From Pseudaquabacterium terrae (lineage in GTDB: Bacteria > Pseudomonadota > Gammaproteobacteria > Burkholderiales > Burkholderiaceae_C), in NCBI RefSeq assembly GCF_013266755.1, contig NZ_JABRWJ010000007.1:310001-374000 (forward strand): DNA of 64,000 bases, written 5' to 3'. Shown piece by piece: positions 1-64,000 of this stretch (positions are counted from its first letter, which is position 1; each line of letters opens with the position of its first letter). Below the pieces are notes generated by a model that did no database searches, was not told where the DNA came from, and worked only from the letters and a program-made list of their open reading frames with translations. The position numbers and the translations under genes were made by a program.

Positions 1-313
1 GATCGCCACCAACACGACGATCGCCCGCGATGCGGTCAAGGGCCTGCCGCATGCCGACGAACGAGGCGGGCTGTCCGGCGCGCCGGTGCGCGAGGCCAGC
101 AACCGCGTGATCGCCGGCCTGCGTGCGGCGCTCGGCGCGGCGTTTCCGATCATCGGTGTCGGCGGCGTGATGAGCGCCGCGGACGCTCAGGCCAAGCGTG
201 CCGCCGGCGCCGACCTGGTGCAGATCTACACCGGCCTGATCTACCGCGGTCCGGCACTGGTGCCGCGTTGCGCACGCGCGCTGGCACGCGGCGCGGTGCC
301 CCAGGCGGCGTGA
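1..313 (+). CDS. pyrD: Dihydroorotate dehydrogenase (quinone), C-terminal part
   Basis: C-terminal ~103 residues of a class 2 dihydroorotate dehydrogenase, the membrane-associated FMN enzyme that oxidises dihydroorotate to orotate in pyrimidine synthesis. The reading frame is open from base 2, so the N-terminus lies outside the window. Visible family motifs are the IATNTT stretch, GGLSGAP, the phosphate-binding [11 protein letters not shown] segment and the closing [13 protein letters not shown], all in the order expected for the FMN barrel end. The stop is TGA at 311-313. The next gene follows after about 110 nt on the same strand with no obvious terminator between. Confidence 0.93.
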
Positions 314-425
314 CATCCTGCCGCGGCGGCGCGGCGTTGCGCCGGCGCGAGCGCGCGGCGGGGCTCACGAAGCGGCCGCGGCGGCCGACAACCCCTCCAA
401 GAACCTCGGATTCAGGGCTCCCGAC

Positions 426-1694
426 TTGGACGCTAGCGCCGGCGCATTCCTGCAGACCAATCCCTTCGCGCAACTGACGATCGCCAATGCGTGCGGTGAC
501 GTCGACGCGCCCTTGCCGGCGCCGACCGGCACCGCCAGCGTGCAGGCGCAGGCGTTGCGCGCCGCCAGCCGCTTGCACCAGCAGCAGGTGCGCGGCCAGT
601 TGCTCAAGCCGCGCGCGGCCTGGCCGGCGATCGACGGCGGTATCGACGGCACCGCCCTACAGCTCGCGTTGGGCAAGCTGCTCGACAGCGTCGATCCGCT
701 GGTGACGCTGATGCAGCCGGGCGCGCGCGTCCTGCGCGCGGCGGTCGCGACCCTGCGCCTGCACCCGCTCGCGCAGTGGCTGCTGACCGCGGCGGCCGAA
801 CGCCACCCGGCCGCCTTCCAGCATGCGGTGCGGGCGATGGCGCTGGCCGGGTCGCTGGCCTGGCACGTGCGCGCGAACGGCGAGTTCCTGCAGCGCGCGA
901 TGCTGGCCGGCCTGCTGCACGACATCGGCGAGATCTACGTCGAGCCGGCCTACCTCGGCAGCGGCCGGCAGCTCGACCTGCGCGAGTACCGCCAGCTCGC
1001 CGCGCACCCGCATGTCGGCGCGATGCTGCTCACCGACCTGACCGACTACCCCGCCGAGATCGCGCGCGCCGTGGCCGAGCACCACGAGCGGCTCGACGGC
1101 ACCGGCTACCCGTTCCAGCTGCTCGGCGGCTCGCTGTCACCGCTCGGCCAGCTGATGGCGGTGGTCGAGCTGGTGCTCGGCATCGTCGACCAGCAGCGGC
1201 CGGCGCCGGCGGCGCGCGCGAGCTTCGCATTGCGCTTCGTGCCGGGCGAGCTGTCGGGCCCGTGGACCGGACCGATCGCGCGGTGGGCCGACGGTGAGCC
1301 GCCCGCACTGCCGCCGGCGCAACCCGGGCCCGGCCCGCATGCCGAAATGGCCCAGCTCGACCAGGCGCTACAGGGCATGCAGGACATGGCCGAAACCATC
1401 AGCGCGCAGCTCGACGGCTCGTCCAAGCGCGTGGCGCAGCGCGCCGCGCATCGGCTGAACCGGTTGCGCAGCGCGTGGAATGCGATGGGGCTGTGGTCGC
1501 TGCCGGCCGACCTGGTCGAGCCGCGCGAGCGTTTCGACATCGAGCTCGCGCTGCGCGAACTGCGCTGGCGCATCAGCACCATCGGCCGAGATTGCCTGTG
1601 GCCGGAAACCGAGCTGAAAGTGCTGGCCGACGCGCGCCTGGTGCCGTTGTGGACGACGCTGGAGTCGCTGGGCCGCAGCAAGCCGGCGTCCTAA
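426..1694 (+). CDS. HD-GYP-type domain protein, possibly degenerate
   Basis: A 422-residue protein with a central HD-GYP-like domain, the family that hydrolyses cyclic di-GMP. Visible motifs: LLHDIGEI (H165, D166), HPHVG (H194), and HHERLDGTGYP (H219, H220, D224, GxGYP 225-229). After this the usual 'ADVYDAL' metal-ligand segment reads AVVELVLGIVD, so the expected last Asp appears to be Glu. The domain sits between a ~100-residue N-terminal region and a ~170-residue C-terminal region, with charged helices around 310-360, that I do not recognise. No response-regulator receiver domain is seen. The start is TTG at 426 with only a weak ribosome site; no better in-frame start was found. The stop overlaps that of the convergent VanZ-like gene by 4 bases. 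Confidence 0.75.
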   Translation: MDASAGAFLQTNPFAQLTIANACGDVDAPLPAPTGTASVQAQALRAASRLHQQQVRGQLLKPRAAWPAIDGGIDGTALQLALGKLLDSVDPLVTLMQPGARVLRAAVATLRLHPLAQWLLTAAAERHPAAFQHAVRAMALAGSLAWHVRANGEFLQRAMLAGLLHDIGEIYVEPAYLGSGRQLDLREYRQLAAHPHVGAMLLTDLTDYPAEIARAVAEHHERLDGTGYPFQLLGGSLSPLGQLMAVVELVLGIVDQQRPAPAARASFALRFVPGELSGPWTGPIARWADGEPPALPPAQPGPGPHAEMAQLDQALQGMQDMAETISAQLDGSSKRVAQRAAHRLNRLRSAWNAMGLWSLPADLVEPRERFDIELALRELRWRISTIGRDCLWPETELKVLADARLVPLWTTLESLGRSKPAS

Positions 1695-2854
1695 CGCGCG
1701 ATGTCAGCGGGTTGGCGTGCAGCACGCGCAGCCAGCCACCACAGTGGCGGCAGCAGTGCCAACGTGATGTCCGGCGTGCGGCCCGGCAGATGGGTCTGCA
1801 GCAATTCGAGCAACAGCACCCAGCCGGCGAGCCCCAGCGCCACCGCGCCGCTGCGTCGCGCCCCGCCGCTGGCCAACAGCACCACCGCCCCGAGCCAGTA
1901 GAGGTTCCAGCACAGCGTCAGCAGGTTGCTGAGCATCGAGCCATGCAGCAGCGAGACGAAGGGCAGCCACTGGAAGCTGCGGGCGTTGTCGCCCCAATGG
2001 AACGGACGCAGCTCGTCGAGCGTGAACCACGCCAGCGCCAGGCCCAGCAGCAGCCGCCGCACCGGCACGGCCGGGGCGCGCCAGCCGGCATGGCAGGCCG
2101 CGACGCCGAGCGCGCAACCGAGCACGAACGGCAGCGTCACCGCCTGGTAGGCGATCAGCAGCTTGCCGGCCGCCGCCAGCAGGCACAGTGCCGTGAGCCC
2201 TGCCGCCCGTGCCGGATGTGCGCGCAGCAGAGGCCCGAGCACTGCGACGCCGAGCAGCGTGTCGATCAGCGACATCCAGGACCAGCGCAGGGACGGGTGC
2301 GACAGCGGCTTCAGCGCGTCCTTGATGTGCTGCCAATCGAGTGTCGGCACGAACGGCCACCATTGCAGCGCCAGCCACAACAACGCGAGCACCAGCGCGA
2401 TCGGTTCGGCGGCCCCGCGCCACCAGGTGTCGTGCGGGCGCCATTGCAGCCCAAGACGCCGCAGCGGCTCGACCGAGGCCGCAACCCCCAGCCCGATCAC
2501 CAGGCCGAGCGTGTTCCACACCACGTCCGACAGCGCCGCGTGGCGCGCCGGCACCGCAATCTGAAGCACCTGCAGCAGCATCGCCAGTGCCGCGCCGCAC
2601 AGCAGGACCCAGAGCCCGGCGCGGCGCGGCGCCCACGCCGCTTCGCGCAGCGCCAGCTGCGCCACCGCCGCCAGCGGCACGAACAGCACGACATTGCCCA
2701 CCACGTCGCCACGGCCGGTCCACCAGCGGCCGTCGGCGAGCATCGCCCACAGCGCCGCGGTGAACGACCGCGGCGCGGCGAAGCGCCACGGATACAGCGA
2801 GCCGTGCACCACGAGCGTGGCGCACACCAGCACCAGCGCTCGCAGCGCCGTCAT
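1691..2854 (-). CDS. VanZ-like family membrane protein
   Basis: A 387-residue polytopic membrane protein. The first half carries the VanZ-like signature: a GNVVLFVPLAAVAQ segment in a membrane helix, then QIAVPARHAALSDVVWNTLG with the conserved polar residues before the last helix of the domain. VanZ-like proteins are integral membrane proteins of poorly defined function, named after a teicoplanin-resistance protein. The second half adds about six further hydrophobic segments and is longer than simple VanZ proteins (~150-200 residues). The start is ATG at 2854. It reads toward the HD-GYP gene and shares 4 bases with its stop. No substrate can be assigned. Confidence 0.8.
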   Translation of the reverse strand: MTALRALVLVCATLVVHGSLYPWRFAAPRSFTAALWAMLADGRWWTGRGDVVGNVVLFVPLAAVAQLALREAAWAPRRAGLWVLLCGAALAMLLQVLQIAVPARHAALSDVVWNTLGLVIGLGVAASVEPLRRLGLQWRPHDTWWRGAAEPIALVLALLWLALQWWPFVPTLDWQHIKDALKPLSHPSLRWSWMSLIDTLLGVAVLGPLLRAHPARAAGLTALCLLAAAGKLLIAYQAVTLPFVLGCALGVAACHAGWRAPAVPVRRLLLGLALAWFTLDELRPFHWGDNARSFQWLPFVSLLHGSMLSNLLTLCWNLYWLGAVVLLASGGARRSGAVALGLAGWVLLLELLQTHLPGRTPDITLALLPPLWWLAARAARQPADIAR

Positions 2855-2877
2855 CCGCTCACTTCAGACGTCAGCCG

Positions 2878-3519
2878 TCACTGGATCAGCGGCACGCCGG
2901 TCTTCGCCTGCAGCTCCTCGTGCGTCACGCCGGGCGCGATCTCGACGACCTTCAGCCCCTGCGGCGTCACGTCCATCACCGCCAGGTCGGTGATGATGCG
3001 GTTGACGACGCCGATGCCGGTCAGCGGCAGCGTGCACTTGGGCAGGATCTTCAGGTCGATCGTGCCGTCCTTCTTCTTCGCGACGTGCTCCATCAGCACC
3101 AGCACGCGCGCGACGCCGGCCACCAGGTCCATCGCGCCGCCCATGCCCTTGACCATCTTGCCGGGGATCATCCAGTTGGCGAGGTCGCCGCTGTCGGTGA
3201 CCTGCATCGCACCGAGGATCGACAGGTTGATCTTGCCGCCGCGGATCATCGCGAAGCTGTCGTGCGAGCCGAAGATCGACGAGCCCGGCAGCGTCGTCAC
3301 GGTCTGCTTGCCGGCGTTGATCAGGTCGGCATCGACCTCGGCCTCGCTCGGGAACGGGCCGATGCCCATCATGCCGTTCTCGCTCTGCAGCCAGACTTCC
3401 TTGTCCGGCGGCACGTAGTTCGCCACCTGCGTCGGCAGGCCGATGCCGAGGTTGACGTAGAAGCCGTCCTGCAGCTCGAGCGCGGCGCGTTGCGCCATTT
3501 CAGCGTGGGTCCAAGGCAT
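2878..3519 (-). CDS. scoB: 3-oxoacid CoA-transferase subunit B
   Basis: A 213-residue beta subunit of a class I CoA-transferase (succinyl-CoA:3-ketoacid or acetoacetate CoA-transferase), which moves CoA onto acetoacetate or related 3-oxoacids. The catalytic glutamate is visible as E47 in the [10 protein letters not shown] motif. The N-terminal [10 protein letters not shown] glycine-rich loop and a C-terminal [12 protein letters not shown] are family-typical. It lies 1 nt downstream of the alpha-subunit gene (TGACATG), so the two are almost certainly translated together. The substrate cannot be told apart (ScoAB, AtoDA and PcaIJ are alike). The absence of beta-ketoadipate genes nearby argues mildly for ketone-body or PHB-derived acetoacetate use. 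Confidence 0.92.
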
Positions 3520-3520
3520 G

Positions 3521-4231
3521 TCAGGCTCCGGTGGGGTTCTCGCGGGTCGTGCGCTTCTCGATGCGCTTCTCGGGCGTGGCGTTCAGCACCAGGCGGCTGA
3601 CGTAGATGCCGGGCAGGTGCACCGCATCCGGATCGAAGGTGCCGGTCTCGACGATCTCCTCGACCTCGACGACGCTGATCTTGCCGGCCATGATCACCGC
3701 CGGATTGAAGTTGCGCGCGGTGCGGCGGAAGATCAGGTTGCCCGACTTGTCGGCCTTCCAGGCCTTGCCGAGCGAGACATCGGGCACCAGCGAGCGCTCC
3801 ATCACGTAGGCGTGGCCGTCGAACTCGCGGATCTCCTTGCCCTCGGCGACCAGCGTGCCGACGCCGGTGCGGGTGAAGAAGGCCGGGATGCCGGCGCCGC
3901 CGGCGCGCAGCTTCTCGGCCAGCGTGCCCTGCGGCGTGAACTCCAGCTGCAGTTCGCCGGCCAGGTACTGGCGCTCGAACTCCTTGTTCTCGCCGACGTA
4001 GCTGGAGATCATCTTCGTGATCTGCCGCGTCTGCAGCAGCTTGCCGAGGCCGAAGCCGTCGACGCCGGCGTTGTTGGAGATGACCGTCAGGTTCTGCGCG
4101 CCGCTGTCCTTCAGCGCATCGATCAGCGCCTCGGGAATGCCGCACAGGCCGAAGCCGCCGACGGCGAGCAACTGGCCGTTGCGGACGATGCCGTCCAGCG
4201 CGGCGGCTGCACTCGGGTAGATCTTGTTCAT
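3521..4231 (-). CDS. scoA: 3-oxoacid CoA-transferase subunit A
   Basis: A 236-residue alpha subunit partner of the downstream beta subunit. It shows the [16 protein letters not shown] nucleotide/CoA-binding stretch (residues ~25-40), [12 protein letters not shown], and the conserved [21 protein letters not shown] segment. Length is normal for the family (~230). The start is ATG at 4231, and the gene is transcribed away from the PAS-LuxR regulator. The 109-nt divergent gap holds a 20-bp palindrome that could control both directions. Cytosolic heterotetrameric enzyme (A2B2) by family knowledge. Confidence 0.92.
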
Positions 4232-4274
4232 GCCACGGTCACTTCCAAGGTAGATTCGCGAGCCACGGAGCGTA

Positions 4275-4294
4275 CTACTTACTCGAATAAGTAG
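4275..4294. promoter_or_regulatory. 20-bp lux-box-like palindrome, candidate operator
   Basis: CTACTTACTCGAATAAGTAG is a perfect 7-bp inverted repeat (CTACTTA/TAAGTAG) around 6 nt. Its total length of 20 bp is the size typical of operators for dimeric LuxR-type helix-turn-helix proteins. It lies 44 nt from the scoA start and 46 nt before the regulator's start, in the gap between a PAS-LuxR gene and the divergent CoA-transferase operon. Autoregulation and control of scoAB by that regulator is inferred. Confidence 0.5.
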
Positions 4295-4340
4295 GGGTTA
4301 CGTCGAATCACCTAAGACCTATCCACGAGAGGGAGCGCCC

Positions 4341-4901
4341 CTGGACATCGCACTCGACTACCGCATCGCGTTCGACCAGGCGCCGATCGGCCTGGTGCTG
4401 TCGCGCCAGCGCCAGATCGTCGACTGCAACCGCCAGCTGCTGGCGATGTTCGGCGCCACGCGCGAGCAGCTGGTCGGCCGCTCGTTCGAGGTGCTGTACC
4501 CGACGCCGGCCGAGTTCGAGCGCGCCGGCGACCGCATCGTGGCAAGCCTCGACAAGCAGGGGCGCTATGCCGACGAGCGGGTGATGAAGCGCTTCGACGG
4601 CGTGGCGCGCGGCGAGCTGTTCTGGTGCCATGTCACCGGCCGCGCGCTCGACCCGGCGCATCCGCACGCGGCCGGCATCTGGGCCTTCGAGGACCTGTCG
4701 TCGCGGCGCAAGCTGCGCGTGGAGTTCACCGCGCGCGAGCGCGAGATCGCCGCGCTGCTGATCGATGGCCTGACCAGCAAGCAGATCGGCAAGCGGCTGG
4801 TGATCAGCCCGCGCACCGTCGATGTCTATCGCGCGCGCCTGATGCGCAAGGTCGGCGCGGCAACGACGCCGGAGCTCGTCAACAAGCTGTTGTCGGGCTG
4901 A
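4341..4901 (+). CDS. PAS domain / LuxR-type transcriptional regulator
   Basis: A 186-residue regulator with an N-terminal PAS sensor (DYRIAFDQAPIGLVLS ... DCNRQLLAMFGATREQLVGRS, residues ~5-110) and a C-terminal LuxR/GerE helix-turn-helix (FTAREREIAALLIDGLTSKQIGKRL ... SPRTVDVYRARLMRKVG, ~125-175). The PAS fold clearly begins upstream of the first GTG (4395), because the DYRIAFDQAPIG residues are needed. The only start that keeps them is a CTG at 4341, 5 nt after an AGGGAG ribosome site at 4330-4335; no ATG, GTG or TTG fits. It is divergent from the CoA-transferase operon and probably regulates it. The ligand is unknown. Confidence 0.85.
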   Translation: MDIALDYRIAFDQAPIGLVLSRQRQIVDCNRQLLAMFGATREQLVGRSFEVLYPTPAEFERAGDRIVASLDKQGRYADERVMKRFDGVARGELFWCHVTGRALDPAHPHAAGIWAFEDLSSRRKLRVEFTAREREIAALLIDGLTSKQIGKRLVISPRTVDVYRARLMRKVGAATTPELVNKLLSG

Positions 4902-5779
4902 TGAGCGGGCCCACCACCGCCACCTGCCGCAATTGCGGCGCCCTGCTGCCGCTGGCGCTGCGGCCCCGCTACTGTCCGCAGTGCGGCCAGGAGACGGCCC
5001 TGCACGCACCGAGCTTCTGGGAGTTCGTGCACGAGTTCGTCGGCCACTACGTCGCGCTCGAGGGCACGCTGTGGCGCACGCTCGCCCTGCTGCTGCTGAA
5101 GCCCGGTCGGCTGACGCGCGAATACTTCGCCGGCCGGCGGCGCCGCTACGTGCTGCCGCTGCGCCTGTACCTGAGCGCGAGCTTCCTGTTCTTCGTGATC
5201 GTCAAGCTGTTCGGCTTCGGCGACACCCGCATCCATTTCGCAGCGGGGCTCGACGCACAGGGCCGGCCGGTGACCGTGGCCAGCTCGCCGGCACTGGCGG
5301 AGGACCTGAAGCAGGCCGGCGCCTGCCTGGCGCGCGGCGACGCCTGCCCGTTGTCCGAGCGGCTCGGCGCGCGGCTTCAGCTGCAGCTGGCGAAGACCGC
5401 TGACGCGCCACAGGCGGTGCAGCAGCGGCTGGGGTCGATGGCGCCGTACACCGTGTTCCTGATGCTGCCGGTATTCGCGGCGATCGTGCAGCTGGCCTAC
5501 CGGCGGCGACGCATGAACTACGGCGCGCACGTCGTCTTCAGCCTGCACATGCACGCGTTCTGGTTCATCGCGCTGCTGGCGATGTCGCTGCTGCCCGCCG
5601 TGCTGACCTGGCCGCTGCTGGGGCTGATCGTGGTCTATGGGCTGTGGGCGCTGCAGCACGTTTACCAAGGGCGCTGGTGGGCCACCGCGCTGCGCGCGCT
5701 GGCGATCTCGGTCAGCTACGCGCTGCTGTTCGTATTCGCGTTGCTGGCGATGGTTGCGCTGGCGGTGCTGCGGTCGTGA
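4901..5779 (+). CDS. DUF3667 domain membrane protein with zinc ribbon
   Basis: A 292-residue protein that begins with a short zinc ribbon (CRNCGALLP ... YCPQCGQ, two CxxC pairs within the first 32 residues). A DUF3667-type region follows: an FVHEFVGHYVALEGTLWRTLALLLLKPGRLTREYFAGRRRRY stretch in several blocks, then hydrophobic segments near 85-100, 175-195 and three or four at 210-290. It belongs to an uncharacterised family of inner-membrane proteins. Its ATG shares a base with the TGA of the regulator gene (TGATG), so the two are translationally coupled. Function unknown. Confidence 0.8.
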   Translation: MSGPTTATCRNCGALLPLALRPRYCPQCGQETALHAPSFWEFVHEFVGHYVALEGTLWRTLALLLLKPGRLTREYFAGRRRRYVLPLRLYLSASFLFFVIVKLFGFGDTRIHFAAGLDAQGRPVTVASSPALAEDLKQAGACLARGDACPLSERLGARLQLQLAKTADAPQAVQQRLGSMAPYTVFLMLPVFAAIVQLAYRRRRMNYGAHVVFSLHMHAFWFIALLAMSLLPAVLTWPLLGLIVVYGLWALQHVYQGRWWATALRALAISVSYALLFVFALLAMVALAVLRS

Positions 5780-5785
5780 ACAGGC

Positions 5786-6205
5786 TCAGGCCAGCAGCGC
5801 GCGGACCTCGTCCGGCACCGGCACCGACTTCTGCGCCTTGAAGTCGGTCCAGACGACGGTGGCGCCGCCGCTGGCATACACGACGCCGGGCTGGTCGGTG
5901 CGCTCGAGCGTCGCGAAGGTGTCGATCGTGCTGCGGCCGATCTCGCCGGCGTAGTGGCGCGCGAGCACCTCGCCCGGGTATTCGAGCTGGCGGATGAAGC
6001 TGCAGAAGGCGTTGATGATCACCGGGCCGATGCCGTCCGGATCGGGCTGGCAATCGATGCTGCGGAACCACTCGATGCGCAGGCTTTCGAGGTAGCGGAA
6101 GTAGACGGTGTTGTTGACATGGCCCATCGCGTCCATGTCGCCCCAGCGGATCGGGATCACCATCTCGTAGGTCAGCTTCTTCCGCTCCGGAATCTCGAAC
6201 CGCAT
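5786..6205 (-). CDS. Acyl-CoA thioesterase, 4HBT hotdog family
   Basis: A 139-residue single hotdog-fold thioesterase. The motif RWGDMDAMGHVNN (residues 20-32) carries the Asp and the GHVNN of the 4-hydroxybenzoyl-CoA thioesterase/YbgC branch. YFRYLESLRIEWF, on the long helix, follows. It should hydrolyse an acyl-CoA, but chain length and physiological substrate cannot be read. It lies convergent to the DUF3667 gene with only 6 nt between them, and 22 nt downstream of the YceH-like gene on the same strand. Confidence 0.85.
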   Translation of the reverse strand: MRFEIPERKKLTYEMVIPIRWGDMDAMGHVNNTVYFRYLESLRIEWFRSIDCQPDPDGIGPVIINAFCSFIRQLEYPGEVLARHYAGEIGRSTIDTFATLERTDQPGVVYASGGATVVWTDFKAQKSVPVPDEVRALLA

Positions 6206-6227
6206 CGTGTCGCTCGTTGAGAAGGGA

Positions 6228-6887
6228 TCAAGCCGCCGGGTCGATGCCGAGCTCGCTGGCCATGCGCTGCACCAGGGCCCGCAGCGCGGCCAGCTCTTCG
6301 GCCTGGCGCCCGAGCTCGGCCTTCAGCGCGACCAACTCGCCGACGGTGATGCGGTCCTCGTCGGAGCCGCTGGCCACGATGCGCTCGGCGGTCATCTGCA
6401 CCTCCCCGCACAGCATGTGTGCCCAGCGCGCCTCGCGCGCGCCCGGCGAGCGCGGCAGCAGCACGGCACGCGGCGGGAAACGTTCGGCCAGTTCGGTCAG
6501 GAAGCCCTCGACCGACGAGTTGTCGCCGAAGCGGTGCAGGCGCTCGCAGTTGGCGCGCAGCTCGGCCACCGTCTGCGGTCCGCGCAGCATCAGCACCGTC
6601 AGCAGCGCCGTGGCCTGGCTCGGCACCGCGATACCGCGCGTCATGTTGTGCTCGTAGCGCGACACGCGGCTGCCGGTGGTCTCGAACACCAGGCTCAGCG
6701 ACTTCAGGCCGTCGACGGCCGCCAGCACGTCGGCCTCGCTCAGGTTCAGCACCGGGTCCCGGGCGGTCTTCTGGTTGCAACCGGCGACCAGCGAATTCAG
6801 CGACAGCGGATAGGTGTCCGGCACCGTCGCCTGTTTTTCGACCAGCACGCCCAATACACGGGCTTCGACAGGTGTCAGTGAGCGCAT
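6228..6887 (-). CDS. YceH-like protein (DUF480)
   Basis: A 219-residue soluble protein of the YceH/DUF480 family. The N-terminus LTPVEARVLGVLVEKQATVPDTYPLSLNSL is diagnostic. It is followed by GCNQKTARDPV and a second winged-helix half beginning ATALLTVLMLRGPQTVAELR. The C-terminal ~35 residues form a predicted coiled coil (VALKAELGRQAEELAALRALVQRM). The family has two winged-helix-like domains and no firmly established function. The start is ATG at 6887, directly downstream of the SDR gene on the same strand. Confidence 0.87.
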   Translation of the reverse strand: MRSLTPVEARVLGVLVEKQATVPDTYPLSLNSLVAGCNQKTARDPVLNLSEADVLAAVDGLKSLSLVFETTGSRVSRYEHNMTRGIAVPSQATALLTVLMLRGPQTVAELRANCERLHRFGDNSSVEGFLTELAERFPPRAVLLPRSPGAREARWAHMLCGEVQMTAERIVASGSDEDRITVGELVALKAELGRQAEELAALRALVQRMASELGIDPAA

Positions 6888-6903
6888 CCGTACCGATTGA
6901 AGG

Positions 6904-7686
6904 TTAGGCTCCGAAGCCGTCGTCGGCCGACAGCACCGCGCCGTTGATGAAATGGCTCTCGTTGGCGCACAGCATCATCAGCGCCGCATCGAGGTCCTTC
7001 GGCGTACCGACGCGCTTGCGCGGCAGCAGGCTCACGAGCTTCTGCCCGGCATCGGTCTGCCAGTGGTGGTGGTTGAGCTCGGTGTCGATGTAGCCCGGGC
7101 AGAGCGCGTTGACATTGATGCCGAACTTGCCCCACTCCAGCGCCATCGCGCGCGTCATGTGCACGACGGCTGCCTTGCTCATGCTGTAGACGCCGATCTT
7201 GCTCAGCACGCGCAGGCCCGCCATCGAGGCGACGTTGACGATGCGCCCGCCGGTGAAGGTGCCCGGCGCCGCGCCGCACGAGCGCGCGATCATGCGCTTG
7301 GCGACTTCCTGCGCGACGAAGAAGGCGCCGCGCGTATTGGTGTCCATCACGTAGTCGTAGTCGTCCGGCGTCACGTCGACCAGCTTCTGCGTGGTGCTGA
7401 CGCCGGAGTTGTTGACCAGGATGTCGATCGTGCCCATCTCCGTCTCGGCGTGCGCGACCGCGGCCTTGATGCTCTCGGGATCGGTGACGTCGAGCCCGAC
7501 GACGTGCGCGTCGCCGCCCATCGACTCGAGCTCGGCGCGCAGCGTCTTCAGCCGCTCGACGCGGCGCGCTGCGAGCACGACACCCGCGCCAGCCGAGCTG
7601 AGCACGCGCGCGAACTGCGCACCCAGGCCGCTGGAGGCACCGGTGACGAAGGCGACGCGGCCCGAAAGATCGATGCTGTAGCTCAT
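6904..7686 (-). CDS. SDR family oxidoreductase
   Basis: A 260-residue classical short-chain dehydrogenase/reductase. It shows the TGASSGLG cofactor loop (~15-22), NNSG, an active-site Ser in NVASMAG, and YSMSK (Tyr/Lys pair). After that comes PGYIDTELN. A slightly long insert (RSCGAAPGTFTGGR) precedes the Ser strand. NAD versus NADP use is unclear, although the AARRVERL after beta-2 suggests NADPH. Substrate unknown. It is divergent from ETF-QO across 228 nt that contain a TetR-type operator candidate, which points to fatty-acid or acyl-CoA metabolism by association. The ATG is at 7686. Confidence 0.88.
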   Translation of the reverse strand: MSYSIDLSGRVAFVTGASSGLGAQFARVLSSAGAGVVLAARRVERLKTLRAELESMGGDAHVVGLDVTDPESIKAAVAHAETEMGTIDILVNNSGVSTTQKLVDVTPDDYDYVMDTNTRGAFFVAQEVAKRMIARSCGAAPGTFTGGRIVNVASMAGLRVLSKIGVYSMSKAAVVHMTRAMALEWGKFGINVNALCPGYIDTELNHHHWQTDAGQKLVSLLPRKRVGTPKDLDAALMMLCANESHFINGAVLSADDGFGA

Positions 7687-7831
7687 GGTGGCGGCGGGTT
7701 GGCGGCCCCGTGTCGGAGCGGGCTTGCACGATAGCACGCAGGTTTGCGCGACGACGGCATGCGGCACCGACTGACGTCGCAGCGACAGCGCCCGGCCGCC
7801 CGATGCGGCACCATGCGCTCCCGAGTGAGCT

Positions 7832-7863
7832 CTCCAAAAAAGCACGATCGTTCGTTTTTGGAG
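7832..7863. promoter_or_regulatory. Inverted repeat, candidate TetR-family operator
   Basis: Perfect 9-bp arms CTCCAAAAA (7832-7840) and TTTTTGGAG (7855-7863) flank AGCACGATCGTTCG, which itself contains the palindrome CGATCG. The site is ~50 nt before the ETF-QO start, in the divergent gap to an SDR gene. In betaproteobacteria fatty-acid oxidation genes, including the ETF dehydrogenase, are known targets of TetR-type regulators such as FadP. That assignment is inferred here. Confidence 0.5.
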
Positions 7864-7914
7864 GTGCCCCGCGTAGAATCGCCCGTCGTTTGCCATCAGC
7901 CCGGACCACTGCCC

Positions 7915-9606
7915 ATGACGCCCCAGGAGATCCTCGACCAATACGGCCCGCGCGAGGCCATGGAATACGACGTGGTGATCGTCGGCGGCGGACCAGCCGG
8001 CATGGCCACCGCGATCCGGCTCAAGCAGCTGGCCGCGGCGGCGAACAAGGAAGTCTCGGTCGTCGTGCTCGAGAAGGGCTCGGAGCCTGGCGCGCACATC
8101 CTCTCCGGCGCGGTGATGGACCCGATCGCGATCAATGAGCTGATCCCCGACTGGAAGGAGCGCGGCGCGCCGTTGAACCAGCCGGTCACCGGCGACCAGG
8201 TGCTCTTCCTGCGCGGCGACGGCGCCACCGCGACGACGCCCGATTGGCTGGTGCCCGAGTGCATGCACAACCACGGCAACTACGTCGTCGGGCTCGGCTC
8301 GGTCGTCAAGTGGCTCGGCGAGCAGGCCGAGGCGCTCGGCGTCGAAGTCTTCCCCGGCTTCACGGCGGCCGAAGTGCTGTACGACGACAAGGGCGCGGTG
8401 CGCGGCGTGGCCACCGGCAACCTCGGCATCGGCAAGGACGGCCAGCCGCACGAAGGCTTCCAGCTCGGCATGGAGTTGCTGGGCAAGTACACGATCTTCG
8501 CCGAGGGAGCACGCGGCCACCTCGGCAAGCAGCTGATCGCCAAGTACAAGCTCGACGCCGGCCGCGACGCGCAGAGCTTTGCGATCGGCGTCAAGGAATT
8601 GTGGGAAGTGCCGGCCGACAAGGCGCAACCCGGCCTGGTGATCCACACCGCCGGCTGGCCGATCGAGGACAACACCTTCGGCGGCGGCTTCCTGTACCAC
8701 CTGGAAGGCAACAAGGTCACGCTCGGCTTCGTCATCGGCCTCGACTACGAGAACCCGTGGATGAGCCCGTTCGAGGAGATGCAGCGCTGGAAGACGCACC
8801 CGTCGATCCGCCAGCACATCGAGGGCGGCAAGCGCATCGGCTACGGCGCGCGCGCGATCAACAACGGCGGCGTGCATGCGCTGCCGAAGGCGGTGTTCCC
8901 CGGCGGCGCGCTGGTCGGCTGCGATGCCGGCTACCTGAACGCCTCGCGCATCAAGGGCAGCCACGCGGCGATCAAGACCGGCATGCTGGCCGCCGAGGCC
9001 GCGTTCGAGGCGCTGAATGCTGGCCGCTCGCATGACGAGTTGGCGGCCTACCCGGCCGCGTTCGAGAAGAGCTGGCTGCGCGAGGAGCTCGAGCGCACCA
9101 AGAACTTCAAGCTCTGGTTCAAGAAGGGCATGCTGGTCGGCCAGGTCATGACCGGCATCGAGCAGTGGCTGCTGCCGAAGATCGGCATCAAGGCGCCGCC
9201 GTGGACGCTGCATTCGACGAAGCGGGATCACGAGTCTCTGCGGCCGGCGAGCCAGGCCGAGAAGATCGAATATCCGAAGCCCGACGGCCGCCTGACCTTC
9301 GACCGGCTGTCGTCGGTGTTCATCAGCAACACCAACCACGAAGAGAACCAGCCCGCGCACCTGACGCTCAAGGACGACCGCGTGCCGGTGCAGATCAACC
9401 TCGCGCAGTACGCCGGCCCCGAGAGCCGCTACTGCCCCGCCGGCGTCTACGAATTCGTGCCCAACGAAAGCGGCGGCGGCGAACGCCTGCAGATCAACGC
9501 GCAGAACTGCGTGCACTGCAAGACCTGCGACATCAAGGACCCGACGCAGAACATCGTGTGGGTCACGCCGGAGGGCGGCGGCGGGCCGAACTACGCCGGC
9601 ATGTGA
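7915..9606 (+). CDS. etfD: Electron transfer flavoprotein-ubiquinone oxidoreductase
   Basis: A 563-residue FAD and [4Fe-4S] protein that passes electrons from acyl-CoA dehydrogenases, via ETF, to ubiquinone at the inner membrane. The FAD-binding GGGPAG loop is at 24-29 behind DVVIVGG. The ubiquinone/membrane-contact region lies centrally, around GWPIEDNTFGGGFLYH. The cluster cysteines are C507 (YCPAGVYEF) and C532, C535, C538 (CVHCKTCDIKDPTQNI). Length matches the family. The start is the ATG at 7915; the frame is open upstream, but conserved sequence starts at MEYDVVIVGGG. The promoter side carries the inverted repeat at 7832-7863. Confidence 0.96.
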   Translation: MTPQEILDQYGPREAMEYDVVIVGGGPAGMATAIRLKQLAAAANKEVSVVVLEKGSEPGAHILSGAVMDPIAINELIPDWKERGAPLNQPVTGDQVLFLRGDGATATTPDWLVPECMHNHGNYVVGLGSVVKWLGEQAEALGVEVFPGFTAAEVLYDDKGAVRGVATGNLGIGKDGQPHEGFQLGMELLGKYTIFAEGARGHLGKQLIAKYKLDAGRDAQSFAIGVKELWEVPADKAQPGLVIHTAGWPIEDNTFGGGFLYHLEGNKVTLGFVIGLDYENPWMSPFEEMQRWKTHPSIRQHIEGGKRIGYGARAINNGGVHALPKAVFPGGALVGCDAGYLNASRIKGSHAAIKTGMLAAEAAFEALNAGRSHDELAAYPAAFEKSWLREELERTKNFKLWFKKGMLVGQVMTGIEQWLLPKIGIKAPPWTLHSTKRDHESLRPASQAEKIEYPKPDGRLTFDRLSSVFISNTNHEENQPAHLTLKDDRVPVQINLAQYAGPESRYCPAGVYEFVPNESGGGERLQINAQNCVHCKTCDIKDPTQNIVWVTPEGGGGPNYAGM

Positions 9607-9704
9607 CGTAGTTCGCGGCTCGGCCGCAACCAATCTTGCTGAATGTGAAGCGCGCGTCCGCGCAGGTAAATGCACTCGCGCCGGAAACGGCGCCGATGCA
9701 GTAT

Positions 9705-9730
9705 GTGTCCCATCGCAACAGCGGGGACAC
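9705..9730 (+). promoter_or_regulatory. Leader hairpin over the ribosome site of the DUF1800 gene
   Basis: GTGTCCC (9705-9711) and GGGACAC (9724-9730) pair perfectly around a 12-nt loop, and the start codon follows 2 nt later at 9733. The 3' arm contains most of the GGGGA that would serve as Shine-Dalgarno, so the structure could limit initiation. This is seen by pairing only; no trans-acting factor is known. Confidence 0.4.
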
Positions 9731-9732
9731 CG

Positions 9733-11700
9733 ATGGAAACCCAGGCACCGCCCACCGACAGCAGCGTCCATGAACTGCCCCTCGGCTGGGCAGCGATCGC
9801 AGCGCCCATCCTGCTGAGCGCCTGCGGCGGCGGCGAGTCCCCGCCCGCGGAATTCCTGGCCCTCGACCAGGCGCGCACCGACCGCACGATCATGTCGGTG
9901 AGCCAGGCGGCGGAAGCCGGCGCGGCCGCACCGCTGCCGACGGCCAGCGAGCTGATGGACTGGGCCGAGCAGCACTACGCCCAGTTCTTTCCGGGCCATC
10001 AATCGAACCGCACGCTCGACCCCTACGTCTACCGCTACTACGAGGCGACCGGCAACTACCTGGGCGTCGCCGGCAGCGACATCTACATCCTCGGCCCCGT
10101 CTCCGGCGGCGGCCTGGTGCTCGTCGGCACGCTGGCCGACTACGCGCCGCAGGTGTTCGCCACGCGTTATGCCTACTCCGACGCCCAGGCCGCACGCTTC
10201 CTGATGCAGGCCACGCTGGCGCCGAGCGATGCCGACATCGCCGCGGTGCGCAGCCTCGGCTACTCGGCCTGGCTGGACCAGGCCTTCGCGCAACCGCTCT
10301 CGACGAGCAACTGGGACTGGCTGGTCTCGAAGGGCGTCGACACCAACACCGATGCCGCGACGATCTCGATCGGCGTCGACTCGCAGATCTGGCAGCGCCT
10401 GCTGACCGCGTCCGACAGCCTGCGGCAGCGGGTGGCGCTGGCGCTGTCGGAGATCTTCGTCGTCGGGTTCGACGGCGTGACCGGCACCTACAAGCAGTTC
10501 AAGCTGGCCGCCTACTGGGACCTGCTCGCCGCCAATGCCTTCGGCAGCTATCGCACGCTGCTCGAGCAGGTGACGCTGAACGTCGCGATGGGCCTGTACC
10601 TCAACACCGCCGGCAACGAGAAGGAAGACGCCGCCACCGGCCGCCTGCCCGACGAGAATTACGCCCGCGAGGTGATGCAGCTCTTCACGATCGGACTCTG
10701 GGAGCTGAACGCCGACGGCACGCCGAAGACAGGCCCCGCGGACGCGCCGATCGAGAGTTATGACCAGGACACCGTGACCGAGCTCGCCCGCGTCTTCACC
10801 GGCTGGAGTCCGCAGCGGCTGAACAACGGCACGAGCCCCGAGTACGCACGGCGGCCGATGGAGCTGAACGACAACAAGCACTCGACGCTCTCGGCCACCT
10901 TCCTCGGCACGACGATCCCTGCCGGCACCGGCGGCACCACCGCGCTGAAAACCGCACTCGACACGCTGGCCAACCATCCGAACGTCGGACCCTTCATCGG
11001 CCGCCAGCTGATCCAGCGCCTGGTCACCAGCAACCCGAGCGGGCCCTACGTCGCCCGCGTCGCCGCCGTGTTCGCGAACAACGGCCAGGGCCAGCGCGGC
11101 GACCTGAAGGCGGTGGTGAAGGCCATCCTGCTCGATGACGAAGCGCGCAGCGATGCCGGTCTGAGCAATCCCTCGTTCGGCAAGCTGCGCGAGCCGGTGC
11201 TGCGCTTCGTCCAGTGGGCGCGGATCTTCAAGACGCGCTCGCCGTCGACCGAATGGAACGTCGGCAATACCAGCGATCCGGCAACGCGCCTGGGCCAGAG
11301 CCCGCAGCGCTCGGCCTCGGTCTTCAATTTCTTCCGCCCGGGCTACGTGCCGCCGAACACGGCAATCGCCGGGGCAACGCTGGTGGCGCCGGAGTTCCAG
11401 ATCACCAACGAATCGAGCGTCGCGGGCTACCTGAACTACATGATGACGGCCATCGGCGGCGGCCACTCGGACATCCTGCCCGACTACAGCGCCGAGCTCG
11501 CGCTGGCCGCCAACGCATCGTCGCTCGTCGACCGGGTGAACCTGCTGCTGTGTGCGGGCCAGCTCGGCGCCGCCAACCGCACGCTGATCGTCGACGCCAT
11601 CGCCGCGATGGCCGGCACCTCGACGACCGACCTGACGAACCGCGTCTACGCCGCCGTGATGCTGGTGATGGCCTGCCCCGACTACCTCGTGCAACGCTGA
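9733..11700 (+). CDS. DUF1800 family secreted protein
   Basis: A 655-residue DUF1800 protein. The N-terminus (GWAAIAAPILLSACGGG) looks like a lipoprotein signal with the lipobox Cys in LLSAC, though the 20 residues before it are polar and the signal is atypical. A ~70-residue region follows (DWAEQHYAQFFPGH ... YRYYEATGNYLGVAGSDIYILGP). The DUF1800 core then begins (AARFLMQATLAPSDADIAAVRSLGYSAWLDQAF) and continues with NYAREVMQLFTIGLW and ARVFTGWS. DUF1800 proteins are of unknown function and are nearly always next to a DUF1501 gene, as here (12 nt downstream). The ATG at 9733 was preferred over 9670 because the earlier start adds only an arginine-rich stretch. Confidence 0.85.
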   Translation: METQAPPTDSSVHELPLGWAAIAAPILLSACGGGESPPAEFLALDQARTDRTIMSVSQAAEAGAAAPLPTASELMDWAEQHYAQFFPGHQSNRTLDPYVYRYYEATGNYLGVAGSDIYILGPVSGGGLVLVGTLADYAPQVFATRYAYSDAQAARFLMQATLAPSDADIAAVRSLGYSAWLDQAFAQPLSTSNWDWLVSKGVDTNTDAATISIGVDSQIWQRLLTASDSLRQRVALALSEIFVVGFDGVTGTYKQFKLAAYWDLLAANAFGSYRTLLEQVTLNVAMGLYLNTAGNEKEDAATGRLPDENYAREVMQLFTIGLWELNADGTPKTGPADAPIESYDQDTVTELARVFTGWSPQRLNNGTSPEYARRPMELNDNKHSTLSATFLGTTIPAGTGGTTALKTALDTLANHPNVGPFIGRQLIQRLVTSNPSGPYVARVAAVFANNGQGQRGDLKAVVKAILLDDEARSDAGLSNPSFGKLREPVLRFVQWARIFKTRSPSTEWNVGNTSDPATRLGQSPQRSASVFNFFRPGYVPPNTAIAGATLVAPEFQITNESSVAGYLNYMMTAIGGGHSDILPDYSAELALAANASSLVDRVNLLLCAGQLGAANRTLIVDAIAAMAGTSTTDLTNRVYAAVMLVMACPDYLVQR

Positions 11701-11712
11701 AGGAGCGCGAAG

Positions 11713-13089
11713 ATGACTTCGACGATCGACCTGGCGCGCCGCGCCTTCCTACGTCGCGGCGCGATCATCGGTGCCGCCGGCGCCGCCGCGCCGCTGGCAC
11801 TGAACCTGTCGCTGCTGGCCGATGCGGCCGCGGCGACCAACCCGTCCGACTACAAGGCGCTGGTCTGCGTCTTCCTCTACGGCGGCAACGACCACGGCAA
11901 TACGCTGGTGCCGGTCGACAACACCCATCACGCACAGTACGCGGCCATCCGCGGCGCCCTGGCGACCGCGCAATCGGCGCTCGGCGCGACGACGCTGGCG
12001 CCCAACAAGGCACTGGCCGACGGGCTGCAGTTCGCGCTCGCGCCGCAGCTGTCGCCGCTGAAATCGCTCTGGGACAGCGGCAAGGTGGCCGTGCAGCTGA
12101 ACGTGGGCCCCTTGATCGTGCCGACCACCGTCGCGCAGTACACCGCGAAGGCCGTTCCGCTGCCCGACAAGCTGCTGTCGCACAACGACCAGCAATCGAC
12201 CTGGCAATCGAACCTTACCGAAGGCGCCAGCTCCGGCTGGGGCGGCCGCATGGGCGACCTGATGCTTTCCGGCAACAACGGCAGCGTGTTCACCTGCACC
12301 TCGGTCACCGGCAACGCGGTGTACCTGTCCGGCGCCAGCGCCGTGCAGTACCAGCTCAGCAGCAGCGGCGCGGTGGCCATCAAGGGGCTACAGCGCTCGC
12401 TGTTTGGCGCGACGGCGGCGCAGACGGCGCTGCGCACGCTGATCACCGCCAACAGCACGCACCTGTTCGCCGACGAATACGCCCGCGTCACGCGGCGCTC
12501 GATCGATGCCGAGGCGCAGGTCACCACGGCGCTGGCCGGCCTGCCCGAGCTGGCGACCGCCTTCCCCAGCACCGGCCTCGGGCCTCAGCTGAAGATGGTC
12601 GCGCGCATGATCGCCGCCCGCTCGGCCTTCGGCCTGAGCCGCCAGGTGTTCTTCGTCTCGCTCGGCGGCTTCGACCTGCACGACCTGCTGGTCGAGAACC
12701 ACCCTGGCCTGCTGACGCAGGTCGGCGAGGCGCTGAAGGCCTTCTACGACGCGACGGCCGAGCTCGGCGTCAGCAACCAGGTCACGAGCTTCACGGCGTC
12801 CGACTTCGGCCGCACGCTGTCGATCAACGGCGACGGCTCGGACCACGGCTGGGGCAGCCACCACTTCGTCGTCGGTGGCGCGGTCAAGGGCAAGGACTTC
12901 TACGGCACGGCGCCGGCGATCGCCGTCAACGGACCCGATGACATCGGCCAGGGCCGGCTGCTGCCGACCACCTCGGTCGACCAGTTCGGCGCCACGCTGG
13001 CCAGCTGGTTCGGCGTCTCGGATACCGATCTCGCGTACGTGATGCCGAATCTCGGCAACTTCACGACCAAAAAGCTCGGTTTCCTGTAG
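11713..13089 (+). CDS. DUF1501 family protein with Tat signal
   Basis: A 458-residue DUF1501 protein, a family related to the alkaline-phosphatase/sulfatase-like fold but uncharacterised. The N-terminus has a twin-arginine motif (RRAFLRRG, residues 9-16) followed by a hydrophobic stretch, so it should be exported folded. Visible core motifs are LVCVFLYGGNDHGNTLVP, SHNDQQSTWQ, SLGGFDLHD, and TASDFGRT ... DHGWGSHHFVVGG near the C-terminus. It is probably co-transcribed with the DUF1800 gene 12 nt upstream; the two are thought to act together in the envelope or outside the cell. Confidence 0.88.
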   Translation: MTSTIDLARRAFLRRGAIIGAAGAAAPLALNLSLLADAAAATNPSDYKALVCVFLYGGNDHGNTLVPVDNTHHAQYAAIRGALATAQSALGATTLAPNKALADGLQFALAPQLSPLKSLWDSGKVAVQLNVGPLIVPTTVAQYTAKAVPLPDKLLSHNDQQSTWQSNLTEGASSGWGGRMGDLMLSGNNGSVFTCTSVTGNAVYLSGASAVQYQLSSSGAVAIKGLQRSLFGATAAQTALRTLITANSTHLFADEYARVTRRSIDAEAQVTTALAGLPELATAFPSTGLGPQLKMVARMIAARSAFGLSRQVFFVSLGGFDLHDLLVENHPGLLTQVGEALKAFYDATAELGVSNQVTSFTASDFGRTLSINGDGSDHGWGSHHFVVGGAVKGKDFYGTAPAIAVNGPDDIGQGRLLPTTSVDQFGATLASWFGVSDTDLAYVMPNLGNFTTKKLGFL

Positions 13090-13124
13090 GCCGCCGAGGA
13101 GGCGCATCATCGAAGGCACGGTAA

Positions 13125-14036
13125 ATGCTGCCGACCTTCACGATGCTGAACACCGAACGGCCGAGCGCGCAGCACCGCGAACTGGACCGGTACGCGGACG
13201 AGCGGCTGATTGCGGCCCTCGTCGACGACCAGCGCCACGCGGTGGCGGCGGTGGCCGCGGCCCAGACCGACCTCGCGCGGGCCGTCGAGGCCGCGGTGCC
13301 GCGGCTGCGCGGCGGCGGGCGGCTGGTGTACGTCGGCGCCGGCACCTCGGGCCGGCTCGGGCTGCTGGACAGCGTCGAGCTGCCGCCCACGTTCTCATGG
13401 CCGCCGCAGCGCGCGCTCGCGCTGCTCGCCGGTGGCCAGCGCGCGATGTTCGAAGCCATCGAAGGCGCCGAGGACCGCGCCGACCAGGGCGCCCTCGACA
13501 TCGACCGCCTGCCGGTGAACAAGCAGGATGTCGTGCTGCTGATCGCCGCCTCGGGCACGACGCCCTACGTGATCGGCGCGCTGCGCGCCGCGCGGCGGCG
13601 CGGCGCACTGACGATCGCGCTGGCCAACAACCCGGGCACGCCGATCGTCATGGAGGCCGACATCGGCATCGTGCTCGACACCGGCAGCGAAGTGATCTCC
13701 GGCAGCACGCGCCTGAAGGCCGGCACGGCGCAGAAGATCGCGCTGAACACCTTGTCGAGCGCGATGATGGTGCGGCTCAACAAGGTGTTCGGCAACCTGA
13801 TGGTCGACGTCAACCCGAGCAATGCGAAGCTCTATCGCCGCGCACTCGACCTGACGATCGGCGCCACCGGCTGCAGCGAGGACCTGGCGCGCACGACGCT
13901 CGAAGCCTGCGGCTGTCGTGTCAAGGTGGCCATCGTCGCGATCCTCGGCGACCTGGGCGTCGCGGAGGCGGCGACGCGGCTCGATGGGGTGGACGGAAGC
14001 GTGAGGGCCGCACTGAATCGGCGCCCTATCAGGTGA
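13125..14036 (+). CDS. murQ: N-acetylmuramic acid 6-phosphate etherase
   Basis: A 303-residue MurQ-type lyase of the SIS family that cleaves the lactyl ether of MurNAc-6-phosphate, giving GlcNAc-6-phosphate and D-lactate during peptidoglycan recycling. Seen: the N-terminal TERPSAQHRELD, the sugar-phosphate site YVGAGTSGRLGLLDSVELPPTF (read in two parts), EGAEDRADQGALDI, AASGTTPYVIGAL, and GSTRLKAGTAQKIALN. The conserved Glu of the first motif is present in VELPPTF. No MurP, AnmK or NagA partner is adjacent, so the gene stands alone. The start is ATG at 13125, 35 nt after the DUF1501 stop. Confidence 0.92.
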   Translation: MLPTFTMLNTERPSAQHRELDRYADERLIAALVDDQRHAVAAVAAAQTDLARAVEAAVPRLRGGGRLVYVGAGTSGRLGLLDSVELPPTFSWPPQRALALLAGGQRAMFEAIEGAEDRADQGALDIDRLPVNKQDVVLLIAASGTTPYVIGALRAARRRGALTIALANNPGTPIVMEADIGIVLDTGSEVISGSTRLKAGTAQKIALNTLSSAMMVRLNKVFGNLMVDVNPSNAKLYRRALDLTIGATGCSEDLARTTLEACGCRVKVAIVAILGDLGVAEAATRLDGVDGSVRAALNRRPIR

Positions 14037-14046
14037 CGGCCGTCAC
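14033..14046. repeat. 14-bp perfect palindrome across the murQ stop
   Basis: GTGACGGCCGTCAC is a perfect palindrome spanning the murQ stop codon (TGA at 14034-14036). No T-tract follows closely enough to call a terminator. Function unknown; it could be a protein-binding site or chance in GC-rich DNA. Confidence 0.4.
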
Positions 14047-14540
14047 AACTCTTTCGCGCAGGGGCAAGCAGAATGCCTCCATACCGTCCATCGTCAGCAG
14101 CAACCATCATGTCGGCCGTGCCAGCACGAATCGCTCTTGCCTCCGAACGCACGGCTCGTTCGCCCGTCATTCCGCATCAGGTGAACGACCAGGACCGGGG
14201 CAAACGCGCCCGCCCAGCCCCGTCGCGACCCGCGAGAGACGACAACTTCCTGCAGCGCTTGCGAGAGTCGGGGCTCTGATCATCGCCGGATCGGGTGGCC
14301 TTCGCCTCGCCTGTCCGCCTGTCGTGGCGTCGATCGTCGCCAACCAGCAGCATTCAACGATGACGAGTTCATCGGCGCGATGCCCGCTCCTCTGACGTAG
14401 GCCTCGGCCGAACGATTCAGGCCATCGCGCCTTCTCTCGCCGGGCGCTGCTGCATCAGAGCGACACCGGCAGCGAGCGCTGTCGATCGTTGTTTCTTGGT
14501 GGGCCTGGGTCAGAATGCCTAACGTCCCCAAGGATCGATC
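14037..14540. other. About 500 bp without a recognisable gene
   Basis: Frames in this stretch are short and arginine/serine-rich, and none resembles a protein I know. Base composition looks less GC-rich than the flanking genes. It contains the left copy of a 12-bp direct repeat (14493-14504), and ends with the ribosome site (AAGGA, 14530-14534) of the metalloprotease gene. Confidence 0.6.
14493..14504. repeat. Left copy of 12-bp direct repeat of the tRNA-Val 3' end
   Basis: TTCTTGGTGGGC here is identical, in the same orientation, to 16311-16322, which covers the last bases of the tRNA-Val gene (CCA end, discriminator A and four acceptor bases) plus four downstream bases. The two copies bracket the metalloprotease and binding-protein genes. 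Such repeats are typical of integration at a tRNA 3' end. Confidence 0.5.
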
Positions 14541-15221
14541 GTGATCAGCTTGCGCGCACTGATGCTCATGCCGTTTCTACTTGCATGGGCGTGCGCGTGG
14601 GCCCAGCCGCCGGGCTGGACTCGCCCGCCGCGCATCGTCGTGACAGGCGCCGTCGATGACGAAAGCTTCGCCCTGGTCCAAGAGTCGATCGGCTATTGGA
14701 ACCGGGCGCTGGCCGACAGCGGCACTGCATTCCGCCTGCCGCCAGCCGAGCGTGTCTCCGGCGATGCGCCGGAGGACGGCCTGCAGGCGCTCAGCCGGTC
14801 GATCCTGGCCGGAATGCGCCAGAGTGCCCCGATCCCCGACGCCCTGTCCAAGCTGCCCGGTGAGCTGGTCGTCGTGTTCGGCAGTTCGGAGTTCGTGTCG
14901 TTCGCCAGTCCGTTCTTCGGCGAGCAGCAGCGCCGCATCATCGGGATACGCGGCCTGTCGCGCTATCCGTTGAAGCTGCCCAACGTGGCACGCAACGTGA
15001 TTGCGCACGAATTGGGCCATGCCCTCGGATTGATCCACAACGATGATCCGACGCGCCTCATGTGCGGAAGGCCGGCGAACTGCGGTCCGCCGGCATTCGA
15101 GTCGAGCACGGCCGTATTCTTTCCGCTCACCGAAGCGGATCGGCGGGCGCTGGCTCGCCTTTATGGGCCCGCGGCCCTCCTGCCCGCAGCCGCTGCGGCA
15201 TCCGACGTGGGCCCGAAGTGA
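14541..15221 (+). CDS. Secreted matrixin-like zinc metalloprotease
   Basis: A 226-residue protein with a signal peptide (ALMLMPFLLAWACAWAQ, cleavage near residue 21) and a metzincin active site HELGHALGLIHND: zinc ligands H156, H160 and H166, catalytic E157. The Met-turn is RLMCG (M174). The length and the third ligand as His place it with small bacterial matrixin/M10-like peptidases. Four bases of its stop overlap the GTG start of the next gene (GTGA), so the two form an operon. The start is GTG at 14541 with AAGGA 6 nt upstream. Codon use and base composition look less GC-biased than the surroundings, which fits acquisition by transfer. The target protein is unknown. Confidence 0.85.
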   Translation: MISLRALMLMPFLLAWACAWAQPPGWTRPPRIVVTGAVDDESFALVQESIGYWNRALADSGTAFRLPPAERVSGDAPEDGLQALSRSILAGMRQSAPIPDALSKLPGELVVVFGSSEFVSFASPFFGEQQRRIIGIRGLSRYPLKLPNVARNVIAHELGHALGLIHNDDPTRLMCGRPANCGPPAFESSTAVFFPLTEADRRALARLYGPAALLPAAAAASDVGPK

Positions 15222-16186
15222 CAGCGCGACGACGGCGCGTGCTCGGTGCCCTGACCGCTGCCTCGCTGCCGGTCGGCTGGGCTGATTCGGCCGTGCGCCG
15301 CCTCGGCATCGTCTGGGTCGATGCCGAGCCCGAGGCCAGCTTTTCGTTCCTTCAGCAGGCCCTGACCGCGCTGGGCTGGACCGAGGGCGTGTCGTTGCGG
15401 ACGGAACATCGATTCGGCCGCGGCGATGCAACGCGCATCGGAGAACAGGCGGCCTCACTGGAGGCATCCGGCGTCGACGTGCTGCTGGCCTGGGGATCTC
15501 CGGCCGCTCGGGCGGCCGTCCGGAATACGCGGTCGGTGCCGATCGTGTTCAACATCCAGGTCGACCCGGTCGAGCTCGGCATCGTCGAGTCACTCAATCG
15601 GCCTGGTGGCCGGGTCACCGGGGTTACCGGATTGACGAAGGAAGAGGCCGGCAAGCGATTGTCTTTGCTGAAGGATGCGCTTCCAGGGCTGCACCGCGTC
15701 GGCATGCTGTTCCATCCGCCGGCTGTCATGCAAGGCGAAACTGACGAGTCCGAGCGCGCCGCCGCTCTGCTGGGCCTCCAGCTGATTCGGCTGGAACTGC
15801 ATGGCCTGGACGACTGGCCAGCTACGTTTGGCCTGGCTCGTCGCTCGGCAGTGCAGGCGCTGACCGTGCTTGCGGCGCCCAGTATCTCGAGGAACCAGGA
15901 GCGCATTGCCAAGCTGTGTTTGCAGCACCGTCTGCCAGCGATCTACTGGCGGGTGAGCTTTCCTCAACTCGGGGGCTTCCTGAGCTACGGCGGCGATCCC
16001 TCGGCGGCGACGCAGCGTCTGGCCGCGATCGTCTCGTCCGTCCTGGGGGGCAAGTCGCCCGAGTCGATTCCCGTGGAACGGCCTTCGCGCTTCCGGCTCG
16101 CCGTGAACCGGCGCACCGCACGTGAGCTGGGTCTGACTCTGCCGTCGAACTTCCTGACGCAGGTGGACGAGTCGATCGATCGGTAG
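15218..16186 (+). CDS. ABC transporter substrate-binding-like protein (PF04392 type)
   Basis: A 322-residue protein resembling the ABC_sub_bind family of periplasmic binding proteins. Landmarks are LGIVWVDAEPEASFSFLQQALTALGWTEG, GVDVLLAWGSPAARAAVRNT, PIVFNIQVDPVELGIVESL, RPGGRVTGVTGLT, and a C-terminal FRLAVNRRTARELGLTLP. The N-terminus TARRRRVLGALTAASLPVGWA suggests export, perhaps by Tat. No permease or ATPase gene is adjacent, so transport is not supported by context; several members of this family stand alone. It overlaps the metalloprotease gene by 4 nt and lies directly beyond the tRNA-Val 3' end. Confidence 0.82.
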   Translation: MTARRRRVLGALTAASLPVGWADSAVRRLGIVWVDAEPEASFSFLQQALTALGWTEGVSLRTEHRFGRGDATRIGEQAASLEASGVDVLLAWGSPAARAAVRNTRSVPIVFNIQVDPVELGIVESLNRPGGRVTGVTGLTKEEAGKRLSLLKDALPGLHRVGMLFHPPAVMQGETDESERAAALLGLQLIRLELHGLDDWPATFGLARRSAVQALTVLAAPSISRNQERIAKLCLQHRLPAIYWRVSFPQLGGFLSYGGDPSAATQRLAAIVSSVLGGKSPESIPVERPSRFRLAVNRRTARELGLTLPSNFLTQVDESIDR

Positions 16187-16260
16187 CGGACGATGGCTTG
16201 CCCTGCCCCGCACGCCCCTCCCCGTTCACTCGGCCAAGCGCCGCCCGCCAACCACAAGCG

Positions 16261-16284
16261 AAAACGCCCACCTTGTAGTGGGCG
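16261..16284 (-). terminator. Rho-independent terminator of tRNA-Val
   Basis: Read on the minus strand: stem CGCCCAC/GTGGGCG with a 6-nt loop, followed by TTTT. It lies 30 nt beyond the CCA end of the tRNA gene and in the expected direction. Confidence 0.75.
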
Positions 16285-16310
16285 CTGTCGTGAACTCCTG
16301 GTGGAGCCTC

Positions 16311-16322
16311 TTCTTGGTGGGC
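16311..16322. repeat. Right copy of 12-bp direct repeat, within the tRNA-Val 3' end
   Basis: TTCTTGGTGGGC, matching 14493-14504 exactly. It includes the complement of the tRNA CCA end and the first acceptor bases. The intervening ~1.8 kb holds exactly two genes that look foreign to the neighbourhood. Confidence 0.5.
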
Positions 16323-16389
16323 GGTGCAGGGTTCGAACCTGCGACCCCTGCCGTGTGAAGGCAGTGCTCTACCGCTGAGCTAACCGCCC
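16315..16389 (-). tRNA. tRNA-Val (anticodon CAC)
   Basis: On the minus strand the cloverleaf is complete. The acceptor stem GGGCGGT pairs with ACCGCCC, the D-arm contains AGCTCAGCGGTAGAGC, and the anticodon stem CTGCC/GGCAG encloses the loop TTCACAC (anticodon CAC, reading GUG). The T-arm is GCAGG/CCTGC around TTCGAAC, and the discriminator A is followed by an encoded CCA. Length is 75 nt including CCA. It sits downstream of dnaQ on the same strand. Confidence 0.95.
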
Positions 16390-16437
16390 GGTATTCCGGG
16401 TCCGCTGGCGGCTGGGCTGCCGTCAGCGAAGCGCGGA

Positions 16438-17154
16438 TTATGCCATAGCGATTTCTGCGGTCCTGCGCCAGATCGTCTTGCCGCCGCTGGCCTTGTCGAG
16501 GTCGGCGAGCAGCGCCTCGTGAGCGGCGAGCTCGTCGTCGCTCGGTTCGATCACCGGCAGCACGAAGATCGACAGGTCGCGCGCCAGTTCGGCCTGCGGC
16601 GTCGACGGGCCGTCGTCGTGGTGGATCACCAGCGAGTCCTGGCCGCGCGTCAGGCGGATGTAGACCTCGGCCAGCAGCCCGGCATCGAGCAACGCGCCGT
16701 GCAGCGTGCGGTGGGTGTTGTCGACCTCCAGCCGGCGGCACAGCGCGTCGAGCGAATTGGCCTTGCCGGGGAACATGTCACGCGCCATCGCCAGCGTGTC
16801 GGTGACCTTGCCGGCGATCGTGTGGAAGGGCTCGCGGCCCAGGCGCTTCAACTCGGCGTTGATGAAGCCGACGTCGAAGCCGGCGTTGTGGATCACGATG
16901 TCGGCGCCCGCCAGGTAGCCGAGCAGCTCGTCGGCAACCTCGGCGAACTTCGGCTTGTCGGCGAGGAAGTCGTCGGTCAGGCCGTGTACCTTGATCGCCT
17001 CGGCGTCGCCCTTGCGCTCGGGGTTCAGGTAGAAGTGCTTGTCGACGCCGGTCAGGCGCCGGCTGACCATCTCGATGCAGCCGATCTCGACGATGCGATC
17101 GCCGCTCTCGGGGTTCAGGCCGGTGGTTTCGGTGTCGAGGAAGATCTGTCGCAT
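16438..17154 (-). CDS. dnaQ: DNA polymerase III epsilon subunit (3'-5' proofreading exonuclease)
   Basis: A 238-residue DEDDh exonuclease that proofreads for replicative DNA polymerase III. Exo I is IFLDTETTGLNP (D7, E9), Exo II is HNAGFDVGFINAEL, and Exo III is HRTLHGALLDAGLLAEVYI with the catalytic His and Asp. The C-terminal ~60 residues, which would tether it to the polymerase, are less conserved. The open frame runs far upstream through lgt, but the ATG at 17154 begins the family sequence MRQIFLDTETTG. It lies 11 nt after lgt on the same strand and just upstream of tRNA-Val. Confidence 0.95.
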   Translation of the reverse strand: MRQIFLDTETTGLNPESGDRIVEIGCIEMVSRRLTGVDKHFYLNPERKGDAEAIKVHGLTDDFLADKPKFAEVADELLGYLAGADIVIHNAGFDVGFINAELKRLGREPFHTIAGKVTDTLAMARDMFPGKANSLDALCRRLEVDNTHRTLHGALLDAGLLAEVYIRLTRGQDSLVIHHDDGPSTPQAELARDLSIFVLPVIEPSDDELAAHEALLADLDKASGGKTIWRRTAEIAMA

Positions 17155-17165
17155 GGACCGCAATC

Positions 17166-17963
17166 CTACCGGGCGCGGCGGCCGGCCCAGACCCACAACA
17201 GCACGCCGGCGGCGATCATCGGCACGCACAGCCACTGGCCCATGCTCATGCCGAGCGCGAGCAGGCCGAGGTGGCTGTCGGGCTGGCGGAAGAATTCGGC
17301 GATGAAGCGGAACACGCCATAACCGAACAGGAAGGCGCCCGACACCTGCCCGATCGGCCGCTGCTTGCGCGCGTAGATCCACAACAGCACGAACAGCAGC
17401 AGGCCCTCGAGCCCGGCCTGGTAGAGCTGCGACGGGTGGCGCGCGAGGCCGTCGCCGGCCTGCGGAAAGACCATCGCCCAGGGCAACGACGGATCGGCCG
17501 CGCGCCCCCACAGCTCGCCGTTGATGAAGTTGCCCAGGCGCACCGCCGCGATGCCGGTGGGCACGCAGGGGGCGACGAAGTCGGTCACGTCCAGCCACGG
17601 CCGGCCGCGCCGGCGCGCATACAGGATCAGCGCGAGGATCACGCCGAGCATGCCGCCGTGGAAGGACATGCCGCCCTTCCAGACCGCGAAGATGTCGAGC
17701 GGATTCGCCAGGTATTCGGACAGCTTGTAGAACAGCACATAGCCGAGGCGGCCGCCGAGGATCGTGCCGAGCACGCCCCAGAACAGCATGTCCTCGATCT
17801 CGCGCCGCGTCCAGCCGGTGGCCGCGTACCAGGGTTGCCTGGCACGCCGCAACGCGAGCAGGAAGAACAGGCCGAAGGCGAGCAGGTAAGTCAGCCCGTA
17901 CCAATGGATCTTCAGCGGCCCCAGCGACAGGGCGATCGGATCGAAATTCGGATGCACCAGCAT
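17166..17963 (-). CDS. lgt: Prolipoprotein diacylglyceryl transferase
   Basis: A 265-residue inner-membrane enzyme that transfers diacylglycerol from phosphatidylglycerol to the lipobox cysteine, the first step of lipoprotein maturation. Family motifs: [12 protein letters not shown] near the N-terminus, [20 protein letters not shown] (essential His region), [15 protein letters not shown] (the Lgt signature), and [13 protein letters not shown]. About seven membrane segments are evident. The start is ATG at 17963, 3 nt after the LysR stop, so transcription probably continues from the regulator gene into lgt and dnaQ. Confidence 0.96.
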
Positions 17964-17966
17964 CAG

Positions 17967-18911
17967 TTAGACACTCCGCGTGAAACGTCGTGGCGTGGTC
18001 TTGCGCGCCACGCCGGCGGCGGATTGTCGCTGCAGCGTCGTGACCTGCGCGACGAAGCGCTCGACCACCGGCAGCGCCGGTTCGCGCCACAGCAGGCTGG
18101 TCTCGCAGCGCAGCGCTGCGCCGATGACGGCGCGATAGACGACACCCGGCCGCTGCAGCCGCGTCACCGCCTCCGGCACCCATGCGACGCCCATGCCTGC
18201 GGACACCAGGTTGACGATCGTCTGCATCTGGATCGCCTCCTGCGCGATGCGCGGTGTCGCGCCATTCGCGCGATAGGCGGCGAGCACCGCGTCGTACAGC
18301 GAGGGCGCGATCTGGCGCGGAAAGATCACCAGCGGCTCGTCGGCGATCGCGGCGAAACGCAGGCTGCGCAGCGCGGCCGCGGGATGGTTCTCCGGCAGCG
18401 CCATCACCATCGGCTCGGCCAGCGCGCGCCAGGCCACGAAGCCGGCCGGCGCGGCGTCAGGCGCATGCAGCACGAAGCCGGCGTCGATCTCGTCGGCATC
18501 GAAGGCGGCGAGCTGCACGTCGAGCGTTGCCTCGCGCAGCTGCAGCGCGACGTCCGCATGCGCTTCGCGAAAGCGCCGCAGCCATTCCGGCAGCGGGCCG
18601 TAGGCGATGCTCGACACAAAGGCCAGCCGCAGCGTGCCCGAGAGCCCGGAGGCGGCTGCCTGCGCCAGCCGCGGCAGCTCATCGGCGCCCGCGAGCAGGC
18701 GCCGCACCGGCGCGAGCAAGGCCTGGCCCGCGGGAGTCAGCGCGACGCTGCGCCGCGTGCGATCGAACAACGCCACGCCGAACGTGCGCTCGAGCGCCTG
18801 GATCGCCAGCGTCAGTGGCGGCTGCGTCATGTGCAGCCGTGCGGCGGCGCGGCCGAAGTGCAGTTCCTCGGCCAGTGCGAGGAACTGGCGCAGGGGTCGC
18901 AGCTCGATCAT
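17967..18911 (-). CDS. LysR-type transcriptional regulator
   Basis: A 314-residue LysR protein. The N-terminal winged helix-turn-helix ([40 protein letters not shown], in blocks) is followed by [18 protein letters not shown] and a periplasmic-binding-like effector domain from ~90. The start is the ATG at 18911, because the upstream 11 codons are not family-like. It is transcribed divergently from ilvD across 101 nt, the usual LysR arrangement, so ilvD is its most likely target. The effector is unknown. It may also drive lgt and dnaQ by read-through. Confidence 0.9.
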
Positions 18912-19012
18912 CGATACGCTCCATGAATCAAAACTCAGGCACAAATATATTGGACGATCGACTGCCGAGGATCCGATACTGCCCGCATTCCGATCCCGAA
19001 GGAGCTGCCGCC
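18912..19012. promoter_or_regulatory. Divergent lysR/ilvD promoter region
   Basis: This 101-nt gap is AT-richer than its surroundings around 18925-18955 (CAAAACTCAGGCACAAATAT). A LysR regulator and its divergent neighbour usually share operators in such a gap. A short palindrome-like TGGACGATCGA lies at about 18950. No single T-N11-A site stands out with confidence. The ilvD ribosome site AAGGAG is at 18999-19004. Confidence 0.45.
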
Positions 19013-20695
19013 ATGGCCTCGAACCGCCGCTCGAAGAACATCACCGAAGGCGTCGCGCGCGCGCCGAACCGCTCGATGTACTACGGCATGGGCTACACCG
19101 AGGGCGACTTCGGCAAGCCGATGATCGGCGTCGCCAACGGGCACTCGACGATCACGCCGTGCAACTCCGGACTGCAGCGCCTGGCCGATGCGGCGATCGA
19201 AGGCCTGAAGGCCGCCGGCGCCAATCCGCAGGTCTTCGGCACGCCGACGATCAGCGACGGCATGGCGATGGGCACCGAGGGCATGAAGTACAGCCTGGTG
19301 TCGCGCGAGGTGATCTCCGATTGCGTCGAGACCTGCGTCGGCGGCCAGTGGATGGACGGCGTGCTGGTGATCGGCGGCTGCGACAAGAACATGCCGGGCG
19401 GCCTGATGGGCATGCTGCGCGCGAACGTGCCCTCGCTCTACGTCTACGGCGGCACGATCCTGCCCGGCCACTACAAGGGCCAGGACCTGAACATCGTCAG
19501 CGTGTTCGAGGCGGTCGGCCAGTTCTCGGCCGGCAAGATGAACGAAGAGGACTTCTGCCAGATCGAGCGCCGCGCGATCCCCGGCAGCGGCTCCTGCGGC
19601 GGCATGTACACCGCGAACACGATGTCCTCGGCCTTCGAGGCGCTGGGCGTCAGCCTGCCCTACTCGTCGACGATGGCCAACGTCGAGGACGAGATCGTCG
19701 GCACGGTGCGCCGTGCCGCAGACGTGCTGGTCAACGCCGTCAAGGCGGACCTGAAGCCGCGCGACATCGTCACCAAGCAGGCGATCGAGAACGCCGTCGC
19801 GGTGATCATGGCCACCGGCGGCTCGACCAATGCGGTGCTGCACTTCCTGGCGATCGCGCATGCGGCCGAGGTCGAGTGGGACATCGACGACTTCGAGCGC
19901 ATGCGCCGCAAGATCCCGGTGCTGTGCGACCTGAAGCCGAGCGGCAAATACCTGGCCATCGACCTGCACCGCGCCGGCGGCATTCCGCAGGTCATGAAGG
20001 TGCTGCTGAAGGCCGGCCTGCTGCACGGCGACTGCATCACGATCACCGGCAAGACGGTGGCCGAGAACCTGGCCGAGGTGCCTGATTCACCGCGCGCCGA
20101 CCAGGACGTGATCCGCGACATCACCGCGCCGATCTACGAGCAAGGCCACCTCGCGATCCTGCGCGGCAACCTGGCACCGGACGGCTGCGTCGCGAAGATC
20201 ACCGGCCTGAAAAATCCGGTGATCACCGGTCCGGCGCGCGTCTTCGACGACGAGCAGTCGGCGCTGGCGGCGATCATGGCCGGCAAGATCGTCGCCGGTG
20301 ACGTGATGGTGCTGCGTTACCTCGGGCCCAAGGGCGGTCCCGGCATGCCGGAGATGCTGGCGCCGACCAGCGCGCTGATCGGCCAGGGCCTCGGTGAAAC
20401 CGTCGGTCTGATCACCGACGGCCGCTTCTCCGGCGGCACCTGGGGCATGGTCGTCGGCCACGTCGCCCCGGAGGCGTTTGAAGGCGGCGCGATCGCGCTG
20501 ATCCACGAGGGCGACTCGATCACCATCGATGCGCACGAGCTGCTGCTGCAGCTGAACGTCGACGACGCAGAGATCGCGCGACGCCGCGCCGCCTGGCAAG
20601 CGCCGGCACCGCGCTACACGCGCGGCGTGCTGGCGAAGTTTGCGAAATGTGCGTCGAGCGCCAGCTTCGGCGCGGTGCTCGATCGTTTCGAGTGA
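19013..20695 (+). CDS. ilvD: Dihydroxy-acid dehydratase
   Basis: A 560-residue Fe-S dehydratase of the branched-chain amino acid pathway (2,3-dihydroxy-isovalerate to 2-oxoisovalerate, and the isoleucine analogue). The three cluster cysteines are visible as C50 ([10 protein letters not shown]), C123 ([10 protein letters not shown]) and C195 ([14 protein letters not shown]). The C-terminal domain shows [20 protein letters not shown]. Length and motif spacing match the [2Fe-2S]-type enzymes of this family. The start is ATG at 19013 with AAGGAG 8 nt upstream. It is divergent from the LysR gene; no other ilv gene is within the window. Confidence 0.96.
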
Positions 20696-20723
20696 GGCTG
20701 CCGGCGGCCCGCCCTGGCCTTGG

Positions 20724-21014
20724 CTAGCGCGGGTTGTCGTCGGTCGGAACGCGCGGCTTGCCGGTCGTGCCGCCGCGTCGCTTCTTCAGGTTCAAGCCCA
20801 TGTTGTCGAGGTGGCGCTCGCGGCGCGCCTCGACGCGGCGCTGCTCCTTGTCGGATTCCCGCTGCTTCGTGAAGCCGGTGGCATCGGCGATGATCCACCA
20901 GACGGCTGCCGCCGCGAAAGGCGACAGCACCCACAGCCAACCCCAGTTGGCGACCGGCGTCAGATCGGCCCATTTCAGCAGCACCAGCAGGCAACCGACG
21001 GCTACGAACCACAT
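20724..21014 (-). CDS. Small Trp-rich membrane protein (TIGR04438-like)
   Basis: A 96-residue protein starting MWFVAVGCLLVLLKWADLTPVANWGW. Two hydrophobic, tryptophan-rich segments (residues 1-15 and 25-46) are followed by a highly charged tail (QRESDKEQRRVEARRERHLDNMGLNLKKRRG). This pattern corresponds to a small Trp-rich protein family found in betaproteobacteria; function unknown. The open frame continues upstream, but the ATG at 21014 gives the family N-terminus. It lies convergent to ilvD and divergent from the cytochrome c gene. Confidence 0.75.
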   Translation of the reverse strand: MWFVAVGCLLVLLKWADLTPVANWGWLWVLSPFAAAAVWWIIADATGFTKQRESDKEQRRVEARRERHLDNMGLNLKKRRGGTTGKPRVPTDDNPR

Positions 21015-21125
21015 CTGCCGAGTCCCTTGTCGTGCAAGGGCGACGTCAACCGCCCCGGCTAGAATTCGTTGAAACCGAAGCACTGTACTCCAGCCGGCCC
21101 TCGGGCCACGCCACGAAAGGACCCC

Positions 21126-21431
21126 ATGAAACAAGCCGCCCTCTTCGTCACCTTGGCCGCAGCGTTCGCCGCCCCCGCCTTCGCGAATGCCGACCTGGCG
21201 CAGAAGAAGGCCTGCATGGCCTGCCACGCGGTCGACAAGAAGCTCGTCGGCCCGGCCTACAAGGAAGTCGCCGCGAAGTACGCCGGCCAGAAGGACGCCA
21301 CCGCAAAGCTCGCCGAGAAGATCCAGAAGGGCGGCTCGGGTGTCTGGGGCGCGGTGCCGATGCCCGCGAATCCCGGCGTCAGCGCCGATGAGGCCAAGCA
21401 GCTCGCCGCCTGGGTGATGACGCAGAAGTGA
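21126..21431 (+). CDS. Class I cytochrome c, c551/c552 type
   Basis: A 101-residue periplasmic mono-haem cytochrome c. The signal peptide is MKQAALFVTLAAAFAAPAFA (cleavage after residue 20). The haem-binding CMACH is at 30-34 and the likely axial methionine is M79 in GAVPMPANPG. The C-terminal helix is ADEAKQLAAWVMTQK. Size and the VGPAYKEVAAKYAGQKDA segment match the small soluble c551/c552 electron carriers. It is followed by a strong terminator. The redox partner is not indicated by context. Confidence 0.93.
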   Translation: MKQAALFVTLAAAFAAPAFANADLAQKKACMACHAVDKKLVGPAYKEVAAKYAGQKDATAKLAEKIQKGGSGVWGAVPMPANPGVSADEAKQLAAWVMTQK

Positions 21432-21452
21432 TCGGCCTTCGCGCCTGAAGCA

Positions 21453-21478
21453 ACAAAGCCCCGCTTGCGGGGCTTTGT
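21453..21478. terminator. Bidirectional rho-independent terminator
   Basis: ACAAAGCCCCGC and GCGGGGCTTTGT pair as a 12-bp stem. T-rich sequence follows on the plus side (CTTTGTCGTTT) and the complementary A-rich side serves the minus strand. It lies between the cytochrome c gene and the convergent CsgG-like gene. Confidence 0.8.
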
Positions 21479-21493
21479 CGTTTCCGGGATGGC

Positions 21494-22300
21494 CTACTTC
21501 TTCTCTTCGGCCGCAGTCAGAGTCACCCGCTCGGTGACGCTCTTGCCGGCCAGCGAGTCGGCGATGTAGCTGGTCGAGCGAACGAGCAGGTCGCGCGCCA
21601 CTTCCTCGAGCGGCGAGCCGCTGATGCTGGCATGGCTGCCGCCGAGGCCGACGCCGCCGCCCCAGCCGGCGCCCGACAGGCCGAAGCCGCGCTTCTCGTT
21701 GTCGGCCTGGAAGGTGCGCGAGCCGACCACCTTGGCCTTGTTGATGTCGACGACGCGCAGGTCCATGTTCATGTGGACCTTGCTCTTCTTGAAGTCGACG
21801 CTGCCGGCGACGATCGACAGCGGCCCCTTGAACAGGCCGCCGAGCGCGCCGAGGCCGGTCGAGCTCTGCTCGAAGCCGAGCGAGGTGATCGAGCCGACGA
21901 CCATGAAGTCCGCCGCCTCGACCTGCACCTTCTTGCCGACCAGCGCGAGCTCCTTGTTGATCTCGTCGAGCTGCTGGCGCTCCATCACCTCGAAGCAGCC
22001 GGTCTGGCTCAGCGCGGTCGACAGCATGTCGGTCATGCCGGTGCCGACGCCCGTGTAGGTGGGCTGATTGACGGTGCCGCCGCCGGTGCCCATGTACTCC
22101 CACCACCGGTAGCGCCGCGGGTCCTGCTGGCCGGCGCCGGAGCCGCAGTCGGCCGACTTGCACTTGATCTCGCTGACGATCACCTTGGCGACCGGCGCTG
22201 CGCACTTGGGCACGCCGATCTCGCGCTCGCGCACTTCGCTGGTCTGCGCGTGCGCCAGCATCACACCGAGCGCACCCAGCACTCCCACCACTGTCTTCAT
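21494..22300 (-). CDS. CsgG/HfaB-like secreted protein
   Basis: A 268-residue protein with a signal peptide (MKTVVGVLGALGVMLAHAQ). It resembles CsgG-type proteins: TGMTDMLSTALSQTGCFEVMERQQLDEINKEL is the typical core, followed by ADFMVVGSITSLGFE and VHMNMDLRVVDINKAKVVGSRTF. CsgG itself is an outer-membrane lipoprotein pore for curli; no lipobox is seen here and no curli genes are near, so an envelope role other than amyloid export is likely. The second of two close ATGs (22300) was chosen because GAGG lies 7 nt before it. Confidence 0.8.
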   Translation of the reverse strand: MKTVVGVLGALGVMLAHAQTSEVREREIGVPKCAAPVAKVIVSEIKCKSADCGSGAGQQDPRRYRWWEYMGTGGGTVNQPTYTGVGTGMTDMLSTALSQTGCFEVMERQQLDEINKELALVGKKVQVEAADFMVVGSITSLGFEQSSTGLGALGGLFKGPLSIVAGSVDFKKSKVHMNMDLRVVDINKAKVVGSRTFQADNEKRGFGLSGAGWGGGVGLGGSHASISGSPLEEVARDLLVRSTSYIADSLAGKSVTERVTLTAAEEKK

Positions 22301-22408
22301 TCGCATGCCTCGTCCCTCAATCGAACGCGGCACTGTACAGGCGGAAATGAGACGCGCAGCGCCCAGGCCGCCCCAAACCTTGGGGGGCCCCGGCCCGCGC
22401 TTCGGGGG

Positions 22409-22449
22409 TCAGTTGTTCTCGGACAACTGCGCCAGGATCGCCGGGTTCT
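22409..22449 (-). pseudogene. 41-bp relic of a second acs 3' end
   Basis: This stretch matches the last 41 bases of acs (22545-22585) with three mismatches. Read on the minus strand it still encodes [12 protein letters not shown] and a stop, and all three differences are synonymous (TTG/CTG, GCT/GCG, TCG/TCC). Similarity ends abruptly on the upstream side. It looks like the surviving tail of a formerly functional acs paralogue whose body has been deleted, rather than a recent copy of the neighbour. Confidence 0.65.
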
Positions 22450-22544
22450 GGTGAGCGCGTCACGTCGCTGCGCGACATGAGCGCTCCCCGAGCCCCGGCC
22501 TGGTCGCCCTATCGGGCGCCCACCGCGCTACGCGCGGACTTGGC

Positions 22545-24524
<1,980 letters not shown>

Positions 24525-24687
24525 GCGGGGTCTCCTGCTATGGGTAGGCCAAAACTGCCGCGACGCTATCGGGAGGCTCTTACGAACCGCTTACTCCCGA
24601 CGGATCGGTTGCGGCCGAGGGGCCAGTCACGATGGTCGCATACGCGGCACCTAAAATCCTACCCGGTGCGACCCCACGCTCTCCCCA

Positions 24688-25299
24688 ATGATTCCTGATC
24701 CGCAGAAGACTCCCATCCGCCTCCGTCCCCTGCCCAACCTGATCTTCGCCAGCCGCTGGCTGCAGTTGCCGCTCTACCTCGGTTTGATCGTCGCGCAAGG
24801 CGTGTACGTCTTCCACTTCTGGGTCGAGCTGGTGCACCTGGTCGAGGCCGCGTTCGGCGACCAGCAGGCCCTGGCGCAGCTCGTGAAGAGTGCCGGCTAC
24901 GTGCCCGGCAGCGACGGCGAGATCGCCTTCAACGAGACGCTGATCATGCTGGTCGTGCTCGGCCTGATCGACGTCGTGATGATCAGCAACCTGCTGATCA
25001 TGGTGATCGTCGGCGGCTACGAGACCTTCGTTTCGCGCATGGACCTCGAAGGCCATCCGGACCAGCCGGAATGGTTGAGCCACGTCAATGCCTCGGTGCT
25101 GAAGGTCAAGCTCGGCACGGCGATCATCGGCATCAGCTCGATCCACCTGCTGAAGACCTTCATCAACGCGCCCAACCTGACCGAGAAGACGATGCTGTGG
25201 CAGACCGCGATCCACATCGCCTTCCTGCTGTCAGCGATGGCCATCGCCGCCTCCGACCGCATCCTCGGCGGTGCCGGCGCATCCAACGCCAGGCACTGA
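24688..25299 (+). CDS. YqhA family (UPF0114) membrane protein
   Basis: A 203-residue inner-membrane protein of the YqhA/TIGR00645 family. The N-terminal [20 protein letters not shown], the central [36 protein letters not shown] and the C-terminal [21 protein letters not shown] give about four membrane helices with family-typical wording. Function is not established. It lies 30 nt upstream of the fumarase gene on the same strand and may be co-transcribed with it. Confidence 0.88.
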
Positions 25300-25329
25300 A
25301 TTTTCCCCGCCGCCCGAAAGCCCTCCGCC

Positions 25330-26856
25330 ATGAGCACCACGATCCGCCAGGCCGACCTGGTCGAAAGCATCGCCGCCGCGTTGCAGTACATCAGCTACTA
25401 CCACCCGGCCGACTACATCACCCACCTCGCGCGCGCCTACGAGCGCGAGGAAAGCCCGGCGGCGAAGGACGCGATCGCGCAGATCCTGACCAACTCGAAG
25501 ATGTGCGCCGAGGGCCGGCGCCCGATCTGCCAGGACACCGGCATCGTCAACGTGTTCCTGAAGATCGGCATGGACGTGCGGTGGGAAGGCTTCACCGGCT
25601 CGATCGCCGATGCCGTCAACGCCGGCGTGCGCCAGGGCTACCTGAACCCGGACAACGTGCTGCGCGCCTCGGTGCTGAACGACCCGATCTTCGAGCGCAA
25701 GAACACCAAGGACAACACGCCCGCCGTGGTGCACATGGAGGTGGTGCCGGGCAACACGATCGACGTGATCGTCGCTGCCAAGGGCGGCGGCAGCGAGAAC
25801 AAGAGCAAGATGCAGATGCTCAACCCGAGCGACTCGATCGTCGACTGGGTGCTGAAGACGGTGCCGACGATGGGCGCCGGCTGGTGCCCGCCGGGCATGC
25901 TCGGCATCGGCGTCGGCGGCACCGCCGAGAAGGCCGTGCTGCTGGCCAAGGAAGCGCTGATGGACGACATCGACATGTACGAGCTGCTGCAGCGCGGACC
26001 GTCGAACAAGCTGGAAGAGCTGCGCCTCGAGCTCTACGAGAAAGTCAACGCGTTGGGCATCGGCGCGCAGGGCCTGGGCGGGCTGACCACCGTGCTCGAC
26101 GTCAAGATCAAGACCTTCGCGACGCACGCCGCGAGCAAGCCGATCGCGATGATCCCGAACTGCGCCGCGACGCGCCACGCGCACTTCGTGCTCGACGGCT
26201 CGGGCCCGGCCTACATCGACCCGCCGAGCCTGGACCTGTGGCCCGACGTGAAATGGGCGCCCGACTACAACAAGAGCAAGCGGGTCGACCTCAACACGCT
26301 GACGAAGGCCGAAGTGGCGAGCTGGAAGCCCGGCGACACGCTGCTGCTGAACGGCAAGATGCTGACCGGCCGAGATGCCGCGCACAAGCGCATCCAGGAC
26401 ATGCTGGCCAAGGGTGAGCAATTGCCGGTCGACTTCACGAACCGCGTCATCTACTACGTCGGCCCGGTCGACCCGGTGCGCGACGAAGTGGTCGGCCCGG
26501 CCGGCCCGACGACGGCGACGCGCATGGACAAGTTCACCGAGATGATGCTGGCCCAGACCGGCCTGATCTCGATGGTCGGCAAGGCCGAGCGCGGCCCGGT
26601 GGCGATCGAGGCGATCCGCAAGCACGGCTCGGCCTACCTGATGGCCGTGGGCGGTGCCGCGTACCTGGTGGCCAAGGCGATCAAGGGCGCGCAGGTCGTC
26701 GGCTTTGCCGACCTCGGCATGGAGGCGATCTACGAGTTCGACGTCCAGGACATGCCGGTGACAGTGGCGGTCGATGCGCAAGGCACCAGCGTGCACAACA
26801 CCGCGCCGAAGGAATGGCAGGCGAAGATCGGCAAGATTCCGGTCGCCACCGCCTAG
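25330..26856 (+). CDS. Fumarate hydratase, class I (Fe-S)
   Basis: A 508-residue iron-sulfur fumarase converting fumarate to malate in the TCA cycle. Three candidate [4Fe-4S] ligands have the spacing of FumA-type enzymes: C67 (ICQDTG), C186 (GWCPPG) and C278 (PNCAATRH). The C-terminal domain shows VGPVDPVRDEVVGPAGPTTATRMD and YEFDVQDMPVTVAVD. The start is ATG at 25330. A terminator follows 30 nt after the stop. Oxygen-sensitive by family knowledge; a class II fumarase may exist elsewhere in the genome. Confidence 0.95.
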   Translation: MSTTIRQADLVESIAAALQYISYYHPADYITHLARAYEREESPAAKDAIAQILTNSKMCAEGRRPICQDTGIVNVFLKIGMDVRWEGFTGSIADAVNAGVRQGYLNPDNVLRASVLNDPIFERKNTKDNTPAVVHMEVVPGNTIDVIVAAKGGGSENKSKMQMLNPSDSIVDWVLKTVPTMGAGWCPPGMLGIGVGGTAEKAVLLAKEALMDDIDMYELLQRGPSNKLEELRLELYEKVNALGIGAQGLGGLTTVLDVKIKTFATHAASKPIAMIPNCAATRHAHFVLDGSGPAYIDPPSLDLWPDVKWAPDYNKSKRVDLNTLTKAEVASWKPGDTLLLNGKMLTGRDAAHKRIQDMLAKGEQLPVDFTNRVIYYVGPVDPVRDEVVGPAGPTTATRMDKFTEMMLAQTGLISMVGKAERGPVAIEAIRKHGSAYLMAVGGAAYLVAKAIKGAQVVGFADLGMEAIYEFDVQDMPVTVAVDAQGTSVHNTAPKEWQAKIGKIPVATA

Positions 26857-26886
26857 TTGCGACGCACCACCGTCGCAACGACAAGG

Positions 26887-26909
26887 AAGGGCCGCCACGC
26901 GCGGCCCTT
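26887..26909 (+). terminator. Rho-independent terminator after fumarase
   Basis: AAGGGCCGC / GCGGCCCTT stem with a 5-nt loop, followed by TCGCTTTG. Position and orientation fit the end of the fumarase transcript. Confidence 0.7.
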
Positions 26910-27079
26910 TCGCTTTGTGCAATGCAATACCGCCGCCGACATTCGCCGAGCCACAAGCATTGGCGCTGCGCAACGGGAACTACGCACGGCTAGCACGCGA
27001 ACGGGGGGGACACCTGGCGGTATCAACTCGATACAGTTCGCCGCTGTGCCCGCAGCCTGGACCGGTTGTCGAGCACTTG

Positions 27080-27096
27080 GGGACCACAACGGTCCC
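27080..27096. promoter_or_regulatory. Inverted repeat GGGACC-N5-GGTCCC
   Basis: Perfect 6-bp arms with a 5-nt spacer in the leader of the ThDP/P450 operon. It could be an operator; no cognate regulator gene is adjacent. Confidence 0.3.
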
Positions 27097-27120
27097 ATCC
27101 ACACCCCGACAGACCAGGGA

Positions 27121-27132
27121 GCCTTGCAAGGC
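27121..27132. promoter_or_regulatory. 12-bp perfect palindrome GCCTTGCAAGGC
   Basis: A perfect palindrome 144 nt before the chosen start of the ThDP enzyme. It is a candidate binding site for a dimeric regulator; the evidence is symmetry and location only. Confidence 0.35.
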
Positions 27133-27275
27133 ACGGAGGACGACGAACCTCCGGCCTTGAGCAAGTCCGCTTTCGAGCGGGTTTGCGCACGATCTGTCGC
27201 CCCGAAGGTCAGCCATCGCCGCTTGCATCTGCCAAGCGCGGGGTCGATTTGCGTGGCGCTTGGGCAGCACCGACC

Positions 27276-29099
27276 GTGGAACGATCCATCCTTTATCCGG
27301 CCGACGCTTTTCGCCAGGCCCGCGAGTCCCGCGAACCCGATTGCGCGGATCTGATCATCGAGAGCCTCGAAGCGCTGGGCATCGAATACGTCTTCGGCGT
27401 TCCGGGCGGCGCGATCGAGCCGCTGTACAACGCGCTGGCGCGCAGCGGCCGCCGCGGTGGGCCACAGGCCGTCGTCGCGCGCAACGAATCCGGCGCGGCC
27501 TACATGGCTGACGGGTATGCCCGCGAGACCGGCAAGATCGGCGTCTGCATCGCCACCTCCGGCCCCGGCGCGACCAACCTGATCACCGGCGTCGCCTGCG
27601 CGTTCGACAACAGCGTGCCGATGCTGGTGATCACCGGCCAGCCGCCGATCCACTCGTTCGGCAAGGGTGCGCTGCAGGAGTCGAGCTGCACCGGCGTCAA
27701 CACGGTGGGCATGTTCCGCCACTGCACACGCTACAACTCGCTGGTCTCGCACGCCGACCAGCTGCCGACGAAACTCTTCAACGCGCTGATGCAGGCGCAG
27801 CGCGCGCCGATGGGCCCGAGCCACCTGTCGCTGCCGGTGGACATCCTGCGCCAGACGATGGCGATGCAGCCCGATGCAGCGACCTTCGCCGACCTGCTGA
27901 ACCGGCCCTCGGCGATGATCGACGTCGCCGCCACCGAGTCGCTGTCGCGCCTGCTGAAAGCGGCCGAGCGGCCGGTCTGGCTGATCGGCGACGGCTGCGG
28001 CGAGGCCATTCCGGCGCTGATGCAGCTGGTGCAGCTCACCGACGGCCACTTCATCACGACGCCCGACGGCAAGGGCTTCGTCAATCCGCGGCATCCGCGC
28101 TTCGCCGGCGTGTTCGGCTTTGGCGGTCATTCGACGGCGCGCGAGCTGCTAGCCAGCCGCCCCGACCTGGTGATCGCCCTGGGCACCGGCTTCGGCGAAT
28201 TCAACAGCGGCGGCTGGTCGGCCCAGCTGCTGAACAGCCGGCTGGTGCACGTCGATACCTGCGATGACAAGCTGATGCGCTCGCAGACCGCGCGGCTGCA
28301 CGTGCGCGGCAACATCCGCTCGGTGTGCGAGCAGCTCTTGAGCCTGCTGGCACCGTCGGGCGAGGCCGTGAACGTGCTGCCGTTCCAGCACCCGCAGGTC
28401 GCGAAGCTGGCCTACGAATCGATGGTCGACAAGCCCGAGGCATTGCGCGACACGGGCAGTCCCGTCAAGCCGCAGCGCCTGATCGGCACGCTCGGCGAGC
28501 GTTGCCCCCCGCATACGCGCTTCGTCGCCGACGCCGGCAACAGCGCCGCCTGGTCGGTGCACTACCTGGCGCCGCACGACCGTCGCGGCGCGGCGCGCGC
28601 CGCGACCAGCCCGCCAGCCGGGCGCGACCAGCGCACCAGCCGCTCGAGCTGGCTGCGCGTGACGATGGACTTCGCGCCGATGGGCTGGGCGATCGGCTCG
28701 GCCATCGGCATCGCGCTGGGCAACCCGCGCTGCCCGGTGGTCTGCCTGACCGGCGACGGCAGCTACCTGATGAACGGCCAGGAGATCACCGTTGCTGCCG
28801 AGCTCGGCCTGCCGGTGCTCTACGTCGTGCTCAACGACGGCGCGCTCGGCATGGTCAAGCACGGCCAGCGCCTGGCCGGCGCCGAGCCGATCGGCTTCCA
28901 GCTGCCGACGGTCGACTACGCGGCGATCGCCGCGGCGATGGGCATCCCCGGCCACGTGATCCGCAGCCCGCAGGACTTGGACGCGCTGGACTTCAACGCG
29001 ATCCTGTCGCGCAAGGGGCCGACGCTGCTGGACGTGCGCATCGATGGCGAGGAAGTGCCGCCGATCAATGTTCGGATGAAGACTCTCGGAACTGCGTAA
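27276..29099 (+). CDS. Acetolactate-synthase-like ThDP-dependent enzyme (copy 1)
   Basis: A 607-residue ThDP enzyme built like acetolactate synthase: Pyr domain with YVFGVPGGAIEPLYNAL and catalytic Glu E71 in ARNESGAAYMADGYAR, a central domain, and a PP domain with GDGSYLMNGQ (from 493) ending at LND (N520) for Mg-ThDP. Compared with true acetolactate synthases, the residue before the catalytic Glu is Asn rather than His, and a ~25-residue Arg/Ser-rich insert precedes RVTMDFAPMGWAIG. It is a close paralogue of the gene at 35969. Likely chemistry is decarboxylation or C-C ligation/lysis of a 2-oxo or 2-hydroxyacyl substrate. It heads a five-gene run with an SDR, two citrate-synthase-like proteins and a P450. 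The start is uncertain: GTG at 27276 matches the paralogue's start, but the frame is open to 27066. Confidence 0.85.
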   Translation: MERSILYPADAFRQARESREPDCADLIIESLEALGIEYVFGVPGGAIEPLYNALARSGRRGGPQAVVARNESGAAYMADGYARETGKIGVCIATSGPGATNLITGVACAFDNSVPMLVITGQPPIHSFGKGALQESSCTGVNTVGMFRHCTRYNSLVSHADQLPTKLFNALMQAQRAPMGPSHLSLPVDILRQTMAMQPDAATFADLLNRPSAMIDVAATESLSRLLKAAERPVWLIGDGCGEAIPALMQLVQLTDGHFITTPDGKGFVNPRHPRFAGVFGFGGHSTARELLASRPDLVIALGTGFGEFNSGGWSAQLLNSRLVHVDTCDDKLMRSQTARLHVRGNIRSVCEQLLSLLAPSGEAVNVLPFQHPQVAKLAYESMVDKPEALRDTGSPVKPQRLIGTLGERCPPHTRFVADAGNSAAWSVHYLAPHDRRGAARAATSPPAGRDQRTSRSSWLRVTMDFAPMGWAIGSAIGIALGNPRCPVVCLTGDGSYLMNGQEITVAAELGLPVLYVVLNDGALGMVKHGQRLAGAEPIGFQLPTVDYAAIAAAMGIPGHVIRSPQDLDALDFNAILSRKGPTLLDVRIDGEEVPPINVRMKTLGTA

Positions 29100-29104
29100 T
29101 CGAC

Positions 29105-29866
29105 ATGCAAAGCGACATGCAAAGGCTACAAGGCAAGACCGCCCTGATCACCGGCGGCAGCAGCGGCATCGGGCTCGCCACCGCGAAACTCTTTCTCGAA
29201 CAGGGTGCGCGCGTCGCGATCACCGGTCGGGACGCGTCGGCACTGGCGTCCGCCCGCGCCAGCCTGGGCAACGACGTCGAGGCGTTCCGGAGCGATGCCT
29301 CGAAGACCGCCGACATCGATGCGCTGATGGGCGCGGTCGGGCAGCGATTCGGACACCTGGACGTGCTGTTCGTCAACGCAGCCTCGCTGCGCCCGGCGCC
29401 GTTCGAGGCTGTGGATGAAGCGCGCTTCGACGAGGACGTCGCGGCCAACTTCAAGGGCTGCTTCTTCGCCGTGCAGAAGGCGCTGCCGCTGCTGCGGCCC
29501 AAGGCGTCGGTGATCCTGACCACCTCGATCGCCAACCAGATGGGTTCCCCGAACTTCAGCGTCTACAGCGCGTGCAAGGCGGCGCAGCGCTCGCTGGTGC
29601 AGACCCTGGCACTCGAACTGATCGGCCGCGGCATTCGCGTCAACGCGATCAGCCCGGGGCCGATCGCGACACCGATCTGGGCCAAGTTCGGACTGCCCGC
29701 CGAGGTCGTGGAGGCCGCACAGCGGGAGATCCTGAGCAAGTCGCCGTCGAAGCGTTTCGGCGAGGCCGACGAGGTGGCGCGGTCGGTGCTGTTCCTCGCC
29801 AGCGACGACTCGTCGTACGTAGTCGGCCAGGAACTTGCCGTCGACGGCGGCATGAGCCTGCTATGA
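29105..29866 (+). CDS. SDR family oxidoreductase in the ThDP/P450 operon
   Basis: A 253-residue classical SDR. The cofactor loop is TGGSSGIG, beta-2 ends ITGRDAS, which favours NADP(H), and the motif VNAAS replaces the usual NNAG. The active site Ser is in TTSIAN, and Tyr/Lys are in YSACK. The C-terminus SSYVVGQELAVDGGMSLL is family-typical. It probably acts on a keto/hydroxy intermediate of the operon's pathway. It starts 5 nt after the ThDP gene, and its TGA overlaps the next ATG (ATGA). A second ATG at 29117 is equally possible as start. Confidence 0.88.
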   Translation: MQSDMQRLQGKTALITGGSSGIGLATAKLFLEQGARVAITGRDASALASARASLGNDVEAFRSDASKTADIDALMGAVGQRFGHLDVLFVNAASLRPAPFEAVDEARFDEDVAANFKGCFFAVQKALPLLRPKASVILTTSIANQMGSPNFSVYSACKAAQRSLVQTLALELIGRGIRVNAISPGPIATPIWAKFGLPAEVVEAAQREILSKSPSKRFGEADEVARSVLFLASDDSSYVVGQELAVDGGMSLL

Positions 29867-30681
29867 GCGCACCGGTGACGCCCGTGCGCACGCGCATCTG
29901 GCAGGAGGAGGCCGAGGCCGACAACGCCTTTGCGACGCGCACCGCCCATTGCCACGGCTACGACGTCTACGGCCAGATGCTGGGCCATGCGCGCTGGGTG
30001 GAGATGCTGTACCTGCTGTTTCGCGGGGAAGCACCGGATGCGGCGCAGGCCGCGCTGCTCGAAGCGCTCGCCGTCGGGCTGGCGAACGCCGGACCGCGCG
30101 ATCCGGCGGTGCATGCGGCCATGTGCGCCGGCATCGGCGGCTCCCCCGCTGCAGCCGCGCTGATGGCAGCCCTCGCGGTGGGGGCGGGCCAACACACCGG
30201 CGCACGTGAAGTGCTGCTGGCAATGGAGGCTTGGCAGGCCTGCGGAACCGACCTTGCAGCGTGGCGCCGTCATCTGCAGCGGCCCGCGACGACCAGCACC
30301 GACATCTGGCCCGACCACAGCGAGCCACCGGGCTTCGACCCGCACGGCACCTCGGTCGCCGGCACGGTGCGCCAGGCCTTGCACCGCATGACTGAACTGA
30401 GCCCGGGCACCTCCCTGGCATGGCTCGGAGCGCAGCGCGTCGAGCTCGAGCGATGCGCCGGGGGCCCGCTGGCGATGACGGGAGTGGCGGCGGCCGCACT
30501 GACCGACCTCGGCTTCAGCCCGGAGGCCGGCGAAATGCTGTTCCTGCTAATGCGCCTGCCGGGTGCCGCAGCCCACGCGCTAGAGCAGCGTTCGAATTCG
30601 TACCGGGACTTCCCGTTCTTTGCCGTCGAACTGCAGGATGACCCCGGCCGTTCGAAGACTGCCGCGAGAGCCGAGCAATGA
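29863..30681 (+). CDS. Citrate-synthase-like protein A (short, partly degenerate)
   Basis: A 272-residue protein resembling the citrate synthase/citryl-CoA lyase superfamily but much shorter than citrate synthase (~430). GAGQHTGAREVLLAM aligns with the GPxHGGAxExxL helix and keeps the His (H111). GFDPHG (H161) lies where GFGHxV is expected. The catalytic Asp segment reads AMTGVAAAALTDLGF, with Thr206 apparently in place of Asp. LPGAAAHALEQ closes the domain as in the family. It is translationally coupled on both sides (ATGA overlaps). With the next gene it may form a heteromer; condensation or cleavage of an acyl-CoA is plausible but unproven. Confidence 0.7.
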   Translation: MSAPVTPVRTRIWQEEAEADNAFATRTAHCHGYDVYGQMLGHARWVEMLYLLFRGEAPDAAQAALLEALAVGLANAGPRDPAVHAAMCAGIGGSPAAAALMAALAVGAGQHTGAREVLLAMEAWQACGTDLAAWRRHLQRPATTSTDIWPDHSEPPGFDPHGTSVAGTVRQALHRMTELSPGTSLAWLGAQRVELERCAGGPLAMTGVAAAALTDLGFSPEAGEMLFLLMRLPGAAAHALEQRSNSYRDFPFFAVELQDDPGRSKTAARAEQ

Positions 30682-31505
30682 GCGCTAGCCGACGATCCCT
30701 GCACGACGGCGTCGGTCGCCTGCGCACGCGCATGGGCGCCGCCTTCGTCGGCCAGCGGGCGGTCTTTCGCGGCCACGATCTTCACGCCGACCTGAAGGAC
30801 GCCGACTGGGTCGACCTGTACGTGTTCGGCATCACCGGTCGTCGCCACACGGCGAAGCAGCTGAAACTGCTGCATGCGATCTGGGTTTACACGAGCTACC
30901 CGGACGCGCGCATCTGGAACAACCGCGTCGCCGCGCTCGCCGGCACGACGCGCAGTTCGGGCAACCTGGGCGCCTCGGCGGCATTGGCGGTGTCGGAGGC
31001 GTCGATCTACGGCCGCGGCATCGACATCCGCGCGGCGCGCTTCCTGACCGGCACGTTGAACCGCATGCGCGACGGCACCTCGCTGGCGGACTGCGTGCGC
31101 GTCGAGCTCGATCGCCATCGCGGCCTGGCCGGCTATGGGCGGCCAATCGCCGCCGGCGACGAACGGCTCGAGCCGACGCTGGCACTGGCGCATCGGCTGG
31201 GCCTCGACGGCGGGCCGCACCTCCAACTTGCAAAGGACGTGGAGCAGTTTCTGCTCGATGGTCGCTGGCGCTGGCGCATGAACTATGCCGCCTTGTCGGC
31301 AGCGCTGACCGCCGACCTCGGCTTCACGCCGCGCGAACATTACCTGTTCGGCTTCCCCGCCTTCCTCGCCGGCATGCAGCCGTGCTTCATCGAAGCCTGC
31401 GAACAGCCTGCCGGCACGCTGTTCCCGATACCGTGCAGCCACGTCGCCTACGAAGGCGCGGCCAGGCGCCCTTGGCCCCCTAAATCCTCCCGCCATGAAC
31501 CCTGA
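30678..31505 (+). CDS. Citrate-synthase-like protein B (catalytic residues lost)
   Basis: A 275-residue relative of citrate synthase/citryl-CoA lyase. LLHAIWVYTSYPDARIWNNRVAALAGT is the recognisable large-domain helix pair. All three catalytic positions appear changed: the GPxHGGA His reads EASIYGRG (Tyr111), GFGHxV reads GYGRPI (Arg155), and the Asp segment reads NYAALSAALTADLGF (Ala204). It therefore looks like a non-catalytic partner or an enzyme with new chemistry. It begins inside the preceding stop (ATGA) and overlaps the P450 start by 11 nt, so synthesis of the two citrate-synthase-like proteins and the P450 is linked. Confidence 0.68.
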   Translation: MSASRRSLHDGVGRLRTRMGAAFVGQRAVFRGHDLHADLKDADWVDLYVFGITGRRHTAKQLKLLHAIWVYTSYPDARIWNNRVAALAGTTRSSGNLGASAALAVSEASIYGRGIDIRAARFLTGTLNRMRDGTSLADCVRVELDRHRGLAGYGRPIAAGDERLEPTLALAHRLGLDGGPHLQLAKDVEQFLLDGRWRWRMNYAALSAALTADLGFTPREHYLFGFPAFLAGMQPCFIEACEQPAGTLFPIPCSHVAYEGAARRPWPPKSSRHEP

Positions 31506-32688
31506 TCCCTACACCCATTACGCGCGCATGCGCGCCACCACACCGGTCTCGTTCAACCCCGCGCTCCAGATGTGGGAGGTCTACCGCTACGCCGACATCC
31601 AGTCGGTGCTGGCCGATCCCGCGACCTTCTCGTCGGACCTGTCGGCCTACCAGACGATGGCGACGATGGACCCGCCGCGCCACACACAGCTGCGCAAGCT
31701 GGTCGCAAGGGCGTTCACCAGCAAGCTGATGGCTTCGCTCGAGCCGAGCATCCAGGCGATCACCGATGCGCTGCTCGACCGCGTCGAGCACACGGGCCGG
31801 ATGGACGCGATCGCCGACCTCGCCTTCGCGCTGCCGGTGACGGTGATCGCGGAGCTGCTCGGCTTGCCGGCGTCCGATCGCGAACGCTTCAAGCAGTGGT
31901 CGGTCCCCGCGATCCGTGTCGCCGAAGCGGAGCTGCACGGCCAGCCGCCTGAACCCGAGTGGCTCGCCGCCGTCGATGAACTGATGGCCTATCTCGGGGC
32001 ACTGGCCGAACAACGGCGCAGCGCGCCGCGCGAAGACCTGATCAGCGGTCTGGTGCACGCCGAGATCGACGGCGCCCGGCTGACGGCCGAGGAGATCACG
32101 AGCACCTGCCGGCTGCTGCTCATCGCCGGCTTCGAGACCACTGCCAACCTGATCGGCAACACGCTGCAGCTGCTGCTGGCGCATCCGGCGGCCCTCGAAC
32201 GCGTGCGTTCCGATCCCGAACAGCTGGCCGGCGCAATCGACGAGTCGCTGCGCTTTCATGCCCCGTTCCAGTTCTTCGCCCGCAAGGCCACGCGTGACGT
32301 GACCATCGGCGGGCAAGCCATCGCTGCCGGACAGGTCGTGCTGATCTTCAACGCCTCCGGCAACCGCGACGAATCCGTGTTCGACAAGGCCGACGAGTTC
32401 GACATCGGCCGCAGCCCGAATCGCCACCTCAGCTTCGGTCACGGAATCCACTACTGCCTGGGTGCGGGACTGGGTCGGATGGAAGCACGCATCGGCATCG
32501 GCACCTTGCTGCGCCGCTTTCCGGCGCTGCATGTCGACGCTGCGCAGCCGGCAGAGCGCCTGCAGTCGATCGTCCTGTACGGCTGGCGCAGCCTGCCGCT
32601 GTCTACAGGTGATAGATCGCCTGCAGAACCACCGAACGCGGCGCCATCGGCAGGTCGTTCGGATAAGCGATGCCCGGTGACAGGCTAG
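31495..32688 (+). CDS. Cytochrome P450
   Basis: A 397-residue soluble bacterial P450. The oxygen-binding I-helix is LLIAGFETTANLI (AGFETT 211-216), the ExxR pair is ESLR (E250, R253), and the haem loop is FGHGIHYCLGAGLGRME with the cysteine ligand C321. PRHTQLRKLVARAFT, with the C-helix Arg/His contacts, is also present. No ferredoxin or reductase gene is adjacent. The usual C-terminus ends near residue 370; the extra tail of ~26 residues is encoded antisense to the end of the TonB receptor gene (86-nt overlap). It overlaps the upstream gene by 11 nt. The substrate is unknown; the operon suggests hydroxylation of an imported hydrophobic compound. Confidence 0.93.
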   Translation: MNPDPYTHYARMRATTPVSFNPALQMWEVYRYADIQSVLADPATFSSDLSAYQTMATMDPPRHTQLRKLVARAFTSKLMASLEPSIQAITDALLDRVEHTGRMDAIADLAFALPVTVIAELLGLPASDRERFKQWSVPAIRVAEAELHGQPPEPEWLAAVDELMAYLGALAEQRRSAPREDLISGLVHAEIDGARLTAEEITSTCRLLLIAGFETTANLIGNTLQLLLAHPAALERVRSDPEQLAGAIDESLRFHAPFQFFARKATRDVTIGGQAIAAGQVVLIFNASGNRDESVFDKADEFDIGRSPNRHLSFGHGIHYCLGAGLGRMEARIGIGTLLRRFPALHVDAAQPAERLQSIVLYGWRSLPLSTGDRSPAEPPNAAPSAGRSDKRCPVTG

Positions 32689-34711
32689 GTTCGCGCACGT
32701 CGGCGTTGAAGAGGTTGCGCACGGTCACGCCGAGCTCCCAGCCCTTCTTGCCGCGCGCGTTGCGCAGCACCAAGTCCAGCGTGGTGTAGTCGGCGATGTC
32801 GCTGCGCGGATCGCCGGCCGCGCGGCGACGGTCCGCCACGTGGTTGGCCTGGGCGCTGAACAGCCAGCCGCTGCGAAAGCTCCAGTCGGCGCGAGCCCAC
32901 AGGTGCTGCCGCGGCGCGTAGCCGGCGTCGCGCCCCGCATCCTCGTCGATCGAACGCTGGTAGGCGTAGTGACCGGAGAGTCGCAGGCCTCGGCTGGCCT
33001 GCCAGAGCGCCTCCAGCTCTGCGCCGCGGCCGCGCTGCGAACCGATGTTGTTGAAAACCGCGGAGCCGTCGCTGGCCTGGGTCGTGCGAATGATGTCGCG
33101 CATCGCATAGCGGAACATGTTCAGGTTCACCTGCAGGTCGACGCCGGCCTGCCAGGCCAGGGCCGCCTCGAGGGTGCGGATGGTCTCCGGTTGCAGGTCG
33201 GGATTACCGCGGATCACCGGGTTGTTGATGCTGTACTGCTCGGTGAACGATGGTGCGCGGAATGCGCGGCCGTAGAGCAGCTTCGTGGTGAGATCGAGGC
33301 TCGCGTCCCAGACCAGCGCTACGCGTGGATTCGTCGTCCCGCCGACATCGGAATAGCGGTCGTGCCTGACACCGGTCGTGAGCGTCCAGTCGCGGCGGAA
33401 ATTCCATTCGTCCTGCACGTAGACGTAGTCCACACGCCGGCGATGAGGTGCGACGAAGGACTCGGCCACCGGGAACTCGACCACTTGCGCGCCGGGCGTC
33501 GGCACGGGCAGCCCGATGAACGGCCCCGACGGGACCAGCGAGAAGTTCTTGAACTCCTGCGTCCGGTACATGTCGAGGTCGTCGTGGCCGATCCCCAGCC
33601 GCCACTGGTGGCCGTTGCTCGAATGGCTCACCACCGCCGCCAGCCGCACCTGCCGTTCCCAGGTCTGCGGCGCACCGATCATGCCTTGCGGGAAAGCACC
33701 GCCGAACGCTCCCGGCGGGAACAACTGCAGCGGCTGCGGAAACTCGTTGCTGTAGTGGAAGGCGCTCGCGCTCAGGTCCAGCTTCCAGCGCGGCGCAATC
33801 TCGATGTCGTTCCAGGAGAGATCGGTCAGGAAGCGCTCCGAACGCCCCTTGCCGACGGGATCCAGCGCGCCGGCGGCGCCCGCGCCGGTCCCGAGCTTGT
33901 CGCGCAGCTTGTAGCTCGCGCGCAGCTGCAGCTTGGACCATTCGAGGGCCAGGCTGGCGTCGACGCCCTCGTGGCCGGTGTTCACGGGCCCGGGCGCCAG
34001 GCTCGCCCGCGTTCCGAACAGGCCGTCGAGAAAACTCTGATTGTCGCGATCGATGGTGCGGCGGTAGCCGTCCGTCCTGCCGACGCGCAGGTACGCCGCG
34101 GCTTTCAGCGCCCCGATCTGCCCGCCGTGCTGGATCCATGCCTCGTAGGTCGAGAACGAGCCGCCGCGCACGCCGAACTCGGTCCCTGCCACATCGGCCG
34201 CACTCTTGGTGATGATGTTCACCACCCCGGCGTAGGCATCGGCTCCATAGAGCGCCGACCCCGGCCCGCGGATCACCTCGATCCGGGCGACGTTGTCGAG
34301 CGGCAGACCGCCCCACACGTTGCCGCGATTGCCGACGAACAACGTCGTCAGCGGCACGCCGTTGAGCAGCACCAGGGTCTGCGGATTGAACTCGCTGTAG
34401 ATGCCGCGCATGACATACAGGGCCGGGAAGCCCTGGTTGCTGCGGGAGACGTGGACCCCGGGCACGGCCTCCAGCGCCTCGTCGATGTCGCGGGCCCCCA
34501 TCGCGGCGATCTCTTCCGCGGTGATCACGGTCGCCACCGCCGGTGCCCGCCGCAGCGGCTGCCGATTGCCGGTCGCGATGCTGATCGACGCCTTGTCGCC
34601 GAAGGCCATCGCCAACTCGTCCTCCTCGACGGCGGCTTGTGCGACGGCGCTGCCAGCCTGCAGCGCCATGAGCCAGATCAAGGACTGCGCTGCACAACAT
34701 ACAGGACGCAT
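32603..34711 (-). CDS. TonB-dependent outer-membrane receptor
   Basis: A 702-residue receptor with a signal peptide (LIWLMALQAGSAVAQA), a plug domain (PAVATVITAEEIAAMGARDIDEALEAVPGV ... LVLLNGVPL ... VARIEVIRGPGSALYGADAYAGVVNIITK) and a 22-strand type beta-barrel. The barrel ends in an aromatic-rich strand, RSVVLQAIYHL. The sequence is closest in style to BtuB/FepA-like receptors; the ligand is not evident. The ATG at 34711 was chosen over 34774 because an AGGAGGGG site precedes it. It is probably in one transcript with the SGNH hydrolase gene upstream and converges on the P450 gene. Context suggests it imports the substrate of the ThDP/P450 pathway. Confidence 0.92.
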   Translation of the reverse strand: MRPVCCAAQSLIWLMALQAGSAVAQAAVEEDELAMAFGDKASISIATGNRQPLRRAPAVATVITAEEIAAMGARDIDEALEAVPGVHVSRSNQGFPALYVMRGIYSEFNPQTLVLLNGVPLTTLFVGNRGNVWGGLPLDNVARIEVIRGPGSALYGADAYAGVVNIITKSAADVAGTEFGVRGGSFSTYEAWIQHGGQIGALKAAAYLRVGRTDGYRRTIDRDNQSFLDGLFGTRASLAPGPVNTGHEGVDASLALEWSKLQLRASYKLRDKLGTGAGAAGALDPVGKGRSERFLTDLSWNDIEIAPRWKLDLSASAFHYSNEFPQPLQLFPPGAFGGAFPQGMIGAPQTWERQVRLAAVVSHSSNGHQWRLGIGHDDLDMYRTQEFKNFSLVPSGPFIGLPVPTPGAQVVEFPVAESFVAPHRRRVDYVYVQDEWNFRRDWTLTTGVRHDRYSDVGGTTNPRVALVWDASLDLTTKLLYGRAFRAPSFTEQYSINNPVIRGNPDLQPETIRTLEAALAWQAGVDLQVNLNMFRYAMRDIIRTTQASDGSAVFNNIGSQRGRGAELEALWQASRGLRLSGHYAYQRSIDEDAGRDAGYAPRQHLWARADWSFRSGWLFSAQANHVADRRRAAGDPRSDIADYTTLDLVLRNARGKKGWELGVTVRNLFNADVREPSLSPGIAYPNDLPMAPRSVVLQAIYHL

Positions 34712-34803
34712 GCCGGGACCCCTCCTCGTCGTTGAGTCGGCCGATCCTACAGCCGACACCATGCGGTCCCCCATCCGGTTTGCTGCCGAACAGACGGTGC
34801 GGC

Positions 34804-35631
34804 TCAGCGCCCCCCGTCGCCGCGGCGGTGGATCTCCTGCGCGATCGTCCTGGCCGCCTTGCGCACGGTCGCCGCATCGGGATGAACGCCGTCACCTCCG
34901 TGTCGGAAGTCCTTCCAGATGTCCAGCACCAGCGCGCCGGCCAGTTCAGCGCGCAGGCGCATGCGCACGAGGTCGCGCAGGGCACGGTAGTCGGTTTCCC
35001 CGATGACCCAGGCCAGACCGAACATCGAGCGGAACAGCGGCAGGTCGAGGTCCTCATAGCGCGGATGTACGTCGTAGATCGGTGTCAGGCCCCTGGCCAA
35101 CGCGGACTGTCCCACGGCAATCAGTCGATCGGCCACGCCGTTGATCTGTGCCGGGGTGCATGGCTGCGACAAGGCCTGCGGCACGCCGAAGGCATCGGCA
35201 TGCAGGCAGTCGTTTGGTGCGGTGATCACCACATAGCGCGCGTTGTACGTGGTGAAGGTCGGCGGCAGCGCGACCCGTGCCAATGCCCGGTCGAACTGGG
35301 TCTGAAAGCCGTCCCACGACGCCGGCCCGCAGGTCGGCGAGCCTGGTGGACAGTAGGGCCGCGGGAAGGTCGTGGCCCCGGCCTGGCCTTCGTTGATGAC
35401 GTAACCCGGCAGCCGCTCGTCACGGATCAGCGCGGTGCCCAGGCTGATGTACGACCCGAAGCCGACCGAGATGCCACCCAGCGGCGCGATGCCGTTGTTG
35501 AAGGGGGTCTTGCCTTCCGAGTACGACCCGCCGATCAGCAGGAGCGGCAGATCGGAGGCCTTGTCCTTGGCTTGCACCGCGGCCATGGCGGCGCATGCGG
35601 TGGCGAGGGTGGTCCATTTCTTCAGGTTCAT
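34804..35631 (-). CDS. Secreted SGNH/GDSL-type hydrolase
   Basis: A 275-residue protein with a signal peptide (TTLATACAAMAAVQA). It shows an SGNH-like active site: Ser36 in LLIGGSYSEG, Asn140 in ITAPNDC, and Asp247/His250 in GDGVHPDA. Such enzymes cleave esters. Cysteine pairs (PPGSPTCG, APNDC, SQPC) suggest disulfides and a periplasmic or extracellular site. GGGAGAG-like ribosome sequence (GGGAGAG) precedes the ATG at 35631. It is the first gene of the unit that also carries the TonB receptor, so it may release a ligand from an ester before uptake (inference). Confidence 0.8.
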   Translation of the reverse strand: MNLKKWTTLATACAAMAAVQAKDKASDLPLLLIGGSYSEGKTPFNNGIAPLGGISVGFGSYISLGTALIRDERLPGYVINEGQAGATTFPRPYCPPGSPTCGPASWDGFQTQFDRALARVALPPTFTTYNARYVVITAPNDCLHADAFGVPQALSQPCTPAQINGVADRLIAVGQSALARGLTPIYDVHPRYEDLDLPLFRSMFGLAWVIGETDYRALRDLVRMRLRAELAGALVLDIWKDFRHGGDGVHPDAATVRKAARTIAQEIHRRGDGGR

Positions 35632-35968
35632 GTCGACTCTCCCTGGGTGGTGTGAGGCACGGCGTTCCTAACGCCTGTCGCGCGCGGCGGGCGCCACGCG
35701 TGACCCCTTTTCGTCATGCCGTCGTCGGACTTGATGTGCACCCGCGTCCTCCGTCCATTAGCCCTACTTCGGTAATAGGCAAAACAAGCATAAACGATAA
35801 AACTGGCATACTCGTGCACAGCTTCACGGCAAGAAGTCTTCAAGGACCGCCAGAAGCCCGCCTGCTGGGATCAGCGGGGCGCAACACGCGACAGGCTCGG
35901 CCTGCCGCAATGCAGCGATCAGCAGGGTCAGGCGCCCGGCGCGGGCCCCGGACCAGGGAGTGCACCAC
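35632..35968. other. Divergent promoter region, SGNH hydrolase / ThDP copy 2
   Basis: About 340 bp with no gene. The stretch 35755-35820 is markedly AT-rich for this genome (GCAAAACAAGCATAAACGAT and nearby) and is the best place for promoters in both directions. An imperfect palindrome CCTACTTCGGTAATAGG lies at 35763-35779. The ribosome site of ThDP copy 2 (AGGGAG) is at 35955-35960. Confidence 0.55.
35763..35779. promoter_or_regulatory. Imperfect palindrome CCTACTTCGGTAATAGG
   Basis: The outer arms CCTA/TAGG are perfect and the interior is partly symmetric. It lies in the AT-rich divergent gap between the SGNH/TonB unit and ThDP copy 2. Its CTACTT half resembles the arm of the palindrome at 4275-4294, but this may be chance. 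Confidence 0.3.
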
Positions 35969-37798
35969 ATGGACAACGCGCTGGCCCGGGCGGATGTCTT
36001 CCGCCGTGACGAGCAGGCATTCGCCGCGCCCGTCGACGCCGCCGACCTGATCATCCGCAGCCTCGAGGCGCTCGGCGTCGAGTACGTCTTCGGCATCCCC
36101 GGTGGCGCGATCGAGCCGCTGTACAACGCGCTCGCCCGCAGCGCGCGCCGAGGCGGCCCGCAGCCGGTCGTCGCCCGCCACGAGACCGGCGCGGCCTGCA
36201 TGGCCGACGGTTATGCGCGCGAGACCGGCAAGCTCGGCGTCTGCATTGCCACCTCGGGCCCCGGCGCGACCAACCTGATCACCGGCGTCGCCTGCGCCTA
36301 CGACAACCAGGTGCCGCTGCTGGTGCTGACCGGCCAGCCGCCGCAGCACTCCTGGGGCAAGCGCGCATTGCAGGAGTCGAGCTGCAGCGGCATCGACACG
36401 GTCGCGATGCTGCGCCACTGCACGCGCTACAGCTCGCTGGTCTCGCATCCCGACCAGCTGTGGCCCAAGCTGCACAACGCGCTGATGAAGGCGCAAGGCT
36501 TCCCGCAGGGCCCGGCACACCTGTCGTTGCCGGTCGACCTGCTGCGCGGACCGCTGCCGACGCCACCCGCCGGCAACGACTGGGCCGGTGCGCTGCTGCG
36601 GCGCGCGCCCGAGGTGACCGACGGGCCGGCAATCGAAGAACTGCACGCCTTGCTGGCCGGCGCGAAGCAGCCGGTCTTCCTGATCGGCCATGGCTGCGCC
36701 GAGGCCGCGCCGCTGCTGATGCGCCTGGTGCAGATGCACGGCGCGCTGTTCATCACCACGCCGGACGGCAAGGGCCTGGTGCATCCGCAGCATCCGGCCT
36801 ACCGCGGTGTGTTCGGCTTCGGCGGGCATGCCAACGCCGAGGCGCTGCTGGCCGCCGAGCCCGATCTGATCGTCGCCTTCGGCACCACCTTCAGCGAGCT
36901 CAACAGCGGCGGCTGGGCGGCCGGGCTGATGAACCGGCGCCTGGTGCACGTGGACTGCTGCGACGAGAACCTGATGTACTCGCCGAGCGCGCGGCTGCAC
37001 GTGCGCGGCCGGATCTCGACCGTGTGCGAGCAGCTGATCTCGATGCAGCAGCAGCGCACGCACGCCGGCAACGTGCTGCCTTTCCCCGAGCGCCGTGGGG
37101 AAAGTGCCGCGGCCGATGGGCTGCTGTGCAAGCCCGAGGCCTTCCACAGCGAAGCCACGCCGATCAAGCCGCAGCGGCTGATGAAGGCCTTGTCGCGGCT
37201 GTGCCCGCCGAACACCCGCTTCGTCGCCGACGCCGGCAACAGCGCGGTGTGGGCGGTGCACTACCTGTCGCCGCACGACCGCCGCGCGCCGCGCGCCGCG
37301 CACGAGCCGCTGCTGCTGCGCGAGCGCCGCCAGCACCGCGCCGGCTGGCTGCGCGTGACGATGGACTTCGCGCCGATGGGCTGGGCGATCGGCGCGTCGA
37401 TCGGCATCGCTGCCGGCAACCGCGATTGCCCGGTCGTCTGCATCACCGGCGACGGCAGCTACCTGATGAACGGCCAGGAGATCACGGTCGCCGCCGAAGC
37501 CGGTCTGCCCGTGCTGTTCGTCGTGCTCAACGACGGCGCGCTCGGCATGGTCAAGCACGGCCAGCGCTTCGCGGGTGCCGAGGCCGTCGGTTTCCAGCTG
37601 CCGTCGATCGACTACGCGGCGCTGGCGGCGGCAATGGGCATCCCGGGCCACGTGATCCGCTCGCCGCAGGACCTCGAGGCGCTGGACATGGGTGCGATCC
37701 TGTCCCGCAAGGGGCCGACGCTGCTCGACGTGCGCGTCGATGGCGAGGAAGCCGCGCCGATGAACCTGCGCATGCGCACGCTGGGTACGGCCAAGTGA
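35969..37798 (+). CDS. Acetolactate-synthase-like ThDP-dependent enzyme (copy 2)
   Basis: A 609-residue close paralogue of the product of 27276-29099; long stretches of the C-terminal domain are nearly identical. Catalytic Glu is E72 in ARHETGAACMADGYAR, and the ThDP/Mg segment starts at GDGSYLMNGQ (494). Here His precedes the Glu, as in most acetolactate synthases, whereas copy 1 has Asn, so the two may differ in substrate. No small regulatory subunit gene (ilvN) is near either copy. The start is ATG at 35969, 8 nt after AGGGAG. It is divergent from the SGNH/TonB unit and is followed by a convergent binding-protein gene. Confidence 0.88.
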   Translation: MDNALARADVFRRDEQAFAAPVDAADLIIRSLEALGVEYVFGIPGGAIEPLYNALARSARRGGPQPVVARHETGAACMADGYARETGKLGVCIATSGPGATNLITGVACAYDNQVPLLVLTGQPPQHSWGKRALQESSCSGIDTVAMLRHCTRYSSLVSHPDQLWPKLHNALMKAQGFPQGPAHLSLPVDLLRGPLPTPPAGNDWAGALLRRAPEVTDGPAIEELHALLAGAKQPVFLIGHGCAEAAPLLMRLVQMHGALFITTPDGKGLVHPQHPAYRGVFGFGGHANAEALLAAEPDLIVAFGTTFSELNSGGWAAGLMNRRLVHVDCCDENLMYSPSARLHVRGRISTVCEQLISMQQQRTHAGNVLPFPERRGESAAADGLLCKPEAFHSEATPIKPQRLMKALSRLCPPNTRFVADAGNSAVWAVHYLSPHDRRAPRAAHEPLLLRERRQHRAGWLRVTMDFAPMGWAIGASIGIAAGNRDCPVVCITGDGSYLMNGQEITVAAEAGLPVLFVVLNDGALGMVKHGQRFAGAEAVGFQLPSIDYAALAAAMGIPGHVIRSPQDLEALDMGAILSRKGPTLLDVRVDGEEAAPMNLRMRTLGTAK

Positions 37799-37812
37799 GG
37801 CGGCCGAACGCT

Positions 37813-38595
37813 TCAGCTCCCCGCCGCCAGCTCCTGCAAGGCCTCGGCCTTGTAGCGTTCGATCAGCCCCTCGGCTTTCATCTGCCGCAGCGTCGACGCC
37901 AGCTTCGGCGCCAGCGCCGCGTGCCGCTGGTTCAGGAACGGATGCAGCGGCGAGGAGCCCAGGTCGAGCGCGCGCCGCGTGATGTCGACATCCTTGAACT
38001 CGGCGCTGTGCTGCAGCGTGATCGCCGACAGGTCGCCGGTGCAGTGCAGGTCGACACGCCCGAAGCGCAGCATGTTGAAAGCCTGCTGGTCGGAGCTGAC
38101 GTCGAAAAGGCGCGTGGCGGGCAGCGCTGCCTTCAGCGTGTGTTCGCAGACGCCGACGCCGCGCAGGTAGGACACGCGCAAATCGGTGCCGGTGGCCAGC
38201 TCGGCCAGGTTCGCGAAGCGCCGCGAGCGGCCCATCGTGAACAGGCCCCAGGTCAGGTCGTAGACCGATTCCTCGACCCGCACCAGCTGCGGCCGGCCTT
38301 CGGCATAGCTGTGCACGCGGGCCACTTCGCCGTCGATGCTGCCCTGCTCCGAATTGAGGGTCAGCCTTTGCAGCGGCTGCACGCTCAATTGCAGCGGCAC
38401 GCCCAGCCGGCGGAAGGCCTCGATGTAGATCTTGCGCTGCAGCTTGCCGGCGTAGGTGGTCTCGGCCTGGCTGGTGCCGAGCACCACGGTGCCCGGCGCG
38501 GCCGGCGGCTGGGCCGGCACGCCGATGCTCAACAGCATTGCGAACACCCCCAGGACAGCGAGGCGCTGTGCACGACGCACGGGCGGAGGGTCCAT
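37813..38595 (-). CDS. Periplasmic substrate-binding protein (family 3-like)
   Basis: About 260 residues with an export signal (RLAVLGVFAMLLSIGVPAQP) and a family-3 solute-binding fold: KIYIEAFRRLGVPLQLSVQPLQRL, NSEQGSIDGEVARV, LRVSYLRGVGVCEHTLK, and VDLHCTGDLSAITL. Closely related single genes without transporters occur in many proteobacteria, and no permease is adjacent here. The start is uncertain; the ATG at 38595 places the signal peptide near the N-terminus, but the frame is open to 38658. The ligand is unknown. It converges on ThDP copy 2 with a 14-nt gap. Confidence 0.72.
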   Translation of the reverse strand: MDPPPVRRAQRLAVLGVFAMLLSIGVPAQPPAAPGTVVLGTSQAETTYAGKLQRKIYIEAFRRLGVPLQLSVQPLQRLTLNSEQGSIDGEVARVHSYAEGRPQLVRVEESVYDLTWGLFTMGRSRRFANLAELATGTDLRVSYLRGVGVCEHTLKAALPATRLFDVSSDQQAFNMLRFGRVDLHCTGDLSAITLQHSAEFKDVDITRRALDLGSSPLHPFLNQRHAALAPKLASTLRQMKAEGLIERYKAEALQELAAGS

Positions 38596-38675
38596 GGCGG
38601 GTCGCGAAGCGGTGTTGCAACGCATCGTAGGCCGCTGCATTCGCGCGGTCAAACCCACTCACAGGAGAGCACGGC

Positions 38676-39947
38676 ATGCTGAACACGACCCAGGCCGCGC
38701 CGGTGCGCCAGGCCATCGAGCGCCTGCAATGGACCAGCGCCCGCGGCATCGATCGCATCGACCTGAGCGAACGTGGCCTGCTCGACGCGGCGCGCTGCGA
38801 GACCGGCCTCGAGGACTTCGGCGACGACCACTTCCTGACCCCGCTGCGCCGGCTGCTGGCCGCGCTGCACGATGAAGCCGAGCTGAACCCGTTCGGCGAG
38901 CGCATCGCACATGGCCGCACGCTCGGCTCGCTGAAGAACCGGCTGTGGGCCCGCGCCTGCCTCGACGCCCATCCGGAGATCGCCGAGCGCCGCCTCGTCG
39001 CGCCGATCATCATCGTCGGGCCGCACCGCTCGGGCACCACACGGCTGCACCGGCTGCTGGCGGCCGACCGCCGGCTCGCGCACCTGCGCACCTGGGAAGG
39101 CATGAACCCGGCGCCGCGGCGCTGGATTGGCGCGCGCGCGGCGCCCGACGACGTGACGACGCGGCGCGTCGAAGCGGTGCAGGCGCTGGCAATGCGCCAC
39201 CGCATGTACCCGGAGTCGTCGACGATGCACGCGATGCACGCCGACTGGCCCGAGGAGGAGATGCTGCTGCTGAACCACGAGTTCGTCAGCTTCTCGGCGC
39301 TCGGGCTCTACGACGTGCCGGGCTACTACCGCTGGTTCATCGACGCCGACAAGACCGCCGCCTACCGCAGCATGGCCGAGCAGCTGAAGCTGGTGTCGTG
39401 GGCCCGCGGCGACGCCGACGGCACGCGCTGGGTGCTGAAGAACCCGCAGCACATGCTCGACCTGCCGGTGCTGCTGGCAACCTTTCCTGACGCGAAGATC
39501 GTCTTCACGCACCGCGATCCGCTGAAGACCGTCGGCTCGATGCTGTCGATGGCGCTGCACTTCGCGGTGCAGCACACTGACCGCGACTGCCGCACCAGCG
39601 TGCGCGACACCTGGCTCGACTTCTTCGAGCAGACCGCGCGCCGCTGCATGCAGTGGCGCGGCCGCATCCCGGCCGACCAGCAGCTCGACCTGCACTACGA
39701 GGACATGGAGAGTGATTGGCGCGGCCAGGTGCGGCGCATCTATCATTTCGCCGGGCTCGATTTCGACGCCGAAGCCGAGCGGTCGATGGCCGACTGGCTC
39801 GACCGCGACGCGCAGGCCGCGCGGCACGTCGGCCACCGCTATGCGCTGGAAGACTTCGGCCTGACGCGCGCGGCGGTGGACGAGCGCATGCGCTTCGTGC
39901 GCGACCGCTATTCGATCGGCTACGAAGGCGTGCGCGCAGCCGCCTGA
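38676..39947 (+). CDS. Sulfotransferase family protein
   Basis: A 423-residue protein with a PAPS-binding loop GPHRSGTTRLHRLLAA (residues 115-130) and the second PAPS-contact region WVLKNPQHMLDLPVLLATFPDAKIVFTHRDP (Arg/Ser-type 3'-phosphate site). It has LHYEDME and a C-terminal RHVGHRYALEDFGL. This matches the Sulfotransfer_3-like branch common in actinobacteria and proteobacteria, whose acceptors are mostly unknown. The start is ATG at 38676, 80 nt from the divergent binding-protein gene. Its last 28 bases overlap the convergent MscS gene. A link to the neighbouring ThDP/P450 genes is possible but not shown. Confidence 0.85.
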   Translation: MLNTTQAAPVRQAIERLQWTSARGIDRIDLSERGLLDAARCETGLEDFGDDHFLTPLRRLLAALHDEAELNPFGERIAHGRTLGSLKNRLWARACLDAHPEIAERRLVAPIIIVGPHRSGTTRLHRLLAADRRLAHLRTWEGMNPAPRRWIGARAAPDDVTTRRVEAVQALAMRHRMYPESSTMHAMHADWPEEEMLLLNHEFVSFSALGLYDVPGYYRWFIDADKTAAYRSMAEQLKLVSWARGDADGTRWVLKNPQHMLDLPVLLATFPDAKIVFTHRDPLKTVGSMLSMALHFAVQHTDRDCRTSVRDTWLDFFEQTARRCMQWRGRIPADQQLDLHYEDMESDWRGQVRRIYHFAGLDFDAEAERSMADWLDRDAQAARHVGHRYALEDFGLTRAAVDERMRFVRDRYSIGYEGVRAAA

Positions 39948-41188
39948 GTGGCGGCGCTTCGCCGCAGCACCCGCTGCGGAAACGGAATCTCGACACCCGC
40001 CTCGTCCAGCGCGCGCAGCACGGCCAGGTTGACGTCGCTGCGCACGTTGCCGTTGCCGTTCTCGGGATCGTCGATCCAGAAGCCGAGCGTCAGCTCGAGG
40101 CCGTCGGGCGCGAAGCTCGACAGCTGCACCGCCGGCGCCGGATCGGCCAGCACGCGCGGCACCGCGGCCATCGCGGCGACCAGCTTCGGGCTCAGCGCGT
40201 CGAGGTCGCTGCCATAGGCCACCTGCACGACCGTGTTCAGCGAGATCCGGGTGTCGGCGAACGAGAGGTTCTCGACGCGCTGCGTGATCAGCAGCTCGTT
40301 GGGCACCAGCGATTCGCGGCCATTGGACGCTCTGATCACGGTGTAGCGCGTCGTGATGTCGGTGATGGTGCCCTCGAAATTGTCGACCTTGACGATGTCG
40401 CCGATGCGCAGCGAGCGCTCGGCGAGGATCACGAAGCCGGAGACGTAGTTGGCAGCCAGCTTCTGCAGGCCGAAGCCGAGGCCCACGCCGATCGCGCCGC
40501 CGAGCACCGACAGCGCACCCAGCGGAATGCCGGCCGCCGACAAGGCCACCAGCAAGCCGACCAGCAGCAGCCCGGCGCGCGTGGCGTTGGCCGCGATCTT
40601 GCGCACCGAGAGATTGACGCCCTCGGCCTTCAGCAGCCGCGACTCGATCGTCGCCGACAGCCACAGCACCAGCATCAGCACCACCGCGGCGCTCAACGCG
40701 CCCTCGATCAGGCTGCGCAGGCTCAGGTCGGCGCCACCGACCTTCCAGCGCACGCCGTCGAGCTCGGCCAGCAGCAGCGGCAGCAGGTCCGTCAGCCAGA
40801 GCACCAGCACGCCCCACACCAGCCATGAGATCGTGCGCTCGAGCGTGCGCACCAGCAGCGACTGCGGGAAGGCCACGCGCAGCACGCGCACCGCCGTGCG
40901 GATCACGACGAGGCCGATCAGCACCGGGATCGCGAGCTTGAACAAGCCCACCGGCAGCCAACGCTGCAGCAGCAGGCGCGCAATCAGCGCCAGGCCCAGC
41001 GCCAGCAGCGGGAACAGCACGCCGTCGAAACCGCGCTCGCCGAACCAGATGCTGCCGGGTGCGCGGCCGTGCGCAAGCCTGATCGCACCCCAGGCGACGA
41101 TGAGGCAGGCCGCGAGCACCGCGGCCTCGATCAGCACGCTGGGGCGCTGCAGCGCTGCCAGCAGCGCGGCGAAATCCATGCCTTGCAT
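39920..41188 (-). CDS. MscS-family mechanosensitive channel
   Basis: A 422-residue membrane protein. About five N-terminal hydrophobic segments are followed by the MscS core: pore helix LGALSVLGGAIGVGLGFGLQKLAANYVSGFVI with its Gly/Ala packing. The beta-domain follows with ERSLRIGDIVKVDNFEGTITDITTRYTVIRASNGRESLVPNELL. The C-terminal domain ends near DLNLAVLRALDEAGVEIPFPQ. It should open under membrane tension and release solutes on hypo-osmotic shock. It lies downstream of the HDAC-like gene (7-nt gap) and overlaps the sulfotransferase end. Confidence 0.93.
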   Translation of the reverse strand: MQGMDFAALLAALQRPSVLIEAAVLAACLIVAWGAIRLAHGRAPGSIWFGERGFDGVLFPLLALGLALIARLLLQRWLPVGLFKLAIPVLIGLVVIRTAVRVLRVAFPQSLLVRTLERTISWLVWGVLVLWLTDLLPLLLAELDGVRWKVGGADLSLRSLIEGALSAAVVLMLVLWLSATIESRLLKAEGVNLSVRKIAANATRAGLLLVGLLVALSAAGIPLGALSVLGGAIGVGLGFGLQKLAANYVSGFVILAERSLRIGDIVKVDNFEGTITDITTRYTVIRASNGRESLVPNELLITQRVENLSFADTRISLNTVVQVAYGSDLDALSPKLVAAMAAVPRVLADPAPAVQLSSFAPDGLELTLGFWIDDPENGNGNVRSDVNLAVLRALDEAGVEIPFPQRVLRRSAATQAAARTPS

Positions 41189-41195
41189 GCCGTTG

Positions 41196-42131
41196 TTAGA
41201 CGTCGGCCAGCACGCGCAGGTGCGCGACGACGCTGCGGCCGAGCGCGCTCAGCGCATAACCGCCTTCGAGGCAGGACACGATGCGCCCGCCGGCATGGCG
41301 GTCGGCGATGTCCTTGATGCGCTGCGTGATCCACGCATAGTCGGCCTCGACCAGGCCGAGCTGGCCGAGCTCGTCCTCGCGATGGGCATCGAAGCCGGCC
41401 GAGAAGAACACCATCTGCGGCTTGAACGCCTCCAGCCGCGGCAGCCACATCGCCTCGATCACTTCGCGGATTTCGGCGCCGCGGGTGTACGGCGGGATCG
41501 GCACGTTGACCATGTTGGTGCCCTTAGGGCAAGCGCCGCTGCCGGGATACAGCGGATGCTGGAAGAAGCTGGCCATCAGCACCCGTTCGTCGCCGGCGAT
41601 GATGTCCTCGGTGCCGTTGCCGTGGTGCACGTCGAAGTCGACGATCGCCACGCGCTGCAGGCCGAGCACGTCGAGCGCATGGCGCGCCGCGACCGCGACG
41701 TTGTTGAAGAAGCAGAAGCCCATCGCCGCGTCGCGCGTGGCGTGGTGGCCGGGCGGACGCACGGCGCAGAAGGCGCTGTCGAGCTCACCGCGCACCACCG
41801 CTTCGGTGGCCGCCACCGCGGCGCCGGCCGAGCGCAGCGCGGCCTGCCAGGTGTCGGGGCAGGCGACGGTGTCGGGATCGATCGCACGCCGCTCGCCGGC
41901 GTCGCGCAGACGCTCGAGCACGTCCTTCATCTGCAGCACGTAGCCAAGGCTGTGCGCGCGCCCCAATTGCTCCAGCGTCGCCAGCGGCGCTTCGCGGTGA
42001 TCGAGCGCGGCATCGAGGCCGGACGCGATCAGCTGGTCGGCGATCGCATCGAGGCGCTGGGGGCATTCCGGGTGGCCCGCGCCCATGTCGTGCAAACGGC
42101 ACTCACGGTGGGTATAGATCGCAGTCGGCAT
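41196..42131 (-). CDS. Histone deacetylase family protein
   Basis: A 311-residue zinc-dependent deacetylase of the HDAC/acetoin-utilisation/acetylpolyamine amidohydrolase superfamily. Active-site residues are visible: H129-H130 in RPPGHHA, zinc ligands D167 and H169 in VDFDVHHGNGT, a second Asp in SAGFDAHRED, and the catalytic-Tyr region CLEGGYALSALG. GFCFFNNVAVAA is typical of class II-like bacterial enzymes. Substrates are acetylated lysines or small amines; which one cannot be read. It is divergent from moxR and upstream of the MscS gene on the same strand. Confidence 0.93.
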   Translation of the reverse strand: MPTAIYTHRECRLHDMGAGHPECPQRLDAIADQLIASGLDAALDHREAPLATLEQLGRAHSLGYVLQMKDVLERLRDAGERRAIDPDTVACPDTWQAALRSAGAAVAATEAVVRGELDSAFCAVRPPGHHATRDAAMGFCFFNNVAVAARHALDVLGLQRVAIVDFDVHHGNGTEDIIAGDERVLMASFFQHPLYPGSGACPKGTNMVNVPIPPYTRGAEIREVIEAMWLPRLEAFKPQMVFFSAGFDAHREDELGQLGLVEADYAWITQRIKDIADRHAGGRIVSCLEGGYALSALGRSVVAHLRVLADV

Positions 42132-42154
42132 TCGGCGGCTAGGGTTTTTGGGCT

Positions 42155-43096
42155 ATGGTGCCGCGCATGGTTGACACCCCTGTTGCACAGCGCCTGACCC
42201 GGCTGACGGACCAGATTAGCACGATCATCGTCGGCAAGCGTCCGCAGATCGAGGACTGCATCGCCTGCCTGCTGGCCGGCGGCCACCTGCTGATCGAGGA
42301 CGTGCCCGGCGTCGGCAAGACGACGCTGGCGCATGCGCTGGCGGTGTCGCTGGGCCTGAAGTTCTCGCGCGTGCAGTTCACCGCTGACCTGATGCCCTCC
42401 GACCTGGTCGGCGTCAGCGTCTACGAGCGCTCGAAGGAGAGCTTCGTCTTCCACCCGGGGCCGGTGTTCACGCAGGTGCTGCTGTCCGACGAGATCAACC
42501 GCGCCGGCCCGAAGACGCAGAGCGCGCTGCTCGAGGCGATGGAGGAGCACCAGGTCAGCGTCGAGAACGAGACGCGCGCGCTGCCGAAGCCGTTCTTCGT
42601 CATCGCCACGCAGAACCCGAGCGACCAGCTCGGCACCTACCCGCTGCCCGAGAGCCAGCTCGACCGCTTCCTGATGTGCATCACGCTCGGCTACCCGGAC
42701 CGGCTGTCCGAGCGCGGGCTGCTCGCCGGCGAGGACCGCCGCCACGTGATCGAGCGGCTTGGGCCCGTGATGTCGCCGGTGGACCTGTTGGAAGCGCAGG
42801 CCGCGGTGCAGCGCGTGACGATCTCCGACGCGCTGCTCGACTACCTGCAGGCGCTGATCGCCGCGACGCGCTCGGGCCAGTGGTTCGTCGAAGGCCTGAG
42901 CCCGCGCGCCGGCATCGCGATCCTGCGCGCGGCGCGGGCGCGCGCGCTGCTGGCGCGGCGCGACTACGTGGCGCCCGACGACCTGCAGGCCATCCTGCCG
43001 CAGACCGCCGCGCACCGGCTGGTGCCGGTGGCCTCGGCCGGGCGCGGGCGCGTCGAGCAGGTCCGCGCGATGGTCGAGGCGGTGCCGTTGCCGTGA
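42155..43096 (+). CDS. MoxR-family AAA ATPase
   Basis: A 313-residue MoxR ATPase. Walker A is EDVPGVGKTTLAHALA, Walker B is VLLSDEINRAGPKTQSALLEAMEE, and sensor 1 lies in FFVIATQNPSDQLGTYPLPESQLDRF; the lid domain follows. MoxR proteins act as chaperone-like ATPases and are usually encoded with DUF58 and transglutaminase proteins, as here. Its stop overlaps the GTG of the DUF58 gene (GTGA). Two starts are possible (ATG at 42155 or 42167), neither with a clear ribosome site. Confidence 0.93.
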   Translation: MVPRMVDTPVAQRLTRLTDQISTIIVGKRPQIEDCIACLLAGGHLLIEDVPGVGKTTLAHALAVSLGLKFSRVQFTADLMPSDLVGVSVYERSKESFVFHPGPVFTQVLLSDEINRAGPKTQSALLEAMEEHQVSVENETRALPKPFFVIATQNPSDQLGTYPLPESQLDRFLMCITLGYPDRLSERGLLAGEDRRHVIERLGPVMSPVDLLEAQAAVQRVTISDALLDYLQALIAATRSGQWFVEGLSPRAGIAILRAARARALLARRDYVAPDDLQAILPQTAAHRLVPVASAGRGRVEQVRAMVEAVPLP

Positions 43097-44040
43097 TCGC
43101 GCGGCTGCGCAGCTACCTCGAGAACCGGCTGCCGCGCAGCGACAGCTGGACGCTCGGCCAAGGCAATATCTACATCCTGCCGACGCGCGCCGGCTGGGCC
43201 TTCGCGGTGACGCTGATCGTGATGCTGCTGGCCTCGATCAACTACCAGCTGAACCTGGGCTTTGCGCTGACCTTCCTGCTCTGTGGCGCCGGCCTGGTGG
43301 CGATGCACCAGACGCACGCCAACCTGCGCCGGCTGACGCTGCGCGTGAAGAGCCCGCAGCCGGTGTTCGCCGGCGAGCGCGCGCTGCTCGAAGTGGTGCT
43401 GAGCAATCCGGGCCGCGAGCGCAACGGCCTCGGCCTCGGCGTGTACCGCGCCGGGCACCAGGGCATGGCCTGGGTCGACGTGCCGACGCAGGGCAGCAGC
43501 AGCGCGCGGCTGGCCTTCGTGCCGGCGCGCCGCGGCCTGCACACGCTGCCGACGCTGATGGCCGAGACCAACTTTCCGCTCGGCCTGTTCCGCGCCTGGA
43601 CCGTCTGGCGCCCGGCCGGCCAGGTGCTGGTCTATCCGAAGCCGGAGCATCCGGCGCATGCGCTGCCGGCCTCGCAGCCGGCGATCGGCGGGCTGCCGCA
43701 GGCGCAGGTGCGATCGGGCGGCGAGTTCGACGGCGTGCGCGCCTACCGCCGCGGCGACACCTTGCGCCAGGTGGTGTGGAAGAAGACCGCGAAGAGCGGC
43801 GAGATGATCAGCCGCGACACCAGCACCGCCGCCAACCGCGAGCTGTGGCTCGACTTCCAGCTCACCGCGCTGGCGGAGACCGAGGCGCGGCTGTCGCGCC
43901 TGGCCGGCTGGGTGCTGGCGGCCGAACAGCGCGGCGCGAGCTTCGGGCTGCGCCTGCCCGACCAGGAGCTCGGCTGCGCCGGCGGCGACGCGCAGCGGCG
44001 TGCGGCGCTGGAGGCGCTGGCGCTGTGGCGGGCCGCGTGA
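43093..44040 (+). CDS. DUF58 domain protein
   Basis: A 315-residue protein with two membrane helices at ~28-65 (GWAFAVTLIVMLLASINYQLNLGFALTFLLCGAGLVAM, in blocks), an extracytoplasmic beta-rich part, and the DUF58 motif GGEFDGVRAYRRGDTLRQVVWKKTAKSGE. DUF58 is related to von Willebrand-type domains and works with MoxR ATPases in an undefined envelope process. The start is GTG at 43093, within the moxR stop. It is followed after 10 nt by the transglutaminase gene. Confidence 0.9.
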   Translation: MIARLRSYLENRLPRSDSWTLGQGNIYILPTRAGWAFAVTLIVMLLASINYQLNLGFALTFLLCGAGLVAMHQTHANLRRLTLRVKSPQPVFAGERALLEVVLSNPGRERNGLGLGVYRAGHQGMAWVDVPTQGSSSARLAFVPARRGLHTLPTLMAETNFPLGLFRAWTVWRPAGQVLVYPKPEHPAHALPASQPAIGGLPQAQVRSGGEFDGVRAYRRGDTLRQVVWKKTAKSGEMISRDTSTAANRELWLDFQLTALAETEARLSRLAGWVLAAEQRGASFGLRLPDQELGCAGGDAQRRAALEALALWRAA

Positions 44041-44050
44041 AGCGATCGTC

Positions 44051-46135
44051 ATGAAAGCCGCCTCCGCACTGGCCCCGATCACCCGGCCGCGCCGCTGGGC
44101 CGACTGGGGCCAGCTGCCGCGCGAATCGCGCGACACGCTGTTCCAGCTCGCGGTGATCGGCTGGACCGTGCTGCCGCACCTGAGGCACCTGCCCTGGTGG
44201 TGCACTGCGCTGACCGCGCTGGTGCTGTTCTGGCGCGGCAACCTCGCGCTGAACAATGCGCCGCTGCCCGGCCGCTGGCCGGTGATCGGCCTGCTGGTGA
44301 TCGCCACGCTGCTGACCTTGTGGACCGAGCGCACGCTGTTCGGCAAGGACGCCGGCGTCACGATGCTGGTGGTGCTGATGGCACTGAAGATGCTGGAGCT
44401 GCGCGCGCGCCGCGACGCGCTGGTCGTCTTCTTCCTCGGTTTCTTCCTGGTGCTGACGCACTGCCTGTATTCGCAGTCGATGTTGACCGCGCTGTCGATG
44501 CTCGTCTCGACCTGGGGCCTGATGACGGCGCAGGTGCTGTCCAGCATGCCGGTGGGCCGGCCGTCGCTGAAGCGCGCCGGCGGCATCGCCGCACGCAGCG
44601 CGCTGCTCGGGCTGCCGCTGATGCTGCTGCTGTTCCTGCTGTTCCCGCGCTTCGGCCCGCTGTGGGGGCTGCCGCAGGACGGCCTGGGCAAGACCGGCCT
44701 GTCGGGCACGCTGCGGCTGGGCGGCGTGGCCGAGGTCGCGAACGACGACGCGATCGCCTTCCGCGTGCGCTTCGAGGGCCCGCCGCCGCCGTCGGAGCTG
44801 CTGTATTTCCGCGGCCCGGTGCTGCCGCGCTTCGATGGGGTCGAGTGGCACCAGGCCCGTTTGCGGCTGGGCGCCCCACCGCAAGCGGCGGAGCTGCAGC
44901 TGCACGGCGACGGCCGGTCGTACGAGATGCTGATCGAGCCGATCCGGCTGCCGCTGCTGCCGCTGCTGGAGGCCACGCCCGACCGGCCCGATGCGGCGCC
45001 CGCGCTGCGCGGCTGGGCGTTCACGCTGAGCGCCGACCTGCAGTGGCAGACCGACCGGCTGGTGGCCGAACGCATCAGCGTGCGCGCCCGCGCCTGGCCC
45101 AACCATGTGCTCGGACCCAAATGGGCGCTGCCCGGCGCCTTCGAGATGACCCAGATCCCCGACGGCAGCAATCCGCGCGCGGTGGCCTGGGCCCGGGCGC
45201 TGCGCGCCTCGGCGCCGCTGGCCGGCGCGCGCACGCCGCAGCTCGCGCAGGCGGTGCTCGAACACATCCGCACAGCAGGCTTCACCTACACGCTGGCGCC
45301 CGGCCTCTACGGCGGCCAGGCGATCGACGAGTTCTGGCTCGACCGCAAGGAGGGCTTCTGCGAGCATTTCGCCGCGAGCTTCGTGCTGGTCATGCGCGCG
45401 ATGGGCGTGCCGGCGCGCATCGTCACCGGCTACCAGGGCGCCGAGCCGGCCGATGCCGACGGCTGGATGGTCGTGCGCCAGAGCCATGCGCATGCCTGGG
45501 CCGAGTACTGGGAGCCCGGATTCGGCTGGCGCCGCGCCGACCCGACCGCCGCTGTCGCGCCGCACCGCATTCACAGCAGCCGGCCGCTGCCGCCGCGCCA
45601 GGGGCTGGTGGCCGGGGCGCTGAACACGATGAGCCCGGCGCTCGCCGAGCAGCTGCGGCGCACGCTGGAGCTGATCGACAACCGCTGGAACCAGTGGGTG
45701 ATGAGCTACTCGCGCACGCGCCAGTTCGATCTGCTGGAGTCGCTGGGCGTCAGTGCGCCGAGCTGGCAGGACCTGGCGTTCCTGCTGATCGGCATCGCCA
45801 GCGCGATGTCGCTGACCGCTGCCGGCTGGGCCTGGTGGGACCGCCATCGCCAGGACCCGTGGCTGCGCCTGCACCGCCGCATCCGCGAAACCCTGAACGG
45901 CCTGGGGCTGGACGCGCTGCCGCACGATGCGCCGCGCGCCCTGGCAGCCAAAGTACGCGTGCGTTTCGGCGCCACCGGCGCGGCGCTGGCGGACACGCTG
46001 GAAGCGCTCGATCGCCTGCGCTACGGGCCGGACAACCGCCGCCTGCCGGGACCCGGCTGGTGGTCGGGCTTTGCGCGCGAGGCCGCGCGCCTGCGGCGCA
46101 GCGGCGCACCGGCCGCGCTGCAGCAGCCGGGATAA
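44051..46135 (+). CDS. DUF3488/transglutaminase-like membrane protein (TgpA type)
   Basis: A 694-residue protein. Five or six N-terminal membrane helices (~30-215, DUF3488) are followed by a periplasmic transglutaminase-like domain with C437 (EGFCEHFAASF), H481 (SHAHAWAEYW) and D497 (RRADPTAA) as catalytic triad. A last membrane helix lies near 575-595, and a short cytoplasmic tail ends the protein. This is the TgpA architecture; TgpA is essential in Pseudomonas aeruginosa, with an undefined envelope role. It is third in the MoxR-DUF58-TgpA operon. The ATG at 44051 gives the usual cytoplasmic N-terminus. Confidence 0.92.
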   Translation: MKAASALAPITRPRRWADWGQLPRESRDTLFQLAVIGWTVLPHLRHLPWWCTALTALVLFWRGNLALNNAPLPGRWPVIGLLVIATLLTLWTERTLFGKDAGVTMLVVLMALKMLELRARRDALVVFFLGFFLVLTHCLYSQSMLTALSMLVSTWGLMTAQVLSSMPVGRPSLKRAGGIAARSALLGLPLMLLLFLLFPRFGPLWGLPQDGLGKTGLSGTLRLGGVAEVANDDAIAFRVRFEGPPPPSELLYFRGPVLPRFDGVEWHQARLRLGAPPQAAELQLHGDGRSYEMLIEPIRLPLLPLLEATPDRPDAAPALRGWAFTLSADLQWQTDRLVAERISVRARAWPNHVLGPKWALPGAFEMTQIPDGSNPRAVAWARALRASAPLAGARTPQLAQAVLEHIRTAGFTYTLAPGLYGGQAIDEFWLDRKEGFCEHFAASFVLVMRAMGVPARIVTGYQGAEPADADGWMVVRQSHAHAWAEYWEPGFGWRRADPTAAVAPHRIHSSRPLPPRQGLVAGALNTMSPALAEQLRRTLELIDNRWNQWVMSYSRTRQFDLLESLGVSAPSWQDLAFLLIGIASAMSLTAAGWAWWDRHRQDPWLRLHRRIRETLNGLGLDALPHDAPRALAAKVRVRFGATGAALADTLEALDRLRYGPDNRRLPGPGWWSGFAREAARLRRSGAPAALQQPG

Positions 46136-46142
46136 TCGACCG

Positions 46143-47249
46143 ATGCCCTTCCCCCTCCGCCGGGCCGCGCTGCCCGGCCTGCTCGCGCTGCTGCTCGGCT
46201 GCAGCGCCCTCGCCGCGCCGACGAAGACTGCCCGCAAGCCCCGCCCGGGGCCGGTGCGTTCCGACCATGCCCCCGACGCGGTGACCTACGGCGGCCGCGC
46301 CGACGTGATGGCCTTCGCCGACGACACCGCCGCCACGCTCGGCCTGGATCGCGAGGGGGTGCGCGCCGCGCTGGCCGAGGCGCGCTTCCAGCCGGTCGTC
46401 GCGCGGCTGATCATGCCGCCGCCGGCCGGCACGGCGAAGAACTGGCGGGCCTACCGCGCGCGCTTCGTCGAGCCCGAGCGCGTGCGCGCCGGCGCGGCGT
46501 TCTGGGACGCGCAGCGGCGCTGGCTGGACGCTGCAGCCACGCGTTATGGCGTGCCGCCGGAGATCGTCGTCGGCATCGTCGGCGTCGAGACCTACTACGG
46601 CCGGCTGATGGGCGGCTTCCGCGTGCTCGACGCGCTGGCGACGCTGTCCTTCGATTTCCCGCCCGGCCGCAAGGACCGCAGCGCCTTCTTCCGCGGCGAG
46701 CTGCAGCAGCTGCTGCTGCTGGCCGAGCGCGACGGCGTGGCACCGGCGGCGATCAAGGGCTCGTACGCCGGCGCGATCGGCCTCGGCCAGTTCATGCCCG
46801 GCAGCATCCTGCGCTTCGCCGTCGACGGTGACGGCGACGAGCGCATCGACATGCACGACAGCCCCGCCGACGTCGTCGCCAGCATCGCGCACTTCCTGTC
46901 GGTGCACGGCTGGCAGCCCGGGATGCCGACGCACTTCGCGGTCAAGCCGCCGGTCGACACGACCGACCGCGCGGTGCTGCTGGCGCCGGACATCGTGCCG
47001 AGCTTCAGCGCCGCGCAATTCGTCGAGCGCGGCGCCGAGCTCGACGCCGCCGGCCGCGCGCACGAGGGGCCGCTGGCGCTGGTCGAGCTGCAGAACGGCT
47101 CCGCCGCGCCGAGCCATGTCGCCGGCACGCAGAACTTCTACGCGCTGACGCGCTACAACTGGTCGAGCTACTACGCGCTGGCGGTGATCGAGCTGGGGCG
47201 TTCGGTGCGCGAGACGCGCGAGGCCAGGGAAGTCAAGGCGCCGCGCTGA
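46143..47249 (+). CDS. mltB: Membrane-bound lytic murein transglycosylase B
   Basis: A 368-residue MltB-family enzyme that cleaves the glycan strand with 1,6-anhydroMurNAc formation. The N-terminus has a lipoprotein signal with lipobox LLGC (Cys20). The catalytic Glu is E149 in VGIVGVETYYGRLMG. Also seen are IKGSYAGAIGLGQFMPGS and a DGDGDERIDMHDSPADVVASIAHFL segment resembling the EF-hand-like site of MltB. The start ATG is 7 nt after the TgpA-type gene. The last 17 bases overlap the convergent acetylation gene. Confidence 0.93.
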   Translation: MPFPLRRAALPGLLALLLGCSALAAPTKTARKPRPGPVRSDHAPDAVTYGGRADVMAFADDTAATLGLDREGVRAALAEARFQPVVARLIMPPPAGTAKNWRAYRARFVEPERVRAGAAFWDAQRRWLDAAATRYGVPPEIVVGIVGVETYYGRLMGGFRVLDALATLSFDFPPGRKDRSAFFRGELQQLLLLAERDGVAPAAIKGSYAGAIGLGQFMPGSILRFAVDGDGDERIDMHDSPADVVASIAHFLSVHGWQPGMPTHFAVKPPVDTTDRAVLLAPDIVPSFSAAQFVERGAELDAAGRAHEGPLALVELQNGSAAPSHVAGTQNFYALTRYNWSSYYALAVIELGRSVRETREAREVKAPR

Positions 47250-48681
47250 GCGAACGGATGCCGGCCGCGGGCGCCAGGACTTCCAGCACGTGCGGGTGGC
47301 CGACCGCCCGGCCGTCCAGCGGATTTCCGCTCAGGTAGACGTTCAGGTAGCGCCCGTTGCGCTCGGTCCGCGTCACCTGCCGCACCTGCCTGTCGGCCAG
47401 GCGCACCTGGATGCCGGGCGCATAGCGGCGCTGGGCATCGACGCTGTCCTGCACGATGAAGCCGGCCCAGTTGCGGGCCACGCCGAGCAGCCAGTGATCG
47501 TCGGTGATCTCAGGCGGCCGGTCGCTGGGCTGCGGCAGCTCGGCCAGCCCCAGCAGGTTGCGCTCGACGACCTCGATCATCACCACGTTGGCGCGCAGCG
47601 GATGCATCCACTCGATGCGCCGCTGGTCCGCGCCGGCGGCGATCAGCCACGCATCCTGCTGCGCCTGGGCCGCCGTCGGTGCGAGGACCTGGCCGTACGC
47701 GAGGTCCCAACCGCTGAAGCGCTCGGCGATCACGCTGGCGGTGGGGGCCATGAACACCATGAACGAATCGCCGAAGGCCAGTACGCGCGCCTGGGTCGCG
47801 GGATCCAGCCCGGCCGCCGGCGCGGGCTCGGGCTGCGCGCGGCCACGCGGCACGACGGTCGCGTGCGGATCGGACTCGCCGAACCACTGCCACAGGCTGT
47901 CTTCCAGCGGCGCGGCGGGCGTGGATTCGATCCGCAGCGCGCCGACCGGCCAGCGCAGCTGCGGATGCACCGCACTGATGCTGCGGCGCACTTCCTGCCA
48001 TGCCAGCTGCGCGCCGCGGTCGTTCCAGTGCGTTCCCCAGCGGAAGTACAGACCCTCGTCGCGATGCTTGCGCAGCACCGGCCGCAGGTCGACGCGGATG
48101 AACGGACACCGGTAGTCGAGCGCATGAACCTGGTCCAGCATGCTCGGCCGGTCGAGCCATGGCCGCTGATGCGGCGGCATCTTCTCCGGATAGATCGTCG
48201 ACTTGTTGGGCCCCGAGAAGAACACCAGCTCCGCGCCGTGGCGATGCGCATAGTCGCACCAGGCGTCGAGTCGGTCGCGGATGCGCTGCGCCTGCCGGGC
48301 CGACAGCGTTTGCTCGCGGCGGAAGGTCGGCAGCTCCTGCTCGTAGAACAACCAGCCCTGCTCGCCGAGCACGACCGGCAGTCCGAGATCGGCGTTCAAC
48401 ACCCGCAGCCGGAACATGAAGTAGCTGCTGATCAGCGGCTTGCGCAGGCCGAAGTTGTCGGCCGAAAAGCGCGTCAGGGCCGCGGCCAGCTGGCTCGGGG
48501 TCGCCGCGTCGGCGCGACCGGGCAGGCGCGCCAGCGTGCGCTGCTCCTGGAACAGCGGCATCGGGTCGCGCGGCACGAAGCTGCCCACCAGGCCGACCCC
48601 CAGGCAGGCACAGAAGAACAGCGCCAGCGCGATCTGGCAGCGGCGTTGCAGCCGCTTCGAACGAGGGGCGTCGCCGCTCAC
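47233..48681 (-). CDS. AlgJ/AlgX-like O-acetylation protein (SGNH-type)
   Basis: A 482-residue protein with one N-terminal membrane anchor (IALALFFCACLGVGLVG) and a periplasmic SGNH-like domain related to AlgJ/AlgX. Landmarks are QGWLFYEQE, VFFSGPNKSTIYPEKMP, RWGTHWNDRGA, and FGDSFMVFM carrying the likely Ser. These proteins transfer acetyl groups to a secreted polysaccharide, working with an MBOAT channel protein, here the gene immediately upstream. The GTG at 48681 begins 1 nt after the MBOAT stop and has AGGTT upstream; a GTG at 48708 is the alternative. The acceptor polymer is unknown because no polysaccharide genes are near. Confidence 0.82.
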   Translation of the reverse strand: MSGDAPRSKRLQRRCQIALALFFCACLGVGLVGSFVPRDPMPLFQEQRTLARLPGRADAATPSQLAAALTRFSADNFGLRKPLISSYFMFRLRVLNADLGLPVVLGEQGWLFYEQELPTFRREQTLSARQAQRIRDRLDAWCDYAHRHGAELVFFSGPNKSTIYPEKMPPHQRPWLDRPSMLDQVHALDYRCPFIRVDLRPVLRKHRDEGLYFRWGTHWNDRGAQLAWQEVRRSISAVHPQLRWPVGALRIESTPAAPLEDSLWQWFGESDPHATVVPRGRAQPEPAPAAGLDPATQARVLAFGDSFMVFMAPTASVIAERFSGWDLAYGQVLAPTAAQAQQDAWLIAAGADQRRIEWMHPLRANVVMIEVVERNLLGLAELPQPSDRPPEITDDHWLLGVARNWAGFIVQDSVDAQRRYAPGIQVRLADRQVRQVTRTERNGRYLNVYLSGNPLDGRAVGHPHVLEVLAPAAGIRSLSAAP

Positions 48682-48682
48682 G

Positions 48683-50089
48683 CTAGAACCTGAAGTAGAT
48701 GAAGGCACGGTGGGTCTGCGCGCCGAGGAAGGCGATGCAGATCACGAACGTCGCTGCCAGGGTGCCCGTGCGCCACAGCGGCAGCGCCGGCAGCGCCGAC
48801 CAGCGGATTCGCCCGCGCCACGGGAACGACGCCAGCACGCCGCACGCCGCGCTGAGCCAGGTCAGCGTGTCGGTGTACAGGCGCAGCGCATGATGCGGAT
48901 CGCTCCAGCCGTTCAAGCCGAGCATCGCGCGGCCCATCGCGCCCGCCTGCTCCAGCGAGGTGGCGCGGAACACCATCCACGACAGCACGACGACGAGCAG
49001 CACGTAGCCGTGGCGCAGCAGCGCGGGCCAGCGCTCGAGCCAGCGACCGAAGGCGGTGCGCTCGAGCGCCAGGAACAGCCCGTGCAGCAGCCCCCAGACC
49101 ACGAAGGTCATGTTCGCGCCGTGCCACAGGCCGCACAGCAGGAAGACGACGAAGAGGTTGAACGCGGTGCGCAGCGGGCCATGGCGGCTGCCGCCGAGCG
49201 GGATGTAGAGGTAGTCGCGGAACCAGCGCGACAGGGTCATGTGCCAGCGGCGCCAGAAGTCCTGCACCGAGCGCGCGGCATACGGGTGGTCGAAGTTCTC
49301 CGGCAGGTGGAAACCGAACATCCGCCCGAGCCCCAGCGCCATGTCGGTGTAGCCGGAGAAGTCGAAATAGATCTGCAGCGCGAACAGCAGCGTCGCGGAC
49401 CAGGCGATGCTGCCGCTCATCTCGGCCGCCGGCAGCCCGAACATGCGGTCGACCGACACCGCGCAGACGTCGGCGATCAGCACCTTCTTGGCCAGGCCGA
49501 TCGTGAAGCGCTCGACGCCCGCGGCAAAGCTCGCCCAGTCGTGGCGCCGGCCGCTGAACTGCGGACCGAACTCGCTGTAGCGCACGATCGGCCCGGCGAT
49601 CAGCTGCGGGAACAGCGTCTTGAACAGCGCGAAGCGGAAGACGTTGGTCTGCGCCGGGTAATCGCGGCGGTAGACGTCGATCAGGTAGCTCATCGCCTGG
49701 AAGCTGAAGAACGACACGCCCAGCAGCAGCGGGATCTGCGCCTCGCCGATGCGCGGCAGCGCGAGCGGCGCGGCCGCGCCATTGATCAGCTCGGCGAAGA
49801 AGTTGAAGTACTTGTAGTAGCCCAGCAGCAGCAGGTTGGCGCCGAGCCCGGCCACCAGCAGTGCCTTCGCCGGACCCTCGCCGCGCCGGCGGCTGCGCTC
49901 GATGGCCAGGCCGAGCAGGTAGTTGACGACGATGGTCGCCACCATCACCAGCACCAGCACCGGCTCGCCCCAGGCGTAGAACAGCAGGCTGAAGCCGAGC
50001 AGCACGGCATTGCTGCGCCCGGCGGCGTAATAAGCCGCGAGGCACAACGGGAGGAACAGGAACAGGAAGACCGGCGTGCTGAACAGCAT
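48683..50089 (-). CDS. MBOAT O-acyltransferase, AlgI-like
   Basis: A 468-residue polytopic enzyme of the membrane-bound O-acyltransferase family, closest in style to AlgI. It starts MLFSTPVFLFLFLPLCLAAYY and has YYKYFNFF, FPQLIAGPIVRY, FDFSGYTDMALGLGRMFGF, and DFWRRWHMTLSRWFRDYLYIPLGG. The catalytic His is in LLCGLWHGANMTFVVWG. It passes acetyl groups across the inner membrane for sugar O-acetylation with the AlgX/J-like partner. The ATG at 50089 shares one base with the TAA of the DUF808 gene. Confidence 0.93.
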   Translation of the reverse strand: MLFSTPVFLFLFLPLCLAAYYAAGRSNAVLLGFSLLFYAWGEPVLVLVMVATIVVNYLLGLAIERSRRRGEGPAKALLVAGLGANLLLLGYYKYFNFFAELINGAAAPLALPRIGEAQIPLLLGVSFFSFQAMSYLIDVYRRDYPAQTNVFRFALFKTLFPQLIAGPIVRYSEFGPQFSGRRHDWASFAAGVERFTIGLAKKVLIADVCAVSVDRMFGLPAAEMSGSIAWSATLLFALQIYFDFSGYTDMALGLGRMFGFHLPENFDHPYAARSVQDFWRRWHMTLSRWFRDYLYIPLGGSRHGPLRTAFNLFVVFLLCGLWHGANMTFVVWGLLHGLFLALERTAFGRWLERWPALLRHGYVLLVVVLSWMVFRATSLEQAGAMGRAMLGLNGWSDPHHALRLYTDTLTWLSAACGVLASFPWRGRIRWSALPALPLWRTGTLAATFVICIAFLGAQTHRAFIYFRF

Positions 50090-51009
50090 TACGCGGATGC
50101 GGAGCGGCCGAACACCTTCTTCACGCCGGTGAAGGCCAGCAGCGCGACCGCACCGGCGAGCACGCCGACCAGCGCGTCGGCAACCATCGACAGCACGCCG
50201 CCCGCCAGCCCGCCGAGGCCTTGAGTCCAGCCCTCGACCGCATGGTGCAGCGGACCGATTCCGTGCATCAGGATGCTGCCGCCGACCAGGAACATCGCCG
50301 CGGTGCCGGCGACCGACAGGAACTTCATCAGCGCCGGCGCCGCGATCAGCAGCAGCTTGCCGAGCTGGCGCTGCGCCGCGCCGGCCTGGCGGCTGAGCCA
50401 CAGCCCGGCATCGTCGAGCTTGACGATGCCCGCCACCAGGCCGTAGACGCCGACCGTCATCAGCAGCGAGATGCCGATCAGCACGCTGGCCTTGGTCAGC
50501 AGCGGCTTGTCGGCCACGGTACCGAGCGCGATGACGATGATCTCGGCCGAGAGGATGAAATCGGTGCGGATCGCGCCTTTGATCTTGTCGCGCTCGAAGG
50601 CCACCATGTCCACGTTCGGATCGAGCAGCGCCTCGGCCACCTCGCGCTCGTGCGCGGCGTCCTCGGCCTTCGAGTGCAGGAACTTGTGCGCCAGCTTCTC
50701 GACGCCCTCGAAGCAGAGGTACAGGCCGCCGAGCATCAGCAACGGAATCACCGCCCACGGCGCGAACACGCTGATCACCAGCGCCGTCGGCACGAGGATG
50801 GTCTTGTTGATCAGCGAGCCGAGCGCCACCTTGCCGACCACCGGCAGCTCGCGCTCGGCACGCACGCCGGCGACCTGCTGCGCATTCAGCGCCAGGTCGT
50901 CGCCGAGCACGCCGGCAGTCTTCTTCGCGGCGACCTTGGTCATCACCGCGACGTCGTCGAGCACGAGCGCGATGTCGTCGAGCAGGGCTAGCAGGCTGGC
51001 AGCGGCCAT
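50089..51009 (-). CDS. DUF808 family membrane protein
   Basis: A 306-residue protein of the DUF808 (YedI) family. It begins MAAASLLALLDDIALVLDDVAVMTKVAAKKTAGVLGDDLALNA (in blocks), with about six membrane segments and FLHSKAEDAAHEREVAEAL between them. The family is uncharacterised. The gene is directly upstream of the MBOAT gene with a 1-nt overlap (TAATG), which suggests co-expression though no functional link is known. The ATG is at 51009, about 30 nt downstream of the transglutaminase gene. Confidence 0.88.
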   Translation of the reverse strand: MAAASLLALLDDIALVLDDVAVMTKVAAKKTAGVLGDDLALNAQQVAGVRAERELPVVGKVALGSLINKTILVPTALVISVFAPWAVIPLLMLGGLYLCFEGVEKLAHKFLHSKAEDAAHEREVAEALLDPNVDMVAFERDKIKGAIRTDFILSAEIIVIALGTVADKPLLTKASVLIGISLLMTVGVYGLVAGIVKLDDAGLWLSRQAGAAQRQLGKLLLIAAPALMKFLSVAGTAAMFLVGGSILMHGIGPLHHAVEGWTQGLGGLAGGVLSMVADALVGVLAGAVALLAFTGVKKVFGRSASA

Positions 51010-51040
51010 GGCGTCCTTCGAGGGGCGGCAAAAAAGCCGG

Positions 51041-51946
51041 CTATGGTAAGGGCTCGACGGTGACGGCCACGGCAGGCGGCGTGGTGCCGCCGCCGCGGAT
51101 CACGCCGCGCAGCGGGGCGACGTCGAGATAGTCGCGGCCGAAGGCGAGGGTGACGTGGTCGACGCCGACACGGATGTCGTTGGTCGGGTCCAGCGCGACC
51201 CAGCCGTTGACGGGGCACCACACCGAAACCCACGCGTGCGACGCGTCGGCCCCGACCAGCCGCGGCTGGCCTTCGGGCGGCCGCGTCAGCAGGTAGCCGC
51301 TGACGTAGCGCGCGGCCAGGCCGCGCGAGCGCAGCGCGCCGATCATCAGGTGCGCGAAGTCCTGGCACACGCCGCGGCCCTGCGCCAGCGCCTGCAGCGC
51401 ATCGGTCGCCACGTCCGTGCTGTTCGGCTGATAGACGATGCGCTCATACACGCGCGACATCAGCGCCTGCGCGACGTCCAGCAGCGGCTGGTCGGCGTCG
51501 AAGAGACCCTCGCCGAACTCGGCCAGCGCCGGGTGCACCGGGGCGAAGGTCGAGCCGAGCGCGAACTCGATCGCCTCGGGCTGCGTCGCACCGGCTCGGA
51601 AGTGCAGCGCCTGCGCGACGTCCTGCCACGGCGGGCTCGGCTCGAGCGCCGGCGGCGCCGTCAGGCGCACCTTGAAGCTCGACACCACCGCCAGCCGCTC
51701 GTGCACCGTGGCATGGTTGAAGCCATGGCGCCAGTTGCCGAACGCGTCCCGGCTCTCCTGCATCGCGCCCAAGCCCCCTTCGGGCTCGGGATCGATCGCC
51801 AGGTCCCAGTCGAACACGTCCTGGCATTCGGTGTCGCGCGGGCGCAGGTGCGCGCTGTGGTGCGCGACCTCGACCGGCGCGTCGTAGTCGTAGAGCGTCT
51901 CGTGGCGTACCGAGAGCACCCGGCCTTCCGTGTCCGAATCGCTCAT
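51041..51946 (-). CDS. Transglutaminase-like protein of the ATP-grasp/alpha-E operon
   Basis: A 301-residue protein with an N-terminal beta-rich region (VRHETLYDYDAPVEVAHHSAHLRPR) and a transglutaminase-like core: C194 in GRGVCQDFAHL, H237 in ADASHAWV, and D253 in ALDPTNDI. Cysteine-protease-like chemistry on peptide or isopeptide bonds is expected. Its ATG overlaps the TGA of the fused ATP-grasp/alpha-E gene (ATGA), and it is the last gene of the five-gene operon. The same partnership recurs in many genomes with ATP-grasp and alpha-E proteins. Confidence 0.9.
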   Translation of the reverse strand: MSDSDTEGRVLSVRHETLYDYDAPVEVAHHSAHLRPRDTECQDVFDWDLAIDPEPEGGLGAMQESRDAFGNWRHGFNHATVHERLAVVSSFKVRLTAPPALEPSPPWQDVAQALHFRAGATQPEAIEFALGSTFAPVHPALAEFGEGLFDADQPLLDVAQALMSRVYERIVYQPNSTDVATDALQALAQGRGVCQDFAHLMIGALRSRGLAARYVSGYLLTRPPEGQPRLVGADASHAWVSVWCPVNGWVALDPTNDIRVGVDHVTLAFGRDYLDVAPLRGVIRGGGTTPPAVAVTVEPLP

Positions 51947-54522
51947 ACCCAGACGCTGCGCTCCGGCGACACCACGTGCACGAACAGGTGCCGGCCGATC
52001 TGGTCGGACAGCTCACGCGCGGCGTCGCTGCAGGATTCGAGCGCCTCGATCAGTGCGCCGTGGCGGCCGGCGGGGTCCGGCGCGGTGAGCGCGTCGAGCG
52101 ACCAGTTGTCCGGCGTCGGCAACGAGTCGGTGATCTCGGCGACCCAGGCCGGGTCCTGGCGCGCGAGCTTGCGCAGCCGGTCGCGCATCGTGCGCGCGAC
52201 CCAGGCCAGCGAGCGCGGGTTGTCGGTGTCGAGCACCAGCAGGTGCAGCAGCGGCAGCACCTCGCGCCGGGCCTGGAACTGCGCGCGGTAGGTGATGATG
52301 CTGTCGAAGATGCCGAGGATCGCCGCGAAGCCGTCGTCGGCCTCGTGCACACCGCATTCGAAGGCCAGCGCGAGCGCGTTCGCGAGCACGTCCAGGCGCT
52401 CGATCTGGCGCCCCACCGACAGCAGCCGCCAGCCGTCGTCGCGTGTCATGCGGTCGGTCTGCGCGCCGGTGATCGCCGCCAGGTGCGTCGTCGCGCGCGC
52501 CAGCACGCCCAGCACGTCGGGCGGCGCGGCATGGCCCTCGCCTTCTTCGATCACTGCGGCGAGGTGGTGCTCGAAATGGTCGCCGACCTCGTGGATCAGC
52601 TTCCAGTGCTCGGGCGACAGCCGCTCGCGCAGCGCCTTGGCGCAGCCGCGCAGCGCGCGCAGGTTGTAGGCCACGCTGGTCAGGTCGTCGGTGTCGCCGA
52701 GGCCGTGCACCAGCGCGCGCTCGAACAGGCGCATCGATTGTTGAGGCGTCGGCACGCCGGCCGGCACCAGGCCATGGCGACGCGCCAGCGCATCGAAGAA
52801 CTGCAGCACCGGCTCGCTGCCCTCGGGCAGCGCCTCGAGCATCACGCGCGCCATCCGCGCGCAGTTCTCGGCCCGCTCGGTGTAGCGGCCGAGCCAGAAC
52901 AGGTTCTCGGCGGCACGGCTGCTGACGGTGCGGTGCCAGCCCTGCAGCTCGGCCACCGACAAGGGCTTGGGCAGCAGCGACGTGGCATCGACCGCGCCAC
53001 GCGCGATGACCCAGGTGTCGACGCTGGCGCTGCCGCGCTGCATCGACAGCAGCGGGTCGTGCATCGCCTCGTCACGGCCGGCCACGCGGGTCAGCGCGCC
53101 GGGCAGCACGCGCCAGCCGCCGGTGCCGTCGGCCAGCGCGAAGACGCGCATCACCGCGGCACGCGGCCACAGCTGCCCGTCGGCCCACACCGGCGTCTCG
53201 GACGGCCGCTGCGGCCGCAGCAGCGTGTAGGCGGCCGGGTCGGCATCGATGCGCGCGACCAGCGCCGTGCGCTGCGCCTCGTCGAGCTGCGAGACGATCT
53301 GCGGGCCTTGTGCGGTGCCCGGGAAGGTCGGCACGACGATGAATTCCTCGAGGCGTTCACGCTGCGCCTCCCAGACCGCCTCCTCGCCGCACCACCAGGT
53401 CGTCGGCGCCGGCAGCAGCAGGTCCTCGCCGAGCAACTCGCGCGCGACCGCCGGCCAGAACGCCGACAGCCCCAGGCTTTCGAGGAAGCCGGCGCCGGGT
53501 GCATTGGCCATCACCAGCTCGCCGGCACGCAGCGCCTGCAGCAGGCCCGGCACGCCGAGCGCGGAGTCGAAGCGCAGCTCCAGCGGATCGAGGAACTCGT
53601 CGTCGACGCGGCGCAGCAGCACGTGCACGCGTTCCAGGCCGTGCAGCGTCTTCAGGTACAGGCGCTTGCCGCGCACCGTCAGGTCCGAGCCCTCGACCAG
53701 CGTGACGCCGAGGTAACGCGCGAGGAAGACCTGCTCGAAGTAGGTTTCGTTCAGCGGGCCGGGTGTCAGCAGCACGATGCGCGAGCGCTCGCCGGCGGGG
53801 CTCGCGCGCATCAGCCCGTCGAGCAGCGAACGGAAGGTCGATGCGATGCGCTGCACGCGCAGCGCGGCGAACTGATCGTGGAACTGCGGGCCGATGATCA
53901 GCCGGTTCTCGAGCAGGTAGCCCAGCCCCGACGGCGCCTGCAGCCGCTGCGCGAGCACCGTGAAGCCGCCTTTGGGCGTGCGCGCGAGGTCGAAGGCGGC
54001 GATGTGCAGGTGGATGTCGCCGCGCGGCCACAGGCCGTGCGCCGGCCGCAGGTATTGCGGATGCGCGAACACCAGCGCCGGCGGCAGCAACGCATCGCGC
54101 AGCAGCGTCTGCGGGCCGTAGATGTCGGCCAGCGCCATCTCCAGCAGCTTCGCGCGCTGCTGCACGCCCTGCTCGATCACCGCCCAGTCGTCGGCGCTGA
54201 CGATGAAGGGCAGCGTCTCCAGTGGCCAAGGCCGGTCGGCCTCGCCGCGTTCGGCATAGATGTTGTAGGTGGCGCCGTCCTCGCGCACGCGCTGCTGCAC
54301 GCGCAGCTGGCGCGCGCGCAGGTCGGCCCAGCCATCGGGTCCCAGGCTCGTGAAGAACTCGCGCCACAGCGGCGCGAGTGGTGCCGGCGGCTGCCCGGCG
54401 GACGTCAGCTCGGCGCGCAGTTCGTCGAACTGCCCGGCCGTGCCACGGCGCGCGACGGCGGCAGCCACGGTCGCGGCGTCCGGCACGTCATCGTCGTCGT
54501 CGGCGAGCAGGCTGCTTTGCAT
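51943..54522 (-). CDS. Fused circularly permuted ATP-grasp / alpha-E protein
   Basis: An ~859-residue fusion. Residues ~1-510 are a circularly permuted ATP-grasp region (DUF404/407 type): YNIYAERG, FDLARTPKGGFTVLAQRLQAPSGLGYLLENR, VLLTPGPLNETYFEQVFLARYLGVTLVEGSDL, RRVDDEFLDPLELR and YTLLRPQRPSETPVW. From ~545 an alpha-E helical domain begins at SSRAAENLFWLGRYTERAENCARMARVMLEAL and runs to the end. It duplicates, in one chain, the functions of the two separate genes at 58104 and 59079. ATP-grasp proteins of this type are predicted peptide ligases. The start is uncertain (ATG at 54522; the frame is open to 54561). Confidence 0.9.
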   Translation of the reverse strand: MQSSLLADDDDDVPDAATVAAAVARRGTAGQFDELRAELTSAGQPPAPLAPLWREFFTSLGPDGWADLRARQLRVQQRVREDGATYNIYAERGEADRPWPLETLPFIVSADDWAVIEQGVQQRAKLLEMALADIYGPQTLLRDALLPPALVFAHPQYLRPAHGLWPRGDIHLHIAAFDLARTPKGGFTVLAQRLQAPSGLGYLLENRLIIGPQFHDQFAALRVQRIASTFRSLLDGLMRASPAGERSRIVLLTPGPLNETYFEQVFLARYLGVTLVEGSDLTVRGKRLYLKTLHGLERVHVLLRRVDDEFLDPLELRFDSALGVPGLLQALRAGELVMANAPGAGFLESLGLSAFWPAVARELLGEDLLLPAPTTWWCGEEAVWEAQRERLEEFIVVPTFPGTAQGPQIVSQLDEAQRTALVARIDADPAAYTLLRPQRPSETPVWADGQLWPRAAVMRVFALADGTGGWRVLPGALTRVAGRDEAMHDPLLSMQRGSASVDTWVIARGAVDATSLLPKPLSVAELQGWHRTVSSRAAENLFWLGRYTERAENCARMARVMLEALPEGSEPVLQFFDALARRHGLVPAGVPTPQQSMRLFERALVHGLGDTDDLTSVAYNLRALRGCAKALRERLSPEHWKLIHEVGDHFEHHLAAVIEEGEGHAAPPDVLGVLARATTHLAAITGAQTDRMTRDDGWRLLSVGRQIERLDVLANALALAFECGVHEADDGFAAILGIFDSIITYRAQFQARREVLPLLHLLVLDTDNPRSLAWVARTMRDRLRKLARQDPAWVAEITDSLPTPDNWSLDALTAPDPAGRHGALIEALESCSDAARELSDQIGRHLFVHVVSPERSVWV

Positions 54523-54579
54523 AGGTCTCGGATCATGCCCTGCGGCGCGAGGCAGCCGCATCGGGCATGCCCCCCGGAA

Positions 54580-57500
54580 TCAGCGGCCCGCGGTGCGCAA
54601 ATCGAGCGTGAACGGGAATTCCAGCGACCGCTCGGGCTCGCCGACCTGCATCCGCCCCGGCGTGTGGCCGATCGTGAAGAAGCGCGCCAGGCGGCGGCTC
54701 TCGGCCTCGAAGGCGTTGACCGGGAAGGTGGCGTAGCTGCGGCCGCCCGGATGGGCGACGTGGTACTGCCCGCCGCCGAGCGAGCGCTGCATCCAGCGGT
54801 CGACCAGATCGATCACCAGCGGGGCATGCACACCGATCGTCGGGTGCAGCGCCGACGGCGCCTCCCACGCGCGGTAACGCACGCCGCAGACGAATTCACC
54901 GACCCGGCCGGTGGGCTGCAGCGGCACCGCGACGCCGTTGACGGTCACGACATGGCGCGAATCGACCAGGCCGCTGGCCTTGATCTCCAGCCGCTCCAGC
55001 GATGAATCGACGTAGCGCACCGTGGTGCCGGCAGCGCCCTCCTCGCCCATCACGTGCCAGGGTTCGAGCGCGCTGCGCAGCACCAGCTGCACGCCGCGGG
55101 CAGTGAGCTCTCCGACCTTCGGGAAGCGGAACTCGAAGTGCGGCGCGAACCAGTCGGGTCGGAAATCGAAGCCGGCCAGGCCCATGTCCTCGAGCACGTC
55201 CTCGAAGTCCATCCAGATGAAAGTCGGCAGCAGGAAACGGTCGTGCAGCTCGGTGCCCCAGCGCACCAGCTCGGCGCGATAGGGCTCGTTCCAGAAGCGC
55301 GCGACCAGAGCGCGCAGCAGCAGCTGTTGCACGACGCTCATGCGGGCATGCGGCGGCATCTCGAAGGCGCGCAATTCCAGCAAGCCGAGCCGCCCCGTCG
55401 CCGAGTCGGGCGAATACAGCTTGTCGATGCAGAACTCGCTGCGGTGCGTATTGCCGGTGACGTCGACCAGGATGTTGCGCAGCGTGCGGTCGACCAGCCA
55501 CGGCGGCAGCGCATCACCGTAGACCGTCTTGCTGCGCTCGATCTCGCCGAGCGCGATCTCCAGCTCGAAGAGCTGGTCGTTGCGCGCCTCGTCGACGCGC
55601 GGCGCCTGGCTGGTCGGGCCGAGGAAGAGGCCCGAGAACAGGTAGCTCAAGGAGGGATGGTTGTGCCAGTACGCAAGCAGCGAGCCGAGCAGGTCGGGCC
55701 GGCGCAGGAACGGCGAATCGGCCGGCCGCGCCCCACCGAGCACGAAGTGGTTGCCGCCGCCGGTGCCGGTGTGGCGGCCGTCGAGCATGAACTTCTCGGT
55801 CGACAGGCGCGATTGCCACGCTGCGTCGTAGAGGAATTCGGTGTGCTCGACGAGCTCCTTCCAGTCGTGCGCCGGGTGGATGTTGACCTCGATGACGCCG
55901 GGATCGGGCGTCACCTGCAGCAGCTTCAGCCGCGGATCGCGCGGCGGCGGATAACCCTCGAGCACGATCTTGACGCCCTGCGCGGCGGCCGTGGCTTCGA
56001 TGGCGGCGAGCAGCGCCAGGTAGTCCTCCAGGCGCTCCAGCGGTGGCATGAAGACGTACAGCACTCCTGTCGGTGCGCCGACGCTCTCGGCCTTCGGGCC
56101 GTTGGCGCGGCGTGGATCGCGTGCTTCGACGACGAGCGCGGTGCGGGTGATCCAGTGCGCGGACTCATGGCGCTGCGGTGCGCGGGTCGGATCGACCGCA
56201 GCCAAGTCGCTGCCGGGCACGGGGCCACGGCCGCGGCCGCGTGCGCCGGCAGTGCCGGCCGCGCCCGCGGCGCCGGCTGCCTCGAGGCCCACATCCCGCA
56301 CGCCGCGCTGCACGCCGACCATGCCCCCCTCGGCAAAGCCGCCGCCGATCTGGTGAGACGCGTACTGCGTGCGCAGCGTCGCGGCCGCCGGCAGCGCATC
56401 ACGCGGCGCGAACGGATCGGTCTCGATGTGGTACGGGTAGTCGGTGCTGGTGACCCAGGGCAGCGAGTCGAGCGGCAGGCGCAGGCCCATCGGCGAATCG
56501 CCGGGGAACAGGTACATGCGTTCGTCGCGGAAGAACCACGGGCCCGTGATCCAGCTTGGGCCGCTGAGCGCCGGGCCCTCGGCCGGCTTGATGGGCAATG
56601 CGTAGCCGACTTCGTGCGACAGGCCTTGCTCGAAGATGCGGCGCAACCGGATGCGCTCGAGCTCGTCATCGAGCTTCGCATCGAACGGGTCGACGTTGAC
56701 CGGCAGCCGGCGCTCGCGCCACAGGTAGTACCAGGTGTCCTCGTAGCCGGTCTGCACATGGTCGGCGGTGATGCCCAGCCGCTGCGTCAGCGCGACCATG
56801 AAGGCCTTCGCGTCCTTCGAGGTGTAGTGATGCGGGTCGCGTTCGTCGGCGAAGAGCGACGGGTCGTGCCAGCAGGGCTCGCCGTCGGCGCGCCAGTAGA
56901 TGTTCAAGGCCCAGCGTGGCAGCTGCTCGCCGGGGTACCACTTGCCCTGGCCGAAGTGCAGGAAACCGCCCTTGCCGTAGTGGGCGCGCAGCCGGTGCAC
57001 CAGGTCCTGCGCCACCATGCGCTTGGTGGGGCCGAGCGCGTCGGTGTTCCACTCGGCGCCGTCGCGGTCGTCGACCGAGACGAAGGTCGGCTCGCCGCCC
57101 ATCGTCAGCCGCACGTCGCCGGCGACCAGCTGTTCATCGACGGCGTCGCCGAGCGCCAGTACTTGCGACCACTGCTCTTCGGTGTACGGCTTGGTGACGC
57201 GCGGCGACTCCCAGATGCGGCTGATCGACATCGCGTGCGCGAACTGGACCTCACTCTCGTCGACCGCGCCCGACACCGGTGCCGCGCTCGACGGCTGCGG
57301 CGTGCAGGCCAGCGGAATGTGGCCCTCGCCGGCCATCAGCCCGGAGGTCGGGTCGAGCCCCACCCAGCCGGCGCCGGGCAGGTAGACCTCGCACCAGGCG
57401 TGCAGGTCGGTGAAGTCGATCTCGGTGCCGCTGGGACCGTCGAGCGCCTTGACGTCGGATTTGAGCTGGATCAGGTAACCGGAGACGAAGCGCGCCGCAA

Positions 57501-58086
57501 GCCCCAGGTGGCGCAGCGCCTGCACCAGCAGCCAGCCGGTGTCGCGGCACGAGCCGGAGGCGTTGACCAGCGTCTCTTCCGGCGTCTGCACGCCCGGCTC
57601 CATGCGGATCAGGTAGCGGATGTCGTGCTGCAGCCGCTGGTTGATCTCGACCAGGAAGTCGATCGTGCGCCGCTCGCGCCGGTCGATCGACGCCAGGAAG
57701 GCGGCGAAGGCCGGCGTGGCCGCTTCCTTCACGAGGTAGGGCGCCAGCTCCTGCGTCGTTGCGTCGTCGTAGCCGAACGGAAAGTTCTCGGCCGCCGGTT
57801 CGAGGAAGAAGTCGAACGGGTTGTAGACCGCCATCTCGGCCACCACGTCGACGGTGACCTTGAACTCGGTCGTCTTCTCCGGGAAGACCAGGCGCGCGAG
57901 GTAGTTCGAGAACGGGTCCTGCTGCCAGTTGATGAAGTGGCCTTCGGGCTCGATCTTCAGCGAGTACGACAGGATGTTGGTGCGGCAATGCGGCGCCGGC
58001 CGCAGCCGCACGATCTGCGGGGAGAGGGCAACGCGGCGGTCGTACTTGTAGTGGGTGACGTGATTGAGGGCAACGTGAATCGACAC
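54580..58086 (-). CDS. Transglutaminase/DUF2126 large protein
   Basis: A 1168-residue protein. The N-terminal ~290 residues are transglutaminase-like, beginning SIHVALNHVTHYKYDRRVALSPQIVRLRPAPHC; the catalytic Cys is in NASGSCRDTGWLLVQAL, His in TDLHAWCEVYL, and Asp in GLDPTSGL. The remainder is DUF2126, with LTMGGEPTFVSVDDRDG, GKWYPGEQLPRWAL and HTGTGGGNHFVLGG as landmarks. DUF2126 resembles carboxylate-amine ligase-type folds by family knowledge. A low-complexity linker (EAAGAAGAAGTAGARGRGRG) lies near 620. The start is GTG at 58086. Likely role: ligation or processing of a peptide-like metabolite together with its operon partners. Confidence 0.9.
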   Translation of the reverse strand: MSIHVALNHVTHYKYDRRVALSPQIVRLRPAPHCRTNILSYSLKIEPEGHFINWQQDPFSNYLARLVFPEKTTEFKVTVDVVAEMAVYNPFDFFLEPAAENFPFGYDDATTQELAPYLVKEAATPAFAAFLASIDRRERRTIDFLVEINQRLQHDIRYLIRMEPGVQTPEETLVNASGSCRDTGWLLVQALRHLGLAARFVSGYLIQLKSDVKALDGPSGTEIDFTDLHAWCEVYLPGAGWVGLDPTSGLMAGEGHIPLACTPQPSSAAPVSGAVDESEVQFAHAMSISRIWESPRVTKPYTEEQWSQVLALGDAVDEQLVAGDVRLTMGGEPTFVSVDDRDGAEWNTDALGPTKRMVAQDLVHRLRAHYGKGGFLHFGQGKWYPGEQLPRWALNIYWRADGEPCWHDPSLFADERDPHHYTSKDAKAFMVALTQRLGITADHVQTGYEDTWYYLWRERRLPVNVDPFDAKLDDELERIRLRRIFEQGLSHEVGYALPIKPAEGPALSGPSWITGPWFFRDERMYLFPGDSPMGLRLPLDSLPWVTSTDYPYHIETDPFAPRDALPAAATLRTQYASHQIGGGFAEGGMVGVQRGVRDVGLEAAGAAGAAGTAGARGRGRGPVPGSDLAAVDPTRAPQRHESAHWITRTALVVEARDPRRANGPKAESVGAPTGVLYVFMPPLERLEDYLALLAAIEATAAAQGVKIVLEGYPPPRDPRLKLLQVTPDPGVIEVNIHPAHDWKELVEHTEFLYDAAWQSRLSTEKFMLDGRHTGTGGGNHFVLGGARPADSPFLRRPDLLGSLLAYWHNHPSLSYLFSGLFLGPTSQAPRVDEARNDQLFELEIALGEIERSKTVYGDALPPWLVDRTLRNILVDVTGNTHRSEFCIDKLYSPDSATGRLGLLELRAFEMPPHARMSVVQQLLLRALVARFWNEPYRAELVRWGTELHDRFLLPTFIWMDFEDVLEDMGLAGFDFRPDWFAPHFEFRFPKVGELTARGVQLVLRSALEPWHVMGEEGAAGTTVRYVDSSLERLEIKASGLVDSRHVVTVNGVAVPLQPTGRVGEFVCGVRYRAWEAPSALHPTIGVHAPLVIDLVDRWMQRSLGGGQYHVAHPGGRSYATFPVNAFEAESRRLARFFTIGHTPGRMQVGEPERSLEFPFTLDLRTAGR

Positions 58087-58103
58087 GGCGAGCCTTTTCT
58101 TCT

Positions 58104-59063
58104 TTATGCGGGCACGAGAAAGTCGCGGCTGATGCCGGCGCCGATGTCGTTGACGCGATCAAGGAACTGCGTCAGGAAGGCGTGCAGTCCAGTCGCCAGG
58201 ATCTCGTCGATGCGGCCGAACTGCAGGTCGCTGCGCAGCCGGCCGGCGCGGCGCTGGGTCTCACTGCTGAGCTCGTTGGCCACGTGGTCGAGGTTCGCCA
58301 CCAGCTCATTGAGGCAGGCGGCGAGCGAGCGCGGCATGTCGGGGCGCAGGATCAGGAGCTCGGCGACCTTGTCCGGCCTGATCACGTTGCGGTACACACG
58401 GCGGTAGATCTCGAAGCCGGACACCGACCGAAGGATGGCTGACCAGTGGTAGAAGTCGACCTCCGGTGCGTCCTCGTGGCCCCAGGCGCCGAAGTAGTCG
58501 CCGGCCAGCGCGTGGAACTTGACGTCGAGCAGCCGCGCGGTGTTGTCGGCACGCTCCAGGAAGGTGCCGATGCGGATGAAGTGCAGCGCCTCGTCCTGCA
58601 GCATCGTGCCGACGGTGACGCCGCGCGACAGGTGCGAGCGGAACTTGACCCACTCGAACAGCGCCGCCGGATCACGCTCGAAGCCGCCGCTGTCGCGCAG
58701 CAGGCGGTTGAATTCGAGCCAGGTCTGGTTCGTCGTTTCCCACAGCTCGGTCGTCAGCGTGCCGCGCACCGCGCGCGCGTTCTCGCGCGCCGCCGACAGG
58801 CAGGAAACGATCGACGACATGTTCTGCGCATCGCGCACCATGAACTGCATGACGTTCCGGGCATCGGCGACGTCGTGCCTGGCGCGGAAGGCCTTCGTCA
58901 GCTCGGAGATGCCGAGCACCCCCTGCCAGCCCTGCTCGTCGCGGTCTGCCGATTGCGGCAGCAGCGAGGTCTGGTAGTTGACGTCCAACATTCGAGCCGT
59001 GTTCTCGGCGCGCTCCATGTAGCGCGCCATCCAGAACAGGTGATCGGCGGTTCGCGACAGCAT
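58104..59063 (-). CDS. Alpha-E domain protein (DUF403)
   Basis: A 319-residue all-helical alpha-E protein. The signature MLSRTADHLFWMARYMERAENTARMLDV is at the N-terminus, followed by RDAQNMSSIVSCLSAARENARAVRGTL and FLERADNTARLLDVKF. It always occurs with circularly permuted ATP-grasp proteins; here the partner gene is 15 nt upstream. Biochemical role unknown. The start is ATG at 59063 with the ribosome site GAGGGAGGGG upstream. Confidence 0.92.
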   Translation of the reverse strand: MLSRTADHLFWMARYMERAENTARMLDVNYQTSLLPQSADRDEQGWQGVLGISELTKAFRARHDVADARNVMQFMVRDAQNMSSIVSCLSAARENARAVRGTLTTELWETTNQTWLEFNRLLRDSGGFERDPAALFEWVKFRSHLSRGVTVGTMLQDEALHFIRIGTFLERADNTARLLDVKFHALAGDYFGAWGHEDAPEVDFYHWSAILRSVSGFEIYRRVYRNVIRPDKVAELLILRPDMPRSLAACLNELVANLDHVANELSSETQRRAGRLRSDLQFGRIDEILATGLHAFLTQFLDRVNDIGAGISRDFLVPA

Positions 59064-59078
59064 CGTGGTTCCCCTCCC

Positions 59079-60626
59079 TCAGCGCTGGCGCTGTGATTGC
59101 GACTGCGATTGCGACGATTGCGATTGCGTTTGAGACTGCGACGACTGGCCCATCGAGGTCAGCGCCCCCGGCACCGTGTCGCGCCCGGGTTCGTCCTCCA
59201 GCACCCAGGTGTCCTTGGTACCACCCCCTTGGCTACTATTGACGACCAGCGACCCCTCCTTCAACGCGACGCGCGTCAGCCCGCCGGGCACCATCTGCAC
59301 GCTCTTGCCCGACAGCACGAAGGGCCGCAGGTCGATGTGGCGCGGCGCGATGCCGCGTTCGACGAAGGTCGGGCAGGTCGACAGCGCCAGCGTCGGCTGC
59401 GCGATGTAGTTGCTCGGGTTGGCCAGCAGCTGGGCGCGGAATTCCTCGATCTCGGCCTTGCTCGCCGCGGGGCCGACCAGCATGCCGTAGCCGCCGGCGC
59501 CATGCACCTCCTTGACCACCAGCTCGCTCAGGTGGTCGAGCACGTACTGCAGGTCCTTGGGCTCGCGGCACAGGTGCGTCGGCACGTTCTCGAGGATCGG
59601 CTTCTCGCCGAGGTAGAACTCGACCATCTTCGGCACGTACGGGTAGATCGACTTGTCGTCGGCGACGCCGGTGCCGATCGCATTGCACAAGCTGATGTTG
59701 CCCTTGCGGTAGACGTCGAGCAGCCCGGCGCAGCCGAGTGTCGAGTTCGGCCGGAAGGCCTGCGGGTCGAGGAAGTCGTCGTCGACGCGGCGGTAGATCA
59801 CGTCGACGCGCTTCGGCCCCTGCGTCGTGCGCATGTAGACGAAGCCTTCCTTGACGAACAGGTCCTGGCCTTCGACCAGCTCGACGCCCATCTGCTGCGC
59901 GAGGAAGGCGTGCTCGAAGTAGGCGCTGTTGTACATGCCGGGCGTCAGCACCACCACGGTCGGCTCGTTGACCGAGGCCGGCGCGACGTCGCGCAGCGTC
60001 TCCAGCAGCAGGTCGGGATAGTGCGCGACCGGCGCGATGCGGTGGTTGGCGAACAGCTCGGGGAACAGCCGCATCATCATCTTGCGGTTTTCGAGCATGT
60101 AGCTCACGCCCGAGGGCACGCGCAGGTTGTCCTCCAGCACGTAGTAGGTGCCGCTGCCGTCGGGCCGCGCGGCGCGCACGATGTCGATGCCGGCGATGTG
60201 CGAGTAGATGCCGCCCGGCACGTCGACGCCCATCATCTCGGGCCGGAACTGCGCGTTCTTCAGCACCTGCTCGGCCGGCACGACGCCGGCCTTCAGGATC
60301 TCCTGGCCGTGGTAGACATCGTGGATGAAGCGGTTCAGCGCGGTCACGCGCTGCTCGAGCCCGGCCTGCATGCGCTGCCACTCGTCGGCCGGGATGATGC
60401 GCGGGATCAGGTCGAACGGGATCAGCCGCTCGGTGCCGGCGCCGTCCTCATCCTTGGCGCCGTAGACCGCGAAGGTGATGCCGACGCGGCGGAAGATCAT
60501 CTCGGCTTCCTCGCGGCGCGCCGCCATCAGCTCCGGCGGCTGCTGCCCCAGCCAGCGTTCGAAGCCCCGGTAATGCGGCCGCACTGCGGCGGCCGTGGCC
60601 TGCATCTCGTCGAAACTCGGGGTCAT
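59079..60626 (-). CDS. Circularly permuted ATP-grasp protein
   Basis: A 515-residue stand-alone ATP-grasp protein (DUF404/407). Seen: GITFAVYGAKDEDGAGTERLIPFDLIPRIIP, YVLEDNLRVPSGVSYMLENRKMM, VVVLTPGMYNSAYFEHAFLAQQMGVELVEG, RRVDDDFLDP, and VVKEVHGAGGYGMLVGP. It is predicted to ligate an amine to a carboxylate using ATP. It starts at the ATG at 60626, overlapping the comEC stop (ATGA). The last ~22 residues are almost only Ser and Gln, encoded by an imperfect hexanucleotide repeat. First gene of the ATP-grasp/alpha-E/transglutaminase operon. Confidence 0.92.
   Translation of the reverse strand: MTPSFDEMQATAAAVRPHYRGFERWLGQQPPELMAARREEAEMIFRRVGITFAVYGAKDEDGAGTERLIPFDLIPRIIPADEWQRMQAGLEQRVTALNRFIHDVYHGQEILKAGVVPAEQVLKNAQFRPEMMGVDVPGGIYSHIAGIDIVRAARPDGSGTYYVLEDNLRVPSGVSYMLENRKMMMRLFPELFANHRIAPVAHYPDLLLETLRDVAPASVNEPTVVVLTPGMYNSAYFEHAFLAQQMGVELVEGQDLFVKEGFVYMRTTQGPKRVDVIYRRVDDDFLDPQAFRPNSTLGCAGLLDVYRKGNISLCNAIGTGVADDKSIYPYVPKMVEFYLGEKPILENVPTHLCREPKDLQYVLDHLSELVVKEVHGAGGYGMLVGPAASKAEIEEFRAQLLANPSNYIAQPTLALSTCPTFVERGIAPRHIDLRPFVLSGKSVQMVPGGLTRVALKEGSLVVNSSQGGGTKDTWVLEDEPGRDTVPGALTSMGQSSQSQTQSQSSQSQSQSQRQR
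59095..59146. repeat. Imperfect GAYTGC hexanucleotide repeat
   Basis: Nine or so tandem units of the form GATTGC/GACTGC, some shortened to GAC. On the minus strand they encode the Ser/Gln tail of the ATP-grasp protein. Such repeats can change length by slippage; here length changes of 6 nt would keep the frame. Confidence 0.7.
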
Positions 60627-63079
60627 TGTTTGCCTTCTCCTGCGCTGGGAATAGCAACATTCGCACCACCGTCCGCACCAGATTCCGGCGCCTGCCAGTG
60701 CCAATAGCGGCGCCGCACCTCACGCGTGCATCGTGCCGCACCATCGTGCCACATCCATGCACCGCAACGGTCCGTGCGAACCACGGGTATTCCCAGAGCG
60801 GCATAACGCGCCAACACGTCGGACACCGGGTGGCCGAAGCGGTTGCGATAGCCGGCCTGCACCACCGCCACGCGCGGCTGCACGGCGCGCAGGAAGGCCT
60901 CGCTCGAGGAGCTGCGGCTGCCGTGGTGCGGCACCAGCAGGATGTCGCTGTGCAGCCGGTCGGCGGGGTGGCGGCGCAGCAGCGCGGCTTCTTCTTCGGC
61001 GCCGATGTCGCCCGGCAGCAGCGCGCTTCGGCCCTGTCCATCGACGACGCGCAGCACGCAGGACAGTGCGTTGGGTCTGCGCGGCGCGCCCGTGTAGTCG
61101 GAATCGTCCGGATGCAGCAGCTCGAAGTGCACCCCGTCCCAGGTCCAGGACTGGCCGCTGGCGCAGCGGGTGTTGGTTCGATCGGCCGACAGCAGCGCAT
61201 GCCCCGGCTCGAGCGAGCTGAGGAGCTGCGGCACCGGCAGCCCGGCCAGCAGCGACGCGGCGCCGCCGACGTGGTCGGCATCGCGATGGCTCAGCACCAG
61301 TTGGTGAATGCGCGTCTCGCCGCGGGCGCGCAGCAGTGGCAGCAGCACGCGCTCGCCGGAGTCGCTGTCGCGGCCGAGCGGCGGGCCGCTGTCGTAGACC
61401 AGCAGGTGGCCGCGCGTGCGCACCAGCACGGCGGTGCCCTGCCCGACATCGGCGGCGACCAGCTCGAAGGTGCCCGCGGCGGGCCGATGCACCGGTGGCC
61501 AGAGCATCGGCAGCAGCAGCGGCACAGCCAGCCAACGCAGCCGCCATGGCAGCGGCAGCACCATCAACAGTGCGCCGGCGAGGCCGCAGGCGACGCCCCA
61601 GGCCGGCGCGGCGGCCACGGTCCACAGCGCACCGGGCCCGCCGGCCAGCAGCTCGAGCACCGTGCTCAAGCCGCGAATGGCCGCCGCGCCCAGCAGCCAC
61701 AGCGGCGGCAGCAGGCTGCCGAGCAGCGCCAGCGGCGTGATCAACAAGGTGACGAGCGGGATCGCCAGCAGGTTGGCGATGAAGCCGACCAGCGAGACCT
61801 GCTGGAAGAACAGCAGCGACAGCGGCGCGAGGCCGATGGTGGCCACCGCCTGGCTGCGCAGCAATCCACCAAGCCGGCCGGGCACGCTGCGCGCGGCAGA
61901 CGATGGCCGCGCCGTCTCCGACGCCATCAGCAGCCCGACCGCCGCGAACGACAGCCAGAAGCCCGGCTGCAGCAAGGCCCACGGGTCGAGCGCGGTCACC
62001 ACCACCGCCGCCAGCAGCAGCACCAGCGGCCACGGCCAGCGCCAGCCGGCACTGCGCCAGAGCACGCCGACCGCCAGCATCAGCAGCGTGCGCTGCGCCG
62101 GCACGCCCCAGCCGGCGAGCAGCGCATAGGCCGTTGCTGCGATCAGGCCGCCCCAGCCGCCGGCCACCGGCGAGGGCAGCGCCGTCGCGCCGCGCGGCCA
62201 GCGCCGCCATAGCGCGCCGATCATGGCGCCGGCGAGCCAGGCGAACATCGTCACGTGCAGCCCGCTGATCGACATCAGGTGCGCGATGCCGGTGCGGCGG
62301 TACAGGTCCCAGTCCTCGCGTTCGATGGCGGCCTGGTCGCCGACGGCCAAGGCCGCGAGCACGCCCGCCGCACGCGCATCGGGCACGTGGCGCTGGATCG
62401 CATCGCGCAGCGCCTGCCGCAAGCGCTCGACCGGATGCGCGACGCCTTCGGCCAGCAGCATCGGCGCGGCCGCGCCGCGCGACGCGGCGCGCACGCTGCC
62501 GGTGGCACGCACACCGCGCTCCCACAGCCAGAGCTCGACGTCGAAGCCGCCGGGATTCAGCACGCCGTGGGGCTGCTTCAGCCGCACCGGCAAACGCCAG
62601 CGCTGGCCGGCTCGCAGCGTGCTGCGCGGCTCGGCACCGGGCTCGTCATCGGACAGCGCGCTGTACCAGCCAAGCGAGATCAGGCCCGGGATGTCGACCG
62701 GGGCCCCGCCCGCGCTGGCCTGCTCGACCTCGAACAGGAAGCGCGTGCCGGCGGCGCCGGCATTCGGCAGCGCGGCGATGACGCCGGTGAGCACGAGGTC
62801 ACGCCCTTCGAGTGCCGGATCGAGCTGCTCGGCGAGCCGCAGCGATGCGCGTCCGCCGGTGCTGGCGAAGGCCAGCAGCGCCAGCCCGAGTACCGCGGCG
62901 ATGCCGAGCCGCCTCCGCGCGCCGGCCCACAACAACAGCGCCAGGCCGATGCCGAGCAGCAGCCCGTACGAACCGATCGGCCACAGCGCCGGCTGCTGCA
63001 ATTGCAGCGCAACGCCGCCGAGCCAAGCCCCTCCCCCTGCTGCGATGCGCCATCCCGGGTTTGTCCCTGGTATTGGCAT
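60623..63079 (-). CDS. comEC: Competence protein ComEC/Rec2
   Basis: An 818-residue DNA-uptake channel protein with the full three-part architecture. It has an N-terminal hydrophobic and OB-like part (DUF4131 type), the Competence domain (HLMSISGLHVTMFAWLAGAMIGALW, then GFWLSFAAVGLLM), and a C-terminal metallo-beta-lactamase-like domain from ~535. That domain has VAADVGQGTAVLVRTRGHLLVYDSG, LSHRDADHVGGA and PHHGSRSSSS. It moves single-stranded DNA across the inner membrane in natural transformation. Its stop overlaps the start of the ATP-grasp gene, so the peptide-ligase operon probably shares its transcript. Confidence 0.95.
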   Translation of the reverse strand: MPIPGTNPGWRIAAGGGAWLGGVALQLQQPALWPIGSYGLLLGIGLALLLWAGARRRLGIAAVLGLALLAFASTGGRASLRLAEQLDPALEGRDLVLTGVIAALPNAGAAGTRFLFEVEQASAGGAPVDIPGLISLGWYSALSDDEPGAEPRSTLRAGQRWRLPVRLKQPHGVLNPGGFDVELWLWERGVRATGSVRAASRGAAAPMLLAEGVAHPVERLRQALRDAIQRHVPDARAAGVLAALAVGDQAAIEREDWDLYRRTGIAHLMSISGLHVTMFAWLAGAMIGALWRRWPRGATALPSPVAGGWGGLIAATAYALLAGWGVPAQRTLLMLAVGVLWRSAGWRWPWPLVLLLAAVVVTALDPWALLQPGFWLSFAAVGLLMASETARPSSAARSVPGRLGGLLRSQAVATIGLAPLSLLFFQQVSLVGFIANLLAIPLVTLLITPLALLGSLLPPLWLLGAAAIRGLSTVLELLAGGPGALWTVAAAPAWGVACGLAGALLMVLPLPWRLRWLAVPLLLPMLWPPVHRPAAGTFELVAADVGQGTAVLVRTRGHLLVYDSGPPLGRDSDSGERVLLPLLRARGETRIHQLVLSHRDADHVGGAASLLAGLPVPQLLSSLEPGHALLSADRTNTRCASGQSWTWDGVHFELLHPDDSDYTGAPRRPNALSCVLRVVDGQGRSALLPGDIGAEEEAALLRRHPADRLHSDILLVPHHGSRSSSSEAFLRAVQPRVAVVQAGYRNRFGHPVSDVLARYAALGIPVVRTDRCGAWMWHDGAARCTREVRRRYWHWQAPESGADGGANVAIPSAGEGKQ

Positions 63080-63129
63080 CGCCCCAGTGTAGGATGCCGA
63101 CCCGCATTTCTTCCCCCTGCGAGCCCCCC

Positions 63130-63588
63130 ATGTCCGTCTACGGCAAGCTCACTGAACTGGGCATCACGCTGCCCCCCGTCGCCACCCCCGCCGCCGCCTA
63201 CGTGCCCTTCGTGCACACCGGCAAACTGGTCTTCCTGTCGGGCCACATCGCGAAGAAGGACGGCAAACCCTGGGTCGGCCAGCTCGGGTTGACGATGGGC
63301 ACCGAAGAAGGACAAGCGGCGGCCCGCGCGATCGCCATCGACCTGCTCGGCACCTTGCACGCCGCGGTCGGCGACCTGAACAACATCACGCGCATCGTCA
63401 AGCTGATGAGCCTGGTCAACTCGACCGCCACCTTCACCGAGCAGCACCTGGTGACCAATGGCGCATCGAACCTGATCGGCGAGGTCTTCGGCGCGACGAT
63501 CGGTGCGCATGCGCGCAGCGCCTTCGGCGTCGCGCAGGTCCCGATGGGCGCCTGCGTCGAGATCGAGCTGATCGCCGAGGTGAAGTGA
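63130..63588 (+). CDS. RidA family protein
   Basis: A 152-residue member of the RidA/YjgF superfamily, YbaK-free, of the longer subgroup: VYGKLTELGITLPPVATPAAAYVPFVHTGKLVFLSGHIAKKDGKPWVGQLG (in blocks), then LGTLHAAVGDLNNITRIVKLMSLVNST and ARSAFGVAQVPMGACVEIELIAEV. RidA itself deaminates reactive enamines/imines; the VRxxV-type Arg of RidA is Arg in ARSAFGV. It is divergent from comEC, and its stop overlaps the dsbB start (GTGA). Confidence 0.9.
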   Translation: MSVYGKLTELGITLPPVATPAAAYVPFVHTGKLVFLSGHIAKKDGKPWVGQLGLTMGTEEGQAAARAIAIDLLGTLHAAVGDLNNITRIVKLMSLVNSTATFTEQHLVTNGASNLIGEVFGATIGAHARSAFGVAQVPMGACVEIELIAEVK

Positions 63589-64000
63589 ATCAGCGTCGAC
63601 GCGCAGCGCCCGGGTTCGCGCTGATTGCGCTGCTGGCCTTCGGCGCGGTCGGCGTCGCGCTGTACACGCAGCATGCGCGGGACATGCAGCCCTGCCCGTG
63701 GTGCGTGCTGCAGCGGCTGGTCTTCGTCGCCATCGGCGCCTGGGCGGTGATCGGCTTCGTGATGCGCGGCGGCCTCGGGCAGCGCGTCGTCGCGATCATC
63801 GTCTCGCTGCTCGCCAGCGCCGGCATCGCGGCCGCGCTGTGGCAGCACTTCGTCGCGGCCGCATCCGCCTCGTGCAACCAGACCTTCGCCGACAAGTTCA
63901 TCGCCGCCACCGGCCTGGACGGCCTGCTGCCCGATGTCTTCGCCGCCTACGCGTCCTGCGCCGACGCCAAGGTCGACCTGTTCGGCGTGCCATACGAGTT
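63585..64000 (+). CDS. dsbB: Disulfide bond formation protein B, N-terminal part
   Basis: First 138 residues of an inner-membrane DsbB, which reoxidises periplasmic DsbA and passes electrons to quinone. The first helix is ALIALLAFGAVGVALYTQ, the quinone-linked pair is in QPCPWCVLQRLVF (CxxC), and the second periplasmic loop contains the Cys pair in ASASCNQTF and AAYASCADAK. The C-terminus is cut by the window end. The start is GTG at 63585 within the RidA stop; the first residues are Arg-rich, as expected for a cytoplasmic N-terminus. Confidence 0.93.
   Translation, partial: MNQRRRAAPGFALIALLAFGAVGVALYTQHARDMQPCPWCVLQRLVFVAIGAWAVIGFVMRGGLGQRVVAIIVSLLASAGIAAALWQHFVAAASASCNQTFADKFIAATGLDGLLPDVFAAYASCADAKVDLFGVPYE

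Follow-up and report, generated by a model that had tools for sequence, protein, structure and literature searches.

A ThDP carboligase, an altered citrate-synthase-fold protein pair and a TonB receptor form a conserved proteobacterial gene set that is a candidate for small-molecule signalling

Introduction

In the LuxPQ/autoinducer-2 system, a periplasmic binding protein and a hybrid sensor kinase detect a small self-made molecule. The system proposed here would work on a similar principle, with other binding-protein and sensor families, another kind of synthase, and an added TonB-dependent receptor. A second comparison is offered by NspS, which is PotD-like, and its sensor MbaA. In Vibrio cholerae, the binding-protein gene lies immediately upstream of the gene for this inner-membrane GGDEF/EAL sensor, and the pair responds to norspermidine made by the cell itself, according to the sections of PMC8079147 available to us.

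On the biosynthetic side, the closest described systems are the furanolide pathways, as exemplified by cyanobacterin. The available text of PMC12395478 treats BbmA (printed BpmA) and CsmA as homologues of the alpha-hydroxy-beta-keto acid synthase CybE, and that of PMC8777810 gives CybF of the cyanobacterin pathway as a 3-oxoacyl-ACP-synthase. The locus described here shares the ThDP enzyme superfamily with CybE, and has a pair of citrate-synthase-like proteins, CS1 and CS2, where furanolide pathways have CybF. In fold and profile, both are closest to the citryl-CoA lyase of Hydrogenobacter thermophilus (6hxp) and to citrate synthase, from which CS1 and CS2 differ in lacking the conserved catalytic His/His/Asp and in being two paralogues with overlapping genes. 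We found no description of this gene set in the open-licence PMC literature; the accessible portions of the Methylobacter tundrenone paper (PMC7589939) hold nothing on such a set, and those of PMC13288894 hold nothing on citrate-synthase-like proteins.

Results

The locus lies in a 64,000-nucleotide stretch of the Pseudaquabacterium terrae genome (the window) and comprises the following genes:

27276..29099, plus strand: ThDP1, ThDP-dependent carboligase of the acetolactate-synthase superfamily, with a GTG start at 27276
29105..29866, plus strand: SDR oxidoreductase (Pfam adh_short_C2), optional tailoring gene
29863..30681, plus strand: CS1, protein of citryl-CoA-lyase fold that lacks the canonical catalytic residues His274 and Asp375
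30678..31505, plus strand: CS2, partner of CS1 with the same fold, without a Pfam match
31495..32688, plus strand: cytochrome P450 (Pfam p450), optional tailoring gene
32603..34774, minus strand: TonB-dependent receptor (Pfam Plug and TonB_dep_Rec), conserved core
34804..35631, minus strand: putative secreted SGNH-like hydrolase, from motifs seen by eye
35960..37798, plus strand: ThDP2, paralogue of ThDP1 (68% identical)
37813..38658, minus strand: solute-binding-like protein, named by eye
38676..39947, plus strand: sulfotransferase (Pfam Sulfotransfer_3), optional tailoring gene

The ThDP enzyme, SDR, citrate-synthase-like, P450 and convergent receptor genes all lie where the original prediction had placed them, and the coupling it described reads the same at the junctions, with an ATGA overlap at both SDR/CS1 and CS1/CS2 and an 11-nt overlap between CS2 and the P450 gene. 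By their coordinates, ThDP1 and SDR are separated by 5 nt, and the P450 and receptor genes overlap tail to tail by 86 nt. The 4-nt CS1/CS2 overlap was found again in 66 of 77 CS1 copies, and the gene order of the locus in many genera, which indicates that the arrangement is more than chance. The proposed hydrolase-receptor unit held up for the receptor. Its neighbour at 34804..35631 matches neither Pfam nor NCBIfam at E<=1, the hydrolase name coming solely from what we take by eye to be SGNH-like motifs, and the idea that it cleaves an ester outside the cell lost ground since no relative was found in 87 mapped loci (tblastn, E<=1e-20); it probably lies outside the conserved system. Membership is uncertain for the protein at 37813..38658, which lacks a Pfam match at E<=1 and has a sole weak match, to EhuB (E 0.19).

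Both ThDP1 and ThDP2 carry three TPP_enzyme domains (Pfam). The closest solved relatives of ThDP1 are BbmA (288.7 bits) and CsmA (266.2), with acetolactate synthase next (214.6), and its best NCBIfam matches are acetolactate synthase models, every one under cut-off. A Pfam scan of 10 proteins from the locus gave no ketosynthase match, and on this ground we reject a furanolide cluster proper.

CS1 reaches 25.6 bits against Pfam Citrate_synt, just short of the 27-bit cut-off, CS2 matches no Pfam family at E<=1, and both match NCBIfam citryl-CoA lyase models far under cut-off. The top Foldseek match is 6hxp for CS1 (E 6.5e-10) and for CS2 (E 3.6e-9), with TM-scores of 0.65-0.73 for the fold matches and a pLDDT of only 80 for the CS2 model, so that the predicted structures place both proteins in the citrate-synthase/citryl-CoA-lyase fold. 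Catalytic positions were mapped through alignments and counted in 46 CS1 and 47 CS2 sequences, with His274, His320 and Asp375 numbered as in pig citrate synthase. At these positions CS2 has Y (45/47), R (47/47) and A/G (45/47), respectively; its conserved residues include NNR, Y111, GYGRP and DER. CS1 has H at the His274 position in just five of 46 sequences and S/T/A at the Asp375 position in 39, with D in none, while a His stands close to, yet not at, the His320 position in 41. These residues rule out an ordinary citrate synthase or citryl-CoA lyase.

Across 79 named loci, mostly from Betaproteobacteria, CS2 is present in 79, CS1 in 76, the ThDP enzyme in 68 and the TonB receptor in 67. These four belong together, as expected of the undescribed co-conserved module that had been predicted, and the gene set does co-occur in related genomes, the comparison chosen beforehand as the test of that prediction. 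The predicted neighbourhood of ThDP enzyme, CS1, CS2 and P450 thus recurs in its first three members and not in the P450, present in five of the 79. With the SDR in 30, both look like optional tailoring genes, and hydroxylation by the P450 fares poorly as a pathway step. The order CS2-P450-convergent receptor is the same in three loci (L081, L087, L090) as in the window, and a sulfotransferase family lies beside the system in seven of the 79. Beyond the labelled families, no neighbour was found in more than 10 of the 79 loci, many of which are incomplete. No transporter appeared in the 10 next neighbour clusters scanned. A search of 72,556 plasmid records gave no CS2 match at E<=1e-5. In a phylum sample of 398 genomes, CS1 had matches in 38 at E<=1e-3, only three of which reached E<=1e-40 (G000, G352, G733); the weaker matches may be other citrate-synthase-like proteins.

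The recurrent order is ThDP-(SDR)-CS1-CS2-receptor-PF04392-sensor, in which the last two genes, encoding a PF04392 binding protein and a membrane sensor, are absent from the window; the window genome encodes such a pair outside it. The PF04392 protein was found in 8/8 CS2 genomes of a family sample (5/242 others) and in 36/41 of a class sample (8/328 others), where it is common to 23 of 26 CS2 families; Fisher values on these counts ignore phylogeny. In a genus sample, the synthase and the PF04392 protein occur in the same three of 21 congeners and are unlinked in all three, and thus keep company even without linkage.

The sensor gene lies directly behind the PF04392 gene in 51 of 55 copies, as in nspS-mbaA. 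PF04392 is the sole Pfam match of the binding protein, and an NspS-type polyamine-binding protein was not matched; further differences from NspS-MbaA are the frequent kinase and receiver outputs and the added synthase and TonB receptor. Sensor outputs vary (kinase-receiver, kinase-receiver-GGDEF-EAL, PAS-GGDEF-EAL), and the N-terminal region can be aligned despite this across 19 chosen rows. Among 14 input regions scanned, sCache_4 scored above cut-off in six, under it in seven and was absent from one, which weakly suggests this name for the input domain; no LuxQ-type periplasmic sensor domain was found in the same 14. The sCache_4 domain is known from BarA/GacS, for which the signals are poorly understood.

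The receptor family occurs in 7/7 CS2 genomes, in 11/13 genomes with the PF04392 protein only, and in 0/19 with neither. Some genomes carry the receptor and the PF04392 protein without synthase genes, indicating that the receiving module can exist without the synthase.

Discussion

Gene content, order, overlaps, co-occurrence, folds and the loss of canonical catalytic residues are directly established. On this basis, we consider it somewhat more probable than the opposite that the enzymes make a diffusible molecule, which the receptor, the PF04392 protein and the sensor would detect. The fuller picture is more tentative: a possible new cell-to-cell signalling circuit in proteobacteria, in which a heteromeric pseudo-citrate-synthase would act with a ThDP carboligase to make a signal of a new class, taken up through TonB and passed by the PF04392 protein and a HAMP sensor to c-di-GMP and phosphorelay outputs, with some species only listening. 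Release and perception of the molecule by the same species, a quorum-sensing trait, is a candidate property, the observation here being the co-occurrence of synthase and sensing genes.

By analogy with its family, the ThDP enzyme would couple either a pair of 2-oxo acids or an oxo acid with an aldehyde, giving an acyloin or an alpha-hydroxy-beta-keto acid. CS1 and CS2, whose genes overlap, may form a heteromer of citryl-CoA-lyase fold whose repurposed site would rearrange this product or join it to an acyl-CoA. The SDR, P450 and sulfotransferase could tailor the molecule in some lineages before it exits the cell. The TonB receptor would return it through the outer membrane to be bound by the PF04392 protein in the periplasm, and the HAMP sensor, through its sCache_4-like input, would drive histidine-kinase, receiver and c-di-GMP (GGDEF/EAL) outputs.

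Several observations argue for signalling: the recurrent gene order, the nspS-mbaA layout of the binding-protein and sensor genes, the varied sensor outputs behind an alignable N-terminal region, the co-occurrence of the PF04392 protein with CS2, the distribution of the receptor family, and the position of BbmA and CsmA as closest solved relatives of ThDP1. The CS pair of Geobacter OR-1 (L029) shares 62-64% identity with that of the window, and the ThDP, receptor and PF04392 proteins found with it just 34, 31 and 24%. Distant relatives may thus fill the same roles, which would favour signalling; the unequal divergence also implies that the synthase pair and the sensing genes can have separate histories, which speaks against it. 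Further points against are the absence of the PF04392 protein from five of the 41 class-sample genomes with CS2, the weak naming of the sensor input domain, loci such as that of a Fibrobacteres MAG (L035) with ThDP, CS1 and CS2 and no receptor or sensor labelled nearby, the lack of a recurrent exporter among the neighbour clusters, and the five receptors of this family beside one PF04392 copy in the window genome.

TonB receptors usually carry nutrients and metal chelates, and the solved relatives of this one are the colicin I receptor, BtuB and siderophore receptors, which also counts against signalling and suits a metallophore, a metal chelator (iron or other) made by the ThDP and CS proteins, taken up through TonB, with the PF04392 protein and sensor reporting levels of the metal complex. 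The system occurs in several iron-cycling genera (Gallionella, Sideroxydans, Geobacter, Leptothrix, Rhodoferax), and receptor-only genomes could use a foreign chelator. However, no recurrent inner-membrane importer family was found in our limited coverage of the neighbour clusters, and the coupling of sensor gene to binding-protein gene is not what this explanation would favour; we regard it as unlikely.

We are more doubtful still that the receptor and sensor perceive an exogenous compound that the ThDP, CS, SDR and P450 enzymes degrade. This is near the original prediction of ester import, hydroxylation and catabolic remodelling, a pathway that we discard, as hydrolase and P450 are unconserved and no widely recurrent family that could carry a compound to the cytosolic enzymes was found among the neighbour clusters. 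The TonB receptor, the P450, the window's putative secreted hydrolase and the genomes with receiving genes alone would agree with degradation, but the scarcity of P450 and hydrolase relatives (5/79 and 0/87), the missing cytoplasmic uptake route among the neighbour clusters and the presence of the system in Gallionella, Sideroxydans and Sulfuricella, which are lithotrophs, make catabolism a poor fit. Together, the PF04392 protein and sensor outside the window pull the interpretation away from catabolism and closer to synthesis with sensing. We consider it quite improbable that the product is an antibiotic or pigment-like compound, monitored by the cell that makes it and recaptured through the receptor. 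Close co-occurrence with a sensor would be unusual for such clusters, and neither a resistance nor a dedicated export family was among the recurrent clusters examined, even though the variable tailoring genes (P450, sulfotransferase, SDR) and a ThDP enzyme like that described for furanolides in the available part of PMC12395478 are in keeping with it.

Even if the product is a metallophore, CS1 and CS2 represent a protein family that is uncharacterised and whose active site is altered in a conserved way. If the signalling interpretation is true, the system would bring new synthase chemistry, in which a ThDP carboligase acts with two repurposed proteins of citrate-synthase fold, and would pair sensors whose input region resembles sCache_4 with a binding protein. 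It would also mean that many environmental Betaproteobacteria, including iron oxidisers, denitrifiers, and heterotrophs of soil and fresh water, share with some Geobacter relatives a common chemical language, of which our searches found no published trace and whose candidate synthase, uptake gate and sensor can now be named.

The cluster and its enzymes

Every gene claimed by the original prediction was found at its claimed coordinates. Family scans bore out the ThDP enzyme (ThDP1, window 27276-29099), SDR, P450 and TonB receptor, and Pfam and NCBIfam scans placed the two short citrate-synthase-like proteins, CS1 (29863-30681, plus strand, 272 aa) and CS2 (30678-31505, plus strand, 275 aa), as distant members of the citrate synthase/citryl-CoA lyase group. 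CS1 scored 25.6 bits against a Pfam cut-off of 27; for CS2, Pfam gave no hit at E≤1. Citryl-CoA lyase models (NCBIfam) matched both proteins, far below cut-off. The claimed overlaps hold (ATGA at SDR/CS1 and CS1/CS2, 11 nt at CS2/P450), and the convergent receptor overlaps the P450 gene by 86 nt. A gene is indeed present where an SGNH hydrolase had been proposed, with the hydrolase name resting only on motifs seen by eye.

ThDP1 and ThDP2 (35960-37798) belong to a single family, well apart from the genome's remaining ThDP genes (1148 and 1113 bits vs at most 172). Among proteins of solved structure, BbmA and CsmA are closest to ThDP1; work on furanolides describes the two as homologues of CybE, which yields an alpha-hydroxy-beta-keto acid by acyloin condensation (PMC12395478). 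AlphaFold models of CS1 and CS2 (pLDDT 91 and 80) both had citryl-CoA lyase as top PDB match. At positions aligned to catalytic residues, CS2 carries Tyr (45/47), Arg (47/47) and Ala or Gly (45/47); N81 N82 R83 and D161 E162 R163 are invariant. In CS1 the first catalytic position is not conserved, a His lies near the second in 41/46, the Asp position holds Ser, Thr or Ala in 39/46, and Arg is retained in 44/46. In CS2 at least, the altered residues look like a conserved new site and not decay. Because their genes overlap and are co-conserved, we infer that CS1 and CS2 form a heteromer.

The second ThDP paralogue adjoins genes for a solute-binding-like protein and a sulfotransferase (window 35960-39947), a stretch that perhaps specifies a second product. 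This sulfotransferase family accompanies the system in 7/79 other loci, and an APS kinase family (for example L033:15153-15728) occurs in 4/79; APS kinase makes the sulfate donor for sulfotransferases. Fumarase-like and acetyl-CoA synthetase-like genes flank one side of the cluster (window 22545-26856) and recur, 91-94% identical, in the congeneric genomes G001 and G008, so the cluster sits at one site within the genus.

A conserved unit around CS1 and CS2

Pattern-based scanning of named genomes yielded 144 relatives, of which the best 80 were kept as 79 loci (L025 and L044 are from the same genome). These best 80 come from Roseateles, Pelomonas, Rugamonas, Massilia, Collimonas, Rhodoferax, Dechloromonas, Azonexus, Gallionella, Sideroxydans, Sulfuricella, Leptothrix and others, from a few gammaproteobacterial MAGs and one Fibrobacteres MAG, and from Geobacter and relatives. 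Genes were labelled by tblastn (E≤1e-20) in the 79 loci and 8 more, at least 4 of which repeat the 79. Counted on the 79, many of them truncated contigs, CS2 (the query) is present in 79, CS1 in 76, ThDP in 68, the TonB receptor in 67, a PF04392 binding protein in 54, and a membrane sensor in 58, a loose label that also catches unrelated kinases. SDR (30), sulfotransferase (7) and P450 (5) are less frequent. Among the 50 loci spanning 20 kb or more, 36 carry all six labels (ThDP, CS1, CS2, receptor, PF04392, sensor). The commonest orders are ThDP-CS1-CS2-receptor-PF04392-sensor (15 loci) and its variant with an SDR gene following ThDP (7 loci). Of 77 CS1 copies, 66 overlap CS2 by 4 nt. The CS1-CS2 pair is tandemly duplicated at L033:5605-10852, as is ThDP-CS1-CS2 at L040:3563-10759.

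When 1008 predicted neighbouring proteins were clustered all against all (30% identity, 60% coverage), none of the unlabelled families exceeded 10/79 loci. Ten of the smaller clusters were scanned: aconitase B (10 loci), M28 peptidase (5), APS kinase (4) and a further seven found in 3 loci apiece, with no transporter among them. An inner-membrane importer of one family is therefore not widely recurrent, though mixed importers could escape this search.

A ThDP label was missing from three of the loci of 20 kb or more: L029 (Geobacter OR-1), L034 (Pelotalea chapellei) and L055 (Geobacter UBA6151). Full inspection of L029 revealed a ThDP enzyme, TonB receptor, PF04392 protein and kinase-receiver sensor. 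Its CS2 and CS1 are 64% and 62% identical to those of the window, and its ThDP, receptor and PF04392 proteins 34%, 31% and 24% identical to those of the window or its genome; thus, the same roles are filled by distant relatives around a far closer CS pair. L034 encodes a PF04392 protein, a kinase-receiver sensor, a receptor sharing 65% identity with the one in L029 and, by eye, a ThDP enzyme. This arrangement speaks for a functional bond, yet it shows too that the CS pair and the sensing genes need not have one common history.

Co-occurrence of CS2 with the PF04392-sensor pair

The window contains no PF04392-sensor pair. In the 8.04 Mb genome (G000) the pair lies at C54:246408-249414 (L144 6409-9415, minus strand), on the same contig as CS2 and about 92 kb from it. 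This PF04392 protein shares 64% identity with its counterpart in Aquabacterium CECT 9606, which is linked there to synthase genes (ThDP, CS1, CS2). A separate contig carries a distant CS2-profile match (G000:C23:452254-453000, E 1.7e-14) that also matches Citrate_synt.

CS2 occurs in 3/21 genus genomes (E≤1e-3), 8/250 family-sample genomes (E≤1e-40, with three further weak matches at E≤1e-3) and 41/369 class-sample genomes (E≤1e-40). In the genus, CS2 and PF04392 are found in the identical three genomes, G000, G001 and G008 (1 in 1330 if independent), with the genes 92 kb apart or on separate contigs. In the family sample, PF04392 is present in 8/8 CS2 genomes vs 5/242 others (Fisher 3.8e-12). 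In the class sample, 44/369 genomes have PF04392 (E≤1e-40), 36/41 with CS2 vs 8/328 others, counting as negative six weak CS2 matches (E between 1e-3 and 1e-40), among them fragments in G300 and G330, which have PF04392. At the same threshold PF04392 is absent from five CS2 genomes (G337, G367, G401, G466, G582); 23/26 CS2 families also have it. Of the 36 genomes carrying the two genes, 28 have them on a single contig, and in 26 their starts are less than 10 kb apart. Since these tests ignore phylogeny, the genus and family co-occurrence carry most weight.

Directly upstream of the pair in G000, G001 and G008 is, by eye, an RND-type efflux pump gene, which could be a product exporter or a mere marker of a common insertion site.

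RND-type pump genes, identified by eye
L144:9426-12515 (G000:C54), RND-type pump gene
L161:7782-10871, RND-type pump gene
L162:3883-7074, RND-type pump gene

Sensors and candidate receiving modules

Three sensors scanned at full length, one of them cut off at the locus end, gave three architectures: HAMP-HisKA-HATPase-receivers-Hpt-receiver-GGDEF-EAL, HAMP-HisKA-HATPase-receiver and HAMP-PAS-GGDEF-EAL. The N-terminal region is alignable over 19 chosen rows. Among 14 scanned input regions, sCache_4 was above cut-off in six (L028, L029, L032, L034, L048, L101), below it in seven, including the sensor of the window genome, and absent in one, so the name is tentative. Of 55 PF04392 copies, 3 had no following frame; the other 52 frames carried GGDEF and EAL motifs (33), EAL without GGDEF (1), kinase or kinase-receiver motifs only (11) or no motif (7).

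The window receptor was searched in 39 hand-chosen genomes (E≤1e-60). Its family was present in 7/7 CS2 genomes, in 11/13 PF04392-only genomes (not in G471 and G469) and in 0/19 with neither, the 19 all coming from the window's family and the 13 from outside it. In 8 of the 11, less than 5 kb separates a receptor gene from the PF04392 gene. Sensor-like frames adjoin the PF04392 gene in four of five PF04392-only genomes read (G027, G250, G081, G192), none being picked beside it in G224; in G081, PF04392, sensor and receptor genes are consecutive. The receiving module can thus occur without the synthase.

Five receptors of this one TonB family are encoded in the window genome, possibly for several related ligands. 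The four others are 50-67% identical to that of the window, and no other labelled system genes were seen beside them in the stretches read.

Receptors in G000 of the same TonB family as the window receptor
C54:342606, TonB receptor
C55:136937, TonB receptor
C53:525108, TonB receptor
C10:36558, TonB receptor
C54:215423, TonB receptor

Discussion

We found no description of this gene set in the open-licence PMC literature; one in subscription journals is possible. A furanolide cluster was rejected, as none of the ten proteins scanned at the locus is the ketosynthase partner. The present system would work in a similar way to LuxPQ, but the protein families differ, so it is no member. The same holds for NspS-MbaA (PMC8079147).

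A stand-alone receiving module is what listening would predict, though exploiting a metal chelate of foreign origin would predict it too. The latter fits a metallophore with sensing, which we regard as unlikely. That the system senses and uses a compound from outside is a quite doubtful reading, and an antibiotic-like product appears very improbable. The enzymes would have cytosolic precursors (oxo acids, acyl-CoA) within reach, and the receptor and binding protein would face outward, accompanied by a sensor; synthesis outward and sensing inward would be the simplest flow. On balance, we lean slightly toward a system that makes, and itself perceives, its own signal.
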